64,000 bases of DNA, taken from the NCBI GenBank assembly GCA_038049695.1, contig CP142454.1, positions 92,308,001 through 92,372,000 of the forward strand, written 5' to 3'. Origin of the DNA: Cinnamomum chago. Its lineage: Eukaryota; Streptophyta; Magnoliopsida; Laurales; Lauraceae. The notes beneath the pieces were generated by a model. It did not search any database. It was not told the origin of the DNA and worked only from the letters and a program-made list of their open reading frames with translations. This document shows, piece after piece, positions 1 to 64,000 of this stretch. The position numbers and the translations under genes were made by a program. Numbering within the stretch: the first letter of the stretch is position 1; each line of letters begins with the position of its first letter.

Positions 1-1186
1 ACCCTTTAGAACCTTCGAGTTTTTCAACCGACCCAAATGATGACAATGAATTGCTTGATGATGATGATATTAGGAGATGGATTGAAGGCATAGTGAAAAT
101 TGTCATTTATACTGCATCCATATGGAATTTGACTCCAGAATGGCAAAGAAAAGATCTTCCTACAATTATCATGGGGGAAGTAGCCGATGAAAATCCAGAT
201 ATTGATAGGATTGACGAAGTGGACAAGTCCTCGGATGTATGTGATGATTCTCTCGCACTTGATGGATATGATGGTGATAGTTCAGATTCAGACTCTGATG
301 TGTGGATCTTTTACTCATCCAATAGAGAAAACATAAGATCATACGAATACGTGTCGGAGGAAGATGAAATCTGGCCACATGATGATATGGCTAGAAGAGA
401 AATCAAAGCAAAAAGGATCATTCATGCAATGTGCCACATGCCTAGACCAGTTGGGCCCTTCAATCCTCTAGACCCAATTCCATGGTGTTTTGCAGGAGGA
501 CCCAGGACCCTCAGAGAAATTGAAGCCTTAACATGGGATAATGATACCCTATGCGATGCGGATGAGGATGTCAAAGGATTATATTGGCCGTGTAATATGG
601 TTGGGATCGACCATGAAATTTCTGATGAAGAGAAAAATGATGATGAAGACAAAGCAAAAAGTTCATCAACATCCAATTTGACATCCTCTGAATCTTCGGA
701 AACTGCAACAGCAGATAGCGAAGAGATTTCCTTATGTTTTCATGAGATACAAGAGGTAGGCAAAGGGACTCGCTCTGGGCTAGATTACCATAAAAATTAT
801 GATGCAAATGTTAACCAAGAGTAGGCTACAAAGCCTACAGAAAGAAATGTCAGGAATGGTGGTTTGCCTAGTCTTCAGGAGCCCTTTAGATTTGATTTGC
901 TTGAACATCTAGCGCGCATCCCCACACGTATAAGCATGCATGACATGTTGAGACTGTCTTCAGACATTCTAAAAGCTGTTGCAGTAGCTCTCATGAACCC
1001 AGACCAATATGCATCTCATGTCCACCAAGTACAAGTAAAGTAAAAAGCGAAATGTAAAGAGTGCTTCAATTTAAGAGCAGCTGTGGCTGCTACAATCAAT
1101 TTCATGAAGGATGACATGTTACTCGGGGATGTAAAGACAATTGGCCATTATACTTCACAGGATATATCGGTGATGTTGAATTACCA
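1..1186 (+). pseudogene. TAT-1 gag C-terminal / acidic linker region, Tat-lineage Ty3/gypsy (partial, decayed)
   Basis: The window opens inside this reading frame; an open stretch runs from 51 to a TAG at 822-824, then the same coding sense continues in broken form to the protease. The protein is very acidic, with Asp/Ser-rich runs around 230-310 and 600-720, and recognisable pieces such as PRPVGPFNPLDPIPWCFAGG. The same protein is encoded on the minus strand at 23580-24602 (TAT-2), which reads through the site of the TAG; there a Lys codon stands in place of the stop. In Tat elements this part lies between the gag zinc-finger-like segment and the protease, and no separate function is established that I can name. 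The next domain downstream is the protease, in the order expected for gag-pol. The upstream gag and the 5' LTR lie outside the window. Identification as a Tat-type linker is by order and by the paired copy, not by a catalytic motif. Confidence 0.75.
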
Positions 1187-1500
1187 AGAATGCAAATTGA
1201 CCCTGGATCAGCAATTAACCTCGTGCCACTGCGGGCCTTAAAATATTTGGGAATCCCAACTAGCAAGCTCATCTATACAAAACTCAGCATATCAGCATAC
1301 AATGGAGAAACACAAAAGGCTATTGGTAGGATAGGTATTCCATGTCAGATTGGAGACATGAAATCTCAGGTCGTGGTCTACGCCATTGATGTCGAAACTT
1401 CCTACAATTTGCTCCTCGGAAGGCCACAAAAGCACCTGAATGCTCCAAGATCAAAATTCGTCCAAAGCTTTAAGAGACAACTTTCATTAAGAAAAGCCTA
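1187..1500 (+). pseudogene. TAT-1 aspartic protease, retropepsin type (C-terminus rearranged)
   Basis: The retropepsin active-site region is visible as QIDPGSAINLVPL (D-P-G-S, a common variant of D-S/T-G), followed by a flap-like segment and the closing YNLLLGRP. This enzyme would cut the gag-pol polyprotein in the virus-like particle. After GRP the TAT-2 copy continues with WIHENYVVPS, whereas TAT-1 switches to an unrelated stretch and ends at the TAG near 1499. A deletion or rearrangement at about 1428-1440 therefore removed the end of the protease and the start of the spacer to RT. The open frame begins at a Met just inside the domain; the true polyprotein frame would enter from upstream. 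Confidence 0.8.
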
Positions 1501-2016
1501 GTGGAGGTTCCAAGTGCCAGATCAAAAAAAGTCTCAGTCCGCATAATATCATTGGTGGGAGAAGATTAAGGTAGAGGGAAAAAGTCACTTATCGACTTTG
1601 TTAAACTCCATATCCCGATGATATATCTTCTTAGGCCTCCAGAAGAACTAAAGGGAGCAATATTCGTTGTGCCCATGAAACATAGGCCACCTATTGTGTT
1701 TTATAGAGTATCGTACCCTTCACCGATGATTGTTGGAGAGATTCCTATGGAAGGGACCCCGGATTTCTCTATGTATAGCTATAAGGGTAAATTGATAATG
1801 CGAAGGATGGGTTATGATGTTACAAGCCGACAAGGACTAAAGCAGGGTCGTGGCATTCCAGTTCCATTGGAGACGCACGTATGATCGTGGGAAAATCATG
1901 GACATGTTAGATTCATTCTTTATGGTCTAGGATATTGTCTGGCATCAACAACAACAGCCAATCGCCGTTACTGCAACAAGCTCTTAACACCCTCCCATGA
2001 AGAAAAAGAAAAAGAC
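1501..2016 (+). pseudogene. TAT-1 protease-RT spacer, heavily decayed
   Basis: There is no continuous frame here, only an 88-codon open piece at 1618-1884 and many stops. The segment lies between the protease and the RT of the same element, where Tat polyproteins have a variable linker. I see no domain motif. The sense strand is inferred from its neighbours. Confidence 0.5.
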
Positions 2017-2673
2017 TTGAACTGTTCATCAAGCTGGGCTGTATTTTCAATTAATTGCATTTCCATTTCAGGTGAGGACGTAGATGAAAATGAAGAAATT
2101 TACTTCGAACCGGAAAAAGAAACGAAAGATGTAAAACCAAGTCCCCCCACGGAGGATAATGTTAAACAAATTAACCTAGGAACAGAAATTGACCCCCGTC
2201 CAATCTTTGTAAATGCAGAATTGAATAAAGATGAAATTTCGGAGTATACTTGTCTTTTGAATGAATTTAAAGATGTTTTTGCATGGTCTTATTCTGAAAT
2301 GCCTGGCCTTGATCCAGGAATTGCAATGCACAGATTAAATTTAAGAAAAGATGTTAAACCCATTAAACACGCTCAAAGAAGATTCCGACCAGACATAATG
2401 GATAAAATTGAAAAAGAGGTTCAAAAGCTGAAAGATGTTGGCTTCATTAGGGAGGAACAACATCCTGATTGGTTAGCCAACATTGTTCCAGTTACAAAGA
2501 AAAATGGCCAGATTAGAATCTGTATTGATTTTAGAAATTTAAATGAGGCTTGTCCTAAGGATGAATTCCCTTTACCCATCGCAGAAATCATGATTCATAA
2601 TACTTTTGGTTACGAAAGAATGTCTTTTATGGACGGTTTCTCAAGATATAACCAAATCAAAATGCATCCTAAT
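2017..2673 (+). pseudogene. TAT-1 reverse transcriptase, N-terminal half (split by NS-1)
   Basis: The frame holds the standard start of a Ty3/gypsy RT: EFKDVFAWSYSEMPGLDP, then the DVGFIREEQHPDWLANIVPV segment, KKNGQIRICIDFRNLNEACP (RT blocks A/B) and FMDGFSRYNQIKMHP (block with the first catalytic Asp). It is interrupted after the His-Pro codons at the CTAAT duplication by the LTR of NS-1. Coding resumes at 17384 with DQKHTAFRTPFGIYCY, so the two halves come from one gene. The last codons of the open frame past 2673 belong to the inserted LTR. RT would copy the element RNA into cDNA in the particle. Confidence 0.9.
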
Positions 2674-3173
2674 TGTTAGGAATTTTGTGTATTGCAATTT
2701 GATGGATGCATTAGCATATTAGCACCATTTGAATTTTCACACTTGCATTGATTTAGAAAAACTTGAAATCTTGATTTTACATGCATTGGTTTTTAGATTT
2801 GTAAAAGCATTGAATTATGCATGTTTTGTTTTTAAACTTGGATGCAATTAGATTTGAAAAGAGTTTTATCAAATCAAGTAAGCCATTGGTTTAAAGTTTT
2901 GAATCATTTTAGGCTTTTTAAGTTTCATGAAGGTTTGAGCTCAATGTTTCTTTCTTTCATATGTTTTAACCCTAAGCTCAAATTCATTCAAGCTTTCCAA
3001 AGGTTCTTTCTTTAAAATCATTATTTTGATTTGGAGTTTTCATGACTTTAGAATTTCAGTTTTCATCATTTTTCAGTCATGAATTATTTCTTGATAAAAG
3101 TGTCTCAAAGTCCCCTGGAAGATGCCCTCAAAAGTTATAAGTTTCTAAAAAATCAGGAATTCTGGGCATGCAC

Positions 3174-3312
3174 CAGGTCGACCTGCCTGTGTGGCCGGTC
3201 GACCGGGAACACTGCGGGTCGACAGGGAGTTTTGTGCTGAAGCCTCTCCAACGGATATTTTTCTAGCCGTTGTGTGTACCAGGTCGACCCGGGGGTCATG
3301 GGGTCGACCGGG
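3174..3312. repeat. GGTCGACC palindrome cluster in NS-1 5' LTR
   Basis: Perfect palindromes CAGGTCGACCTG (3174-3185) and CCGGTCGACCGG (3195-3206) are followed by shorter or imperfect versions near 3215, 3280 and 3302. The 3' LTR (16124-16290) has one more unit, with a second GGTCGACC inside an extra stretch of about 29 bp. Palindromes of this general kind are reported for maize Sirevirus LTRs (established knowledge); their role in this plant is not shown. Confidence 0.85.
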
Positions 3313-3978
3313 CCGACTAGCCATTGGACTGGTTTTTTGGTTTAAAGCCCATTCTTTCCCCATCTTTTGAGAGGCTTGTTGGATGAACTTTTGGAACCAT
3401 TTTGGATCCTAAGAAAGGGGAATAAGGTGTTAAGGCTAGAAGGCTTTTTGGAAATCAAATGCTTGAGTTTTTAAAAGGTACATCTTACTAGTTATTTTGA
3501 TTTCCATTCAAATTGAAATCTATGCATGTTTTAATCTTTGTATTTTCATAAATGCATGATTTCTAGCTTCTTAAGAGTTGTTTAGCAAACTCAATATTAT
3601 CTTTTGTAAATTAGATTGGTTTGCAAACTCTCTTGTCTAAATCACATGTGTTCTTAGATTTTAATCTTCATACAACTTGTTTAGTTCATTTCTTCAAGTT
3701 GTTTGAATCCTTCATGTGATTAGCATTGACCTTCAATCATCATTTTCTAAGCTTTGATTTTAAAATGCATCAAGCATTCATTTAAGTGCTTCATTGTAGA
3801 ATTTGATTGAAGTAAAGCATTCATACACTTGTGCACACACTTTATCTTATCTTAGTGTATGTTTGTAATTTGAATTACACTTTCATATCAGCCTATTTAG
3901 AGGCATTTTATTTGTGCTTAAAATTATATCTCTTAGAGTGTTCTTTTGTGAAGACACCTTCTTAGAGAAACCCTTCTT

Positions 3979-4190
3979 TTGTAAAGGTTATTGCTTAGCC
4001 TAAGAAAAGCATTGTGTAAAGGTTATTGCTTAGCCTAAGAAAAGCATTGTGTAAAGGTTATTGCTTAGCCTAAGAAAAGCATTCTTGTAAAGGTTATTGC
4101 TTAGCCTAAAAAAACACATTGAGAGGTTGTTGTTTAGCCTAGAAAAACAACATTGTAAAGGTTATTGCTTAGCCTAGTGAAAAGCATAAT
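3979..4190 (+). repeat. Tandem stem-loop repeats, loop AGCCT, in NS-1 5' LTR
   Basis: Six units of about 30-36 bp each read roughly AAGGTTATTGCTTAGCCTAAG then AAAAGCATT. Each folds as TTGCTT / AAGCA around the loop AGCCT. One unit (4127-4152) has the different stem TTGTTGTTT / AAACAACA around the same loop, so both arms changed together. The fourth unit (4094-4117) has lost its right arm. Confidence 0.85.
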
Positions 4191-4443
4191 TAGTGGAAAT
4201 CCGGTGGGGTGATTGGATCACAAGCCGGTAGTGCATGTAGGCATTGAGGCCGAACCACTATAAATCTTTGTGTAGTGGTGTTTGCTTTGTAATGATTGTT
4301 TTATTAGCTTTCGCATTTTGATTGTTTATCATCACTTGTGACTAGTTTGGTTTAAGAAGTTAAAATTGGTCTATATTGGTCATATATTGTAGCTCACCCT
4401 ATTCACCCCCCCCCCTCTAGGGTTAGATCCCAGGACTTTCAAT

Positions 4444-4456
4444 TGGTATCAGAGCC
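4444..4456 (+). promoter_or_regulatory. NS-1 primer-binding site, initiator tRNA-Met type
   Basis: TGGTATCAGAGCC begins two bases after the LTR end. It is complementary to the 3' end of plant initiator tRNA-Met and is the usual start of minus-strand DNA synthesis. NS-2 has the same site at 55599-55611. Confidence 0.92.
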
Positions 4457-4541
4457 TCGTGCTCTATCTTATAGGATCAAGTGTTTGGAACTCTTGATTA
4501 GGTGTAAAAACCTAGAGTCAAAACCCTAGTTTTGTGCTTAC

Positions 4542-5994
4542 ATGAAAATCATTGGAATGGATTCCACTTCTATAGATTGTTTAGATTGTTGTGTAGATTC
4601 TTCTAGACCCCTCATTCTTCCTTCTATTAGGGATTCAAACTCTCAAACTAATGAATCTCAATGTGACATAAAAGAAGAAGAAAATGATTATAGTGAAGAT
4701 GACCTTCAACAAGCCTTTGAGGAATTATATGAATTCTCCTTAAAGCTTGAAAAGAAAAACAAAAAGTTAAGAGAAGAATCTAAAAATCTAAACAAACAAT
4801 TAGTCTCTTCAAAAGATGAACTTAGAGAGAAAGAAGAAGTGATACAATGTCTAGACTCTAAGTTCATGATCTCTTTGAATAACCTATCTAATATCAAAGA
4901 TGAACTAAATGAATTAAAGATAGGAAATGATGATCTTAAAAAGGAAAATTTAAACCTAAGAGATCTATTAAAAAGCCAAGACAAAGACTTTATCAATTTA
5001 TAATCCAAGTTGACAATTTCCATGGAAAACATGTCAAATGTTCAAAGTAAGTTAAAAACCTTAGAACTTGGATCTAATGTTGTTAATGAACTTAAACTTG
5101 AACTAAAACTTGTCAATGAAGAGCTAAGTAACTATAAGGAAATTGAAAATGATTTATTAAAAGTAAAAAATGAAAATTCAAACCTTATAACCGAAGTCAC
5201 TCAACTTGAAGGATATAAACAAAAGTATGAGTGCAAGTTTACCCAAAGTGAAGAGAGACTTGAAAAGTTATTTAAATTGGGTAAACCTCATGGAGATCGG
5301 ACGGGTCTTAGTTTTGATAAGTATACTTCACATGACCCTAATTTCACCAACACTTTTGTGAAAGGTGAGTCCTCTTTCTCTAGCACTCTTTCTCCTTTGC
5401 CCAAAACTAAATGTATTTATTGTGGCATTGAAGGGCATTTTAGGTTTGAGTGCAAACTAAGAAGAAGCCATGTGTCTAAACCCATCTTTGAACCCAAAAA
5501 AGGTAGAATCTAAATCTATGAAGGGTAAGACAATAAAAATCAAAGAAGACTCCAAAAAGATTAAAAAAGTTAAATCAATTAAAATGGAGTCTCCTAAAAT
5601 AGATTCTAAAAAGTTTAAACAAGTTAAACCAAGTATAAAAGAATCTACAAACAAGAAGCTTCTCAACCTATCTCCCTTATATCAACCCATGAAAGAACTT
5701 TTGAAGAAAGTAACAAAGTTAAATTTAAAATTCAAAAGTCAAATAAAGGGAGAATATAAGAAGAAAAGAAAAATGAACAAATCCCCTAAGAAACAAACTC
5801 ACCAACTTCAAAAGACTAATCACTAATCTAAGCTAAATTTAGTAAAATCTAAATATCATGGTGATAAGTTCAAATTGAAAATTTATCAAGTCAAATCTCC
5901 TATAGTTGGTGGGACTTCCAAACTAGATCTCAAAGATCAACCATCTCAAGACCTTAGGTGGATTCCTAAAGTTAGATACTTAGACAAACCTTAA
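4542..5994 (+). pseudogene. NS-1 gag-like protein: coiled coil plus CCHC zinc knuckle (broken)
   Basis: The protein would start at the ATG at 4542, about 85 bases after the PBS, and run to TAA at 5992-5994 after IPKVRYLDKP. Residues about 35-150 are Lys/Glu/Leu-rich heptads typical of a coiled coil. Then come the motif GKPHGDRTG and a CCHC knuckle CIYCGIEGHFRFEC (C-X2-C-X4-H-X4-C), followed by a very Lys-rich tail. In Sireviruses the knuckle part of gag binds RNA in the particle. The large N-terminal gag domain of copia elements is missing in both NS copies, so the family gag is short by design. This copy is broken by a TAA at 5001-5003 and a frameshift near 5500. No protease or pol follows. 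Function as a particle-associated RNA-binding protein is inferred. Confidence 0.82.
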
Positions 5995-6846
5995 GGCCTA
6001 GAACCTTCTTGACCAACCTATCCTTTATAGTTAAATCATATTGTTGGTCATGTTAGATTTGCATTTTGTTCTTTCATAGTTATATTTCTTAAAATGCAAT
6101 GTTTATTTATTATCAATTGATTTTGTCTTCATGTACATCTCTAGTTACATTTCATGGTTTTCAAAATCATTTGATTATGATTTCATCATGTTAGATTTGC
6201 TTTTTGCTCACATTTAGTTATATGACTTGCATTGCATTTCTTTACATGATCAATTGATTGTGATTTCAAAAGCTTTCATAGCTAGATTAGTCATGATCAA
6301 TTGTTGTTGCAAAATCATTTGTGTAGATGTCATAGTAAGATTATTTGAACAAATGATTTGAATAAATTTAAGTTTTCCATGGTTTTCTAAAGTTATACTT
6401 TAATATGGAAAATCATTGTTTTGAAAAATCAACTTGTATGTGTTTCAAATAAGTTATAACTTTTAAAATACAATGTTGAAAATTGATCTTCAAATTCATT
6501 CTTTTTATGCTCATTGTTGAATTTTGTTTATTGAAATGATTTGAAGATTGTATAATTGGAAATGCTCTAAAACATCATTAGTTATATTCATCAAAGCATG
6601 TTCCATGATTCTCATTTCCTTTTACTTTTGGTTACATCATCTTAGAAATGGAAATGAATGTTGTTTGCATCTTTGCTTATTTGTTTACATTCTTTTTATA
6701 TGCAAATGTCAATTGGTTCCATGTATGGTTGTGATCTTAGTTATATTTGTAGAAACCATACTAGAACTCAAATCCATCCTCTATGCCTTCTAGTCATTTC
6801 TTTTTGGATGGTTATGATGTTGATTCATGTATATTCTCTAAGTGAT
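5995..6846 (+). repeat. NS-1 non-coding interior, part 1: run of stem-loops with AGTTATAT-like loops
   Basis: No credible ORF. Inverted pairs follow one another about every 60 bp. Examples are TGACCAAC 6010-6017 / GTTGGTCA 6043-6050; TTGCATTTT 6059-6067 / AAAATGCAA 6091-6099; 6118-6133 / 6153-6169; CAATTGAT 6251-6258 / ATCAATTG 6296-6303; AAATCATTTGT 6312-6322 / ACAAATGATTT 6349-6359; TTTTCCAT 6373-6380 / ATGGAAAA 6405-6412; 6429-6439 / 6468-6479; 6486-6500 / 6535-6548; 6558-6566 / 6594-6604; 6612-6619 / 6650-6657; 6716-6730 / 6753-6767; CCATCC 6774-6779 / GGATGG 6806-6811. Most loops hold AGTTATAT or a near form (AGTTACAT, AGTTAAAT, AGTCATTT). The series continues at 10922-11226 and 14377-15043 and is kept in NS-2. 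Role unknown. Confidence 0.8.
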
Positions 6847-7359
6847 TGTGAGAACCCGACCCCTAATCTCTTGGATTAGTGTTGTTTTATTGGTGGATTA
6901 GTTTCTTTTAGTGGGATTAGTATTTGTTGGGTTGAGTTTGTGAGCTAGAATGGTTTTTCTCTAGTTTTGGGGAATTTTGAGGGCCCTTGTGATTAGTGGG
7001 ACCCTTTGGGGGTTCTTTTAGTGACTTTGCGCGTGATTGGGAGGTTATTCGAAATTCCTGATAATTCTTGTTTTAGCCTCATTTGACTTATTTTGTTAAC
7101 CTCTACAACTTTCGTATTCACTCCGTACCCATTCGAAGCTCCGAAAATCAGTTTTTCCAGCCCGGAGGGCAAAACAGTGTTTTCACACCAAATCTGGACC
7201 CAAATTTCGAGATCCCAGAACCATGCCAAAGTTATACTTTTTGAAAACTAGATTTTATGAGAAACATTTTTCTCTTCTTCGTCGATCGCATCCGAGGCCC
7301 ACAAATAGATGTTTTACCCTTGGCAAATTTTAAGTGTGGTGGGGCCCATACCCACCCAT

Positions 7360-7367
7360 TATAAAAT
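7360..7367 (+). promoter_or_regulatory. Putative TATA box of TEK-3 LTR
   Basis: TATAAAAT lies about 100 bases downstream of the CTTTTTG...CTTCTTCGTCGA block that is conserved in all Tekay LTRs of this window. The position suits a U3/R promoter, but no transcript evidence is available. Confidence 0.45.
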
Positions 7368-8395
7368 GACTCCACTCACTCTTTCTCCCTCATTTTCCAC
7401 TCCCCATCGGCTGCAACTGCCAGCTACAATGCCAGCAGCCCCTCTTCTTCATTTCTTCCATTTCTTCTTGCTTTCTCCTCTCATTCTTGGAAGAAACTCT
7501 TGCCATTTGGAATCATAACTATGCCATCTTCTTCCCCATCTCTTTAGCTTCCCATGGATGTGATTCTTGTGCAAAACCAAGGTAGCCCCTATTGCAAGCT
7601 TCTTCTTGTTCATTCATGGCCTTAGAGGTAAAGACTCCTTTCCATTTTCCTTGTATGTGCTATGGCTCTCCCTTAGGTTCTATTTCCTAGCTTGGCTTGA
7701 GCCCATTCCTTGTCTTTCATTGTTTGACCCATTTTAGGGTTTGTTTTGGGGTTTTTGTAGAGATTGTTGATCTTGAGCTTGAGAGGTGATTAGGAGCTTG
7801 ATTTACTAGATTGGAACCCAAGGCAAGTGGATGAATGGATGGTTTGAATGTTATAAAGTTTTATGAGAAAAACCTAAGTCTTATTACTTGTTCTTGATAA
7901 TGTGATATATGTTTCCACATATGCTTCTTGTCGTATTTCTATTGATTTCGAAAATGCATATTAATGGTTGTTTCCCTCTTGTTAATCTCTTGGAAATGTA
8001 TGCATTTCATTTGGTCAAGGTTTGCTCATATGGTTTTATAATGAATGGGTTGGTTTTCCATTCATGTTTATGTTTACTAGCTTGCATTGATTTGAAATTG
8101 ATGCTCATTTGAAGAGTTTTGCTAAATCATCTTTTGTTAAGGAAATGTGGATTAATAGTCTTGATTTATCTCTAGATTCTTGGCTCAAATGGACCCTTGT
8201 GTATATTGGGGATTCTTCCCTTTGTTTAATGTGAAATGAGAAGAAAGAGGTGTTTGGATTTAATGTTCATTGAAGTTTTGATGGGAGTTTTATTGTAGTT
8301 AGGATGTTGTTGAAGTAAGGAAAAACTCAATTTGTATATGTGTTGGAAGGAAAGGAAAAAGGGGAGAAAAATTCCCGGACCTGCTACACGCCCAG

Positions 8396-8430
8396 GTCCG
8401 ATCGATCGGACATGCAGGCCGATCGATCGG
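8396..8430. repeat. GATCGATC palindrome pair in TEK-3 LTR
   Basis: GTCCGATCGATCGGAC (8396-8411) is a perfect 16 bp palindrome, and CCGATCGATCGG (8419-8430) a perfect 12 bp one. The reversed copy b has the corresponding cluster at 40671-40746. Confidence 0.9.
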
Positions 8431-9739
8431 ACTGTCTTTAACAGTGAAATTAGATATTGTTTTTTTTGGAAACATTTGGGCTTTCTATGAGTCCTAGGGG
8501 TATATACCTTAGTGTTAAGACCAATTATACCCTAATCTAAGGTCTCTAAGACTAGGGAACTAAAAGAAAAGAATGGTGATGATCTAGGCACTAATTCTTG
8601 GTTTTAGGTGGGACCCTGACTACCCTTTTTGGACTGTTTGGACCATGTGTGAGAATGTCTTGAGCCGACACGCCTCACGGTTGGTTCGGTGGCATCGAAG
8701 TTCAATCCATTTCAATCTTGAACGGGATGGAACGACGCGATATCTTCTTTATATCTAAACACAAGTCTTTCCCTTGGTTATCGCGAATTCTATTCCTTTC
8801 GGTGACTGAATAGGTTGCTCGATGTTTCCAGATTAATGTCATGCCTAGGATGGACCGTTTATAATCTTGATTTTTGCTATTGTAGCATCTAGTACTACCC
8901 ATAAGCTCATTTTAAGTTTTGAAAATAGTAAAAGTGCATAAGGAGCCCGGAATGTCTTCAAACTCAAGGAGTACCAAGTAAATATTATAATCGACATACG
9001 GGACCCCTATTCACTTAAATGGATCTTGAAACCTATATTTTACCCGAAATTGTAATAGTTCATTGTTTCACCTCATTTCCAAGATTTGCATTACATGACT
9101 TGTTTTCCTGAAAGCATTGAAGTTACTCTAGTAACAGTTATTCGTCCCGAAGTGCATTGCACCACATGATATGTCAGTGTGCCCTTGAGCACCCCCGTCT
9201 TGCCCATTTGATTATGTATTTGTACTTGGTTTACTTGCATATGTCTCGATTGTATTTGACCTATGAGTCGGCACCACTAAGCTTGGATAACCTTGTTGAT
9301 CTGATCCACTGACTTGGAGATCCCCCTCTTGTCCCTCCAGCTACAGTTTGGATCCCGCTACCGGGTCATTACCATGGTCTTGTCCCGATACCGCAGATTG
9401 CTACTGTGGTCCCCGATGCCCGGCTCGCTACCGTGGTCATGTATAGTATATGTATATGTATATGTATTTATATGAGATCCCCTGTTTCTCCTCACCTTGA
9501 GTGACTGAGATCAGGGCCTAGTTATTGCTCTATCGCTTTAGTGATAGAGGACTTAGCTTCGTGTGGTCGCCATCTTGCCAGTTCCCGATTCCTTGGATAC
9601 CCGACATGTTTTATATTGCTTACTTGTTTTTCGATAAACGATTCGTTTCCTTTATGAAAGTTGTTATTTAAACAAATGTTAATATTCTCCAATGTAAATT
9701 CAGTTATTACTATATTGCTTCTCGTTCTTTGTACATATA

Positions 9740-10330
9740 CATGTTTTAAATGGATGCCGGTTGGGTGAATACCCATGCTTTTACATATGTTTCAAACGAT
9801 CAATGGTTTTGCTAGATTTATATGATTACACATGTTTTAAATGAATACCCGAATTGTGAAATATCCATGCTTTGAAATATGTTTTAAATGACACGTGTTT
9901 TGTAAGATTCCTGTGTTTATACCTGTTTTAAATGATTACCCGAGGTATTAAATATCCATGCCTTGAACTATGTTTAAATGAACACTAGTTTTGCCAGATT
10001 TCTTTGGTTACACCGGTTTTAAATGAACACCCGGTTTGTTAAATATCCGTATTTTCACATATGTTTCAAATGGACATTGGTTTTGCCAGATTGTTATGAA
10101 TACCTGGTTTGTTGTATACTTATGTTTTTACCTAAGTCTCAAATGAACGTTTGTTTTGTCAAACCACTATATTTATACATGCTTTAGACGAACACCCGAT
10201 TGTCAAATATCTATGTTTATAGATGATGTAAATGAACACATGTTTTATTAGATATTCATGCTTTACCCATGCTTGAAACGAATACATGTTTTGCCCGAGA
10301 CCCACGATTTTGCACCCGTTTAATTATATG
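9740..10330 (+). repeat. Diverged short tandem repeats in TEK-3 LTR
   Basis: About ten diverged units of roughly 60 bp recur, each containing a form of ATGTTTTAAATGAACACC, then a word like CGGTTTGTTAAATATCC and TATGTTT. The reversed copy b has the matching array at about 38690-39260. The shorter TEK-2 LTRs lack it, which explains part of the 1 kb size difference. Confidence 0.7.
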
Positions 10331-10921
10331 CAGCATTTGATCGAATAGCATGATTTATCATATGTTTTATTCTTCAGTATATTTATGATCCTTTCATCCA
10401 CCGCCAGACCGTCGTGTCCGACCCACTACTTTTGGTACTCAGGTCCAGACTTCTTCGTCCCGAGATGAGTGCTTTTGTTGGCTGTGGAGCCATGTTTTGC
10501 AGGTTGTTTTGTCGGCTATGTCATGTAGACATTGAGCTTGACATCGGAGCTACGTCATATTTGGGGTAGTGATTATAGCTTATTGTTGTATGGCTTTTAT
10601 TAGCCTTTTCTTGGGATTCTTAATTAATGTACATTGATAATTGTAACTTGAACGTATATGGGAATGTAATATCCTGTTACTGTCAGCTCTGTATTTTGTT
10701 GTGATGGTTTACTCCAGTCTGATATAATTCTTGATATATTAGCTATATGCTAGAGGTTGAGTGTGACGCGGAATCCGATGGCCACGGACTCTGGGTCGCA
10801 ACGCCACGAAAACTTCCGCAAAATATTCAGAATGTGTTGTCTTCACACACACGAGCAAAATATTTATGCTAATAATCCCATTCCCGTCCCCGAGGTTCCG
10901 GTTCGGGGGCGTGACAGTGAT

Positions 10922-11226
10922 GTCATCCTTATACATGTTTCAACTTCATAAGTAGTGTTCTTGATCATATGAAACTCTTTGAAATCCATTCCTCGTATAT
11001 CTATATGTTTGATGGATATCTTAGTTGTTGAATTCATATGATTTTGATACTTTGAAAATTGCATGCTTTACCAAGTCATATCCTTTTGCATTGCAATTTA
11101 TCTTGTTCATCACTATGCTCAATAGTTATATCTTTAAAAGTGATGAATATCCTTTTATGATGCTTGATGGGATTTTGTGTTTGTCACATCCTTGCTTTTA
11201 ATCATGTTGTCATATTCAATTGGTTT
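10922..11226 (+). repeat. NS-1 non-coding interior, part 2: stem-loop run
   Basis: No ORF of substance. Stem-loops continue: GTTTCA / TGAAAC around 10939-10974; ATCCAT / ATGGAT around 10987-11018; AAATTGCATG / CATTGCAATTT around 11055-11100 with AGTCATAT in the loop; and TTCATCACT 11106-11114 / AGTGATGAA 11139-11147 with AGTTATAT in the loop. GGTTT at 11222-11226 is the left copy of the next insertion's duplication. Confidence 0.75.
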
Positions 11227-14200
11227 TGTCGCGACCCCGGACCGGGAATCCCAATCCGGGATCGGGACCATTAGTGTGTGATGATTATTCAAGAGGATTA
11301 CCTACATCCTCAAGATAATCTTATTTAATTTCCCACAGGTGTCCGCGGTGAGGATATCAAAACCTTGCATGGATATTTCTTTTTAATGCGGAAGCGTGTA
11401 GCAAATCAAATGGTTAGACTATCTCTAGTCATGCAAGCATTTACATCAATATCAAACTGTATCAGAATGAGCAATGATATATAGCAATGTTTCCCAAAAG
11501 TTGTTAAAGTTAGACAAGTTATCATTTAGTTACAATCCCCAAAATTAGAGGCCAACAAAGGCCAATATTACAAAATAATAACCCAAAGAATAGTTAACAA
11601 GTCCTTCCCAAAATGTTACGCCTCTTGGCAACCCGATGTCTACATGACATCGTCAGCACGCCACTCAACTAGAGGCTGCAGCTCACCTACCGCCTCCTCC
11701 GGCTCCTCCTCAAGGAAACCGGCAACGGGACCTGAGTACCAAAGCAAAGGATCAGACACGACGGTCTGGCAAGAGAATGACAAGATACAACAACAATAAT
11801 AGAGGAAATCTCTTGAAAAGCATATAAATCTGTTTAAGCAAGAACTCTCATAAAGCAGGTAAATCATTTGCTATAAAACAAGTAAACAAGATAAAACATA
11901 TGAGGTAACCAAGGAATCGGGAATAACAAGGTGGCAATCACATAAAGCTAAGTCCTCTGTCACTAAAGTGACAACAGTATCACGGGACGTTGATCTCAGT
12001 CACACAAGGTGAGGAGAAACAACGTATACATATATACAATATAACTATACGGGAACAGGACCACGGTAGCGAACCGGGTATCGGGACGGGGCCACGGTGG
12101 TAAACCGGGCATCGGGATCCAAACTGCAGCTGGCGGGACGGGAGAGGGATTTCCAAGTCAGTGGATCAGACTGACATGGTATCCAAGCTTAGTGATGCCG
12201 ACTCATAGGATAAAACCAATCGAGACATATGCAAGTAAATCAAGTACAGTAGATAAACGGGTAAAACGGGGTGCTCAAGGGCACACTATCATTTCATGTC
12301 GGGCAATGCATTTCGGGACAATTAACTGTTACTAATGTAACTCCAATGCTTTCGGGAAAACAAGTCATGTAATACAAGTCTTGGAAACGAGGTGAAATAA
12401 CGAGTTATAACACATTTCGGGTAAAATACTAATTTCAAAATCTATTTAAGTGAATAGGGGTCCCGTATGTCTATTGTAGTCCTTACTTGGTACTCCGTGA
12501 GTTTGAAGACATTCCGGGCTCCTTATTCACTTTTATGATTTTTTCAAAGTTTCGGATGACATCTTTGTGATATGGTTTCTTTCTCGGATGGCATCAACAA
12601 TGCCTAGTGAATCCCTTTCGATTGACAAAGCTCAACGCTCGAACGAACCGGAGAGTTCGTTCGAGCGGGGAGCTTTTCGAAATCTGGGAAATTTCGGTTA
12701 CCTGGCGGTTAGCTGGCGGTTAGCCGCCGATGCATTCGGCGGTTAGCCGCTGGGTAACCGTGGAGCTGACCGAATTTCAGGTGAGAATTCTGATGCTCTC
12801 GGGAAAAGGAACCGTGATTGTGCGGTTGGCTGGCGGTTAGCCGCCGATGGGTTCGGCGGTTAGCCGCTGGATAACCGTGAGGCTGACCGCGTTTTCAGGT
12901 GGAAAATGATGCTCTCTGGAAAAGTCACCGCGGTGCGCGGTTAGCTGGCGGTTAGCCGCCGATGCATTCGGCGGTTAGCCGCTGGCTAACCGTGAGCTGA
13001 CCGCCAGTTACGAAATTGCTCACTGAGTCCAGTTTTGAGTCATTTTCCTCCTCAAAACCATCTTCCTCACATCCACAAGGTCCTTACAATAACATTGAGC
13101 TAATAGTTCCTCCAATGCCTCTCTTTATACTTCTCCAAATCCTCCTTAAGAGTTCTCTCTATCACCTCTTCCATGCCAAATCCAATGCAAGAATAGGAAG
13201 GAAAACAAACCATTCCACAAACATTCATCTAAGCTATCACAAGGACAATAAATGCTTTACCAACATGCTTATAAAACAATGAATGAGGCTATTAAGATAT
13301 CTTATGAGCATTTATTCCAAAACAAAACACATTAATGATAATATGGAAAATCCATAAATACTAAGCCAAACCATTTCAACTTAAAAACATTCAAGCATTC
13401 ACTTGCCTCTAATCCAAGCTAGCTGAAACAAGTCTTTGATCACCTCTATTGCTCAAAGCCAAGCTACAATCAAAAATCCCCAAAACAACCCTAAAATGGG
13501 TTACACCAAGCTTGAAAATGAAAGAGCTTCCAATAATGCACATGTAGAATCTCAATGACTAGAGGAACACTAATCTAAGAGATGGAAATGATCACTTACT
13601 TGGATGACCTTCAAATGAAGAGGACTAGTTCAAAGAAGATCTCAATGTTGATGAATCCCTCCACAAATAGTATCAATGGAAAGCTTGTGAGATGAGGGAG
13701 TGATTGGTGAGTTCCAATGCTTGATCTATGAACTATTGATATGGCTTGGAGATGAAGAAGCAAGAAGAAGAAGAAGAAGCAAGGGAAACCCTAGACTCAA
13801 ATGTGTGCTGGAGCAAGGAAGAGTGAAATGAGAAATGGAGGGTTGGGTTCTCCTTTGTAAACAAATGAAGCTTGGGTCCCACAACTCAAGGTACTACATG
13901 GACTGAAATCATCTAATTCGGGACCTCGGATGAATTCGACGAAGAAGGAAGAAATGTTCGTCGAAATATCTACTTTCCAAAAAGTCTATGTTTCGCGGGT
14001 TTCGGGAATATCGAGCTTTGGGTACAGACTTGGTGTGCAAATGACTGTTTTGCCCTCTAGGCTATGAAATCGGTTTTCGGGGTCTCGAATGAATACGGGA
14101 TCAACATGAAAGTTGTTGAGATCTACAAGATGCATGCAACGGGCCAAAAACACAATTCACAACAAATCGGGAAATTCCTCGAGAAAATACAAAGCCGAAA

Positions 14201-14376
14201 AGGGAACCCCCAAAGGGCCCCACAAGTTACCAAAGCAGATCAAGACGATCGAATCAGCCCAAAACCAAAATCAAGGCTAATCCAAACCCATCTTAACCAG
14301 GAATCACTAATCAAGCTTAGCACTAACACGCAACTTAATTAGCACTAATCGGGATCACTCGGGTCGGGGTCTTACA
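11227..14376 (-). mobile_element. TEK-2-family solo LTR (3150 bp), reversed
   Basis: On the plus strand it starts TGTCGCGACCCCGG and ends GGGGTCTTACA; read on the minus strand it is TGTAAGACCCC...GGTCGCGACA. It is flanked by GGTTT at 11222-11226 and 14377-14381. It aligns with the TEK-2 LTRs at 43772-46714 and 51407 onward but carries a different palindrome cassette (12697-13010). There is no internal domain, so it is a recombination remnant. Confidence 0.9.
12697..13010. repeat. Triplicated GCGGTTAGCCGC palindrome cassette
   Basis: Three blocks (about 12697-12765, 12817-12890 and 12930-13000) each hold GGCGGTTAGCCGCC, a spacer such as GATGCATTC, and GGCGGTTAGCCGC, so the block folds on itself around the spacer. 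The intervening text (CTGACCG... and ATGCTCTCGGGAAAAG) is also repeated. The equivalent place in the TEK-2 LTRs near 45430 has CCGATCGATCGG words instead. Confidence 0.85.
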
Positions 14377-15043
14377 GGTTTCATTTGGTATAATTTTCCA
14401 TTGATTTCATACCCAATTGATGTCTTATCTTGTGTATGTGATAGACCTTGTATACATTGGATTGAACTTGATAGTTATATGTTTTCATTCCATGTCACAT
14501 TCCATTAGCATCTTAATTTTCATGATTGCCTCCTATCTTGCTCATATAGGTATATCTCATGACCACCATGCTTATGTTTTAATAATCTTGGTTGGTTATT
14601 AGTTGAGGTTGGCTTCATGTTTGAATTTCATTTCACTCATCTTGTACTTGATAGTCATATTTATTGATTGAATGAAATGATTTCAAAAACTTTCATAGCA
14701 TATGTTCTTCATAGTTAAATTGATTGATGCTATGTTTAACAAACCCCATTTCATCATGGATAGCTCTAATTTGGATTTATCTTAATAGTTATATTCTTTA
14801 TAACTCCAGTTTAGAGTGATTGTTTTAATAGAATTATCCTTGCATCTCAATTGGTATTCTTTGTTTTTCCAATTGGTATCCATGATTGCTTTTCTCATTG
14901 ACCTTGCTTTCTTTTGGTAATTTGATCATAGTTAAACATGTCATATCCTTTCCTTGAAGTTGACCCTCATTTGGTTAAACCATCTTCTTCTTGAACCAAA
15001 TAGTTATATCTTTGTCAAAAGTTTGACAAGAGGAGAGAATGGA
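14377..15043 (+). repeat. NS-1 non-coding interior, part 3: stem-loop run
   Basis: No coding sequence recognised. Clear pairs are CATAGCAT 14694-14701 / ATGCTATG 14727-14734 (loop with ATAGTTAAAT) and the 17-base arms 14764-14780 / 14800-14816 (loop AATAGTTATATTC). Weaker pairs occur around 14450-14500, 14560-14600, 14620-14690 and 14965-15000. NS-2 keeps the same series (58220-58870). Confidence 0.75.
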
Positions 15044-15623
15044 TTGAGGGGGAGTGTAAACCTTCATAGGAAGTATTAGTTTTGATCAAATTCACCCTTA
15101 GATTGGCTTTGAACCCTTAGAGACTACTTCCATACATGATAACCTGTTATGTATTTCATTTTCAATTTCTTTTGTTAACAGGTGCTACTAAAATGTATTT
15201 TCCTTGTTTCATGTGTGTAGATACCTTTGCAATTTAATGTCAAAGGGGGAGAGAGCATTCAAGTTCTCTAAAGGGGAAGAGAATGTCCAAGATTCCTAAG
15301 GGGAGATATTGTAGGATCTTCTGCAGGGGGCGAGAATGCATATCTTGCCAAAGGGAGAGAGGCATGGTCAAAGGGGGGAGAGGTGAAAGAAGAAAGCTTG
15401 GGAACTAAAGAAGATGCTTGGCTATAGAGAGAAAGAAGAAGAGAAAGCTTCAAGAATGATCAAGCTCCAAGCATCAAGAAGAATGAAGAAAAAGCCCAAG
15501 AGCCCAAGCTAAGAGAAGAAGCATCCAAGAGATTTCAAGACTTGTCCAGCTTAGGGGGAGCTGAAGACTTGGTGTGTTAATTCGGTGTTGAGTAAGTTGC
15601 CATCAACTTGCCAAGGGGGAGAT
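15044..15623 (+). promoter_or_regulatory. NS-1 3' region with repeated polypurine tracts; functional PPT at 15612-15623
   Basis: The tract directly before the 3' LTR is AAGGGGGAGAT. Similar purine runs precede it near 15048, 15244, 15271, 15297, 15325, 15350, 15371 and 15551. A series of PPT-like tracts upstream of the 3' LTR is a known Sirevirus feature. The words AACAGGTGCTACTAA (about 15178-15192) and TGTCAAAGGGGGAGAG (15238-15253) recur in SIR-A on the minus strand (about 29008-29080), tying the families together. The PPT primes plus-strand DNA synthesis. Confidence 0.85.
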
Positions 15624-17378
15624 TGTTAGGAATTTTGTGTATTGCAATTTGATGGATGCATTAGCATATTAGCACCATTTGAATTTTCACACTTGCATTG
15701 ATTTAGAAAAACCTGAAATCTTGATTTTACATGCATTGGTTTTTAGATTTGTAAAAGTATTGAATTATGCATGTTTTGTTTTTAAACTTGGATGCAATTA
15801 GATTTGCAAAGAGTTTTATCAAATCAAGTAAGCCATTGGTTTAAAGTTTTGAATCATTTTAGGCTTTTTAAGTTTCATGAAGGTTTGAGCTCAATGTTTC
15901 TTTCTTTCATATGTTTTAACCCTAAGCTCAAATTCATTCAAGCTTTCCAAAGGTTCTTTCTTTAAAATCATTATTTTGATTTGGAGTTTTCATGACTTTA
16001 GAATTTCAGTTTTCATCATTTTTCAGTCATGAATTCTTGCTTGATAAAAGTGTCTCAAAGTCCCCTGGAAGATGCCCTCAAAAGTTATAAGTTTCTAAAA
16101 AATCAGGAATTCTGGGCATGCACCAGGTCGACCTGCCTGTGTGGCCGGTCGACCTGGCTAAGGGACCTGGTCGACCGGGAACACTGCGGGTCGACAGGGA
16201 GTTTTGTCCTGAAGCCTCTCCAACGGATATTTTTCTAGCCGTTGTGTGTACCAGGTTGACCCGGGGGTCATGGGGTCAACCGGGCCGACTAGCCGTTGGA
16301 CTGTTTTTTGGTTTAAAGTCCATTCTTTTCCCATCTTTTGAGAGGCTTGTTGGATGAACTTTTGGAACCATTTTGGATCCTAAGAAAGGGGAATGAGGTA
16401 TTAAGGCTAGAAGGCTTTTTGGAAATCAAATGCTTGAGTTTTTAAAAGGTACATCTTACTAGTTATTTTGATTTCCATTCAAATTGAAATCTATGCATGT
16501 TTAAATCTTTGTATTTTCATAAATGCATGATTTCTAGCTTCTTAAGAGTTGTTTAGCAAACTCAATATTATCTTTTGTAAATTAGATTGGTTTGCAAACT
16601 CTCTTGTCTAAATCACATGTGTTCTTAGATTTTAATCTTCATACAACTTGTTTAGTTCATTTCTTCAAGTTGTTTGAATCCTTCATGTGATTAGCATTTA
16701 CCTTCAATCATCATTTTCTAAGCTTTGATTTTAAAATGCATCAAGCATTCATTTAAGTGCTTCATTGTAGAATTTGATTGAAGTAAAGCATTCATACACT
16801 TGTGCACACACTTTAGCTTATCTTAGTGTATGTTTGTAATTTGAATTACACTTTCATATCAGCCTATTTAGAGGCATTTTATTTGTTCTTAAAATTGTAC
16901 CTCTTAGAGTGTTCTTTTGTGAAGACACCTTCTTAGAGAAACCCTTCTTTTGTAAAGGTTATTGCTTAGCCTAAGAAAAGCATTGTGTAAAGGTTATTTC
17001 TTAGCCTAAGAAAAGCATCTTGTAAAGGTTATTGCTTAGCCTAGAAAAGCACATTGAGAGGTTGTTGTTTAGCCTAGAAAAACAACATTGTAAAGGTTAT
17101 TGCTTAGCCTAGTGAAAAGCATAATTAGTGGAAATCCGGTAGGGTGATTGGTTCACAAGCCGGTAGTGGATGTAGGCATTGAGGCCTAACCACTATAAAT
17201 CTTTGTGTAGTGGTGTTTGCTTTGTGGTGATTGTTTTATTAGCTTCCGCATTTTGATTGTTTATCATCACCTGTGACTAGTTTAGTTTAACAAGTTAAAA
17301 TTGGTCTATATTGGTCACATATTGTTTCTCACCCTATTCACCCCCCCCCCCCTCTTGGGTTAGATCCCAGGACTTTCA
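15624..17378 (+). repeat. NS-1 3' LTR (1755 bp)
   Basis: It matches the 5' LTR at 2674-4441. It has one more GGTCGACC unit (16124-16290) and fewer stem-loop repeats (about 16950-17125). Two palindromes that are intact in the 5' LTR appear here as GGTTGACC and GGTCAACC, the expected products of deamination at a methylated CpG. Confidence 0.95.
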
Positions 17379-17383
17379 CTAAT

Positions 17384-18214
17384 GACCAGAAGCACACTGC
17401 ATTTCGAACACCATTTGGAATCTATTGTTACACCGTGATGCCTTTTGGTTTAAAAAATGCAGGGGCCACTTATCAAAGGGCAATGATGAAAATCTTTAAA
17501 GATATGCAACATAAAAAGGTGGAGTGTTATGTAGATGATCTTGCTGTTAAAAGCAAAAGAAAAGAAGATCACCTCAAAGACCTCAGGGAAGTGTTTGAAA
17601 GACTTCGACGGTATAAACTCCGCATGAACCCATTGAAATGCTTTTTTGGTGTTTCTTCTGGAAAGTTCTTAGGGTTTATTGTTCGCAAAGATGGAATTGA
17701 GCTTGATCCAATCAAAACAAAAGCCATTTTAGAAATGAAACCTCCAAGAAAACTAAAAGAGCTAAAAGGACTCCAAGGTCGATTGGCCTATATTCGAAGG
17801 TTCATTTCTAATTTATCTGGAAGATGCCGGCCATTCTCACGTCTGATGAAGAAAGGAGTGAATTTTGTATGGGATCAGGCATGTGAAGAAGCCTTTGAAG
17901 ATATCAAAAAATATCTTACTAGGCCTCCTGTTTTAGCTGCTCCAGTGCAAAGGAGACCATTCATTTTGTATACGCGAGCTCTTGATCACTCCTTGGGGGC
18001 GATGTTGGCACAAAAGAATAACCAAGGGTATGAGGTGGCACTTTACTACTTAAGTAGGATGATGGTAGGAGCAGAACATCGATATCCACCGATAGAGAAA
18101 GAATGCCTCACGCTAATGTTTGCAATACAAAAATTAAGGCAATACCTGCTCTCACAAACAGTTTATCTTGTCTCTCGTGTAAACCCATTAAAGACCTTAG
18201 TAACAGAGGCGTGA
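17384..18214 (+). pseudogene. TAT-1 reverse transcriptase C-terminal half and first RNase H
   Basis: After the CTAAT duplication the RT resumes with HTAFRTPFG, MPFGLKNAGATYQRAM and the catalytic CYVDDLAVKS (Y-V-D-D). The thumb and connection follow, with LGFIVRKDGIELDP and LKGLQGRLAYIRRFI. From about 17940 the first RNase H reads FILYTRALDHSLGAMLAQ and YPPIEKECLTLMFAIQKLRQY. The usual catalytic Asp in the first strand is not evident, in keeping with the known decay of this RNase H in Tat elements that have acquired a second one. The frame ends at a TGA (18212-18214) and restarts just downstream, so this copy is broken. Confidence 0.9.
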
Positions 18215-18217
18215 TCT

Positions 18218-18421
18218 TTGAGTGCAAGATTAGCAAAATGGTCCATTCTCCTTTCCCAATATGATATCATATATGTCCCACAAAAAGCAGTAAAAGGTCA
18301 AGCATTAGCAGATTTCTTGGCCGCGCATCCGTTGCCACCTGATTCCGAGCTAAGGGATGCTTTTCCAGATGAACCAATATTTTACATTGAGACCTTTCAG
18401 ACCTCAAAACAAGAAGCTTGA
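18218..18421 (+). pseudogene. TAT-1 RNase H tail / tether before the second RNase H
   Basis: The short frame reads RLAKWSILLSQYDIIYVPQ, then KGQALADFLAAHP, the standard end of the first RNase H/connection domain in Tat elements. It ends at a TGA at 18419-18421 and the second RNase H starts at once. In an intact polyprotein this would be continuous with both neighbours. Confidence 0.85.
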
Positions 18422-18424
18422 GAA

Positions 18425-18919
18425 ATGTATTTTGATGGTGCTAGTAGGACGGATGGAAACGGAGAAAGGATATATGGGGTAGGAGTTGTCTTCGTAACCC
18501 CTGATGGATATATGACCCCTTATTTCTTCTCACTAATCAAATCATGTTCTAATAGTATTGCAGAATATCAGGCCCTTATTATGGGAATGGAAATAGCTCA
18601 TGAGGCACAAATTCGACATTTGGAAATACGTGGAGATTCAAAACTCATTGTAAATCAAGTGAATGATCAATATGAAGTTAAGAAACCCGACATTCACCCC
18701 TACCATAAGATAGCTCAACGATTGATGAACAAGTTCATTTATTGTAATATTGAACATATCCCGCTAAGCCAGAATGCAAGGGCAGATGCACTAGCAAGTC
18801 TAGCAGCCTCAATGGCGTTTCGTGAAGGAGAAGTCCTTAAAGTATTGGTTTGTGAAAGAAGGATCTTGCCGCCATTAGATACACATGAAGCCGTTGCCGA
18901 ATGCCAATTAGTCAAATGA
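18425..18919 (+). pseudogene. TAT-1 archaeal-type RNase H (aRNH), complete domain in a broken polyprotein
   Basis: All four catalytic acids are visible: Asp in MYFDGASRTDG, Glu in AEYQALIMGMEIA, Asp in LEIRGDSKLIVNQ and Asp in NARADALASLAA. This second RNase H after the vestigial first one is the hallmark of the Tat lineage (including Ogre and Retand) and would degrade RNA in the RNA-DNA hybrid. The 165-codon segment is open throughout and ends in a TGA shortly before integrase. The domain is well preserved compared with the rest of TAT-1. Confidence 0.92.
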
Positions 18920-18940
18920 AGTAGACTTTCTGTATGCCAA

Positions 18941-19765
18941 ATGGCAATCGGAGACTGGCGTGACCCATTTATTGATTATGTGCAGTTTGGAATTTTACCA
19001 GATGACCCAAAAGAACGAACAATGATAAGAAGGAGGGCTCCTAAATTTTACTATGACGTCAATACCAAAACTCTATATAGAAAGTCATATGATGGTATTT
19101 TACTTCGTTGTTTATCAAATCAGGAGGCAGATCAAGTCATGACCGAAACTCATATTGGAACATGTGGAGCACATCAATCAGGTCCAAAATTATGTGATCG
19201 AATTAGAAGGATGGGTTATTATTGGCCAACCATGATTAAAGATACACATGAATTAGCCAAACGATGTAAGGCTTGTCAACTTCATGCTGATTACATACAC
19301 AGGGCCCCTAAACCTTTGCACCCTTCAGTGACATCCTGGCCAATTGAAGCATGGGGAATGGATATAGTTGGGCCGATTAATCCTCCATCTTCAAAGGGGC
19401 ATCGGTTCATATTTGCCGTGACGGGCTACTTTTCTAAATGGGCTGAAGCAGTAGCCTTGAATGAAGTTAAGACCGCTATTGTTCTTAACTTTCTCAAAAC
19501 CAACATTATATGTAGGTTCGGGGTCCCGAATAGGTTTGTCCATGATAATGGACCGCAGTTTCGAGACCATCGTTTTTATAAATTCTGCGAGAAATATCAC
19601 ATCAAAAGTATTTCTTCTACAACTTATTACCCACCAGCCAATGGTTTAGCCGAAGCATTCAGTAAGACGATATGCAAACTGTTAAAGAAAATGGTCTCTA
19701 AAAAGAAAAGAGATTGGCACAAACGATTGCCAGAAGCGCTATGGGCCTATCGTACCACGGTTTGA
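18941..19765 (+). pseudogene. TAT-1 integrase, zinc-binding and catalytic core
   Basis: An HHCC zinc-binding domain is visible: His residues in ETHIGTCGAHQSG and Cys residues in CKACQ. The catalytic core follows with Asp in WGMDIVGPI, Asp in FVHDNGPQF and Glu in PANGLAEAFSKTI, so the D-D-E triad is complete. Integrase inserts the cDNA into the host chromosome. The frame ends at a TGA at 19763-19765 after WAYRTTV. The matching sequence continues downstream in frame fragments, so the C-terminus is present but disconnected. Confidence 0.92.
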
Positions 19766-20143
19766 GGAGCGACTCAATTTACACCTTTCTCACTCGTATA
19801 TGGCTGTGAAGCTGTTCTACCACTCGAAATTCAAAGCCCTTCACTCCGAATTGCGTTAGCTAGCGGCATGAATGAAGAAGGAAATGCGAAATTACGGCTA
19901 CAAGAATTGGAATCTCTTGACGAAGAAAGGCTCATCACTCATCAAAACATAGGGATCTACCAATCTAGAATGGCAAATGCGTTTAATAAAAAAGTACATC
20001 AAAGGGTCTTTAAAAGGGGCGATTTGGTCCTCGCTATTAAAAGCCCAATGATCATCACTCATAAATCAAAAGGGAAGTTTACAGAAAAATGGGAGGGGCC
20101 ATTTGTTATCGATCTGTCTACTCTAACAGCTCTTACAACTTAA
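19766..20143 (+). pseudogene. TAT-1 integrase C-terminal domain (fragment)
   Basis: It begins with ATQFTPFSLVYGCEAVLPLE-type text right after the TGA. An open piece at 19868-20143 follows, with NEEGNAKLRLQELESLDEER, VFKRGDLVLAIK and GKFTEKWEGPFVI, the usual C-terminal DNA-binding region of Ty3/gypsy integrases. It ends at a TAA at 20141-20143. No chromodomain is seen, as expected for Tat. Confidence 0.85.
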
Positions 20144-20895
20144 TTAATCAAGATGGTGATCAATGCCTTATGCCCATCAATGGCAAATTTCTTAAGAAGT
20201 ATTATCCATGAAAACATGTCCTCTTATCATCTTCGATTTTCGATATGATGCCTCGAGTCATAGAAGTCTCGATATAATGCCTCGAAAACCAAAAAGTTTT
20301 GGACCTCGACACCAAGCCTCGAAATATTTAAAAGTTCCGATATCATGCCTCAAAGTTCATGATATGTCAAACTTTGATATCAAGCCTCATAACGTTTAAT
20401 GTTTTGATACCAAGCCTCAAATTTTGCAACATGTTGTTAAGTCTCAGAACCTCAAAATTTTTGATACTATGCCTCGGAGATCGAAACTCCAAATTTAACA
20501 TTTCAATATGTCAAGTGAGCCTTGACTGAGGCTTTTGAAGATATGCTGCCAAACCAAAAAAAAGAAAAGAAAAGAAGAGGACACACTTTAGGCTGAATCT
20601 AGCTTGTCTCAATCTGTCTAATTGGTATGAAAAGAAATTCCCTAGCATGAGTTACGCGGTCAACATTTTACAATAATCACTCAGGAAGTCAACCCCACTG
20701 CCAAGCTCAAACTTGTGTGGATAAATTCTGAGTAAAACTGAGATGACATGTATACTTTGTTTTTGGCATATGCAAAGGGGGATTTTAAATGGACAAGCCC
20801 AATGAGAGAGCCCATATGGAAAAATTGTGACGGGATGGGTTCGAGGCACGCCTACTCCGGAAAACTCCTCGTCAGCGATCCTCGAAGGGGCCATT
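20144..20895 (+). repeat. TAT-1 3' untranslated region with a CCTCGAA repeat series and candidate PPT
   Basis: No coding frame is credible. From about 20230 to 20480 a diverged unit of roughly 40-45 bases recurs around the word GATATCATGCCTCGAA (forms near 20242, 20271, 20307, 20340, 20379, 20407 and 20464). At 20883-20895 the run CGAAGGGGCCATT precedes TGTTGG and is a plausible polypurine tract, though weak. A long A/G tract at about 20557-20580 is an alternative. Confidence 0.55.
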
Positions 20896-21350
20896 TGTTG
20901 GAAGATAAAATATATATATTCATCGCCATCAATACTTGGACCGTATCCAGCGTGATCTTGATCAAGTGGGACTAAATCAATCGGACCCATCCCCAACCCA
21001 ATGATTTGTGACCACTACATGGCATGGAATTGTACCCTGATGAATTTGGTGGCTCCTATCAAAATCTCTTAAATTTACGAGGGAGATTAACATGATTAAT
21101 ATAGGTTCAAGCCAGCCATATCATGTCCAATGAAGCCCAAGTTAAATTTTTGGGCCTAAACAACATGACCAATTTTGGTTGATTCAGGCACAAGTCAATT
21201 TCTGACCCAGGCCATATAACCGACCTTGGTTGATTCAAGTCCAAGCTAATTTTTTGGGCCTAAAAATACATGACCAATTTTGGTTGAATCAGGCTCAAAT
21301 CAATTTCTGACCTAGGCCATGTGACCAATCTTTGTTGATGATGGTCCAGG

Positions 21351-21482
21351 CCTGAGCCATATGAATTAATCCATGCCAATTTCTGGCCAATCCATGCCAA
21401 TTTCTGGCCTGAGCCATATGAATTAATTCATGCCAATTTCTGGCCAATCCATGCCAATTTCTGGCCTGAGCCATATGAATTA
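21351..21482 (+). repeat. 57 bp tandem repeat
   Basis: The unit starting CCTGAGCCATATGAATTA recurs at 21351, 21408 and (partly) 21465, period 57 bp. Each full unit also holds the word CCATGCCAATTTCTGGCC. Looser relatives with GACCAATTTTGGTTGA and AATTTCTGACC lie upstream (21160-21330). Confidence 0.9.
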
Positions 21483-22283
21483 GTCCATACAGCCAATTTT
21501 GATTGAATGGAGGAGGGTCATTTCTGGCCTAAGTAAGTGACCAATCTTGGTCTAAGCCAAAGCTAAATTCTGGCCTAGGCCTGACCCAAGATAAAAATGA
21601 CAATCTATGAGACATGAAATCCACTATCCCAGGACCTGTTTAGATGGGCCTAAACCCAGCGATGCATTTGGTTCACTTATGTATTGACATGCCTAAATCT
21701 AATTAGCCATTGTGCTCATTCCCAAATTAATAATTGGCCACCTATTTATGTGAGTCACACCCCATGTTATACCCAATGACTGGGAGTGGATCTCTAGCCA
21801 ATTAATTTTCCATGACCCATCAGACTCTCTCAGATTTATGTGGTAGTGTGTTGGGACCAATTAATACAAGGCTAAGCTGATTTTTTTTTATGACCATGTC
21901 GTCCAGGTTTAACCCAATTTTTGGTGACCATGTCATCAAATCCATGTGACCAAATTTGATAGACCATGGGCAGGCTATTATTTTAAACACGTTACCAAAA
22001 ATTGTATGAACATCAATCATGTGATGGGAGCCAGATCTTTTGCAAACATGTGGTTAAATGACATGTGGAGTCTAAGAGGAATACCCATTCTTTAGATGAA
22101 AATGCCACCACCTCATGTTGAAAATGTCACCCACTCATGAGATGAAGGCAAACGATCATAAGAAATGGCAAGGTAGTTAGTTAGAGGAGGACAGGTGGTG
22201 TTCATCCACTCTAAGCTGGAGAAAATGAGTAGGAAATGGAGAACGTGGGGCAGCAACTGCCTTGGAGATGGCTCCAAGAAGCC

Positions 22284-22291
22284 TATAAAAG
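22284..22291 (+). promoter_or_regulatory. Putative TATA box in probable TAT-1 LTR
   Basis: TATAAAAG in the context AGCCTATAAAAGGACAC is a good plant TATA match. It lies about 350 bases before the candidate LTR end, a usual position for the U3/R border. Not confirmed by a paired LTR. Confidence 0.5.
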
Positions 22292-22634
22292 GACACTACC
22301 TGATGCAAGAAAAGGGGGAAAAAAACAAAAGACAAGGAAGAACTTAGCATAATTTGATATAAAAAAAAGTGAGAGAGAAATACGCATTTTGAGTCTACAT
22401 TTCCTGATTTTTTTTTCTCTAAATTTTATTGCTTGTAGATAATGTGGCATTGTAAATTCCTTTTCATGAATACAAAAAAAAAAAAGAAAAAAGAATGAAT
22501 TGATATCTTTATCAGTGAACATTCATCTCAAGTTATTTATTTATTTATTTATTTATTGTTTTTTTATAGTAATCCATAAGTCATTCAGGTAAGGGCCGTC
22601 ATCATCCATTATAAGAAAATGAGTGTGCACAACA

Positions 22635-22809
22635 TACTTAGCTTGTTGAGGATGTGACTTCTGTTTGACTCCCACCTGTTGAAAATATGCTTTGAATCAG
22701 CACAAATTATTTCATCCTCAAAAACCCATTCAGACAAGTATCTCTATATGTTCCAAAATATTATTAGTGGAATAGTTTGTCAGATTTACTGATTTAAAAT
22801 TTCATGGGC
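22635..22809. other. Unassigned 175 bp between the probable TAT-1 LTR and the foldback
   Basis: AT-rich, no ORF, no repeat that I can match elsewhere in the window. It could be the flank of TAT-1, the tail of its LTR, or diverged TAT-2 sequence. Confidence 0.3.
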
Positions 22810-23074
22810 ATTTTATTAAGTAACGGTTTCTGTTTATAATTAATTCACATACCATCCTGAATCTAATGAGCATATTGGGTTCTACAAATCCATTGAACTT
22901 TCATAAAAGTTTCTGCCCGTACAGAATTAATTTTAAACATGCATGTTCAAAGATACTTTCTGTACAGGCAGAAATTTTTATGAAAGTTCAATGGATTTGT
23001 AGAACTCAATATGCTCATTAGATGCAGGATGGTATGTGAATTAATTGTAAACAGAAACTGTTACTTAATAAAAT
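22810..23074. repeat. Foldback (long hairpin) with 117 bp arms and a 31 bp loop
   Basis: The arms 22810-22926 and 22958-23074 are inverted copies differing at 6 of 117 positions by my count. The loop contains the palindrome AACATGCATGTT. The right arm abuts the protease reading frame of TAT-2 and supplies its last codons. No clear target-site duplication is visible at the outer ends. It could be a MITE or foldback transposon, or an inverted duplication made when TAT-2 was truncated. Confidence 0.88.
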
Positions 23075-23579
23075 ATGCTTCCATCCCTTTGAAGGGTTTC
23101 TTGTCAGCAAAGACTCGACGTACTTCTGAATTTTTATCAATGTATTTGATACATTGATGTGACGTCGAAGGGACTACATAGTTTTCATGAATCCATGGCC
23201 TTCCGAGGAGCAAATTGTAGGAAGTTTCGGTATCAACGGCGTAGACCATGACCTGAGATTTCATGTCTCCAATCTGACATGGAATAACTATCCTACCAAT
23301 AGCCTTTTGTGTTTCTCTATTGTATGCTGATATGCTGAGTTTTGTATAGATGAGCTTGCTAGTTGGGATTCCCAAATATTTTAAGCCCCGCAGTGGCACG
23401 AGGTTAATTGCTGATCCAGGGTCAATTTGCATTCTTGGTAATTCAATTGCACCGATATATCCTGTGAAATATAATGGCCGATTGTGCTTTACATCCCCGG
23501 GTAACATGTCATCCTTCGTGAAACTGATTGTAGCAGCCATAGCTGCTCTTAAATTGAAGCATTCTTTACATTTCGCTTT
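23075..23579 (-). pseudogene. TAT-2 aspartic protease
   Basis: On the minus strand the frame holds MLPGDVKHNRPLYFTGYIG, the active-site segment MQIDPGSAINLVPL and the closing YNLLLGRPWIHENYVVPS, so this copy retains the end that TAT-1 has lost. It continues to DKKPFKGMEA and then runs into the foldback at 23074. RT and later domains are absent on this side, so TAT-2 is truncated here. The product would be the retropepsin of a Tat gag-pol polyprotein. Confidence 0.85.
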
Positions 23580-24609
23580 TTACTTTACTTGTACTTGGTG
23601 AACATGAGATGCATATAGGTCTGGGTTCATAAGAGCTACTGCAGCAGCTTTTCGAATGTCTGGAGACAGTCTCAACATGTCATGCATGCTTATACGTGCG
23701 GGGATGCGCGCTAGATGTTCAAGCAAATCAAATCTAAAGGGCTCCTGAAGACTAGGCAAACCACCATTCTTGACATTTCTTTCTGTAGGCTTTGTAGCCT
23801 TGTCTTGGTTAACATTTGCATCATAATTTTTATGGTAATCTAGCCCAGAGCGAGTCCCTTTGCCTACCTCCTGTACCTCAGGAAAACATATGGAAATCTC
23901 TTCGCTATCTGCTGTTGCAGTTTCCGAAGATTCAGAGGATGTCAAATTGGATGTTGATGAACTCTCTGCTTTCTCTTCGTCATCATTTTTCTCTTCATCA
24001 AAAATTTCATAGTCGATCCCAACCATATTACACGGCCAATATAATCCTTCGACATCCTCATCCGCATCCCATGGGGTATCATTATCCCATGTTAAGGCTT
24101 CAATTTCTTGGGGGGTCCTGGGTCCTCCTGCAAAACACCATGGAATTGGGTCTAGAGGATTGAGGGGCCCAACTGGTCTAGGCATGTGGCTCATTGCATG
24201 AATGATCCTTTTTGCTTTGATTTCTCTTCTAGCCACATCATCATGTGCCAATATTTCATCTTCCTCCGACACATATTCGTAAGATCTTATGTTTTCTTGA
24301 TTGGATGAGTAAAAAATCCACACATCAGAGTCTGAATCTGAACCATCAGCATCATATCCATCAAGTGCGAGAGAATCATCACATACATCTGAGGACTTGT
24401 CCAGTTCATCAATCCTATCAATATCTAGATTTTCATCGGCTACTTCCCCCATGATAATTGTAGGAAGATCTTTTCTTTGCCATTCTAGAGTCAAATTCCA
24501 TATGGATGCAGTATAAATGACAATTTTCACTATGCCTTCAATCCATCTCCTAATATCATCATCATCAAGCAATTCATTGTCATCATTTGGGTCGGTTGAC
24601 AAACTCGAG
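23580..24609 (-). pseudogene. TAT-2 acidic linker region (counterpart of 1-1056)
   Basis: A 340-codon open frame on the minus strand starts STDPNDDNELLDDDDIRRW and is collinear with the plus-strand TAT-1 frame at 51-1040, most residues being identical. It has Asp/Ser-rich clusters and the NLTSSESSETATADSEE run. It reads through the place where TAT-1 has a TAG. It lies between the gag zinc-finger-like part and the protease. No enzymatic motif is visible. Confidence 0.75.
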
Positions 24610-25391
24610 GGTTCTGAAGGGTCACTATCATTCTCTATCGATGTGAGGTCGGGGATAAAGTATAGCTCATCATGGTTTCCTAGAGTAAAAATATGTTGTC
24701 TGGTTGAATCTTAACTTAATTCATCTGAACTTTCGGAAGAAATCACGCCATCTCTATATCCCCATCTAAGGCCATAATTGCCATCACCTTGATCCAGCTC
24801 TTTTTTCAACTCTACCAGTGAGAGACAGTTGCATGAGAGTATATCATCTTTTAACTCACTTAATTCATCTTTCTGCTTTTGGTTTTCTAAAGACAACAAG
24901 AGATCAAGTGGCAAGAAGTCCTTGAGAGTAAATGGAACTCAAGGCTCTTGTGTTAACAAATCTACTGGGGTGACAACCTCTTTTGATTTACTAGTCTTTT
25001 TCTTGTTATTTGGCCTACGTCTTTTCTTTTGTTTTCTTGCCCCCGTAGCATTTCTCATAGGATAGTTGTCATTCCAGAAGGGATTTGACGTTGCAACAGA
25101 GCGTGATTTGCTTCTTACTGTCTCCCACCCTTCTTCTGACAAGATATCTGGATGGACCCACATCATCACACCATTTGGCATTTCTACTGGAACTAATCCA
25201 TCCCTACTTTCCAATGGGTTTACCAAGCGAAACTCGACATCTCCCTCTTCTTCTTGCACAGTGGGAATTCTAACTGGTTCTTTGAAACTTCCAAAGTGAA
25301 CAGACACCAAGTTAGTTGTCACCTTCTTGTCTTCTTTAGCCAAGGTGATGATCCCATTGTCAAGTAACTCCTGGACCTTATTCTTAAAGAC
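24610..25391 (-). pseudogene. TAT-2 gag-protease spacer
   Basis: The open pieces at 24939-25343 (AKEDKKVTTNLVSVHFGS, MPNGVMMWVHPDILSEEGW and a Lys/Arg-rich KKRRRPNNKKKTSKS stretch) and 24711-24914 follow on from the zinc-finger-like segment. They match the order seen in Tat gag proteins. The Lys-rich run could bind nucleic acid. Several stops separate the pieces, so no intact product is expected. Confidence 0.65.
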
Positions 25392-27113
25392 CTAGCAGTC
25401 TTTTATACCATGACTTATGACCCTGTGGTATATGCAATACTTTGGGTCATTTGTTTTGCCTTCTTCTTCTGGTCTTTTGCATGGCGGAAGCTTGATTTTA
25501 TCATTTTTTAGGAGAGTATGAAAAATTGACTCAGAATCTTCAATAGCAAAATCATATTCTCGAGACATTCTTTTTTTTAAAGTTTGACTTCTCTTCATCT
25601 TGTTTTGGTCCTCATTATCTCTCTTCTGATTATTTTTGAGTTTCCTTGAGTCAAGGGGTGAAGCTACTTGAACTGCCATAACTTCTTTCTTTTTACCCCC
25701 ACTTTTCGGTGGTTAAATTTTCCTGGTAGATTTCTTTTCTATTTCTCGATCTTTAATGATTGTTTCAGCTTCTATTGCTGCTTCTAACAACTCACCATGG
25801 TCTTTTGCTTTATTTCTGACCAACTTAGCCCTTATTTTTGAATGCAAGTTTGTCCTACACATGTCCGTCAAGGACTCATGTGAAAGGTTTTTCGGACATT
25901 TAAATGACAAAGCTTGCCTTCATTTGATAAAGGTAGTCGCTGATTCTTCTTTGCCTTGTTTTTTTGTACATAGGAGAGCTGTAGTCACTGAACTGTCGGC
26001 ATAAAAAAAATGATCAGTAAACTTTTGTTCTATATCCTTCCATGACTTTATGGAACCGCTTGGTAGCCTTTTATACAAATCGAAGGTTGTTCCTTTCAAT
26101 GCACTGGTGAACAATCGGATTTTTAATGCATCATTATTAGATATCTCTCCAGTCAAAACCTTGAACTGGCATAGATGCTGATAAGATGAAGTACTTCCAT
26201 CATATGATTGCAAATGAGGCTGCTTGAATTTAGGTGGAAATGGCTCATCATCCATCCAGGCTGGATAAGGTGGGTTTGATCCTTTTTTGGATGATGTTAC
26301 CCCACTCAGTGGCATTTTCAATCATCTTTTGGACTGCTTCAACCGTGACTCGGGTTTTGCTCAACTCTTCTTCGTCATTATTATGGTCCATATCATGATC
26401 ATGATTATCTCTTTGATCACGTCTGTTGTGATCATTGCGAGATTGTCGTTCGTACTCCTTTTTGTTAATCTGGGTTTGAAGAGTGACCATCATTGTCATC
26501 ATCTCTTCAAATTGTTTGTTTGTATCCTGGACATATTACATGAAACTTGGCGTGGGATTTGACTCTGAGAACTCTGGATTACCCTCTTGGCCTGTCACAT
26601 AGACAGGAGCTACACTTGATTCTGATGAGAGAAGACATGTGAGCTCGCCTAATACTCCCAATGTTCTTGGTGCCTGTTCATTAGATGATCCTTGTGAACT
26701 ACTAGAATCACAAATGTGATCTTTTTTTGTTACCTTCCTTCCTTTGGTAGTCGTGACACTCCTTGTTTGCGGCCGCTGGGTGTCGAATAAATCCACCATT
26801 TCCTTAACATAGGCCGATGATTCTTTCTTTTTCTTACCTTTGCCAACCATATTGACCGACATGACTGATTCTTCGGCTCTTTGGGGATCCACATGGGTGC
26901 AATCTTAAATTCATGGGCCTTGTGGGCCGCTCTTCTTTTCTTTTTAGATGCCCGTTGGCATGCTATTTGTACGCTTGTCTCATCAGATGGTGTCTTTTCT
27001 TTAAGCTTTACAATCAGTTGAGGTGTGGCATCATTTGAAAGTCGCTCCATAATTTCGACTTGGGTTGGATCAATTCTCCTTTTTGCCTTAGCCCTTTTGG
27101 CATAATGATGAGC
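25392..27113 (-). pseudogene. TAT-2 gag (multiply frameshifted), interrupted by SIR-A at 27113
   Basis: In coding order from the right: a Lys-rich stretch beginning YAKRAKAKRRIDPTQVEI (27113 down to about 26900), the frame with VKEMVDLFDTQRPQTRS (26536-26892), a coiled and Asp/His/Arg-rich piece (26248-26502), the gag core with PYPAWMDDEPFPPKF, FTSALKGTTFDLYKRLP and KSWKDIEQKFTDHFF (25920-26321), and lastly KYCIYHRVISHGIKDC (about 25400-25440), the zinc-finger-like motif usual in Tat/Athila gag. Frames change several times. At 27113 the sequence is cut by the LTR of SIR-A; the rest of the gag N-terminus lies outside the window. Confidence 0.8.
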
Positions 27114-28720
27114 TGAAAGTCCAAGATCGAATCCTAGAGGGGGCAGGGGTGAATAGGGTGAGCTCAAATACCTAAACCAATTTTAATTCTCTTAGCTTTT
27201 AAGTCTCTTATGCTTTGAAGAAGAATAATAGAATCAACCAAGAGAGCATCATCCATGAAAAGTAAGCATAAAGACAATTACCATAACACTAGCATTTATA
27301 GTGGTTCGGCCAACATGCCAACATCCACTCCCAGTGTCCCTACCGGATTTTCACTAACTCAACTAAGGTTTAGGTTCACCTTCAACCTTACAAACACATC
27401 ACTATGCTTTTCAAAGGCTAAGCATAAACCTTTACAACACTATGCATGCTTTTCAAGGCTAAGCACCAACCTTTACAACAAGAAGATTTTCTCTTAAGAA
27501 AGATGCCTATGAATGCATCGATTAAGAGAACAATGTAAGTGCAAATGAGTGCCTCTAAATAGGCTAATTAGAAAATGAAATCTCAACTTCTAGAAGCATG
27601 CATATGAATGACAAAGTCTATGAATAATGCATATACTAGAAATCACTCTATCTCTTTTTAGAAAGATGAAACTTTAAATTGATGCAAAGATGATAATCAT
27701 ATGTATGAGAAAGAGTTGTTTGACAAACACATGAATTTTTTAAAGTGAACTAACTTGTTTTTAAAGAAGATAAACTTAAGTCTAACAAGTTAGTTTTGAA
27801 ACAAGAAACCAATTTCATGTGAAACACAAACAATATGTTGGATTCATAAAGCTAAAATATTTCAAAGTTCTAAGCATGTTATGAAACACAACACTTCAAA
27901 AGGTAAGCATCTATTTAATCATGCATTTGAAGAAAAACAAAGATAAAGAGACAAAGCATGATTTTAAAAGATTTAGGATAAAGGAAGCACACCCATTTAG
28001 AAGATCAAAGGTTGAATCAATTGAGTGGCTTCATAATCCCTTTAATAATGCTCTTGAAAAGTTGTAAGACTTTGGCCTCAAAAGTCCTTGAAAGTTCAGC
28101 AACTTTATCCAAACAAAAAACCACTTTTTATAAAGAAAAAGTTCCGAATGGCTAGTGCCCGGTCGACCTGGTACAGGGCCGGGTCGATCGGGTACACACA
28201 ACGGCTATAAATAAATCCGTTGGAGAGGCTTCAGCTTAAAATTCCCTGTCGACCCGCAGTGTGCCCGGTCGACCAGCCACACAGGCAGGTCGACCTGAAG
28301 ATTGCCCATAATTTCTGAAATTTTAGAAACTTGCAACATAGAGGGCATCTTTCCAGGGGACTTTGAGACACATTTCTCAAGCATGAATTCATGACTGAAA
28401 AAGGATGAAAACTGATTTTCTAAAGTCATGAAAACTCCAAATCAAAAAATGGATTTAAAAAAGGAAACTTTGGAAAGCTTGAAAGATTTTGAACTTAAAG
28501 ATTTAAACACTTAGAGGCTTGAAAATCTGAACTCAAAACTTCATGAACTTAAGAAACATAACTGATTTGAAAACCATGCATAACATATGATAAAAACAAA
28601 GAATATGAATGAGAAATATGCATGAAGTTCCTAAGAATAAGAACATGAAAAAATGAGAGGTCAAGCTATGAAAATGAATGCATACTATCAAATTGCAACA
28701 AAAAAAAAAAAACTCTAACA
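27114..28720 (-). repeat. SIR-A 3' LTR (1607 bp)
   Basis: Plus-strand ends are TGAAAGTCC... and ...CTCTAACA, that is TGTTAGAG...GGACTTTCA in element sense. It contains AGCCT stem-loops at 27402-27426 and 27441-27468, and GGTCGACC palindromes at 28161-28168, 28265-28274 and 28286-28297. The partner LTR is not in the window. Confidence 0.88.
28161..28297. repeat. GGTCGACC palindrome cluster in SIR-A LTR
   Basis: GGTCGACC at 28161-28168, GGTCGATC near 28182, CCGGTCGACC at 28265-28274 and the 12 bp perfect CAGGTCGACCTG at 28286-28297. The word and the flanking CACACAGGCAGG match NS-1 (3174-3206, opposite strand). Confidence 0.88.
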
Positions 28721-29142
28721 ATCTCCCCCTGGCAATTTGATGGCAACTCTAGAAGCTTGAACTCTCTCTCTCAATCTCCTTTGATTCTTGAACACCACCT
28801 TCTTTGGATATTTAAGGACCTTTGGATATTCGGGAGCATTTGGATATTTTGGAGCTTTGGATTTTCCTTGCGAGAGCAACGACCTTAGACGACAAACTAA
28901 GAAGCTACACAAATAACACTCTAGGCAAAGCTACTCCCCCTCAACATTAGCGACCCTTGAATCTTCTCCCCCTCAATTGGTGAACACCTTGAGGATCACT
29001 TGATATTTCTCTCCCCCTTTGACATCTAATTGCAAAGGAGCCTACCCATTAAAGATAGGACATACAACCTTGTTAGTAGCACCTATTTATAAGAGATATG
29101 AAAAGAATAAAGTGTGGTAACAGGTGATTAGCCAACAAAAAT
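28721..29142 (-). promoter_or_regulatory. SIR-A 3' region: PPT at 28721-28730 and further PPT-like tracts
   Basis: On the minus strand AGGGGGAGAT abuts the LTR, with similar purine runs at about 28934-28942, 28965-28975 and 29010-29020. GTGCTACTAA and GTCAAAGGGGGAGAG are shared with NS-1. No coding region such as an env-like gene is seen in these 420 bases. Confidence 0.8.
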
Positions 29143-29760
29143 TTAGAATTCAGGGCAAGGGCCAATGCCCAATTGATGTCTCAATTTTATGAACCGATCA
29201 TTTCCAAGGGGTTTAGTAAATAAATCAACCAATTGGGTATCTATAGGAACAAAAATTAACTCAATAGTGCCTTGGTCAGCATGATCACGCAAGAAATGAT
29301 AGCGAATGTTAATGTGCTTAGTGCGAGAGTGTTGAATAGGATTTTTAGAAATACTAATGGCACTCGAGTTGTCACACATGATAGGCATGCATTGTTGTGG
29401 AACATTATAATCTAACAAAGTCTGTTTCATCCACAACAGTTGAGCACAACAGCTACCTGGAGCAATATATTCAGCTTCTGCAGTAGACAAGGATACAGAA
29501 TTTTGCTTTTTGCTATGCCAGGCTACTAAGCAGTTCCCTATGAAATAGCAGCAACCACTAGTGCTTTTCCTATCGTCTATCGATCCTGCCCAATCTGCAT
29601 CACTATATCCAATTAATTGCAGAGTTGAGTCATGAGGATACCAGATAGCATAATGAGAAGTCCCATTAATATATTTTATGATACGCTTAACAGCCTTAAT
29701 GTGAGACTCTCGGGGACCAGATTGATACCTAGCACATATTCCAACGCTAAAAGAGATATC
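29143..29760 (-). pseudogene. SIR-A RNase H (Ty1/copia type)
   Basis: In coding order: GYSDADWAGS, VAWHSKKQNSVSLSTAEAEY, MCDNSSAISISKNP, TKHINIRYHFLRD and LVDLFTKPL, ending in TGA after PCPEF. This is the usual C-terminal block of copia pol, with the catalytic Asp (DADW), Glu (AEAEY) and Asp (CDNSSA) present. It follows the RT. Upstream at about 29763 an Arg codon of the ASRPDIS region reads TGA. Confidence 0.9.
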
Positions 29761-30532
29761 AGGTCAACTAGCAGTGAGATAGAGAAGGCTTCCTATCATG
29801 CTCCTATAAAGTTTCTAGTCCGCTTTCTTTCCCTGAAGATCACTAGAGATTTTAGTAGTAGAGCCCATGGGATTGCAGCTAGTCTTAGATTCTCCTAAAC
29901 CAAACTTTTTCACTATTTCTAGAGCAAACTTGGATTGACTAAGAAAGATACCATGATCAGTCTGACTAACTTGTAATCCTAGAAAGAATTGTAGGGATCC
30001 TACCAGACTCATTTCAAAAGTGGAGCTCATCAATTTAGAAAATCCTTGAGCAAGTTGATCAGATGTGGATCCAAAAACAATGTCATCAACATATATCTGA
30101 ACAATGAGAATATCTTTATCAACCTTTTTAATGAAGAGAGTCTTGTCCACATTTCCACACTCATATTCATTTTTAAGTAAGTGACTAGTAAGCTTTTCAT
30201 ACTAGGCTCTTGGGGCTTGTTTCAATCCATAGAGAGCCTTCTTCAACTTAAAAACATATTCCGGGTGATGAGGATCCTCAAAGCCTTGAGGTTGAGTAAC
30301 ATACACATCTTCCTCAATTTCACCATTTAAAAGGCACTCTTCACATCCATTTGAAACAGTTTAATCTTCATGCTACTGGCATAAGCCAATAAAGTTTGAA
30401 TAGACTCCAAAAGAGCTACAGGAGCAAAGGTTTCCTCAAAATCAATTCCTTCAACTTGAGCATACCCTTTGGCTACAAGTTTAGCTTTGTTCCTTATTAC
30501 ATTTCCTGATGCTTGTTCTTGAAAATCCAATT
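29761..30532 (-). pseudogene. SIR-A reverse transcriptase (Ty1/copia type), N-terminally cut
   Basis: In coding order: [47 protein letters not shown], then after a frameshift near 30325 [13 protein letters not shown], a TAG in place of a Trp codon near 30200, VQIYVDDIVFGSTS (catalytic Y-V-D-D) and FFLGLQVSQTDHGIFLSQSK. The upstream end is removed at 30532 by TEK-1, so integrase, protease and gag of SIR-A are outside the window. Confidence 0.92.
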
Positions 30533-33330
30533 TGTTAGACCTCGACCCAGACCATTTCGATTAGTGTGTGTTTAGTCCTAAGTGGGTTTAGTTATCGTTG
30601 GGTTAGAAATAATTAGTTTTAGTCTTGGACATAGCTTTGGGAGTTTTGAGGATGTTTAGTGTTAGTCAGACACACTCAGGAAGGCCTGAGTGCACGTGTA
30701 AGCTTGGGAGGATCGTATCGGTTTCTGTGTATTTGTGATTTTGATTTCATTTGAACGATTTTACTATGTGTTACAACTTTCGTCTTCAGCTCATTCATGT
30801 TTGAAGCCCAAAAACCTAAGTTCTGGCCCAAAAAGGGTAAAGTTGTCTTTTATACACAAATCTGCACTCAAATTTCGAGATCTCAAAACCATGTCAAAAA
30901 TATACTTTTTGGAAACTAGATATTTCGAGGATCGTTTTATCCTTCTTCGTCGAGTTCATTCGAGGCCCGCATAATCATGTTTTTTGTCAATGCAAGGATT
31001 AGATTCATTGGGCCCCATTGGCATTACTTAAGCTTTATCTTCATCTCTTTTCATTCACTTTCCCAAATCCTGCAACTTTCTTAACTTACGGTTGGAAACC
31101 ACTTTTTCCTTTCCACTTTATTCCTCTTGCATGCTCTAGCTAGAGATCTCTAAATAGAACTCCAAGACCATCATCTTCTTCCTCTCCTTGCAAGCTTTCT
31201 ATTAATACAAATTTCTTGGAGTTTCTAGTGGGACAAGCTCTTCATTTTCTTCATCTCTTCTTGTTTGGCCATTTCTAGGTAAGAGCTTCAACCCATATTT
31301 TTCATGAAGTCTTTTTGGTTCTTAAAGATCTTGTTTTTCATATTGCAAACCCTTATGTGAGAATGGGTTCCTTGTTTTCATTTTTGTTGAGTTTTGAATG
31401 GATTTCCTTGGGATTCTTGTAGTGTTGGCTTAGCTCTTGAGTAAGAGTGTTTGAAGAGGATTGTTTAGCATTTGGGCAAAGGCAAGTAATCTCTATAGGT
31501 TCAATGTTACATGTGTATTTTAGATTACATTGTTATTCTAGAAATTGTGCATATAAACTTGTTTATAAGCTTCATGATCATGTTTTCATTGGATTGAATG
31601 TTTGAAATTGTGAAAAAAATGAACCCTTGGTGAGCATGAAGGCTCAAGGGATTGGTTGTGGCTTAAGGATGAGAAGAAGGAGAGAAGTGTATTGGAAGTT
31701 GTAGAAGAGAAAGGTTTTTTTCTGCACTCAGTGAGCCCAGGCAGAAGCCTGTTCGCTCGAGCGACCATTGGGTCCGCTCGAGCGACTAGGCCACTGCTTG
31801 GTCCGGGCGCAGACAGAGAGTTGTCTGCTCGAGCCACCTTATGGTCCGCTAGAGCGAACCGCCCACTGTCTAGTCTGGAGCAAGACAGAGAGTTGTTCCC
31901 CAAGCAACCTTGTGGTCTGCTCGAGCGAACTGTCTCGCTCGAGCGAAGTGTCAATTCCGCTCGAGCGAACCTACCAGATTCAGGAAAAAGAATTGTTCCA
32001 TTAATGTATTTTCTTGAAGGTTGAAAAACTAGACTAGGTTAAGGGTTTTGACTTGACATTGTGTAAATGGAACTTCGAAATGCAACTCAACTTCGGGGAC
32101 ACCAATTCTTGTACATTCCGACATTTGGGGTCCCAATTACACAAAGGTCAATTAATAGCCTTAACACATGCTTGACAGATTTCGTATTTGAATTTCCGTC
32201 TTGGTACGATAAGCACCATCGTGTACTCGTGTTGGATTTCAAGTATAAGCTCATTTGAAGGTTTGTTTCAAGAATCAAATGGGGATCACTTCTTAAGCGT
32301 GTTATGCATATAATTATGCATTTTTGCTAGGCGTGCCTTGTTTTGTTTTGATAAGTGATTTCCCCTTTTTCCTTGATATGTTTAGAATGTGTTTCGCGTG
32401 TTTTGTGCATTCATGAATTTAAGTGAACACCACTGAGCTTGGACTGCCCTTTCAGTTTGATCCACTGTCTGGGGGTCCTTAAACATGTGGACTGTCTGCA
32501 GACTGGTCATGTATTTTATTACACATCGTGCATGTCAGGTTCCGCGGCTGGAATCCCCATATATGTGGGAATCGTGTTGTGATTATATTATGTATATCGT
32601 GCTTGTCGTGCGTGCTTGCTCTTTTCATTATAAAGATGGAGAAAGGATGGGCTCTTTGTGGATTGTAACTATTCATGATATAATAAGTAATCATGCTAGC
32701 TTTACTCGTATTTTGAAATGTACTTTAGTCTTGTAACTGTTTATCATTCAGCACAAATGTCTTTAAATGTTTCATGTAACATTTACTACTTATACTCATG
32801 CCTAAATTGATTACCTGCCAAACCCTTGTGTTTGATCATTGCTTGTTGGTGCTCAGGTGCATGTGACGTTGCCTTTGAGGAGGAGCGTCCGGAGGAGGCT
32901 TTTGAGCCACCTCTAGTTAGAGAGTGGCAGCCCGACGATGTCAACTAGACGCCGGGCGGGTTCTTGAGTTTCAACATTTTGTCATTTGGGCTCTTTTATT
33001 CTTTTGAGAATTGTATTGGCCGCTGTTGGCCTCTTATGGGATGTACCTAAAACTTAACTTACTTTTGTGTTAGTCTCATAACTTGAATCTTGATGGGAAT
33101 GCCATATTAACTCTTTCTTTCGATACTATGCCTCGTTATTATTTGTTATAGCATTTAAAAATTTATCGATGCTTATCTTGATGTTATTTTGCTACACGCT
33201 TCCGCAAACTTGATCATGTGAGTCAGATTCCGCGTGTTTCGGGAATCCTCACCGCGGGAACCTGTGGGAAAACATAACAACCGTCAACTCAACTCGTCGC
33301 GGGCCCGGGGTCCGTTCCGGGGTCGCAACA
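30533..33330 (+). repeat. TEK-1 5' LTR (2798 bp)
   Basis: It begins TGTTAGACCTCGACC and ends GGGGTCGCAACA. It shares with all Tekay LTRs here the block around 30897-30970 (ACTTTTTGGAAACTAG, TCCTTCTTCGTCGA), and carries its own palindrome word CGCTCGAGCG (31753-31966). The TATA position of the 3' LTR (63966) corresponds to TCTAAATAG near 31151, which is mutated here. Confidence 0.92.
31753..31966. repeat. GCTCGAGC palindrome cluster in TEK-1 5' LTR
   Basis: TCGCTCGAGCGA (31753-31764) is a perfect 12 bp palindrome. CGCTCGAGCG words recur at 31776, about 31935 and about 31957, with degraded forms such as TGCTCGAGCC, CGCTAGAGCG and TGCTCGAGCG between. Intervening text (GACAGAGAGTTGT) is repeated as well. 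Confidence 0.88.
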
Positions 33331-33334
33331 GGAC

Positions 33335-33347
33335 TGGTATCAGAGCG
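33335..33347 (+). promoter_or_regulatory. TEK-1 primer-binding site, initiator tRNA-Met type
   Basis: TGGTATCAGAGCG starts four bases after the LTR. The first 12 bases match the complement of the plant initiator tRNA-Met 3' end. The following 140 bases to the gag ATG are leader without an ORF. Confidence 0.92.
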
Positions 33348-33491
33348 GGACTTGTTTCAGACACTTACAAGAAACTAGAAAGGTCATAGCAACGTGGCGA
33401 GGATTCGTGAGTTCGATAGATCCGTTGGTATAGGGCCTTAGAAATCCTTATACCATGATTATTGTGTACTAACTCCTTATTTTACAGCACT

Positions 33492-34709
33492 ATGCCTCCA
33501 AGGAAAGCTCCAAACCATAATGCTTCAGGCAGTAATTAGAATGAATCAGACACATCTAATACACCAACAACTACACAGTTTTAAGAACTAATGCAAGCTA
33601 TGATAGCGCAACAAAGACAGGCTAATGAGAACCAAACAAGATTCCAAGAACAGTTAGCTAAGAAAGATGAAGAAATGGCTTAAGTTCAGAGACAACTTCT
33701 TGAAGTCGTTCAGAACAGGAATGTAGCTCCACCAATACAACCCTTGGGTCCGTAGATTGTCATTCATAATAGGGATCATGACCCTAATGCGCTATTTGAG
33801 AAGTTCAGGAAGAGAGCACCGAAGGAATTTTCGGGCAATGAGGACCCGTTGGTTGCAGACGACTGGCTAGCTAATACCGAGAAAATCTTTGATGTCTTCA
33901 CATGCACAGGGAGGCAGAAAGTCAACCTCACAGCTTCACTATTCTACGGGCTTGCAGATCGTTGGTGGCAAACAGTTAAGGATCCATACACGATAATGGC
34001 TAATGAAGATGCGTGGGCAGCATTCAAGACACAGTTTCAGGATAAGTACATTCCCTCCCATGTTAAGAGGCAGAAGGCTATTGAATTTCAGCAGCTCAAG
34101 CAAGGCAGCATGACGGTGCTAGACTATGTCACCAAGTTTGAGAGATTGGCTAGATATGCCACTGAGTTGATTGACACTGAGCAAAAGAAGATAATGAAGT
34201 TCTTGGAATGGTTGAATCCCACTATCATGAGAGATGCCATAGGAGAAATTCCACCAGCTACATATGATGAGGCAGTCAAGCGGGCATATAAGTTTCAAGA
34301 TATTAACAACATGATCATTCAAGACAGGAAGCAGCACTACCAGTAGCAGAATCAGAAACAGCAGCACATCAAGAAACCAAGGCAAGAACAAAGTCAAGTG
34401 AGACAGGGTTGTGGCCACTATGGCAAGAATCACGAAACTCATGAATGTCGTAAGGCCATGGGTGCCTGTTTCAAATGTGGGGCTATGAACCATGGAATCA
34501 AGCATTGCCAACAACTTCAGAATCAAGGGAACAGAAACCAACAGCAGAGACAAGCAGCTCCTCAGAATCAAGCACCAATTCAAAATCAGATTAGACCACC
34601 TCAGCAACAGCAGCAGGCTAGGCCACCAGCACAGAATCAGAATGCTCGTCATCCACAACAGAACAAACATGGCTAAGGAAGGCAGAACCAAGCACCGAAT
34701 AGACTTCAG
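33492..34709 (+). pseudogene. TEK-1 gag (stops)
   Basis: The ATG at 33492 begins PPRKAPNHNASG, the usual start of Tekay gag. The core has DPLVADDWLANTEKIFDVF, DRWWQTVKD, KRQKAIEFQQLKQGSMTVLD and [18 protein letters not shown] knuckle CFKCGAMNHGIKHC lies near 34470-34510, after a partial CGHYGKNHETHEC, and a Gln/Pro-rich tail leads to protease. In-frame stops occur at 33537 (TAG), near 33582 (TAA), near 33680 (TAA), near 33753 (TAG), 34345 (TAG) and 34674 (TAA); all are one C-to-T change from Gln codons. The frame itself is not shifted. Gag would form the particle shell and bind RNA. Confidence 0.92.
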
Positions 34710-35702
34710 ATGCATGGACGTTTATATTATCTCAACCGTGCAGATGCTGAAGCTGCAGGAGACGTGGTAGAAGGTAAACTTCTTGTTTGTGCGGTAGAAG
34801 CCCAGATTTTGTTTGACCCTGGATCCACGCACTCCTTTTCATCCCCTGGTTTTGCTAAGATGATTGATGCACCATGTAGTGAATTGGATTACATTCTAGT
34901 AGTAACCACTCCAGTAGGGAAACAAGTTGTGTGTAGAACCTATTGCCCTAGCTGTACAGTTTTGTTAGGCGATGTTAATTTACCAGCCAACCTCATTGTT
35001 TTAGACATGCATGATTTTGATGTCATCTTATGCATGGATTGGTTAGAAGCATATCATGCCACCATGGATTGTTTTAGTAAAACCATAACATTCAGATTCC
35101 AAGGACCACATGCAGAATTGATATTTCAGGGGAACAAGAGAAAAACTCAGGTAGGATTTATTTCAGTTTTGAAGGCAAGCAGATTAGTTCAGAGTGGGTG
35201 TCAGGCATTTATTGCGTTTATCACGGAGGATAAACAGCCCCAAGGGGTGGAGGATATCCCCATTGTGTGTGAATTTCCGAATGTTTTTCCAGAAGAAATC
35301 CTGGGTTTACCACCAATTAGAGAAGTCGAGTTCACAATTGAGCTCCTACCAGGGATGGCTCCGATCTCGATTGCACCATACAGAATGGCTCCAGCAGAAA
35401 TGGTTGAACTAAAATTCCAATTGCAGGATTTGTTGAGCAAAGGCTTTATTAGGCCAAGTGTTTTACCTTGGGGAGCGCCAGTGTTGTTTGTGAAAAAGAA
35501 GGATGGAGGTTTGAGAATGTGCATTGACTACAGGAAGTTGAACCATGTGACCGTGAAGAACAAGTATCCATTGCCAAGGATAGACGAATTATTTGATCAA
35601 TTGCAAGGACCGGCCTATTTTTCCAAGATAGACTTGAGGTCATGGTACCATCAGTTGAGAGTTAGAGACTCAGATGTTCAGAAAATAGCCTTTAGAACAT
35701 GA
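34710..35702 (+). pseudogene. TEK-1 protease and reverse transcriptase N-terminal part
   Basis: Protease: [17 protein letters not shown] (active-site D-P-G-S) and the later [10 protein letters not shown], where TEK-2 reads [77 protein letters not shown] and [16 protein letters not shown]. The frame stops at a TGA (35700-35702) in the conserved [10 protein letters not shown] stretch, where TEK-2 has CGA for Arg. The same frame goes on downstream. Confidence 0.92.
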
Positions 35703-36713
35703 TATGGGCACTATGAGTTCTTAGTGATGCCCTTTGGTTTGACAAACGCACCCGCAATCTTTATGGCTCTTATGAACAAAGTCTTTGCACCCTATTTGGA
35801 TCATTCTACGATAGTTTTCATTGATGATGTCCTTGTGTATTCCAAGAGTACGAAGGAGCATGAAGAACATTTGAGGACAGCGTTGCAACTTTTGAGAGAC
35901 AACCGGCTTTATGCAAAACTCAGTAAGTGTGAATTCTGGCTAGAGCAAGTTGCTTTTCTAGGCCACATCATCTCCAGAGAAGGTTTAGCAGTTGATCCAG
36001 CTAAGATAGAAGCAGTTGTTAATTGGGTGAGGCCAAGCAGTGTGATAGAAATCAGAAGCTTTTTGGGGTTAGCAGGCTATTACAGAAGATTTGTCCAAGG
36101 TTTTTCGTCCATTGCAGCACCGTTGACAAAATTGACTAGGAAGAATGTCCCATTTGTTTGGAATGAACAGTGTGAAACGAGTTTTCAAGAGTTGAAAGGA
36201 AGGTTAACCACCGCCCCAATCCTTACATTACCCTCGGGCAAATGCGGATTTATTGTTTATACAGATGCTTCGAATGTGGGACTGGGTTGTGTATTGATGC
36301 AAGATGGCAAGGAGATTGCTTATGGCTCGAGACAGTTGAAAGACCATGAGAAGAACTATGCAACTCATGACTTGGAATTGGCAGCAGTTGTTTTTGCCTT
36401 CAAGATGTGGAGACACTACCTCTACGGAGAGAAATTTGAAGTCCATTCAGATCACCGAAGCTTACAATATTTGTTCTCGCAGAAGGATTTAAATATGGGA
36501 CAGAGACGGTGGATGGAGTATATCAAGGATTATGACTTTCCAATCAAGTATCATCCAGGTAAAGTGAATATTGTAGCTGATGCATTGAGCAGGAAATCAG
36601 TGGTCATGGCCAGTTTGAGAGGAATTGGTGTCTTACAGCAGTTTGAAGAGTTGGGTGTAGAAGTGCAAACCCTGAAGCTGGGTGCAATGTTAGCAAACAT
36701 GACAGTATCATAA
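35703..36713 (+). pseudogene. TEK-1 reverse transcriptase C-terminal part and RNase H
   Basis: [20 protein letters not shown] and the catalytic [12 protein letters not shown] (F-I-D-D) continue the RT, followed by [14 protein letters not shown] and [16 protein letters not shown]. RNase [61 protein letters not shown] and [16 protein letters not shown], so the D-E-D-D acids are present. The frame ends in a TAA at 36711-36713 after NMTVS. Confidence 0.93.
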
Positions 36714-38092
36714 CCTACCTTCATTTAGAAGATCAAGGAAAATCAGTTGCAAGACCCAGACTTGGCTAAGATAGTGGAACATATTGCAGAGCGTCCCGAT
36801 TTCAAGATGGTGAATGGGATATTGTATTTCCGTGACCGGTTGTGTGTGCCAAATGTGGATGATTTGAAGAGTGAAATAATGAATGAAGCTCACAGCACGA
36901 GATATTCTATGCATCCGGGTAGCACGAAGATGTACCACAATTTGAAGAATAGATTTTGGTGGAACAACATGAAGAGAGAGATAGCAGCTTTTGTGTCTCG
37001 TTGTCTAACTTGTCAGTTGATTAAGGCAGAGAATCAAAAGCCTCCAGGTTTGTTACAGCCTTTGGAGATTCCGGAGTGGAAATGGGAGCACATCACCATG
37101 GATTTCGTTTCCGGTTTGCCGAATGCCAAGAAGGGAAATAACGCAATTTGGATTATTGTATATCGGCTGACAAAGTCTGCTCATTTCATTCCGATGAAGA
37201 CTGGGAATATGATGCATATGGCACCGCTTGCAAAGTTATTTGTTGATGAGATTGTTAGCAAGCATGGCCAGCCCGTCTCCATTACTTCAGACAGAGACAG
37301 TAGGTTTGTTTCAAAGTTTTGGAAGACTCTTCATGAATCGATGGGTACCAAACTTCAGTTCAGCACAGCTTATCATCCTCAGACCGATGGTCAGTCAGAA
37401 AGGACGATACAGACTCTCGAAGATATGTTGTGTGCTTGTGTATTGGATTTCAAGGTTCAGTGGGATGAGTGCTTATAACAGTAGTTACCACTCTAGCATC
37501 GGTATAGCACCTTTCGAGGCACTTTATGGTAGAAGATGCAGAACTCCGGTTTGCTGGGAAGAAGTCGGTGAGCGTAGTTTTCATGGACCGACGATAGTTG
37601 GAGAGACAAGTGACAAGGTCAAGCTGATTTAGGAACGTTTGAAGATCGCCCGAAGTAGGCAGAAGAGTTATGCAGATACTCACCGAAGAGAATTACAGTT
37701 TCAGGTGGGTGACAAAGTCTTTTTGAAGATCTCACCAGTTAGAGGGACTTTGAGATTCGGTCAGAAAGGCAAATTGTCTAGAAGGTCTATTGGTCCGTAT
37801 GAGATTTTGAGCAAGATTGGAGATGTCGCTTATAGACTTGCGCTACCGCTGGAACTCTCCGAGGTGCACAATGTATTCCATGTTTCTATGCTCAAGAAAT
37901 ATGTTTCTAGTCCTTCACATATACTACAGCACGAACCTTTGGAGATTCGGGAAGATGCCTCCTTTGTGGAAAAGCCGATCAGGATCATTGATACCAAAGA
38001 GCAAGAATTGAGAAATTAGACTATACATTGGGTCAAGGTACTTTGGGAAAATCATGAGCCAGAGGAAGCCACCTGGGAATTGAGAGAGCAAG
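36714..38092 (+). pseudogene. TEK-1 integrase and start of chromodomain (20 bp deletion; cut by TEK-3 copy b)
   Basis: The HHCC zinc domain (EAHSTRYSMHPGSTKMY, CLTCQLIK), catalytic Asp in ITMDFVSGLP, Asp in SDRDSRFVSKFW and Glu in QTDGQSERTIQTLED are all visible. Near 37468 TEK-1 lacks 20 bases present in TEK-2, which shifts the frame. A TAG at 37630-37632 replaces a Gln codon. The C-terminal part follows with FLKISPVRGTLRFG, KLSRRSIGPYEIL and HNVFHVSMLKKYV. The chromodomain (IRIIDTKEQELRN, a TAG, VKVLWENHEPEEATWELRE) would target heterochromatin; it is split at 38092 by the inserted LTR. Confidence 0.92.
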
Positions 38093-41000
38093 TGTCACAC
38101 CCCCGAACCGAAACCTCGGGGGCGGGAAATGAGATTAAGCATAAATGTATTTTACTCCCAAGATCTGCGTGTGTGAAGACAACACATTCTGAATATTTTG
38201 CGGAAGCATTTGTGGCGTTGCGACCCGAAGCCCGTGGCCATCGGATTCCGCGTCGCACTCAACCTTTAGCACATAGCTATTATATCAAGAATCATATCAG
38301 ACTGGAGTAACCATCACAATAAATTACAGAGCTGACAGTAACAGGATGTTACATTCCCATATACGTTCAAGTTACAATTATCAATGTACATTAATTAAGA
38401 ATCCCAAGAAAAAGGCTAATAAAAGCCATACAACAATAAGCTATAACCTACTACCCAAATGTGACGTAGCTCCGATGTCAAGCTCAATGTCTACATGACA
38501 TAGCCGACAAAACAACCTGCAAGGCATGGCTCCACAGCCAACAAAAACACTCAACTCGGGGCGAAGAAATCTGAACCTGAGTACCAAAAGTAGTGGGTCA
38601 GACACGACGGTCTGGCAGGTGGATGAAAAGATAACAAATATACTGAAGAATAAAACATAAGCTAAATCATGTTATTCGATCAAATGCTGCATGTAATTAA
38701 ACGGGTAAAACATAAATATCTAATAAAACATGTGTTCATTTACATCATCTATAATCATAGATATTTGACAATCGGGTGTTCGTCTAAAACATGTATAAAT
38801 ATAGTAGTTTGACAAAACAAACGTTCATTTGAAACTTAAGTAAAAACACAAGTATACAACAAATCAGGTATCCATAGCAGTCTGGCAAAACCAAAGTCCA
38901 TTTGAAAGATATGTGAAAATACAGATATTTAACAAAACCGGGTGTTCATTTAAAACATATCTCAAAGCAGGGATATTTAACAAATCGGATATTCATTTGA
39001 AGCCGGTATAAATACAGTGATCTGGCAAAACAAGTGTCATTTGAAACATATTTCAAAGCATGGGTATTTGACAATTCGGGTATTCATTTAAAAACAGGTA
39101 TAAACATAGATATCTGACAAACCAAATGTCATTTACAACAAAGCACGGATATTTAACAATTCGGGTATTCTTTTAAAACATGTGTAATCATATAAATCTA
39201 GCAAAATCATTGATCGTTTGAAACATATGTAAAAGCATGGTTATTCACCCAATCGGCATTCATTTAAAACATGTGCGGGTACAAAGAATAGAAGAAAATA
39301 TAACAATAACTTAATTTACATTGGAGAATATTAACACTTGTTTAAATAACAACTTTCACAAAGGAAATGAATCATTTATCGGAAAGCAAGTAAGCAATAT
39401 AAAACATGTCGGGTATCCAAGGAATCGGGAACTGGCAAGATGGCAATCACAAGAAGCTATGTCCTCTATCACCGAAGTGACAAGAGTATAACGGGATGTT
39501 GGTCTCAGTCACACAAGGTGAGGAGACTCAACGCAAATCATATATACAATATAAATATACGGGAACGGGACCACGGTAGCGAACCGGGTATCGGGACGGG
39601 ACCACGGCAATAACCGGGTATCGGGATCCAAACTGCAGCTGGCGGGACGGGAGGGGGATCTCCAAGTCAGTGGATCAGACTGACAAGGTTATCCAAGCTT
39701 AGTGATGCCGACTCATAGGTCAAAACCAATCGAGACATATGCAAGTAAATCAAGTACAGTAAATAAACGGGTAAAACGGGGGTGCTCAAGGGCACACTGT
39801 CACTTCATATCGGGCAATACATTTCGGGACAAATAACTGTTACTAGTGTAACCTCAATGCTTTCGGGGAAACAAGTAAATCAAGTACAATAAATAAACGG
39901 GTAAAACGGGGTGCTCAAGGGCACACTGTCATATCATGTGATGCAATGCACTTCGGGACAAATGACTGTTACTAGAGTAACCCCAATGCTTTCGGGAAAA
40001 CAAGTCATGTAATGCAAATCTCGGGAAATGAGGTGAAACAATGAACTATGATAATTCCGGGAAAAATATAAATTTCAGGATCTATTTAAGTGGATAGGGG
40101 TCCCGTATGTCGATTATAATAATTACCTGGTACTCCTTGAGTTAGAAGACATTCCGGGCTCCTTATGAACTTTTACTGTTTTCAAAACTTAACATGAGCT
40201 TATGGGTAGCACTAGATGTTACAATAGCAAAAATCAAGATTATCAACGGTCCATCCTAGGCATGACATTAATCCGGAAACATCGAGCAACCGATTCAGTC
40301 ATCGAAAGGAATAGAATTAGCGATAACAAGGAAATAGACTTGTGTTTAGATATAAAGAAGATATCGCGTCGTTCCATCCCGTTCAAGATTGAAATGGATT
40401 GAACTTCGATTCCACCGAACCAACCGTGAGGCGTGTCGGCTCAAGACATTCTCACACATGGTCCAAACAGTCCAAAAAGGGTAGTCAGGGTCCCACCTAA
40501 AACCAAGAATTAGTGTCTAATCAACACCATTCTTTTCTTTTAGTTCCCTAGTCTTAGAGACCTTAGATTAGGGTATAATTGGTCTGAACACTAAGGTATA
40601 TACCCCTAGGACTCATAGAAAGCCCAAAGGTTTCCAAAAAAACACAATATCAAATTTCACTGGACTCAAACTGATCGATCGGCCGATCGATCGGCCCAAA
40701 AAGCCTTACTGTTAAAAGACAGGCCGATAGGTCCGATCGATCGGACCTGGGCGTGCAGCAGGTCCGGGACACTGATTTTTCCTCCTCTTTTTCCTTTCCT
40801 TCCCAACACTTACACAATCACATAGAACTATAAACAAGATGGTTTAAATACATGTTTCCAAGACATTAAAATGAGCTAAAGAGCTCCTCATTTCAAGTTT
40901 CTCCCTTTTCCATTCTTTCCATTCACAATAAATCTCAAGGTGGAGAAAACTCGTTCATGTGAAACCATTTGAAACCTTGACAATATGATGCATGCATTTT

Positions 41001-42128
41001 CCAAGCATGAACAAGAGGGAAATAACTCATCAATAAGCACATTTCGAAATCAATATTAATCATAGTAAAGACAACTACTAAAATCACCAAAACCCTTAAT
41101 GAAACAAGATTTTTCTCACAAAACATGTTAATAATCAAAACAATCCATTCATCCACTTGCCTTTGACTCTAATCAAGCAAACCAAGCTCCTAATCACCTC
41201 TCAAGCTCAAGATCCACAATCTCTACAAAAACCCCCAAAACAAACCCTAAAATGGGTTAAACAATGAAATGACAAGGAAACCATTCAATAATCAAGGTGG
41301 AGCTTCTCTAAGGCTAGAAGATTACAAATCTAGAAGATGAAGAAGAACACTTACTTGGAAGGTCCTCTAATGGACAAGGTAAGCTCAAAGGAAGTCTTGT
41401 GATGGAGGGTTCTCTTCACAAATGGTATCAATGGAAAGCTTGCAAGATGAGGAAGAAGAAGACGGTCTCCATTTCGAGTTTGGTGCAAGATTGGTGAGGA
41501 TTTGAGATGGAGAAGCAAGAAGAAGAAGAGGAAACACAAGAGCAAACCCTAGGCTCAGTCGTGTGCTGGAGCAATGGAGAGGAAATGAGCAATGAAAGGG
41601 ATGGGTTCCTCTTATAAACAAGTGGGGTTTGGGTCCCACAACTTAAAGAACTTGGGTGGCTGAAATCATCTAATTCGGGACCTCGGATGGATTCGACGAA
41701 GAAGGAAGAAATGATCGTCGAAATATCTAGTTTCTAAAAAGTATATGTTTCGCGGGTTTCGGGAATATCAAGTTTTGGGTACAGATTTGGTGTGAAATGA
41801 CTGTTTTGCCCTCCGAGCTGGAAAAACTGATTTTCGGAGCTTCGAATGGGTACGGAGTGAACACGAAAGTTGTAGGGTTCCTCAAGATGAATGCAACGGG
41901 CCAAAAACACAATACGAAACAAATCGGAAAAATCTCACAAGTAAATGCAAAGCCGAAAAGGGAACCCCCAAAGGGCCCCACAAGCTACCAAAGCACTCAA
42001 AAGCCCAAAACTAGAAGAAAAACCATTCTAGCTCACAAACTCAACCCAACAAATACTAATCCCACTAAAAGAACTAATCCACAAATAAAACAACACTAAT
42101 CCAAGAGATTGGGGGTCGGGTTCTCACA
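38093..42128 (-). mobile_element. TEK-3 solo LTR, copy b (4036 bp), reversed
   Basis: Plus-strand ends are TGTCACACCCCCGAACC and GGTTCTCACA, the reverse complement of copy a at 6847-10916. It is flanked by GCAAG at 38088-38092 and 42129-42133, inside the chromodomain codons of TEK-1. It contains the reversed repeat array (about 38690-39260), GATCGATC palindromes (40671-40746) and a local tandem duplication around 39730-39930 (the GGGTAAAACGGG...GGTGCTCAAGGGCACACTGTCA segment occurs twice). No coding capacity. Confidence 0.92.
40671..40746. repeat. GATCGATC palindrome cluster in TEK-3 copy b
   Basis: TGATCGATCGGCCGATCGATCGG near 40672-40694 is two adjoining palindromes (shown here as one short run of words), and GTCCGATCGATCGGAC lies at 40731-40746. 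Copy a has only two palindromes, so unit number differs between copies. Confidence 0.85.
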
Positions 42129-42193
42129 GCAAGTGCAGATGAAGTATCCACGACTTTTACCAAAGGTAAATGTTTGTTTTATTTGGTGGAGGA
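42129..42193 (+). pseudogene. TEK-1 chromodomain end and PPT
   Basis: After the right GCAAG duplication the frame resumes as VQMKYPRLLPKV, matching VQKKYPHLLPEV of TEK-2. A GGTGGAGGAT purine stretch at 42185-42193 directly precedes the 3' LTR and is the likely PPT. Confidence 0.8.
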
Positions 42194-42646
42194 TTTTAGA
42201 CCCCGACCCAGACCATTTCGATTAGTCTGCAATTAGTGTGTGTTTAGTCCTAAGTGGATTTAGTTATCGTTGGGTTAGAAATAATTACTTTTAGTCTTGG
42301 ACATAGCTTTGGAAGTTTTGAGGATGTTTAGTGTTAGTCAGACACACTCAGGAAGGCCTGAGTGCACGTGTAAGCTTGGGAGGATCGTATCGGTTTCCAT
42401 GTATTTGTGATTTTGATTTCATTTGAACGATTTTACTGTGTTACAACTTTCGTCTTCAGCTCATTCATGTTTGAAGCCCAAAAACCCAAGTTCTGGCCCA
42501 AAAAGGGTAAAGTTGTCTTTTATACACAAATCTGCACTCAAATTTCGAGATCTCAAAACCATGTCAAAAATATACTTTTTGGAAACTATATATTTCGAGG
42601 ATCGTTTTATCCTTCTTCGTCGAGTTCATTCGAGGCCCGCATAATC
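42194..42646 (+). repeat. TEK-1 3' LTR, first 453 bp (tandem unit 0, broken at 42646)
   Basis: It starts TTTTAGACCCCGACC, aligned to TGTTAGACCTCGACC of the 5' LTR with the G of the TG terminus mutated. It follows the 5' LTR as far as CGCATAATC, then jumps at 42646/42647 into minus-strand TEK-2 gag. This is a deletion junction in the first unit of the tandem array; a single C is shared at the joint. Confidence 0.88.
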
Positions 42647-43497
42647 TGTCTGAACTGTTGCTGCTGAGGTGCTTGCTGCTGAAGTGGCCTAGGCTGATTT
42701 TGGACAACCAATGCATGCTGTGGTGGTGGTGGTGGTGGTGGTGGACGTTGTGGCCCTTGCTGCTGCTGCTGATTCTGTCTGTTTGGCCTAGGGCAATCCC
42801 TCATCCTATCGTCCATCGAACCACACCTGAAACACGCTCTTGTGATGGTACGACACTCAGCACTAGCATGGTTCTTCCCATAGTGGATGCACACCACTGG
42901 ATTCTGCACATTAGGCCCTGTCCTCTGCCTCTTATTTTGATGATTCCTTTGATGCTAATAGTTCTGCTGCTGCTGGGCTGGACTCTTGCCTTGCACTTTG
43001 AGGATTTTGTTGTGGAAGTTCTCAAATTTGTAGGCTCTCTTCACTGCCTCATCAAAAGTTACCGGTGGCACCACTCCGGTGGCATCTCTCTCAATGAAGG
43101 GATTGAGCCCCTCAAAGAATTTGGCAATCTTCTTCTCAACGGTATCCACCAACTCCGGGGCATACCTGGACAACCTCTCAAATTTGGTGAGGTACTCTAA
43201 GACTGTCATGCTCCCTTGCACCAATTGTTGAAACTCTATAGCCTTTTGCTTCTTGACGTGGGCGGGTACATATTTGTCATGAAACTACCTCTTGAAGTTT
43301 GCCCACACTTCTGCATCAGCCATAGTTCTATATTCTTCTCTTACCGTCTTCCACCATCTATCTGCTGTGCCAACAAAAAAAGATGATGCTAGCTTCACTC
43401 TATCTCCTCCTGTACACTGAAAGATCTCAAAGATGTTCTCGGTGTGTTCCAACCAGTCATCTGCAGCTAGTAGGTCCTCTTCCCCAAGGAATTCCTT
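42647..43497 (-). pseudogene. TEK-2 gag fragment, tandem unit 0
   Basis: It duplicates 50312-51133. It encodes on the minus strand the [46 protein letters not shown] and [14 protein letters not shown] parts of gag. It shares with unit 1 the TAG in FKR-stop-FHDKYVP. It differs by an extra in-frame stop near 42957 and by an expanded GGT run (42719-42743, more Pro codons in the protein). The knuckle His is preserved as [14 protein letters not shown] only in part: the usual H at MDH is D here. Confidence 0.88.
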
Positions 43498-43771
43498 CGT
43501 ATCGGTTTCCGTGTCTTTGTGATTTTGATTTCATTTGAACGATTTTACTATGTGTTACAACTTTCGTCTTCAGCTCATTCATGTTTGAAGCCCAAAAACC
43601 CAAGTTCTGGCCCAAAAAGGGTAAAGTTGTCTTTTATACACAAATCTGCACTCAAATTTCGAGATCTCAAAACCATGTCAAAAATATACTTTTTGGAAAC
43701 TATATATTTCAAGGATCGTTTTATCCTTCTTCGTCGAGTTCATTCGAGGCCCGCATAATCATGTTTTTTGT
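43498..43771 (+). repeat. TEK-1 LTR fragment, flank copy at start of tandem unit 1
   Basis: It runs from ATCGGTTTCCGTG to CATGTTTTTTGT, the same stretch as 30715-30984 of the 5' LTR. It is joined on the left to TEK-2 gag through the shared word CGTATCGG. Its last five bases TTTGT (43767-43771) are the left target-site duplication of TEK-2. Confidence 0.88.
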
Positions 43772-46714
43772 TGTCGCGACCCCGGATCGGGAATCCTAAT
43801 CCGGGATCGGGACTGATGGTGAATGATGACTGATGATGATTATCTACATCCACAATATACAACTTATTTAATTTCCCACAGGTGTCCGCGGTGAGGATAT
43901 CACAACCTTGCATGAATATTTCTTTTGAGTGCGGAAGCGTGTAGCAAATCAAATAGTTAGACTATCTCTAGTCATGCAAGCATTAACATCAAATATCAAA
44001 ACTGTATCAGAATGACCAAGGATGTATAGCAAGTTTCCCAAAAGTTGTTAAAGTTAGACAAAATATCATTTAGTTACATTCCCAAAATTAGAGGCCAACA
44101 AAGGCCAATGTTACAAAATAATAACCCAAAAGAATGGTTAATAAATTATCCCCAAAATGTTACGCCTCTTGTAGCAACCCGATGTCTACATGACATCGTC
44201 AGCACGCCACTCAACTAGAGGTTGCGGCTCACCTACCGCCTCCTCCGGCTCCTCCTCAAGGAAACCGGCAGCGGGACCTGAGTACCAAAGCAAAGGATCA
44301 GACACGACAGTCTGGCAAGAGAGTGAGAAGATACAACAACATATAATAGATGAAATATCTCGAAAAGCAAGGAAATCTGTTTAAGCAAGAACTCTCACAA
44401 AATAGATAAATCATTTGCTAGAAAACATGTAAACAAGATAAAACATATGAGGTAACCAAGGGATCGGGAACTCACAAGGTGGAAAGCTAAGTCCTCTGTC
44501 ACTAAAGTGACAACAGTATCACGGGACGTTGATCTCAGTCACACAAGGTGAGGAGATGCAACGCAATCATATATACAATATAAATATACGGGACGGGACC
44601 ACGGTAGCGAACCGGGTATCGGGACGGGACCACGGTAATGACCGGGTATCGGGATCCAAACTGCAGCTGGCGGGACGGGAGAGGGATTTCTAAGTCGGTG
44701 GATCAAACCGACAAGGTATCCAAGCTTAGTGATGCCGACACATAGGTTAAATAACACATCGATACATATGCAAGTAAATCAAGTACAAGTAAATCAATGA
44801 ACGGGCAAGAATATTCAAATGTGTAACTTTCATTTCATATCGGGCAATACTCTTCGGGACAAGTCAATATTACTAGTGTAACCATCAAGCTTTCGGGAAA
44901 AACAGATTATGTAAAGTAAAACTTGGAAATGAAGAAATAAAATGAACTATTACAATTCTGAGAAAATATTGATTTCAAGATCTATTTAAGCGAATAGGGG
45001 TCCCGTATGTCAATTATTGAAATGATTTGGTACTCCTTGAGTTTGAAGACATTCCGGGCTCCTTATCCACTTTTACGATTTTCAAAACTTAAATTGAGCT
45101 TATGGTTATAACTAGATGTTATGATAGAAAAATCAAGACTATAAACGGTCCATCCTAAGTATGACGTCAACTCGGAACCATCGAGCAACCTACTCAGTCA
45201 CCGAAAGGAATAGAATTCGCGATACCCAAGGAAATAGACTTTGCATTTAGGTATGAAGAAGATATCGTGTCGTTCCATCCCGTTCAAGATTGAATAGATC
45301 GAACTTCGATGCATCCGAACCAACCGTGAAGAGCATCGGCTCAAGACGCTCTCACATATGGTCAAGTGAGTCCAAGGAGGGTAGCCAAGGTCCACAAAAA
45401 ATAAATAAATTTCTGTCCCAGTTATGAACAGAGTCCGATCGATCGACCGATCGATCGGCTCAAAAAGCCTCTCAGTTAAAGACAGACCGATCGATCGGCG
45501 TGCAGCAGGTCCGGGACACTTGATTTTTCTTCCCTTTTTCCTTTCCTTCCAACACATCAACAACCACAAATAACTATAAACAAGATGAGTTAAACACATG
45601 ATTCCAAGACATTAAATGAGGCTAACAAGATGCATTAAGATCATTTATTCCAACCATGAAAAATCAATAAAAGCAATCAATGAAAGCATGGAAATCCATA
45701 AATGCTACACCAAACTATTTGAAACTTAAAAACATCCAAACATTCACTTGCCTCAAGTCCAAGCTAGCTGAAAACAAGCCTCTATTCACCTCTACTGCTC
45801 AAAGCCAAGCTACAATAAAAAAACCCCCAAAAACTACCCTAAAATGGGTTACACAAAGAATGAAAATGAAAGAACCAACAATAATGCAAATGTAGCTTCT
45901 CAAGGGCTAGAGGAACACTAATCTAGGAGATGGGGATGATTACTTACCTTTAAGGTCCTCTAATGGCAAGAGTAAGCTCAATGGAGGTCTTGGAATGGAG
46001 GGTTTTCTCCACAAATGGTATCAATAGGGAGCCATGGTGAAGAGGAAGAAGAAGATGATCTCCATTTCTTGGTTGATGCAAGTTTGGTGTGGATTGGAGA
46101 TGGAGAAGCAAGAAGAAGAAGAGAAAAGCAAGGAAACCCTAGGCTCTCCTCTTGTGCTGGAATATGAAGAATGAAATGAATGGGAAATGGCTTCCCTTGT
46201 TAACAAGTGAGTTGGGTTGGGTTGGGTCCCACAACTAAAGGAGCTACATTGGCTGAAATCATCTCTCTCGGGTCCTCAGATGAATTCGACGAAGAAGGAA
46301 GAAATGTTCGTCGAAATATCTAGTTTTCAAAAAGTGTATGTTTCGCGGGTTTCGAGAATATTAAGTTTTGGGTACAGATTTGGTGTGCAATGACTGTTTT
46401 ACCCTCAAGGCTATGAAATCGGGTTTCGGGACCTCAAACGGAATCGGGATCAACATGAAAGTTGTAGGGATCATCAAAACGAGTAAAACGGAATTAAAAT
46501 CATGAATGTAAAAACCTCCGATAAATCCTCAAACATATGCAATGTCACGAAAAGGAACCCCCAAAGGGCCCTACTAACACAAGGCAAATCAAAATCCCCA
46601 AAACAATATCAAAAGCTATTCCAAACCCAACTTAGCCAAAAACACTAATCAAGCTTAGCACTAACACGCAACTTAATTAGCACTAATCGGGTTCGCTCGG
46701 GTTGGGGTCTTACA
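43772..46714 (-). repeat. TEK-2 LTR, tandem unit 1 (2943 bp), acting as 3' LTR
   Basis: Plus-strand ends TGTCGCGACCCCGG and GGGGTCTTACA. The minus-strand sense is TGTAAGACCCC...GGTCGCGACA. It is followed at 46715 by the PPT of the internal region. It has GATCGATC palindromes at 45433-45499 and is nearly identical to the unit 2 LTR at 51407-53910 plus 63350-63799. Confidence 0.92.
45433..45499. repeat. GATCGATC palindrome cluster in TEK-2 LTR (unit 1)
   Basis: TCCGATCGATCGACCGATCG then ATCGGC (45433-45459) is followed by ACCGATCGATCGGC near 45486-45499. The unit 2 LTR has the same cluster at about 53077-53143. The solo LTR of the same family at 11227-14376 has a wholly different palindrome at this place. 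Confidence 0.85.
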
Positions 46715-46727
46715 TCCTCCGGCCCTT
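46715..46727 (-). promoter_or_regulatory. TEK-2 polypurine tract, overlapping the pol stop codon
   Basis: In element sense AAGGGCCGGAGGA ends exactly at the LTR. The TAA that ends the polyprotein occupies 46728-46726, so the coding region runs into the PPT with no 3' spacer. Confidence 0.8.
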
Positions 46728-48360
46728 AGGGCATTTGGTCCTCCAAATGAAACATAAGACTCACCTCTGGTAGAAGATGTGGGTACTTCTTCTGCACTTG
46801 ATCTCGTAATTCCCATGTGGCCTCTTCCGGTCCATGATTCTCCCACAATACCTTTACCCACTGAATAGTCCGAGTCCTCAACTCTTGTTCCTTTGTGTCG
46901 ATGATCTCAACGGGCTTCTCTACATAGGTAGCATCCTCTCTGATCTCTAATGGTTCATGCCGGAGCACATGCGAAGGATCGGGAACATACTTCTTCAACA
47001 TAGACACATGGAAGACGTTGTGTACACCAGATAGTTCAGGTGGTAAGGCCAATCTATAGGCCACGTCACCAATCTTGCTCACAATGTCATAAGGTCCAAT
47101 GTATTTCCGTGATAGTTTGCCCTTCTGTCCAAATCTCAATGTTCTCCTTGTAGGTGACACTTTCAGGAAGACTTTATCTCCTTCCTTGAACTGTAGATCT
47201 CTGCGGTGGGAGTCTGCATAGCTCTTCTGTCTACTCCGGGATACTTTCAAACGCTCTTGAATCAACTTGATCTTGTCGCTGGTCTCACTAACCATAGTCG
47301 GTCCATGGAAACTGCGAGTGCCGACTTCTTCCCAACAAACAGATGTCCTACACCTTCTGCCATACAAAGCCTCAAAAGGAGCCATCCCAATGCTCGAGTG
47401 GTAGCTGTTGTTGTAAGCGAACTCACACAACGGTAGAGTCTCATCCCACTGAGTCTTGAAATCCAACACACAAGCACGGAGCATGTCCTCTAAAGTCTGA
47501 ATCGTCCTTTCTTTCTGGCCATCTGTCTGAGGGTGATACGCTTTGCTGAACTGCAATCTCGTACCCATAGACTCGTGCAATGTCTTCCAGAATCTCGAGA
47601 CAAATCTGCTGTCTCTGTCAGAAGTGATCGAAACTGGTTGCCCATGACGACTGACGATCTCACTGACAAACAACTCTGCCAAAGGTAGCATGTGCATCTT
47701 CTTCCCTGTCTTCATAGCAAGGAAATGCGCTGACTTGGTGAGACGGTCCACAATGACCCAAATCGCATCGTTGCCTCTACTAGTCCTCGGTAATCCTGAA
47801 ATAAAATCCATGGTAATGTGCTCCCACTTCCATTCCGGAATTTCTAATGGCTGTAACAAGCCTGGAGGCCTCTGATGCTCTGCCTTAATCAACTGACAGG
47901 TCATGCAATGGGAGACAAACGCTGCAATCTCTCTCTTCATGTTGTTCCACCAAAATCTACCCTTCAAATTCTGATACATCTTTGTGCTGCCTGGATGCAT
48001 AGAGTACTTTGTGCTATGAGCCTCAGTCATGATGTCGTTCCTCAAATCTTCAATGTTAGGCACACACAGACGGTCGCGGTAGTACAAAACTCCATCAACA
48101 AAATGGAAGTCAGGACGTTCTGCTATATGCTCTGAAATCTTAACCAACTCTGGATCTTGCAACTGACTGTCCTTGATCTTCTGAATGAAAGAAGGTTCTG
48201 ACACTGTCATGTTAGCCAACAAAACACCCTTCCTCAGAGGCTGTAAGTCTAAACTCAACTCTTCAAACTGCTCAAAAATACAAGTGCCACTAAGATTCGC
48301 CAAGCCTACTGATTTTCTACTCAAGGCATCTGCAACTACATTAGCCTTCCCCGGGTGGTA
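46726..48360 (-). pseudogene. TEK-2 integrase and chromodomain (intact frame in this part)
   Basis: The frame is open from 48426 to the TAA at 46726. It contains the zinc domain (EAHSTKYSMHPGSTKMY, HCMTCQLIK; about 47896-48030), the D-D-E core (ITMDFISGLP, SDRDSRFVSRFW, QTDGQKERTIQTLED), and the C-terminal EGDKVFLKVSPTRRTLRF, KLSRKYIGPYDIV and HNVFHVSMLKKYV. A Tekay-type chromodomain ends it: VEIIDTKEQELRTRTIQWVK and EEATWELRDQVQKKYPHL (about 46780-46910). Chromodomains of these elements guide insertion to heterochromatin. It shares one frame with RT and gag upstream but is cut off by two stops, so this is dead as part of a polyprotein. Confidence 0.94.
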
Positions 48361-50183
48361 CTTGATTGGAAAATCATAGTCCTTGATATATTCCATCCAT
48401 CTTCTCTGCCTCATGTTCAAATCCTTCTATGAAAACAGATACTGTAAGCTGCGGTGGTCGGAGTGGACTTCGAACTGCTCTCCATAGAGGTAATGTCTCC
48501 ACATTTTCAACGCGAACACAACCGCTGCTAACTCCAAATCATGGGTGGCATAGTTCTTCTCGTGCTCTTTCAACTGTCGAGATCCATAAGCAATCACTTT
48601 TCCCTCTTACATCAACACGCAACCAAGTCCAACATTCGAAGCATCAGTAAAGATGGTGAAACCGCCGCTTCCGGATGGTAAAGTAAGGACTGGTGCTGTA
48701 GTCAATCTCTTCTTTAGCTCTTGGAAACTCTCTTCACACTGCTCTGTCCACACATATGGTGCATTTTTCCTTGTCAACTTCGTCAAAGGTGACGCAATCG
48801 ACGAAAAACCTTGCACAAACCTCCGATAATAACCTGCCAATCCCAGAAAACTCCTGATTTCTGTCACATTCTTCGGTCTTTCCCAATTCACTACTGCTTC
48901 AATCTTGGACGGATCCACTGACAAACCTTCTCTTGAGATAATGTGCCCCAGAAATGCTACTTGGTCTAGCCAAAATTCACACTTGTTAAGCTTTGCATAC
49001 AGCTGATTCTCTCTCAAGAGTTGCAATGCAATCCTCAAATGCTCTTCATGCTCTTCCTTGGTCTTGGAGTACACCAAAATGTCATCAATAAACACTACAA
49101 CAAACTGATCTAGATACTCTGCAAATATCTTGTTCATCAATGCCATGAACAATGCCGGTGCATTAGTCAACCCAAATGGCATCACTAGGAACTCATAGTG
49201 GCCATATCTCGTCCGGAAAGCTGTTTTCAACACGTCTGATTCTCTAACTCTCAGCTGATGGTAACCGGATCTCAAGTCAATCTTCGAAAAGTATGATGCA
49301 CCTTGCAACTGATCAAAAAATTCATCTATTCTTGGTAATGGATACTTGTTCTTGATGGTCACTTGGTTCAATCTTCTGTAATCTATACACATCCTCATCG
49401 AACCATCCTTCTTCTTAACAAACAACACTGGAGCTCCCCATGGTGAAACACTCGGTCTCACAAAACCTTTGTCCAACAACTCTTGTAACTGGGACTTCAA
49501 TTCCCCCAACTCTGCTGGAGCCATCCTATATGGTGCAATAGATATCGGAGCGGTCCCTGGTAGCAACTCGATAGTGAAATCGATCTCTCTCATGGGTGGC
49601 AAACCTGGAATCTCCTCCGGAAAAACATCCGGGAATTCCCAAACAATTGGGATCTCCTCCACCCTTTGGGACCGTTTATCCTCCGTGATAAACGCTAAAT
49701 AAGCTTCACACCCACTTCTCAAAAGTCTGTCAGGCTTCAACGCTGAAACAAACCCTGCACGAGGATTCCTCCTCTCTCCCTGAAACGACACTCCTGCTGG
49801 TGTCTCAACCAACTTGAAAGTGAAGGTCTTATGGAAACAATCCATTGTGGCATGGTACCCTGCCAGCCAATCCATCCCTAGGATGACATCATAATCAAAC
49901 ATCTCCAAAGAAATGAGATCTGCGGTTAAAACCACTTCTCCTATCTGGACTGTGCAACTAGGATAAAAGGTTCTATAAACAACTTGTTTACCTACTGGGG
50001 TTGCCACAGTCAAAATGAACTCCAGTTCTATAGCATGCATATCAATCAACTTAGCAAACTTATGGGACACGGAACAATGTGTAGAGCCAGGGTCAAACAA
50101 AATCATAGCTTTAATCCCACAAACAAGAAGTGCACCTTCCACTACATTACCCGCTGCCTCTGCATCCACTCTGTTGACTCCGT
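48361..50183 (-). pseudogene. TEK-2 protease, reverse transcriptase and RNase H
   Basis: Protease near 50094 ([19 protein letters not shown]; later [14 protein letters not shown]). [56 protein letters not shown] and catalytic [11 protein letters not shown]. RNase [18 protein letters not shown], then a TAA at 48607-48609 where TEK-1 has CAA (Gln), [34 protein letters not shown], a TAG at 48427-48429 where TEK-1 has CAG (Gln), and [16 protein letters not shown]. There is no frameshift from gag to the end of pol: the whole 51147-46726 stretch is one frame with three stops. It is better preserved than TEK-1. Confidence 0.94.
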
Positions 50184-51133
50184 AGATTTGGCCTCGCTGT
50201 TGGGGCCTATTCTGGGCTTGTTGTGGCCTGCCATGTGGTGCATTCCTGTTCTGCTGCGGTGGACGCTGCTGTCCCTGTTGATGACGGGCCTGCTGCTGTG
50301 GCTGCTGCTGCTGTCTGAACTGTTGCTGCTGAAGTGGCCTAGGCTGATTTTGGACAACCAATGCATGCTGTGGTGGTGGACGTTGTGGCCCTTGCTGCTG
50401 CTGCTGATTCTGTCTGTTTGGCCTACGGCAATCCCTCATCCTATGGTCCATCGAACCACACCTGAAGCACGCTCTTGTGATGGTACGACACTCAGTACTA
50501 GCATGGTTCTTCCCACAGTGGATGCACACCACTGGATTCTGCACATTAGGCCCTGTCCTCTGCCTCTTATTTTGATGATTCCTTTGACGTTGATAGTTCT
50601 GCTGCTGCTGGGTTGGACTCTTGCCTTGCACTTTGAGGATTTTGTTGTGGAAGTTCTCAAATTTGTAGGCTCTCTTCACTGCCTCATCAAAAGTTACCGG
50701 TGGCACCACTCCGGTGGCATCTCTCTCAATGAAGGGATTGAGCCCCTCAAAGAATTTGGCAATCTTCTTCTCAACGGTATCCACCAACTCCGGGGCATAC
50801 CTGGACAACCTCTCAAATTTGGTGAGGTACTCTAAGACTGTCATGCTCCCTTGCACCAACAGTTGAAACTCTATAGCCTTTTGCTTCTTGATGTGGGCGG
50901 GTACATATTTGTCATGAAACTACCTCTTGAAGTTTGCCCACACTTCTGCATCAACCATAGTTCTATATTCTTCTCTTACCGTCTTCCACCATCTATCTGT
51001 TGTGCCAACAAAAAGGGATGATGCCAGCTTCACTCTATCTCCTCCTGTACACTGAAAGATCTCAAAGATGTTCTCGGTGTGTTCCAACCAGTCATCTGCA
51101 GCTAGTGGGTCCTCTTCCCCAAAGAATTCCTTC
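50184..51133 (-). pseudogene. TEK-2 gag, N-terminus lost at the tandem junction
   Basis: The gag reads EFFGEEDPLAADDWLEHTEN, WWKTVREEYRTM, a TAG at 50920-50922 where TEK-1 has CAG (Gln), [40 protein letters not shown], a [13 protein letters not shown] segment, the knuckle [14 protein letters not shown] (50428-50469) and a long Gln/Pro-rich tail. The first part of gag, the leader and the PBS are missing: at about 51133 the sequence switches to a TEK-1 LTR fragment through the shared word CGTATCGG. Confidence 0.92.
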
Positions 51134-51406
51134 GTATCGGCTTCCATGTATTTGTGATTTTGATTTCATTTGAACGATTTTACTATGTGTTACAACTTTC
51201 ATCTTCAGCTCATTCATGTTTGAAGCCCAAAAACCCAAGTTCTGGCCCAAAAAGGGTAAAGTTGTCTTTTATACACAAATCTGCACTCAAATTTCGAGAT
51301 CTCAAAACCATGTCAAAAATATACTTTTTGGAAACTATATATTTCGAGGATCGTTTTATCCTTCTTCGTCGAGTTCATTCGAGGCCCGCATAATCATGTT
51401 TTTTGT
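51134..51406 (+). repeat. TEK-1 LTR fragment, flank copy at start of tandem unit 2
   Basis: It is a second copy of 43498-43771, again ending in the TTTGT that borders a TEK-2 LTR. A piece of the outer host element lying inside TEK-2, where its PBS and leader should be, is the clearest sign of tandem duplication. Confidence 0.9.
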
Positions 51407-53910
51407 TGTCGCGACCCCGGACCGGGAATCCTAATCCGGGATCGGGACTAATGGTGAATGATGAATGATGATGATTATCTACATCCACAATATACAACTT
51501 ATTTAATTTCCCACAGGTGTCCGCGGTGAGGATATCACAACCTTGCATGAATATTTCTTTTGAGTGCGGAAGCGTGTAGCAAATCAAATAGTTAGACTAT
51601 CTCTAGTCATGCAAGCATTAACATCAAATATCAAAACTGTATCAGAATGAGCAAGGATGTATAGCAAGTTTCCCAAAAGTTGTTAAAGTTAGACAAAATA
51701 TCATTTAGTTACATTCCCAAAATTAGAGGCCAACAAAGGCCAATATTACAAAATAATAACCCAAAAGAATGGTTAATAAATTATCCCCAAAATGTTACGC
51801 CTCTTGTAGCAACCCGATGTCTACATGACATCGTCAGCACGCCACTCAACTAGAGGTTGCGGCTCACCTACCGCCTCCTCCGGCTCCTCCTCAAGGAAAC
51901 CGGCAACGGGACCTGAGTACCAAAGCAAAGGATCAGACACGACAGTCTGGCAAGAGAGTGAGAAGATACAACAACATATAATTGATGAAATATCTCGAAA
52001 AGCAAGGAAATCTTTTTAAGCAAGAACTCTCACAAAATAGATAAATCATTTGCTAGAAAACATGTAAACAAGATAAAACATATGAGGTAACCAAGGGATC
52101 GGGAACTCACAAGGTGGCAATCACATAAAGCTAAGTCCTCTGTCACTAAAGTGACAACAGTATCACGGGACGTTGATCTCAGTCACACAAGGTGAGGAGA
52201 TGCAACGCAATCATATATACAATATAAATATACGGGACGGGACCACGGTAGCGAACCGGGTATCGGGACGGGACCACGGTAATGACCGGGTATCGGGATC
52301 CAAACTGCAGCTGGCGGGACGGGAGAGGGATTTCCAAGTCGGTGGATCAAACCGACAAGGTATCCAAGCTTAGTGATGCCGACACATAGGTTAAATAACA
52401 CATCGATACATATGCAAGTAAATCAAGTACAAGTAAATCAATGAACGGGCAAGAATATTCAAATGTGTAACTTTCATTTCATATCGGGCAATACTCTTCG
52501 AGACAAGTCAATATTACTAGTGTAACCATCAAGCTTTCGGGAAAAACAGATTATGTAAAGTAAAACTTGGAAATGAAGAAATAAAATGAACTATTACAAT
52601 TCCGAGAAAATATTGATTTCAAGATCTATTTAAGCGAATAGGGGTCCTGTATGTCAATTATTGAAATGATTTGGTACTCCTTGAGTTTGAAGACATTCCG
52701 GACTCCTTATCCACTTTTACGATTTTCAAAACTTAAATTGAGCTTATGGTTATAACTAGATGTTATGATAGAAAAATCAAGACTATAAACGGTCCATCCT
52801 AAGTATGACGTCAACTCGGAACCATCGAGCAACCTACTCAGTCACCGAAAGGAATAGAATTCGCGATACCCAAGGAAATAGACTTTGCATTTAGGTATGA
52901 AGAAGATATCGTGTCGTTCCATCCCGTTCAAGATTGAATAGATCGAACTTCGATGCATCCGAACCAACCGTGAAGAGCATCGGCTCAAGACGCTCTCACA
53001 TATGGTCAAGTGAGTCCAAGGAGGGTAGCCAAGGTCCACAAAAAATAAATAAATTTCTGTCCCAGTTATGAACAGAGTCCGATCGATCGACCGATCGATC
53101 GGCTCTAAAAGCCTCTCAGTTAAAGACAGACCGATCGATCGGCGTGCAGCAGGTCCGAGACACTTGATTTTTCTTCCCTTTTTCTTTTCCTTCCAACACA
53201 TCAACAACCACAAATAACTATAAACAAGATGAGTTAAACACATGATTCCAAGACATTAAATGAGGCTAACAAGATGCATTAAGATCATTTATTCCAACCA
53301 TGAAAAATCAATAAAAGCAATCAATGAAAGCATGGAAATCCATAAATGCTACACCAAACTATTTGAAACTTAAAAACATCCAAACATTCACTTGCCTCAA
53401 GTCCAAGCTAGCTGAAAACAAGCCTCTATTCACCTCTATTGCTCAAAGCCAAGCTACAATAATAAAAAACCCCCAAAAACTACCCTAAAATGGGTTACAC
53501 AAAGAATGAAAATGAAAGAACCAACAATAATGCAAATGTAGCTTCTCAAGGGCTAGAGGAACACTAATCTAGGAGATGGGGATGATTACTTACCTTTAAG
53601 GTCCTCTAATGGCAAGAGTAAGCTCAATGGAGGTCTTGGAATTGAGGGTTTTCTCCACAAATGGTATCAATAGGGAGCCATGGTGAAGAGGAAGAAGAAG
53701 ATGATCTCCATTTCTTGGTTGATGCAAGTTTGGTGTGGATTGGAGATGGAGAAGCAAGAAGAAGAAGAGAAAAGCAAGGAAACCCTAGGCTCTCCTCTTG
53801 TGCTGGAATATGAAGAATGAAATGAATGGGAAATGGCTTCCCTTGTTAACAAGTGAGTTGGGTTGGGTTGGGTCCCACAACTAAAGGAGCTACATTGGCT
53901 GAAATCATCT
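51407..53910 (-). repeat. TEK-2 LTR, tandem unit 2, left part (split by NS-2)
   Basis: It matches 43772-46265 of unit 1 closely (for example the same GATCGATC cluster at 53077-53143). It includes a GCAATCACATAAA stretch that unit 1 lacks near 44486. It is interrupted at the CATCT duplication (53906-53910) by NS-2 and continues at 63350. Confidence 0.93.
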
Positions 53911-54536
53911 TGTTAGGGATTTTGTAATTTGCAATTTGATGGATGCATTTGCACTTTAGCATCATTTGATTTACACACACTTGCATTGTTTTAGAAAACC
54001 TTGAAATCTAGTTTTATACATGCATAGCTTTTAAGATTTGGAAAAGTATTTGTTTTATGCATGTTTTGGTTCAAAACTTGGATGCATTGGTTTTATATTC
54101 CAAACTCTTTTGGAAAATCATCTTGTGAATTTAGGTTTGAGCTTTGCATACATTCATCACAAAAAGAACCATTTGTGTATGCAAATTTCACTTGAAAAGA
54201 GTTTTTACAAATCAAGCTAGCCTATGGTTTTAAAGTTTTCAAATCCTTTTAGGCTTTGTGTGTTTCATGTTTTTAAACGATTTAAAACATGTTTTTAAGC
54301 TTGATTTAGTGGCCAAAAGGTCCCCCAAAGAAAAACCTTCAAATATGCAAAAGTTGCATTTTTTGCAAAAAGGGGTGTCCCGGCAGTGTCGCCGGTCGAC
54401 CGAGACAACTGGAGGTAAATTTTACAGTTTCTGAACTGAAACCTCCAACGGTCAGAAATCTGCCCGTTATGCCTTCCCGGTCGACCGAGACCCCTTTGCC
54501 GGTCGACCGAGGACTAGCCGTTGGACACTTTTTGGC

Positions 54537-54544
54537 TATAAAAT
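54537..54544 (+). promoter_or_regulatory. Putative TATA box of NS-2 5' LTR
   Basis: TATAAAAT in TTTTTGGCTATAAAATCC lies about 30 bases after the last GGTCGACC word, so the palindromes sit in the upstream promoter (U3). The same arrangement recurs at 62321-62328 in the 3' LTR and as TATAAATA at 59719-59726 in NS-solo. Confidence 0.6.
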
Positions 54545-55159
54545 CCATTCTTTTCCAACCTTCTTTGGTGCTTGAACTATGAACCTTTGAGACCATTTTG
54601 GAGCCAAAGAAAGGGGAAGAAGTTGGAAAGGCTAGAGGGCCATTTGGAAATCAAATGCTTGACTTTTCATAAGGTACACATTACTAGTATTTTGATTTCC
54701 ATTAAAATGAAATCCATGCATGCCTAAATCTTTGTTTTTCACTTATGCATGATTTCAAGAGTTGTTTTGCAAACTCATTATCTTCATTGGTATATTAGAA
54801 TGGTTTGCAATCACTCTCACCTAAATCACATGTGTTCTTAGACTTTTATATTCATACAACATGTTTTAGATCATTTCTTCAAGTTGTGTGAATCTTTCAT
54901 GTGATTAGTATTTTTCTCTTCAATCATCATTTTATAAGCTTTGATTTTAAAATGCATCATGCATTCATTTAAGAGCTTCATTGTTAAAATAGATTGAAGT
55001 AGAGCATTCATACACTTGTGCACACACTTTAACTTAATTGAGTGTATGTTTGTTATTTGTATTAAACTTTCATATTAGCCTAGCCAAGAGGCAATTTCAT
55101 ATGAGCTTAAATTGTAATCTCTTAGAGTGATCTTTTGTAAAGACACTTTCTTAGAGAAA

Positions 55160-55345
55160 GCTTTATTTGTAAAGGTTATTGCTTAGCCTAAGAAAAGCAT
55201 TGTATAAGGTTATTGCTTAGCCTAAGAAAAGCATATTGTAAGGTTATTGCTTAGCCTAAGAAAAGCATCTTGTAAGGTTGTTGTTTAGCCTTTGAAAAGC
55301 AACATTGTAGAGGTTATTGCTTAGCCTTTGAAAAAGCATAAATAG
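55160..55345 (+). repeat. AGCCT stem-loop repeats in NS-2 5' LTR
   Basis: Five units. Most have stem TTGCTT / AAGCA; the fourth (about 55276-55310) reads GTTGTTGTTTAGCCTTTG then AAAAGCAAC, pairing with one G-T wobble. The 3' LTR has four units (about 62955-63090). Confidence 0.85.
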
Positions 55346-55598
55346 TGGAAATCCGGTGGGGTGATTGGATCACAAGCCGGTAGTGGATGTAGGCACGTTG
55401 GCCGAACCACTATAAATATTGTGTTGTGGTGATTGCTATGTGGTGATTGATTCTGTTTAGCTTTCGCATATTGATTGATCATTCATCACTTATGACTAGT
55501 TTTAGTTAAGAATTAAAATTGGTCTTAATTAGTCATAATTGTAGCTCACCCTATTCACCCCCCCCCCTCTAGGGTTAGGATCCTCGTGGACTTTCAAT

Positions 55599-55611
55599 TG
55601 GTATCAGAGCC
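55599..55611 (+). promoter_or_regulatory. NS-2 primer-binding site, initiator tRNA-Met type
   Basis: TGGTATCAGAGCC lies two bases after the LTR end, identical to NS-1. Confidence 0.92.
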
Positions 55612-55696
55612 AAGTGCTCTATCCCTTAGGATCAAGTGTTTGGAACTCTTGATTAGGTGTAAAAACCTAGAGTTAAAACCCTAGAGTTGTCCTTAT

Positions 55697-57090
55697 ATGA
55701 AAATCATTAGAATGGACTCCACTATGCTAGTCCTTGTAGATTCTTCTAGACCCCTCATTCTTCCATCTTATGGAGATTCAAAAATTGAAATTAAAGAATC
55801 TCAACTTGAATTAAAAGAAGAAGAATATGATGAACTTGAAGCCTATGAGGAATTGTACACATGGTCCTTAGAGGTTTCCAAGAAAAATAAAAGATTAAAG
55901 AAGAATCTATAAGGATAAAACAAGAATTAGACTCTTCTAAAAATGAACTTAGAGAAAAAGATGAATTTATAAATTGTGTAGAATCTAAGTTCATGATCTC
56001 TTTAAATAATCTATCTAACATTCAAGATGAACTAAAAGAATTAAAGATGGAATATGATAATGTCAATAAGGAAAATTTAATTCTAAGAGATCAAATAAAA
56101 AGGCAAGACAAAGACTTTAACAATTTAGAAGCCAAGTTGATTAAAAGTAAGTTAAAAACTCTAGAACTTGGATCGAATATAGTTAATGAACTTAAAGCTA
56201 AGTTAAAACTTGCCAATGAAGAGCTAAGCAAATATAAGGAAATTGAAAATGAACTTTCAAAAGTTAAAAATGAAAATTCAATCCTTATAACCAAAGTCAC
56301 TCAACTTGAAAGCTATAAACAAAAGTATGAGTGCAAGTTTACCCAAAGTGAAGATAGACTTGAAAAATTATTTAAATTGGGTAAACCTCATGGAGATAGG
56401 ACGGGTATTGGATTTAATATGAATATGTCTTATGACCCTAAATTCACCAATACATTTGTGAAAGGTGAGTCCTCTTTCTCTAGCACTCTTTGTCACTTGC
56501 CTAAAACAAAATGTGATTATTGTGGCAATGAAGGACACTTTAGGTTTGAGTGCAAACTAAGAAGAAGTAATGTGTCTAATCCCTTCTTTGAACCAAAGAA
56601 AGTAAAATCATACTTGAAGGGTAAGACACTAAAATCCAAGGAAGACTCCATAAAGCTTAAAGAAGTTAAACCAATTAACAAGGAGTCTCCCAAGATAGAT
56701 TCTAAAAAGCTTAAACAAGTTAAACCAAGCTTGAAAGAATCTAAGAACAAAAAGCTTCTCAACCTACCTCCCTTATATGAACCCATGAAAGAACTTTTGA
56801 AGAAAGTTGCTAAGTTAAATCTAAAATTCAAAAGTCAAGTAAAGGGAGAAAGTAAGAAGAAAAGAAAAGTGAAACAATCCCCAAAGAAACAAACTCACCA
56901 ACATCAAAAGACTAATCACCATTCTAAGCCAAATTTAGTAAAATCTAAATATCATGGTGATAAGTTCAAATTGAAAATTTATCAAGTCAAATCTCCTATA
57001 GTTGGTGAGAAGTCCAAAATAGACCTCAAAGTTCAACCCTCTCAAGACCTTAGGTGGATTCCTAAAGTTATTTACCTAGACAAACCTTAG
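55697..57090 (+). pseudogene. NS-2 gag-like protein: coiled coil plus CCHC zinc knuckle (one frameshift)
   Basis: The start MKIIRMDSTMLVLVDSSRPL at 55697 matches NS-1, about 85 bases after the PBS. A frameshift with TAA near 55910-55912 separates the first 71 codons from a 365-codon open frame (about 55915-57090). That frame has Leu/Lys/Glu heptads (coiled coil, residues about 1-110), GKPHGDRTGIGF, the knuckle CDYCGNEGHFRFEC, a Lys-rich tail (KGESKKKRKVKQSPKK) and the end RWIPKVIYLDKP. It is better preserved than NS-1. The conserved IPK end resembles the point where Sirevirus gag gives way to pol, but here the frame simply stops. RNA binding in a partner's particle is the likely role (inference). 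Confidence 0.85.
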
Positions 57091-59182
57091 GGCCTTGAAC
57101 CTACTTGACCAACCTATTCTTTAATAGTTAAATCATTTTGTTGGTCTTGTTACTTTGCATTTTGTTCTTTCTTAGTTACAATTATTTAAATGCATTGTTT
57201 CTTTATGATCAATTGATTTTGTTTTCATGCACCATTCTAGTTACACTTCATGGTTTTCAAAATCTTTTGATTATAATTTCATCATGTTTGATTTGCTTTT
57301 TGCACATTTATGTTTAGCATTGCATTTCTACATGATCAATTGATTGTGATTTCAAAAGCTTTCATAGCTAGACTCTTCATGATCAATTGTTGTTGAATCA
57401 TTTGTGTAGATATGATAGTAATATTTTTGAACAAATGATTTGAATCAATTCAAGTTTTTCCATGGATTCCTAAGTTATATTTTAATATGGAAAATCATTG
57501 TTTTGAAAAATCAACTTGTATGTGTTTCAATTAAGTTATATCTTTTAAAATACAATGTTGAAAATTGATCTTCAAAATCATTCTTTTTATGCTCATTGTT
57601 GGATTTTGTTTTTCAAAATGATTTGAAGATTATTTGAATGGAAATGCCTATAACATCATTAGTTATATTCATCTAAAGCATGTTTCATGTTTTCATTTCC
57701 TCTTCTTTTGGTTTCATTATCTTAGAAATGGAAATGTATGTTGCTTGCATCCTTGCTTGTTTATTTACATTCTTTTTATATGCAAATGACTATTGGTTCC
57801 ATGTATGGTTGTGATCTTAGTTATATTTCTAGAAACCATACTAGAACCCAAATCCATCCTCTATGCCTTATAGTCATATCTATTTGGATGGTTATGATGT
57901 TGATTCATGTGATTTCTCTAAGTGATTTAATCCTTATACATGTTTCAACTTCATAAGTAGTGTTCTTAATCATATGAAACTCTTTGAAACCCATTTCTCA
58001 TATTTCTATATGTTTGATGGATATCTTAGATGTTGAATTCATATGATTTTGACACTTTGGAAATTGCATGCTTTACCAAGTCATATCCTTTTGCATTGCA
58101 ATTTGCCTTGTTCATCACTATGCTCAATAGTTATATCTTTAAAAGTGATGAATATGCATTTATGATGCTTGATGGGATTTTGGGTTTGTCACATCCTTGT
58201 TTTTAATCATGTTGTCATATTCAATTGGTTTCATTTGGTATAACTTTCCATTGACTTCATATCCAATTGATATCTTATCTTGTGTATGTGATAGACCTTG
58301 TGTACATTGGTTTGATCTTCATAGTTATATATTTGTTCCATGTCACACACCATTAGCATCATAATGTTCATGTTGCCACCTCCTTTGCTCATATAGGTAT
58401 ATCTCATGACCACCATGTTTATGTGTTCATAATTTTGGTTGGTTATTAGTTGAGGTTGGCTTCATGTTTGAATTTCATTTCACTAATTCTTGCACATTAA
58501 TAGTAATATTTATTGTTTGAATGAAATGATTTTCAAAATCTTACATAGCATATGATCTTCATAAGTAATATTGATTGATGCTATGTTTGAGTAAACCCCA
58601 TATCATGGATAGCTCTAATTTGGATTTCTCATAATAGTTATACTTTTAAATCCATTTTAGAGTGATTGAGTTTATAGTCACATCCTTTAATCTCAATTGA
58701 TATGGTTATTTCAATTGGTATCCATGATCGTTTCTCTTATTAGACCTTGCTCTCTTTTGGTAATTTGATCATATGAGCCTTATAGTTAAATGAATCTAAT
58801 CCTTTCCATGAAGTTGACCCTCACTTGGATAAACCATCTACTTCTTGCATCTAATAGTTATACCTTGTCAAAAGCTTGACAAAAGAAGAGAATGGATTGA
58901 GGGGGAGTGTAAACCTTCATAGGAAGTATTAGTTTTGATCAAATTCACCCTTGGATTGCCTTTGAGCCCTTAGAGATAACTTCCATACATGATAGCCTGT
59001 TATGAATTTCATTTTCGATTTCATTTGTTAACAGGTGCTACTAAAGGTATTTTCCTTGTCTCATGTGTGTAGGTACCTTTGCAATTTAATGTCAAAGGGG
59101 GAGAGAGTTCGAGAGTTCAAGTACTCGAAGATCTCCTATCCATCAAAGGGGGAGAAAGCTTTCAAGGAGTGAATGCATATCT
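57091..59182 (+). repeat. NS-2 non-coding interior: stem-loop run, then repeated PPT-like tracts
   Basis: It is collinear with the three NS-1 parts. Examples are AATCATTTGT 57396-57405 / ACAAATGATT 57431-57440 with GATAGTAATATT in the loop, TTTTTCCAT / ATGGAAAAT around 57453-57494, GTTCCATGTATGGTT / AAACCATACTAGAAC around 57796-57847 with AGTTATAT, and CATAGCAT 58544-58551 / ATGCTATG 58578-58585. PPT-like tracts begin near 58897 and recur at 59093 and 59145. No ORF is credible. Confidence 0.78.
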
Positions 59183-59885
59183 TGTTAGGGTTTTTATAGA
59201 TTGCAATTTGATGGATGCATTATCATTCAAGCATCATTTGATTCACACACATTTGCATTGATTTAGAAATCTTGAAATCTTGTTTTATTCATGCATGGTT
59301 TTTAAGAGTTGCAAAAGTATTGATTTATGCATGATTTGGTTTTAAATCTTGGATGCATTTGTTTTAGAAAAGAGTTTTCAAGAAATCAAGCAAGCCTTTG
59401 TTTTAAAAGTTTTGAATCTTTTTAGGCTTTTTATGTCATGTTTTAAAAACCATTAGAATCTTTAAAACATGTTTTCCAAGCTTGATTTAGTGGCCAAAAG
59501 GTCCCCCAAAGAAAAACCTTCAAATATGCAAAAGTTGCATTTTTTGCAAAAAGGGGGGAGTCCCGGCAGTGTCGCCGGTCGACCGAGACAACTGGAGGTA
59601 AAATCTGCAGTTTCTGAACTGAAACCTCCAACGGTCAGAAATCTGACTGTTGTGCCTTCCCGGTCGACCGAGACCTCTTTGCCGGTCGACCGAGGACTAG
59701 CCGTTGGCAACTTTTTGCTATAAATATGAGTTCTTTCCCTTGCCAAAAGTTGGGAATTTTAAGCCCCTCCTTGAGAGGTATTGAGGCATATCAAAAGGGA
59801 AAAGAACCAAGGGATGAAGGGGATGATTAGGAAAGCTAAAGCTTGGATTAATGAAGTTAAACCACCAAGTAGGCTCTTCCTTCCT

Positions 59886-60500
59886 TAATCATATGTTTTC
59901 ATGCTTTTGTTTTATTTTTGGTAAATCATTTCTAGCATGTTAAACTATGTTTGTGTTGTGTCCTTAACATATTTTATGTTTTGAGTTGATTTATTGTTTT
60001 GGATACAACACCATATGATTCAATCCAAGTAGTACTTAACTTTGGTAAATCTAAGTAGATCATGTTAATGAAAGAACCTTTGAAATCATATGTAACATGA
60101 TCCATATACTTGGTTGAATCTTTGGTTGTTGTTTTCCATCATAAGAACATCTCTTTCAAAACTAACTTATGTTTTGGATTCAACTTCTTTACAAATCATA
60201 TGTTTTCATGTTTTGTTTTATCATTGGTAAATCTTGTAACATGTTAACCTATGATGTGTTGTATCCTTAGCATGTGTTATATTTTGAATAGATCTATTGT
60301 TTTGGATACATCACCATTGATTCATCAAAGTAGTACTTTATCTTTGGTAAATCTAAGTAGATCATGTTAATGAAATATGTAACATGATTCATATACTTTG
60401 TTGAATCATTGGTTGTTGTTTTTCCATCATAAGAAAATCTCTCTCAAATGTATCTTATGTTTTGGATCCAACATCATTACAAATCATATGTGTATTATTG
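59886..60500 (+). repeat. Approximately 300 bp tandem repeat inside NS-solo
   Basis: The segment starting AATCATATGTTTTCATG (59887) recurs at 60194 and, in part, at 60481. The units share TTGGTAAATC, ATGTTTTGA, TTGTTTTGGATACA, AAGTAGTACTT and AGTAGATCATGTTAATGAA. This accounts for most of the extra length over the NS-2 LTR. Confidence 0.8.
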
Positions 60501-60989
60501 TTTTAATGCTGCACAACTTGCCTTACTTTGATTGGTAAATCATTTTCAAGTTGTCCTTATAATTACATATGATTTGTCCCCTCTTTTCAATCAAATCTAT
60601 TTTTATGTTTTGAGCTTCATTGATGATTTGATTGACATCCCTATGCATCACATGTTTAGAGCTAATCCATTTCATACAACTTGTGTAACTTTGATATCAT
60701 TAACAAGTTGTTACTTTTAACATGTGATTGCATTATATCCCCAATCATAAATGTTTTATGAGCTAAAATTTTCAAGAGCCTTGGCATACATTTATGAGCT
60801 TTCATTTTCAAAATGATTGAGGACCACACACACACACTTCATGTACTTTCATCTTTGCATTCATAGTGTGAGTGTGTATTAGTTTTTCACTTCCATATCC
60901 GCCTAATTAAGAGGCATTGTAATGAGCTTAATAGAATCTCCATCAAGTGTATGTTAGACACTATCTTAGTGAGATAACCAACCTTATGG

Positions 60990-61130
60990 TTGAAGAGGTT
61001 ATTGCTTAGCCTATAAAAGCATAATGTATAGGTTGATGTTAAGCCTTGAAAAACATCAATGTAAGGTTATTGCTTAGCCTTGGAAAGCATATTGTAAAGG
61101 TTATTGCTTAGCCTATTGAAAAGCATAAAT
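60990..61130 (+). repeat. AGCCT stem-loop repeats in NS-solo
   Basis: Four units. The second (about 61029-61055) has the stem TTGATGTT / AACATCAA around AAGCCTTGA, unlike the TTGCTT / AAGCA stems beside it, so both arms have changed together. Confidence 0.85.
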
Positions 61131-61389
61131 AGTGGAAATCCGGTGGGGTGTTGGATCACAAGCCGGTAGTGGATTTAGGCATTGAGGCCGAACCACTATA
61201 AATACTTGTGTGATGGTGATTGCTTTGTGGTGATTCTTTTATTAGCTTCCGCATCTTGTATGATAAATCATCACATGTGACTAGTTTGTTTTAAAGAAGT
61301 TAAAATTGATTAAAATTGGTCATAATTGAAGCTCACCCTATTCACCCCCCCCCCCTCTAGGGTTCGGATCCCCATGGACTTACATATCT

Positions 61390-61672
61390 TGCCAAAGCAA
61401 GAGAGAGGCATGGTCAAAGGGAGAGAGCAAATAGAAGAAAGAAAGCTTGGAGCTAAAGAAGATGCTTGGCTAAAGAGAGAAAGAAGAAAGAAAGCTTGAA
61501 GAATGATCAAGCTCCAAGCATCAAGAAGATTGGAGAAAAGAGCCAAAGAGCCCAAGCTAAAAGAAGGAGCATCCAAGAAGATTTCAAGACTTGTCCAGCT
61601 TAGGGGGAGCTGAAGACTTGGTGTGTTAATTCAATGATGAGTAAGTTGCCATCAAATTGCAAAGGGGGAGAT
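61390..61672 (+). promoter_or_regulatory. NS-2 3' region and polypurine tract (61661-61672)
   Basis: Collinear with 15341-15623 of NS-1. Purine tracts lie near 61420 and 61600 before the final AAAGGGGGAGAT that borders the LTR. No ORF. Confidence 0.85.
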
Positions 61673-63344
61673 TGTTAGGGATTTTGTAATTTGCAATTTG
61701 ATGGATGCATTTGCACTTTAGCATCATTTGATTTACACACACTTGCATTGTTTTAGAAAACCTTGAAATCTAGTTTTATACATGCATAGCTTTTAAGATT
61801 TGGAAAAGTATTTGTTTTATGCATGTTTTGGTTCAAAACTTGGATGCATTGGTTTTATATTCCAAACTCTTTTGGAAAATCATCTTGTGAATTTAGGTTT
61901 GAGCTTTGCATACATTCATCACAAAAAGAACCATTTGTGTATGCAAATTTCACTTGAAAAGAGTTTTTACAAATCAAGCTAGCCTATGGTTTTAAAGTTT
62001 TCAAATCCTTTTAGGCTTTGTGTGTTTCATGTTTTTAAACGATTTAAAACATGTTTTTAAGCTTGATTTAGTGGCCAAAAGGTCCCCCAAAGAAAAACCT
62101 TCAAATATGCAAAAGTTGCATTTTTTGCAAAAAGGGGTGTCCCGGCAGTGTCGCCGGTCGACCGAGACACAGGTCTCGGTCGACCGAGACAACTGGAGGT
62201 AAATTTTACAGTTTCTGAACTGAAACCTCCAACGGTCAGAAATCTGCCCGTTATGCCTTCCCGGTCGACCGAGACCCCTTTGCCGGTCGACCGAGGACTA
62301 GCCGTTGGACACTTTTTGGCTATAAAATCCATTCTTTTCCAACCTTCTTTGGTGCTTGAACTATGAACCTTTGAGACCATTTTGGAGCCAAAGAAAGGGG
62401 AAGAAGTTGGAAAGGCTAGAGGGCCATTTGGAAATCAAATGCTTGACTTTTCATAAGGTACACATTACTAGTATTTTGATTTCCATTAAAATGAAATCCA
62501 TGCATGCCTAAATCTTTGTTTTTCACTTATGCATGATTTCAAGAGTTGTTTTGCAAACTCATTATCTTCATTGGTATATTAGAATGGTTTGCAATCACTC
62601 TCACCTAAATCACATGTGTTCTTAGACTTTTATATTCATACAACATGTTTTAGATCATTTCTTCAAGTTGTGTGAATCTTTCATGTGATTAGTATTTTTC
62701 TCTTCAATCATCATTTTATAAGCTTTGATTTTAAAATGCATCATGCATTCATTTAAGAGCTTCATTGTTAAAATAGATTGAAGTAGAGCATTCATACACT
62801 TGTGCACACACTTTAACTTAATTGAGTGTATGTTTGTTATTTGTATTAAACTTTCATATTAGCCTAGTCAAGAGGCAATTTCATATGAGCTTAAATTGTA
62901 ATCTCTTAGAGTGATCTTTTGTAAAGACACTTTCTTAGAGAAAGCTTTATTTGTAAAGGTTATTGCTTAGCCTAAGAAAAGCATATTGTAAGGTTATTGC
63001 TTAGCCTAAGAAAAGCATCTTGTAAGGTTGTTGTTTAGCCTTTGAAAAGCAACATTGTAGAGGTTATTGCTTAGCCTTTGAAAAAGCATAAATAGTGGAA
63101 ATCCGGTGGGGTGATTGGATCACAAGCCGGTAGTAGATGTAGGCACGTTGGCCGAACCACTATAAATATTGTGTTGTGGTGATTGCTATGTGGTGATTGA
63201 TTCTGTTTAGCTTCCGCATATTGATTGATCATTCATCACTTGTGACTAGTTTTAGTTAAGAATTAAAATTGGTCTTAATTAGTCATAATTGTAGCTCACC
63301 CTATTCCACCCCCCCTCTAGGGTTAGGATCCTCGTGGACTTTCA
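61673..63344 (+). repeat. NS-2 3' LTR (1672 bp)
   Basis: Near-identical to the 5' LTR at 53911-55596. The extra palindrome unit includes the perfect 14 bp CTCGGTCGACCGAG at 62175-62188. TATA box 62321-62328. The high match suggests a recent insertion relative to the others. Confidence 0.95.
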
Positions 63345-63349
63345 CATCT

Positions 63350-63799
63350 CTCTCGAGTCCTCGGATGAATTCGACGAAGAAGGAAGAAATGTTCGTTGAA
63401 ATATCTAGTTTCCAAAAAGTGTATGTTTCGCGGGTTTCGAGAATATTAAGTTTTGGGTACAGATTTGGTGTGCAATGACTGTTTTACCCTCAAGGCTATG
63501 AAATCGGGTTTCGGGACCTCAAACGGAATCGGGATCAACATGAAAGTTGTAGGGATCATCAAAACGAGTAAAACGGAATTAAAATCATGAATGTAAAACC
63601 CTCCGATAAATCCTCAAACATATGCAATGTCACGAAAAGGAACCCCCAAAGGGCCCTACTAACACAAGGCAAATCAAAATCCCCAAAACAATATCAAAAG
63701 CTATTCCAAACCCAACTTAGCCAAAAATACTAATCAAGCTTAGCACTAACACGCAACTTAATTAGCACTAATCGGGTTCACTCGGGTTGGGGTCTTACA
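63350..63799 (-). repeat. TEK-2 LTR, tandem unit 2, right part
   Basis: It resumes after the second CATCT with the block matching 46266-46714 of unit 1 (AATTCGACGAAGAAGGAAG, then CGGGTTTCGAGAATATTAAG). It ends GGGGTCTTACA at 63799, followed by the right TTTGT duplication (63800-63804). Confidence 0.93.
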
Positions 63800-64000
63800 T
63801 TTGTCAATGCAAATATTAGATTCATTGGGCCCCATTGGCATTACTTAAGCTTTATCTTCATCTCTTTTCATTCACTTTCCCAAATCCTGCAACTTTCTTA
63901 ACTTAGGGTTGGAAACCCCTTTTTCCTTTCCACTTTATTCCTCTTGCATGCTCTAGCTAGAGATCTATAAATAGAACTCCAAGACCATCATCTTCTTCCT
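63800..64000 (+). repeat. TEK-1 3' LTR, continuation
   Basis: After TEK-2 the sequence TTTGTCAATGCAA then TTAGATTCATTGGGCCCC follows 30980-31182 of the TEK-1 5' LTR almost exactly. A TATAAATA at 63966-63973 is a candidate TATA box, replaced by TCTAAATA in the 5' LTR. The rest lies beyond the window. Confidence 0.92.

Follow-up and report, generated by a model that had tools for sequence, protein, structure and literature searches.

Introduction

TR-GAG elements consist of LTRs and a gag domain, lack pol, and are smaller than the two elements described here (NS-1 and NS-2), and large retrotransposon derivatives (LARDs) were reportedly described by Kalendar and colleagues in 2004. How helper particles select elements that encode no protein is, to our knowledge, an open question in plants. 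Sireviruses, a genus of plant Ty1/copia elements, are recognized, in the parts of the account available to us, by the PPT AGGGGGAG with an AT/TG attachment site and an average of four upstream PPT copies, by a poly-C integrase signal at the 3' end of the LTR, and by CGG-CCG boxes in the LTR (Bousios et al. 2010, PMC2829016).

The window analyzed here, a stretch of 64,000 nucleotides from a 1.06-Gb plant assembly, contains two non-autonomous LTR elements, NS-1 and NS-2, whose ends are of the Sirevirus type (Ty1/copia). Each carries an array of hairpins, in which the combination of a loop word, a stem, and a strand stands out, not the number of hairpins.

Elements and families

The following features are referred to throughout:
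2674..17378, plus strand: NS-1 element, LTRs at 2674-4441 and 15624-17378, 5-bp duplication CTAAT (LTR BLAST and flanks)
5995..6846, plus strand: NS-1 array, segment 1, motif hairpins near 6029, 6078, 6391, 6580, and 6739
6847..10916, strand not given: guest solo LTR within the NS-1 array, 5-bp duplication GTGAT (read directly)
10917..11226, plus strand: NS-1 array, segment 2, motif hairpins 11074 and 11124
11227..14376, strand not given: second guest solo LTR within the NS-1 array, 5-bp duplication GGTTT (read directly)
14377..15042, plus strand: NS-1 array, segment 3, motif hairpins 14653, 14713, and 14787
15043..15623, plus strand: NS-1 linker in which PPT-like GGGGGAG motifs recur, its terminal AGGGGGAGAT adjoining TGTTAGG of the 3' LTR
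53911..63344, plus strand: NS-2 element, LTRs at 53911-55596 and 61673-63344, 5-bp duplication CATCT
55599..55610, plus strand: NS-2 primer-binding site TGGTATCAGAGC, read directly from the sequence
55993..57090, plus strand: gag-like ORF, open part of 365 aa, with a CCHC knuckle, a basic tail, and a coiled-coil-like stretch (judged by eye), stopping just before the array
57091..58895, plus strand: NS-2 array, uninterrupted
59183..61384, plus strand: NS-3 solo LTR in the NS-2 linker, duplication TATCT

Alignment of the two NS-1 LTRs covers 1794 columns, with 36 mismatches and 5 gap openings (LTR BLAST), and that of the two NS-2 LTRs 1709 columns, with 9 mismatches and 3 gap openings; the primer-binding site of NS-2 is one that we take to be iMet-type. 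Beyond the truncated zinc-knuckle ORF, the DNA is AT-rich and non-coding for about 1.8 kb, with no other plus-strand ORF of at least 80 aa found in 55300-59200 and none of at least 170 aa further on in NS-2. No recognizable capsid domain was found in this ORF, which scores 17.1 bits against the Pfam zinc-knuckle models, under the cut-off of 20.8 bits, and its homologues P0001 (521 aa) and P0003 (504 aa) have no Pfam annotation. No pol was found in the NS elements; RVT_2 is abundant genome-wide, with 16,772 first-look candidates, 150 of them scored.

The NS-1 array is cut into three by the two guest solo LTRs, the first of which is absent from NS-2, and its segment 1 shares homology with the beginning of the NS-2 array. 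A third family in the genome, NS-3, has the same array, the first part of which is about 25% diverged; the solo LTR in the NS-2 linker shares 94% identity over 2198 columns with the LTR of the gag-less NS-3 element L079. In the one NS-3 locus whose ORFs were read (L071, 3032 bp), the array is kept despite there being no ORF longer than 81 aa. At up to three mismatches, a 34-mer from the array has 5,595 matches in the genome and a 32-mer from the gag zinc knuckle has 2,726, the reversed control giving 0 in both cases.

The hairpin array and its loop word

A sequence-only reading of this DNA had described a row of about 20 fold-back units between gag and the PPT region, and the row is real at the positions given: at the threshold used here, there are 19 hairpins in NS-1 (10 + 2 + 7) and 18 in NS-2. 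The stems at 11074 and 11124 are both found when the geometry is unrestricted, and only the latter when it is limited. Taken alone, the hairpin count is weak, being about 1.5-fold over shuffles, with gag and the LTRs raised too: 18 versus 11.7 in the NS-2 array and 13 versus 6.3 in NS-2 gag, each reached by 0 of 300 shuffles, and 14 versus 11.3, 18 versus 12.9, and 20 versus 14.9 in three LTRs, reached by 42, 5, and 8 of 300, respectively. The number of units is not fixed, because whole stretches of them are missing in copies L065 and L068.

The word AGT[TC]A[TCA]AT occurs 11 times in the NS-2 array versus 0.37 expected and 14 times in that of NS-3 versus 0.46, about 30 times its frequency in shuffles, and was found 0 times in the three LTRs examined and twice in NS-2 gag. 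Approximately AGTHAHAT, it lies 6-13 nt from the 5' arm and usually 4-7 nt from the 3' arm (21 of 26 stems; searched range 2-9). The strand bias is pronounced, with 16 sense sites of AGTTATAT (at most one mismatch) in the NS-2 array versus a single minus site, which has no stem. Similarity among unit flanks is 0.27-0.30 versus 0.30-0.31 by composition; that is, the flanks are unrelated.

When AGTTATAT sites (at most one mismatch) were tested for lying in a loop closed by a stem that scores at least 7.5, within a geometry window set after the unrestricted stem comparison had been seen, 9 of 16 sites in NS-1, 8 of 16 in NS-2, and 9 of 18, 8 of 17, and 10 of 18 in three NS-3 copies lay in such loops. 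Flank-shuffled controls gave means of 0.9-1.1, and in each of the five arrays none of 300 shuffles reached the observed number of words in loops. The sequence-only reading had named shuffles with as many such stems as grounds for rejecting it, and this comparison did not refute it. Without the geometry limit, stems at motif sites are stronger than at random array positions in NS1_b (P 0.03), NS1_c (0.002), and NS-3 (0.009), and not clearly so in NS-2 (0.19) and NS1_a (0.22). The word is predicted to be unpaired at 0.62 versus 0.50 for other AT-rich 8-mers (24 of 47 copies), and in NS1_c it is no more unpaired than these (0.59 versus 0.58). Parts of the initial description need correction: the word, said to sit in most loops, is found in about half of them (10 of 19 in NS-1 and 7 of 18 in NS-2, by a looser regular expression), and the spacing, given as 60-100 bp, is irregular, motifs in NS-2 being 50-291 bp apart.

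Conservation and compensation

Individual NS-2 hairpins differ in how faithfully they are kept:
57107..57146, plus strand: unit GACCAAC-(AGTTAAAT)-GTTGGTC, stem in 44 of 47 copies
57203..57276, plus strand: long hairpin with loop AGTTACAC; 57205:57274 changes on both sides from A-U to G-C in NS-3
57393..57443, plus strand: unit with AGTAATAT at 57417, 47 of 47 copies
57456..57494, plus strand: unit TTTTCCAT-(AGTTATAT)-ATGGAAAA, 46 of 47 copies
57567..57631, plus strand: hairpin without the loop word, two-sided changes in 3 of 15 pairs (57568:57630, 57570:57628, and 57581:57618)
57803..57841, plus strand: unit GTATGGTT-(AGTTATAT)-AACCATAC, 47 of 47 NS-1/NS-2 copies
58109..58154, plus strand: unit TGTTCATCACT-(AGTTATAT)-AGTGATGAATA, 47 of 47 copies
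58467..58537, plus strand: unit with AGTAATAT/AGTCATAT at 58502, 46 of 47 copies
58543..58586, plus strand: unit ACATAGCAT-(AGTAATAT)-ATGCTATGT, 44 of 47 copies
58608..58667, plus strand: unit with AGTTATAC at 58636 and 20-nt arms, 44 of 47 copies

Allowing a one-base shift, 8 of the 16 motif units have a stem that 44 or more of the 47 copies keep; 5 of the 16 NS-2 motif sites have a strong stem in at most 3 of 47 copies. At unit 57803-57841, the NS-3 arms are kept and the word is lost in 5 of the 6 copies read, which were found by a pattern favoring changed loops there.

The sequence-only reading had held that stems decaying without compensating changes would speak against it. Some stems are indeed kept by compensation, while others are invariant, register-shifted, or lost. 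Two-sided changes fill 21 cells versus 9.2 shuffled in hairpin 57567-57631 and 11 versus 3.0 in hairpin 57203-57276, values reached by 0 of 500 shuffles in either case, and those of the latter include a U-A to A-U switch in two NS-3 copies. Counted by pairs, the figures are 3 versus 2.6 (reached by 336 of 500) and 2 versus 0.8 (66 of 500), respectively, and pair types are fewer than in shuffles in one of the two hairpins counted. Tested against randomly placed substitutions, array hairpins hold out better than those of the LTR or gag, with p ≤ 0.05 in 22 of 41 tests for the array, 26 of 114 for the LTR, and 15 of 57 for gag; these tests overlap in hairpins and copies, and the gag control compares NS-1 with NS-2 only.

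Under a tree-based null, the alifold z is 13.7 for gag versus 6.3, 10.0, and 11.1 for parts of the array, and under a rate-preserving null it is 5.7 versus 1.6-2.3. The tree-based null thus gives gag a signal as strong as that of the array and does not set the two apart, so that within NS-1/NS-2 folding is not conserved in the array specifically. In the slid-pair control, the LTR and gag too have extra covarying columns, for example, 21 versus 4-8 in one LTR comparison.

A proposed scaffold for a protein supplied in trans

The hairpin row is partly conserved as structure and is probably a working part of the RNA. The interpretation suggested at the outset is supported in part: a conserved scaffold at the RNA level is favored by a strand-biased loop word, by stems that are unrelated yet pair, by changes on both sides of stems from one family to another, and by the presence of this array with or without a gag-like ORF. 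Of the roles put forward with it, namely packaging, dimerization, or capture of a partner's gag or RT, dimerization through the loops looks weak, because AGUUAUAU is self-complementary over only four bases. We infer a function at the RNA level, and we give about even weight to the array being a cis-acting scaffold whose loop sites are presented to a protein acting in trans, possibly for packaging. The stem would serve only to display the loop, its sequence being free to change as long as pairing holds, and the repeated word would be a putative site for this protein, with 8-10 well-formed sites per RNA allowing multivalent binding. Most likely, this would let the element RNA be selectively assembled or packaged into the particles of a partner, much as happens with dispersed packaging signals.

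A more specific version, which we offer only tentatively, sees in the array a retrotransposon counterpart of dispersed viral packaging signals: these elements would be Sirevirus parasites that swapped their genes for 8-10 loop sites by which their RNA secures the Gag of the helper. If true, this would account for the several thousand copies reached by elements that lack pol and, in some cases, any ORF. In Ty1, according to the part of PMC4974528 available to us, the 5' 580 nt contain the packaging determinants and as much as 5 kb can be deleted from the interior, a layout that counts against reading the array as a packaging signal.

Alternative explanations

It is possible, albeit rather unlikely, that the array has no loop ligand and is a spacer preserving the length and stability of a LARD-like RNA, through protection from decay, spacing of cis-elements, or a correct length for particles, the word being a relic of common origin. 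Conserved RNA structure has been described for LARDs and TRIMs (PMC7215508, in the part available), about half of the hairpins have no word, and L065 and L068 do without whole stretches of units, all of which favor a spacer. A relic, however, might be expected to share arm ancestry, yet arm similarity is at chance, and the narrow word-to-3'-arm distance in 21 of 26 stems also speaks against it.

Mutation rather than selection, with reverse transcriptase switching templates at hairpins and thereby making and losing inverted repeats in AT-rich non-coding DNA, is improbable. It fits the hairpin excess in LTR and gag and the deletion edges of L065 and L068, which fall at or near hairpin edges (BLAST and alignment edges), but leaves unexplained why a single word recurs in many loops, largely on one strand and at some 30 times its shuffled frequency, as well as compensation between families.

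In maize TEs, miRNA-like structures are common and map higher small-RNA diversity (PMC10760457, in the part available), which favors a role of the hairpins in RNA silencing, either as sources of small RNAs or as decoys for Dicer-like enzymes. We regard this as quite improbable here: most array stems measure 7-20 bp, contain mismatches, and close large loops, and no Rfam family reaches the gathering score in 57091-58900. The usual precursors of small RNAs are longer than these stems, and we know of no role for a constant loop word in their processing. Least probable are processing signals in the U-rich loops that would act in export, in preventing premature polyadenylation, or in controlling translation of the upstream gag-like ORF. 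The array is sense-strand, U-rich, and directly 3' of the ORF in NS-1/NS-2, which would fit such signals, but NS-3 keeps the array without an ORF, and we know of no plant RNA signal matching the word, for which Rfam was the collection searched.

Comparison with known systems

Like Sireviruses, NS-1 and NS-2 have AGGGGGAGAT followed by TGTTAGG, as does NS-3 (L079), and carry the terminal PPT AGGGGGAG with an AT/TG junction and the primer-binding site TGGTATCAGAGC. GGGGGAG occurs in NS-2 at 58901, 59097, 59148, 61603, and 61664, the last being terminal; NS-1 has seven matches of the looser [AG]GGGGA[GA] from 15048 to 15615; a poly-C run near the LTR end is read directly in all three families; and candidate palindromic CGG..CCG boxes CGGTCGACCG are seen on reading the NS-3 LTR. 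Unlike Sireviruses, they have no pol that could be found, the interior being a truncated gag-like ORF plus array (NS-1/NS-2) or the array alone (NS-3), and the available parts of the Sirevirus paper (PMC2829016) make no mention of such a hairpin array.

Long LTRs, high copy number, and a conserved non-coding interior are shared with LARDs (PMC7215508, in part), as is the lack of coding capacity, in NS-3 only, since NS-1/NS-2 contain a gag-like ORF. The RNA structure of the interior may be conserved as in LARDs: several hairpins are conserved or compensated, and the tree-based null does not separate array from gag. In contrast to LARDs, the hairpin recurs with a single loop word on stems that are unrelated, the ends are of the Sirevirus type, and sister families have a gag-like ORF. 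NS-1 and NS-2 resemble TR-GAGs in having LTRs and a gag-like ORF with no pol found, and differ in an ORF without a recognizable capsid domain and in 1.8 kb of structured non-coding interior. A shared motif on many predicted hairpins of one RNA recalls the dispersed packaging signals of single-stranded RNA viruses (Twarock et al. 2018, PMC6281560, in the part available), whereas these elements are non-viral, the word sits in large AU-rich loops, and the array is known here from sequence alone.

The hairpin array with a constant loop word is a layout not found in the open-licence literature searched. The candidate site that it offers is compact and repeated, a stem whose sequence is free joined to a single loop word. 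It occurs thousands of times, whether or not the family has a gag-like ORF, and so lends itself to probing, pull-down, and comparison between species; stem and loop word together also provide a searchable signature for such elements.

Elements and coding capacity

The hairpin array lies in the AT-rich non-coding interior of two related non-autonomous LTR elements, NS-1 (5995-6846, 10917-11226 and 14377-15042) and NS-2 (57091-58895), and recurs in a third, gag-less family, NS-3. The genome searched is a 1.06-Gb assembly of 14 contigs, in which the window spans C4:92308001-92372000. The elements of the window are as follows.

2674-17378, NS-1, LTR element; 5-bp duplication CTAAT; LTR pair with 36 mismatches in 1794 aligned columns, plus gaps
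Within the NS-1 interior, two solo LTRs (guests) that split it; duplications GTGAT and GGTTT, read directly from the sequence
53911-63344, NS-2, LTR element; 5-bp duplication CATCT; LTR pair with 9 mismatches in 1709 aligned columns, plus gaps
59183-61384, NS-3 solo LTR; duplication TATCT

The window also holds a long inverted-repeat pair (1-1426 and 23196-24622; 95-96% alike) with one acidic ORF per side.

In NS-2, a gag-like ORF occupies the space between the PBS and the array, its open part (55993-57090) encoding 365 aa, and the ORF listing contains no pol-type ORF in the element. Pfam returned zinc-knuckle matches plus weaker ones, all under the cut-off, and a set of 5.8 billion proteins contains seven homologues, the longest of 521 aa, without Pfam annotation. 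The ORF is read as the knuckle-bearing half of Gag without the capsid domain, and presumably corresponds to the Sirevirus region immediately upstream of the protease. One close relative (P0006), a partial protein labelled Streptomyces plicatus that aligns to 55% of the query at 75% identity, is most likely plant DNA inside a bacterial assembly. No autonomous helper was found in the genome, and its RVT_2 matches were not linked to NS LTRs.

Copies and the NS-3 family

After removal of 5 partial or split loci and 8 near-duplicates from 60, the NS-1/NS-2 set comprised 47 distinct copies, 88-99% identical. NS-3 surfaced by chance, through a search pattern whose spacer exceeded that of the window copies by two bases and which brought out divergent copies. 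Six of the 18 pattern loci were taken as NS-3 rows (L061, L067, L068, L070, L075 and L076); L071-L073 are repeats of L070, L071 being used for NS-3 anatomy, and L062-L066, L069 and L074 were left out as resembling NS-1/NS-2 copies or mosaics, L065 being kept for its deletion only. L077 has unrelated DNA upstream of the array part, and L078 gave no match. Five further NS-3 copies were taken from 40 listed places. The NS-3 LTR-plus-interior unit measures 5.2 kb, with an interior that opens with a PBS and is mostly array, and L071 has no ORF longer than 81 aa. NS-3 identity is 71-80% in the opening part of the array and 85-89% in the remainder, and the solo LTR of the window matches the NS-3 LTR at 94%. 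An array 34-mer has 5,595 genomic matches (at most 3 mismatches; reversed control, 0) and a gag zinc-knuckle 32-mer has 2,726. Since one pattern may be better conserved than the other, these counts do no more than suggest that many copies lack gag.

Relative to 57277-57745, runs of hairpin units are missing from L065, L068 and L061, with deletion edges at or near hairpin edges in L065 and L068; the units may come and go as modules. Conversely, L070 (about 1080-1450, against 57750-57790) has an extra stretch of about 350 nt with more hairpins, one of which holds AGTTATAT between CATACC and GGTATG arms; this stretch is absent from the aligned NS-1 and NS-2 copies. Scans of viral contigs and genome contigs gave no relatives outside this genome; 66 viral-contig stretches retrieved by a too weak pattern were taken as chance matches and not used.

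Some NS copies also occur in tandem with LTRs in common, and long head-to-tail rows of LTR elements lie at three places:

C1:60545232-60591850, head-to-tail LTR arrays; array matches at 5,208-bp steps
C3:50636777-50668085, head-to-tail LTR arrays; NS-3 copies at about 5,218-bp steps
C5:21564560-21635415, head-to-tail LTR arrays; Copia RT at about 5,450-bp steps

Nine array 34-mer matches follow one another at 5,208-bp steps in C1:60545232-60586896, and a tenth lies 4,954 bp beyond, among the first 100 matches listed. NS-3 copies are arranged likewise in steps of about 5,218 bp (7 places), as is a Copia element with RT in steps of about 5,450 bp (14 places). These long head-to-tail rows are either real arrays or a habit of the assembly.

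Variable stems around a constant loop

The sequence-only reading had put the number of units at about 20, close to what a simple hairpin finder returned: 19 hairpins in NS-1, its three segments combined, and 18 in the NS-2 array. Dinucleotide shuffles gave 11.7 for NS-2 and 15.3 for the NS-3 array, in which 24 were observed, and 0 of 300 shuffles reached either count. Hairpin number by itself was nevertheless rejected as evidence for the array because the LTRs and gag exceed shuffles too (NS-2 gag, 13 against 6.3), the NS-2 gag region showing an excess besides its loop words. Rfam detected no family at gathering score in 57091-58900.

More telling are the loop words, short motifs common to many array loops (AGUUAUAU, AGTTATAT). 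The most enriched array 7-mer is AGTTATA, found 8 times against 0.15 expected in NS-2 and 9 against 0.24 in NS-3. When AGTTATAT (at most 1 mismatch) was required to lie in the loop of a stem scoring at least 7.5, with 5-14 nt before the word and 2-9 nt after, a geometry chosen after an unrestricted test against random positions had been seen, stems flanked 9/16 words in NS-1, 8/16 in NS-2, and 9/18, 8/17 and 10/18 in the NS-3 loci L071, L067 and L075. Flank-shuffled controls averaged 0.9-1.1, and in each of the five arrays 0 of 300 reached the observed number, so that shuffled sequence does not match the shared-loop-word stems. The unrestricted test was significant for two NS-1 array pieces (NS1_b, NS1_c) and NS-3, and not for NS-2 (P 0.19) or the remaining piece, NS1_a (P 0.22). 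In 21 of 26 stems, 4-7 nt separate the word from the 3' arm, within a searched range of 2-9 nt. Outside the arrays, a stem accompanies 5 of 48 words (NS-2 LTR, both guests and 17500-53800; both strands), and in the NS gag regions (4550-5994 and 55690-57090) 3 of 5. Between units, the flanking sequences show no more similarity than expected from their composition. Together with the word-in-loop statistic, this dissimilarity bears out the proposed pattern of variable stems and a constant loop in about half of the hairpins; the remainder lack the word.

Conservation of pairing

At the 16 motif sites, the stem is retained in at least 44 of the 47 copies at 8 sites, in 39 at one, in 17-18 at two and in at most 3 at five. 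In hairpin 57567-57631, 97.4% of 270 cells are paired (18 distinct of 24 sequences), and two-sided change affects 3 of 15 pairs, in 21 cells against 9.2 in shuffles (0/500) and at most 3 when slid. Hairpin 57203-57276 shows A-U to G-C in NS-3 and U-A to A-U in two NS-3 copies, giving 11 two-sided cells against 3.0 (0/500; at most 2 when slid), and has lost one inner pair in 9/9 NS-3 rows. The second hairpin alignment drew on 22 of 24 sequences, without L045 and L056. Counted by pairs instead of cells, two-sided change does not exceed shuffles in either hairpin: 336/500 and 66/500 shuffles, respectively, reach the observed number. The stem of 57640-57687 persists through a register shift; other array stems do not vary at all, and some pairs have disappeared.

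Measured against random placement of the between-family substitutions, the observed hairpins folded better in 22 of 41 array tests (overlapping in hairpins and copies, and confined to hairpins with at least 3 differences), 26 of 114 LTR tests and 15 of 57 gag tests (NS-1 against NS-2 only), which separates the array from both controls. A tree-based null gave z 18 in its first run with NS-3 (L061 and L068 left out) and is not relied on, because gag is kept just as strongly within NS-1/NS-2. Covariation over all pairs, with slid pairs as the reference, is modest and in part equalled by the LTR and gag controls. On decay without compensation, which would have spoken against the hairpins, the picture is mixed: changes are compensated in some stems and pairs lost in others, alongside register shifts and invariant stems. 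Taken together, this moderate evidence from sequence comparison makes selection for pairing probable in part of the array.

Possible function and comparison with known systems

The loop word is kept mostly on one strand and sits on stems that are free in sequence yet paired, both in RNAs that have an ORF and in RNAs that lack one; this suggests a site that would be read by a putative trans factor. If dispersed packaging signals (PMC6281560) are taken as the model, assembly into the particles of a helper would be the likeliest use of the array; Ty1, whose packaging determinants are placed near the 5' end (PMC4974528), is a counter-analogy to such dispersed sites. Silencing hairpins (PMC10760457) fit less well because the array stems are short and the loops constant.

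The suggestion that no described plant retrotransposon has this layout stands insofar as the open-licence literature yielded no description of a hairpin array with a constant loop word, and is narrowed by LARDs and TRIMs, for which conserved RNA structure is stated (PMC7215508). The NS elements resemble Sirevirus, as described in print (PMC2829016), in the terminal PPT, repeated PPT copies, a poly-C run and the leader.
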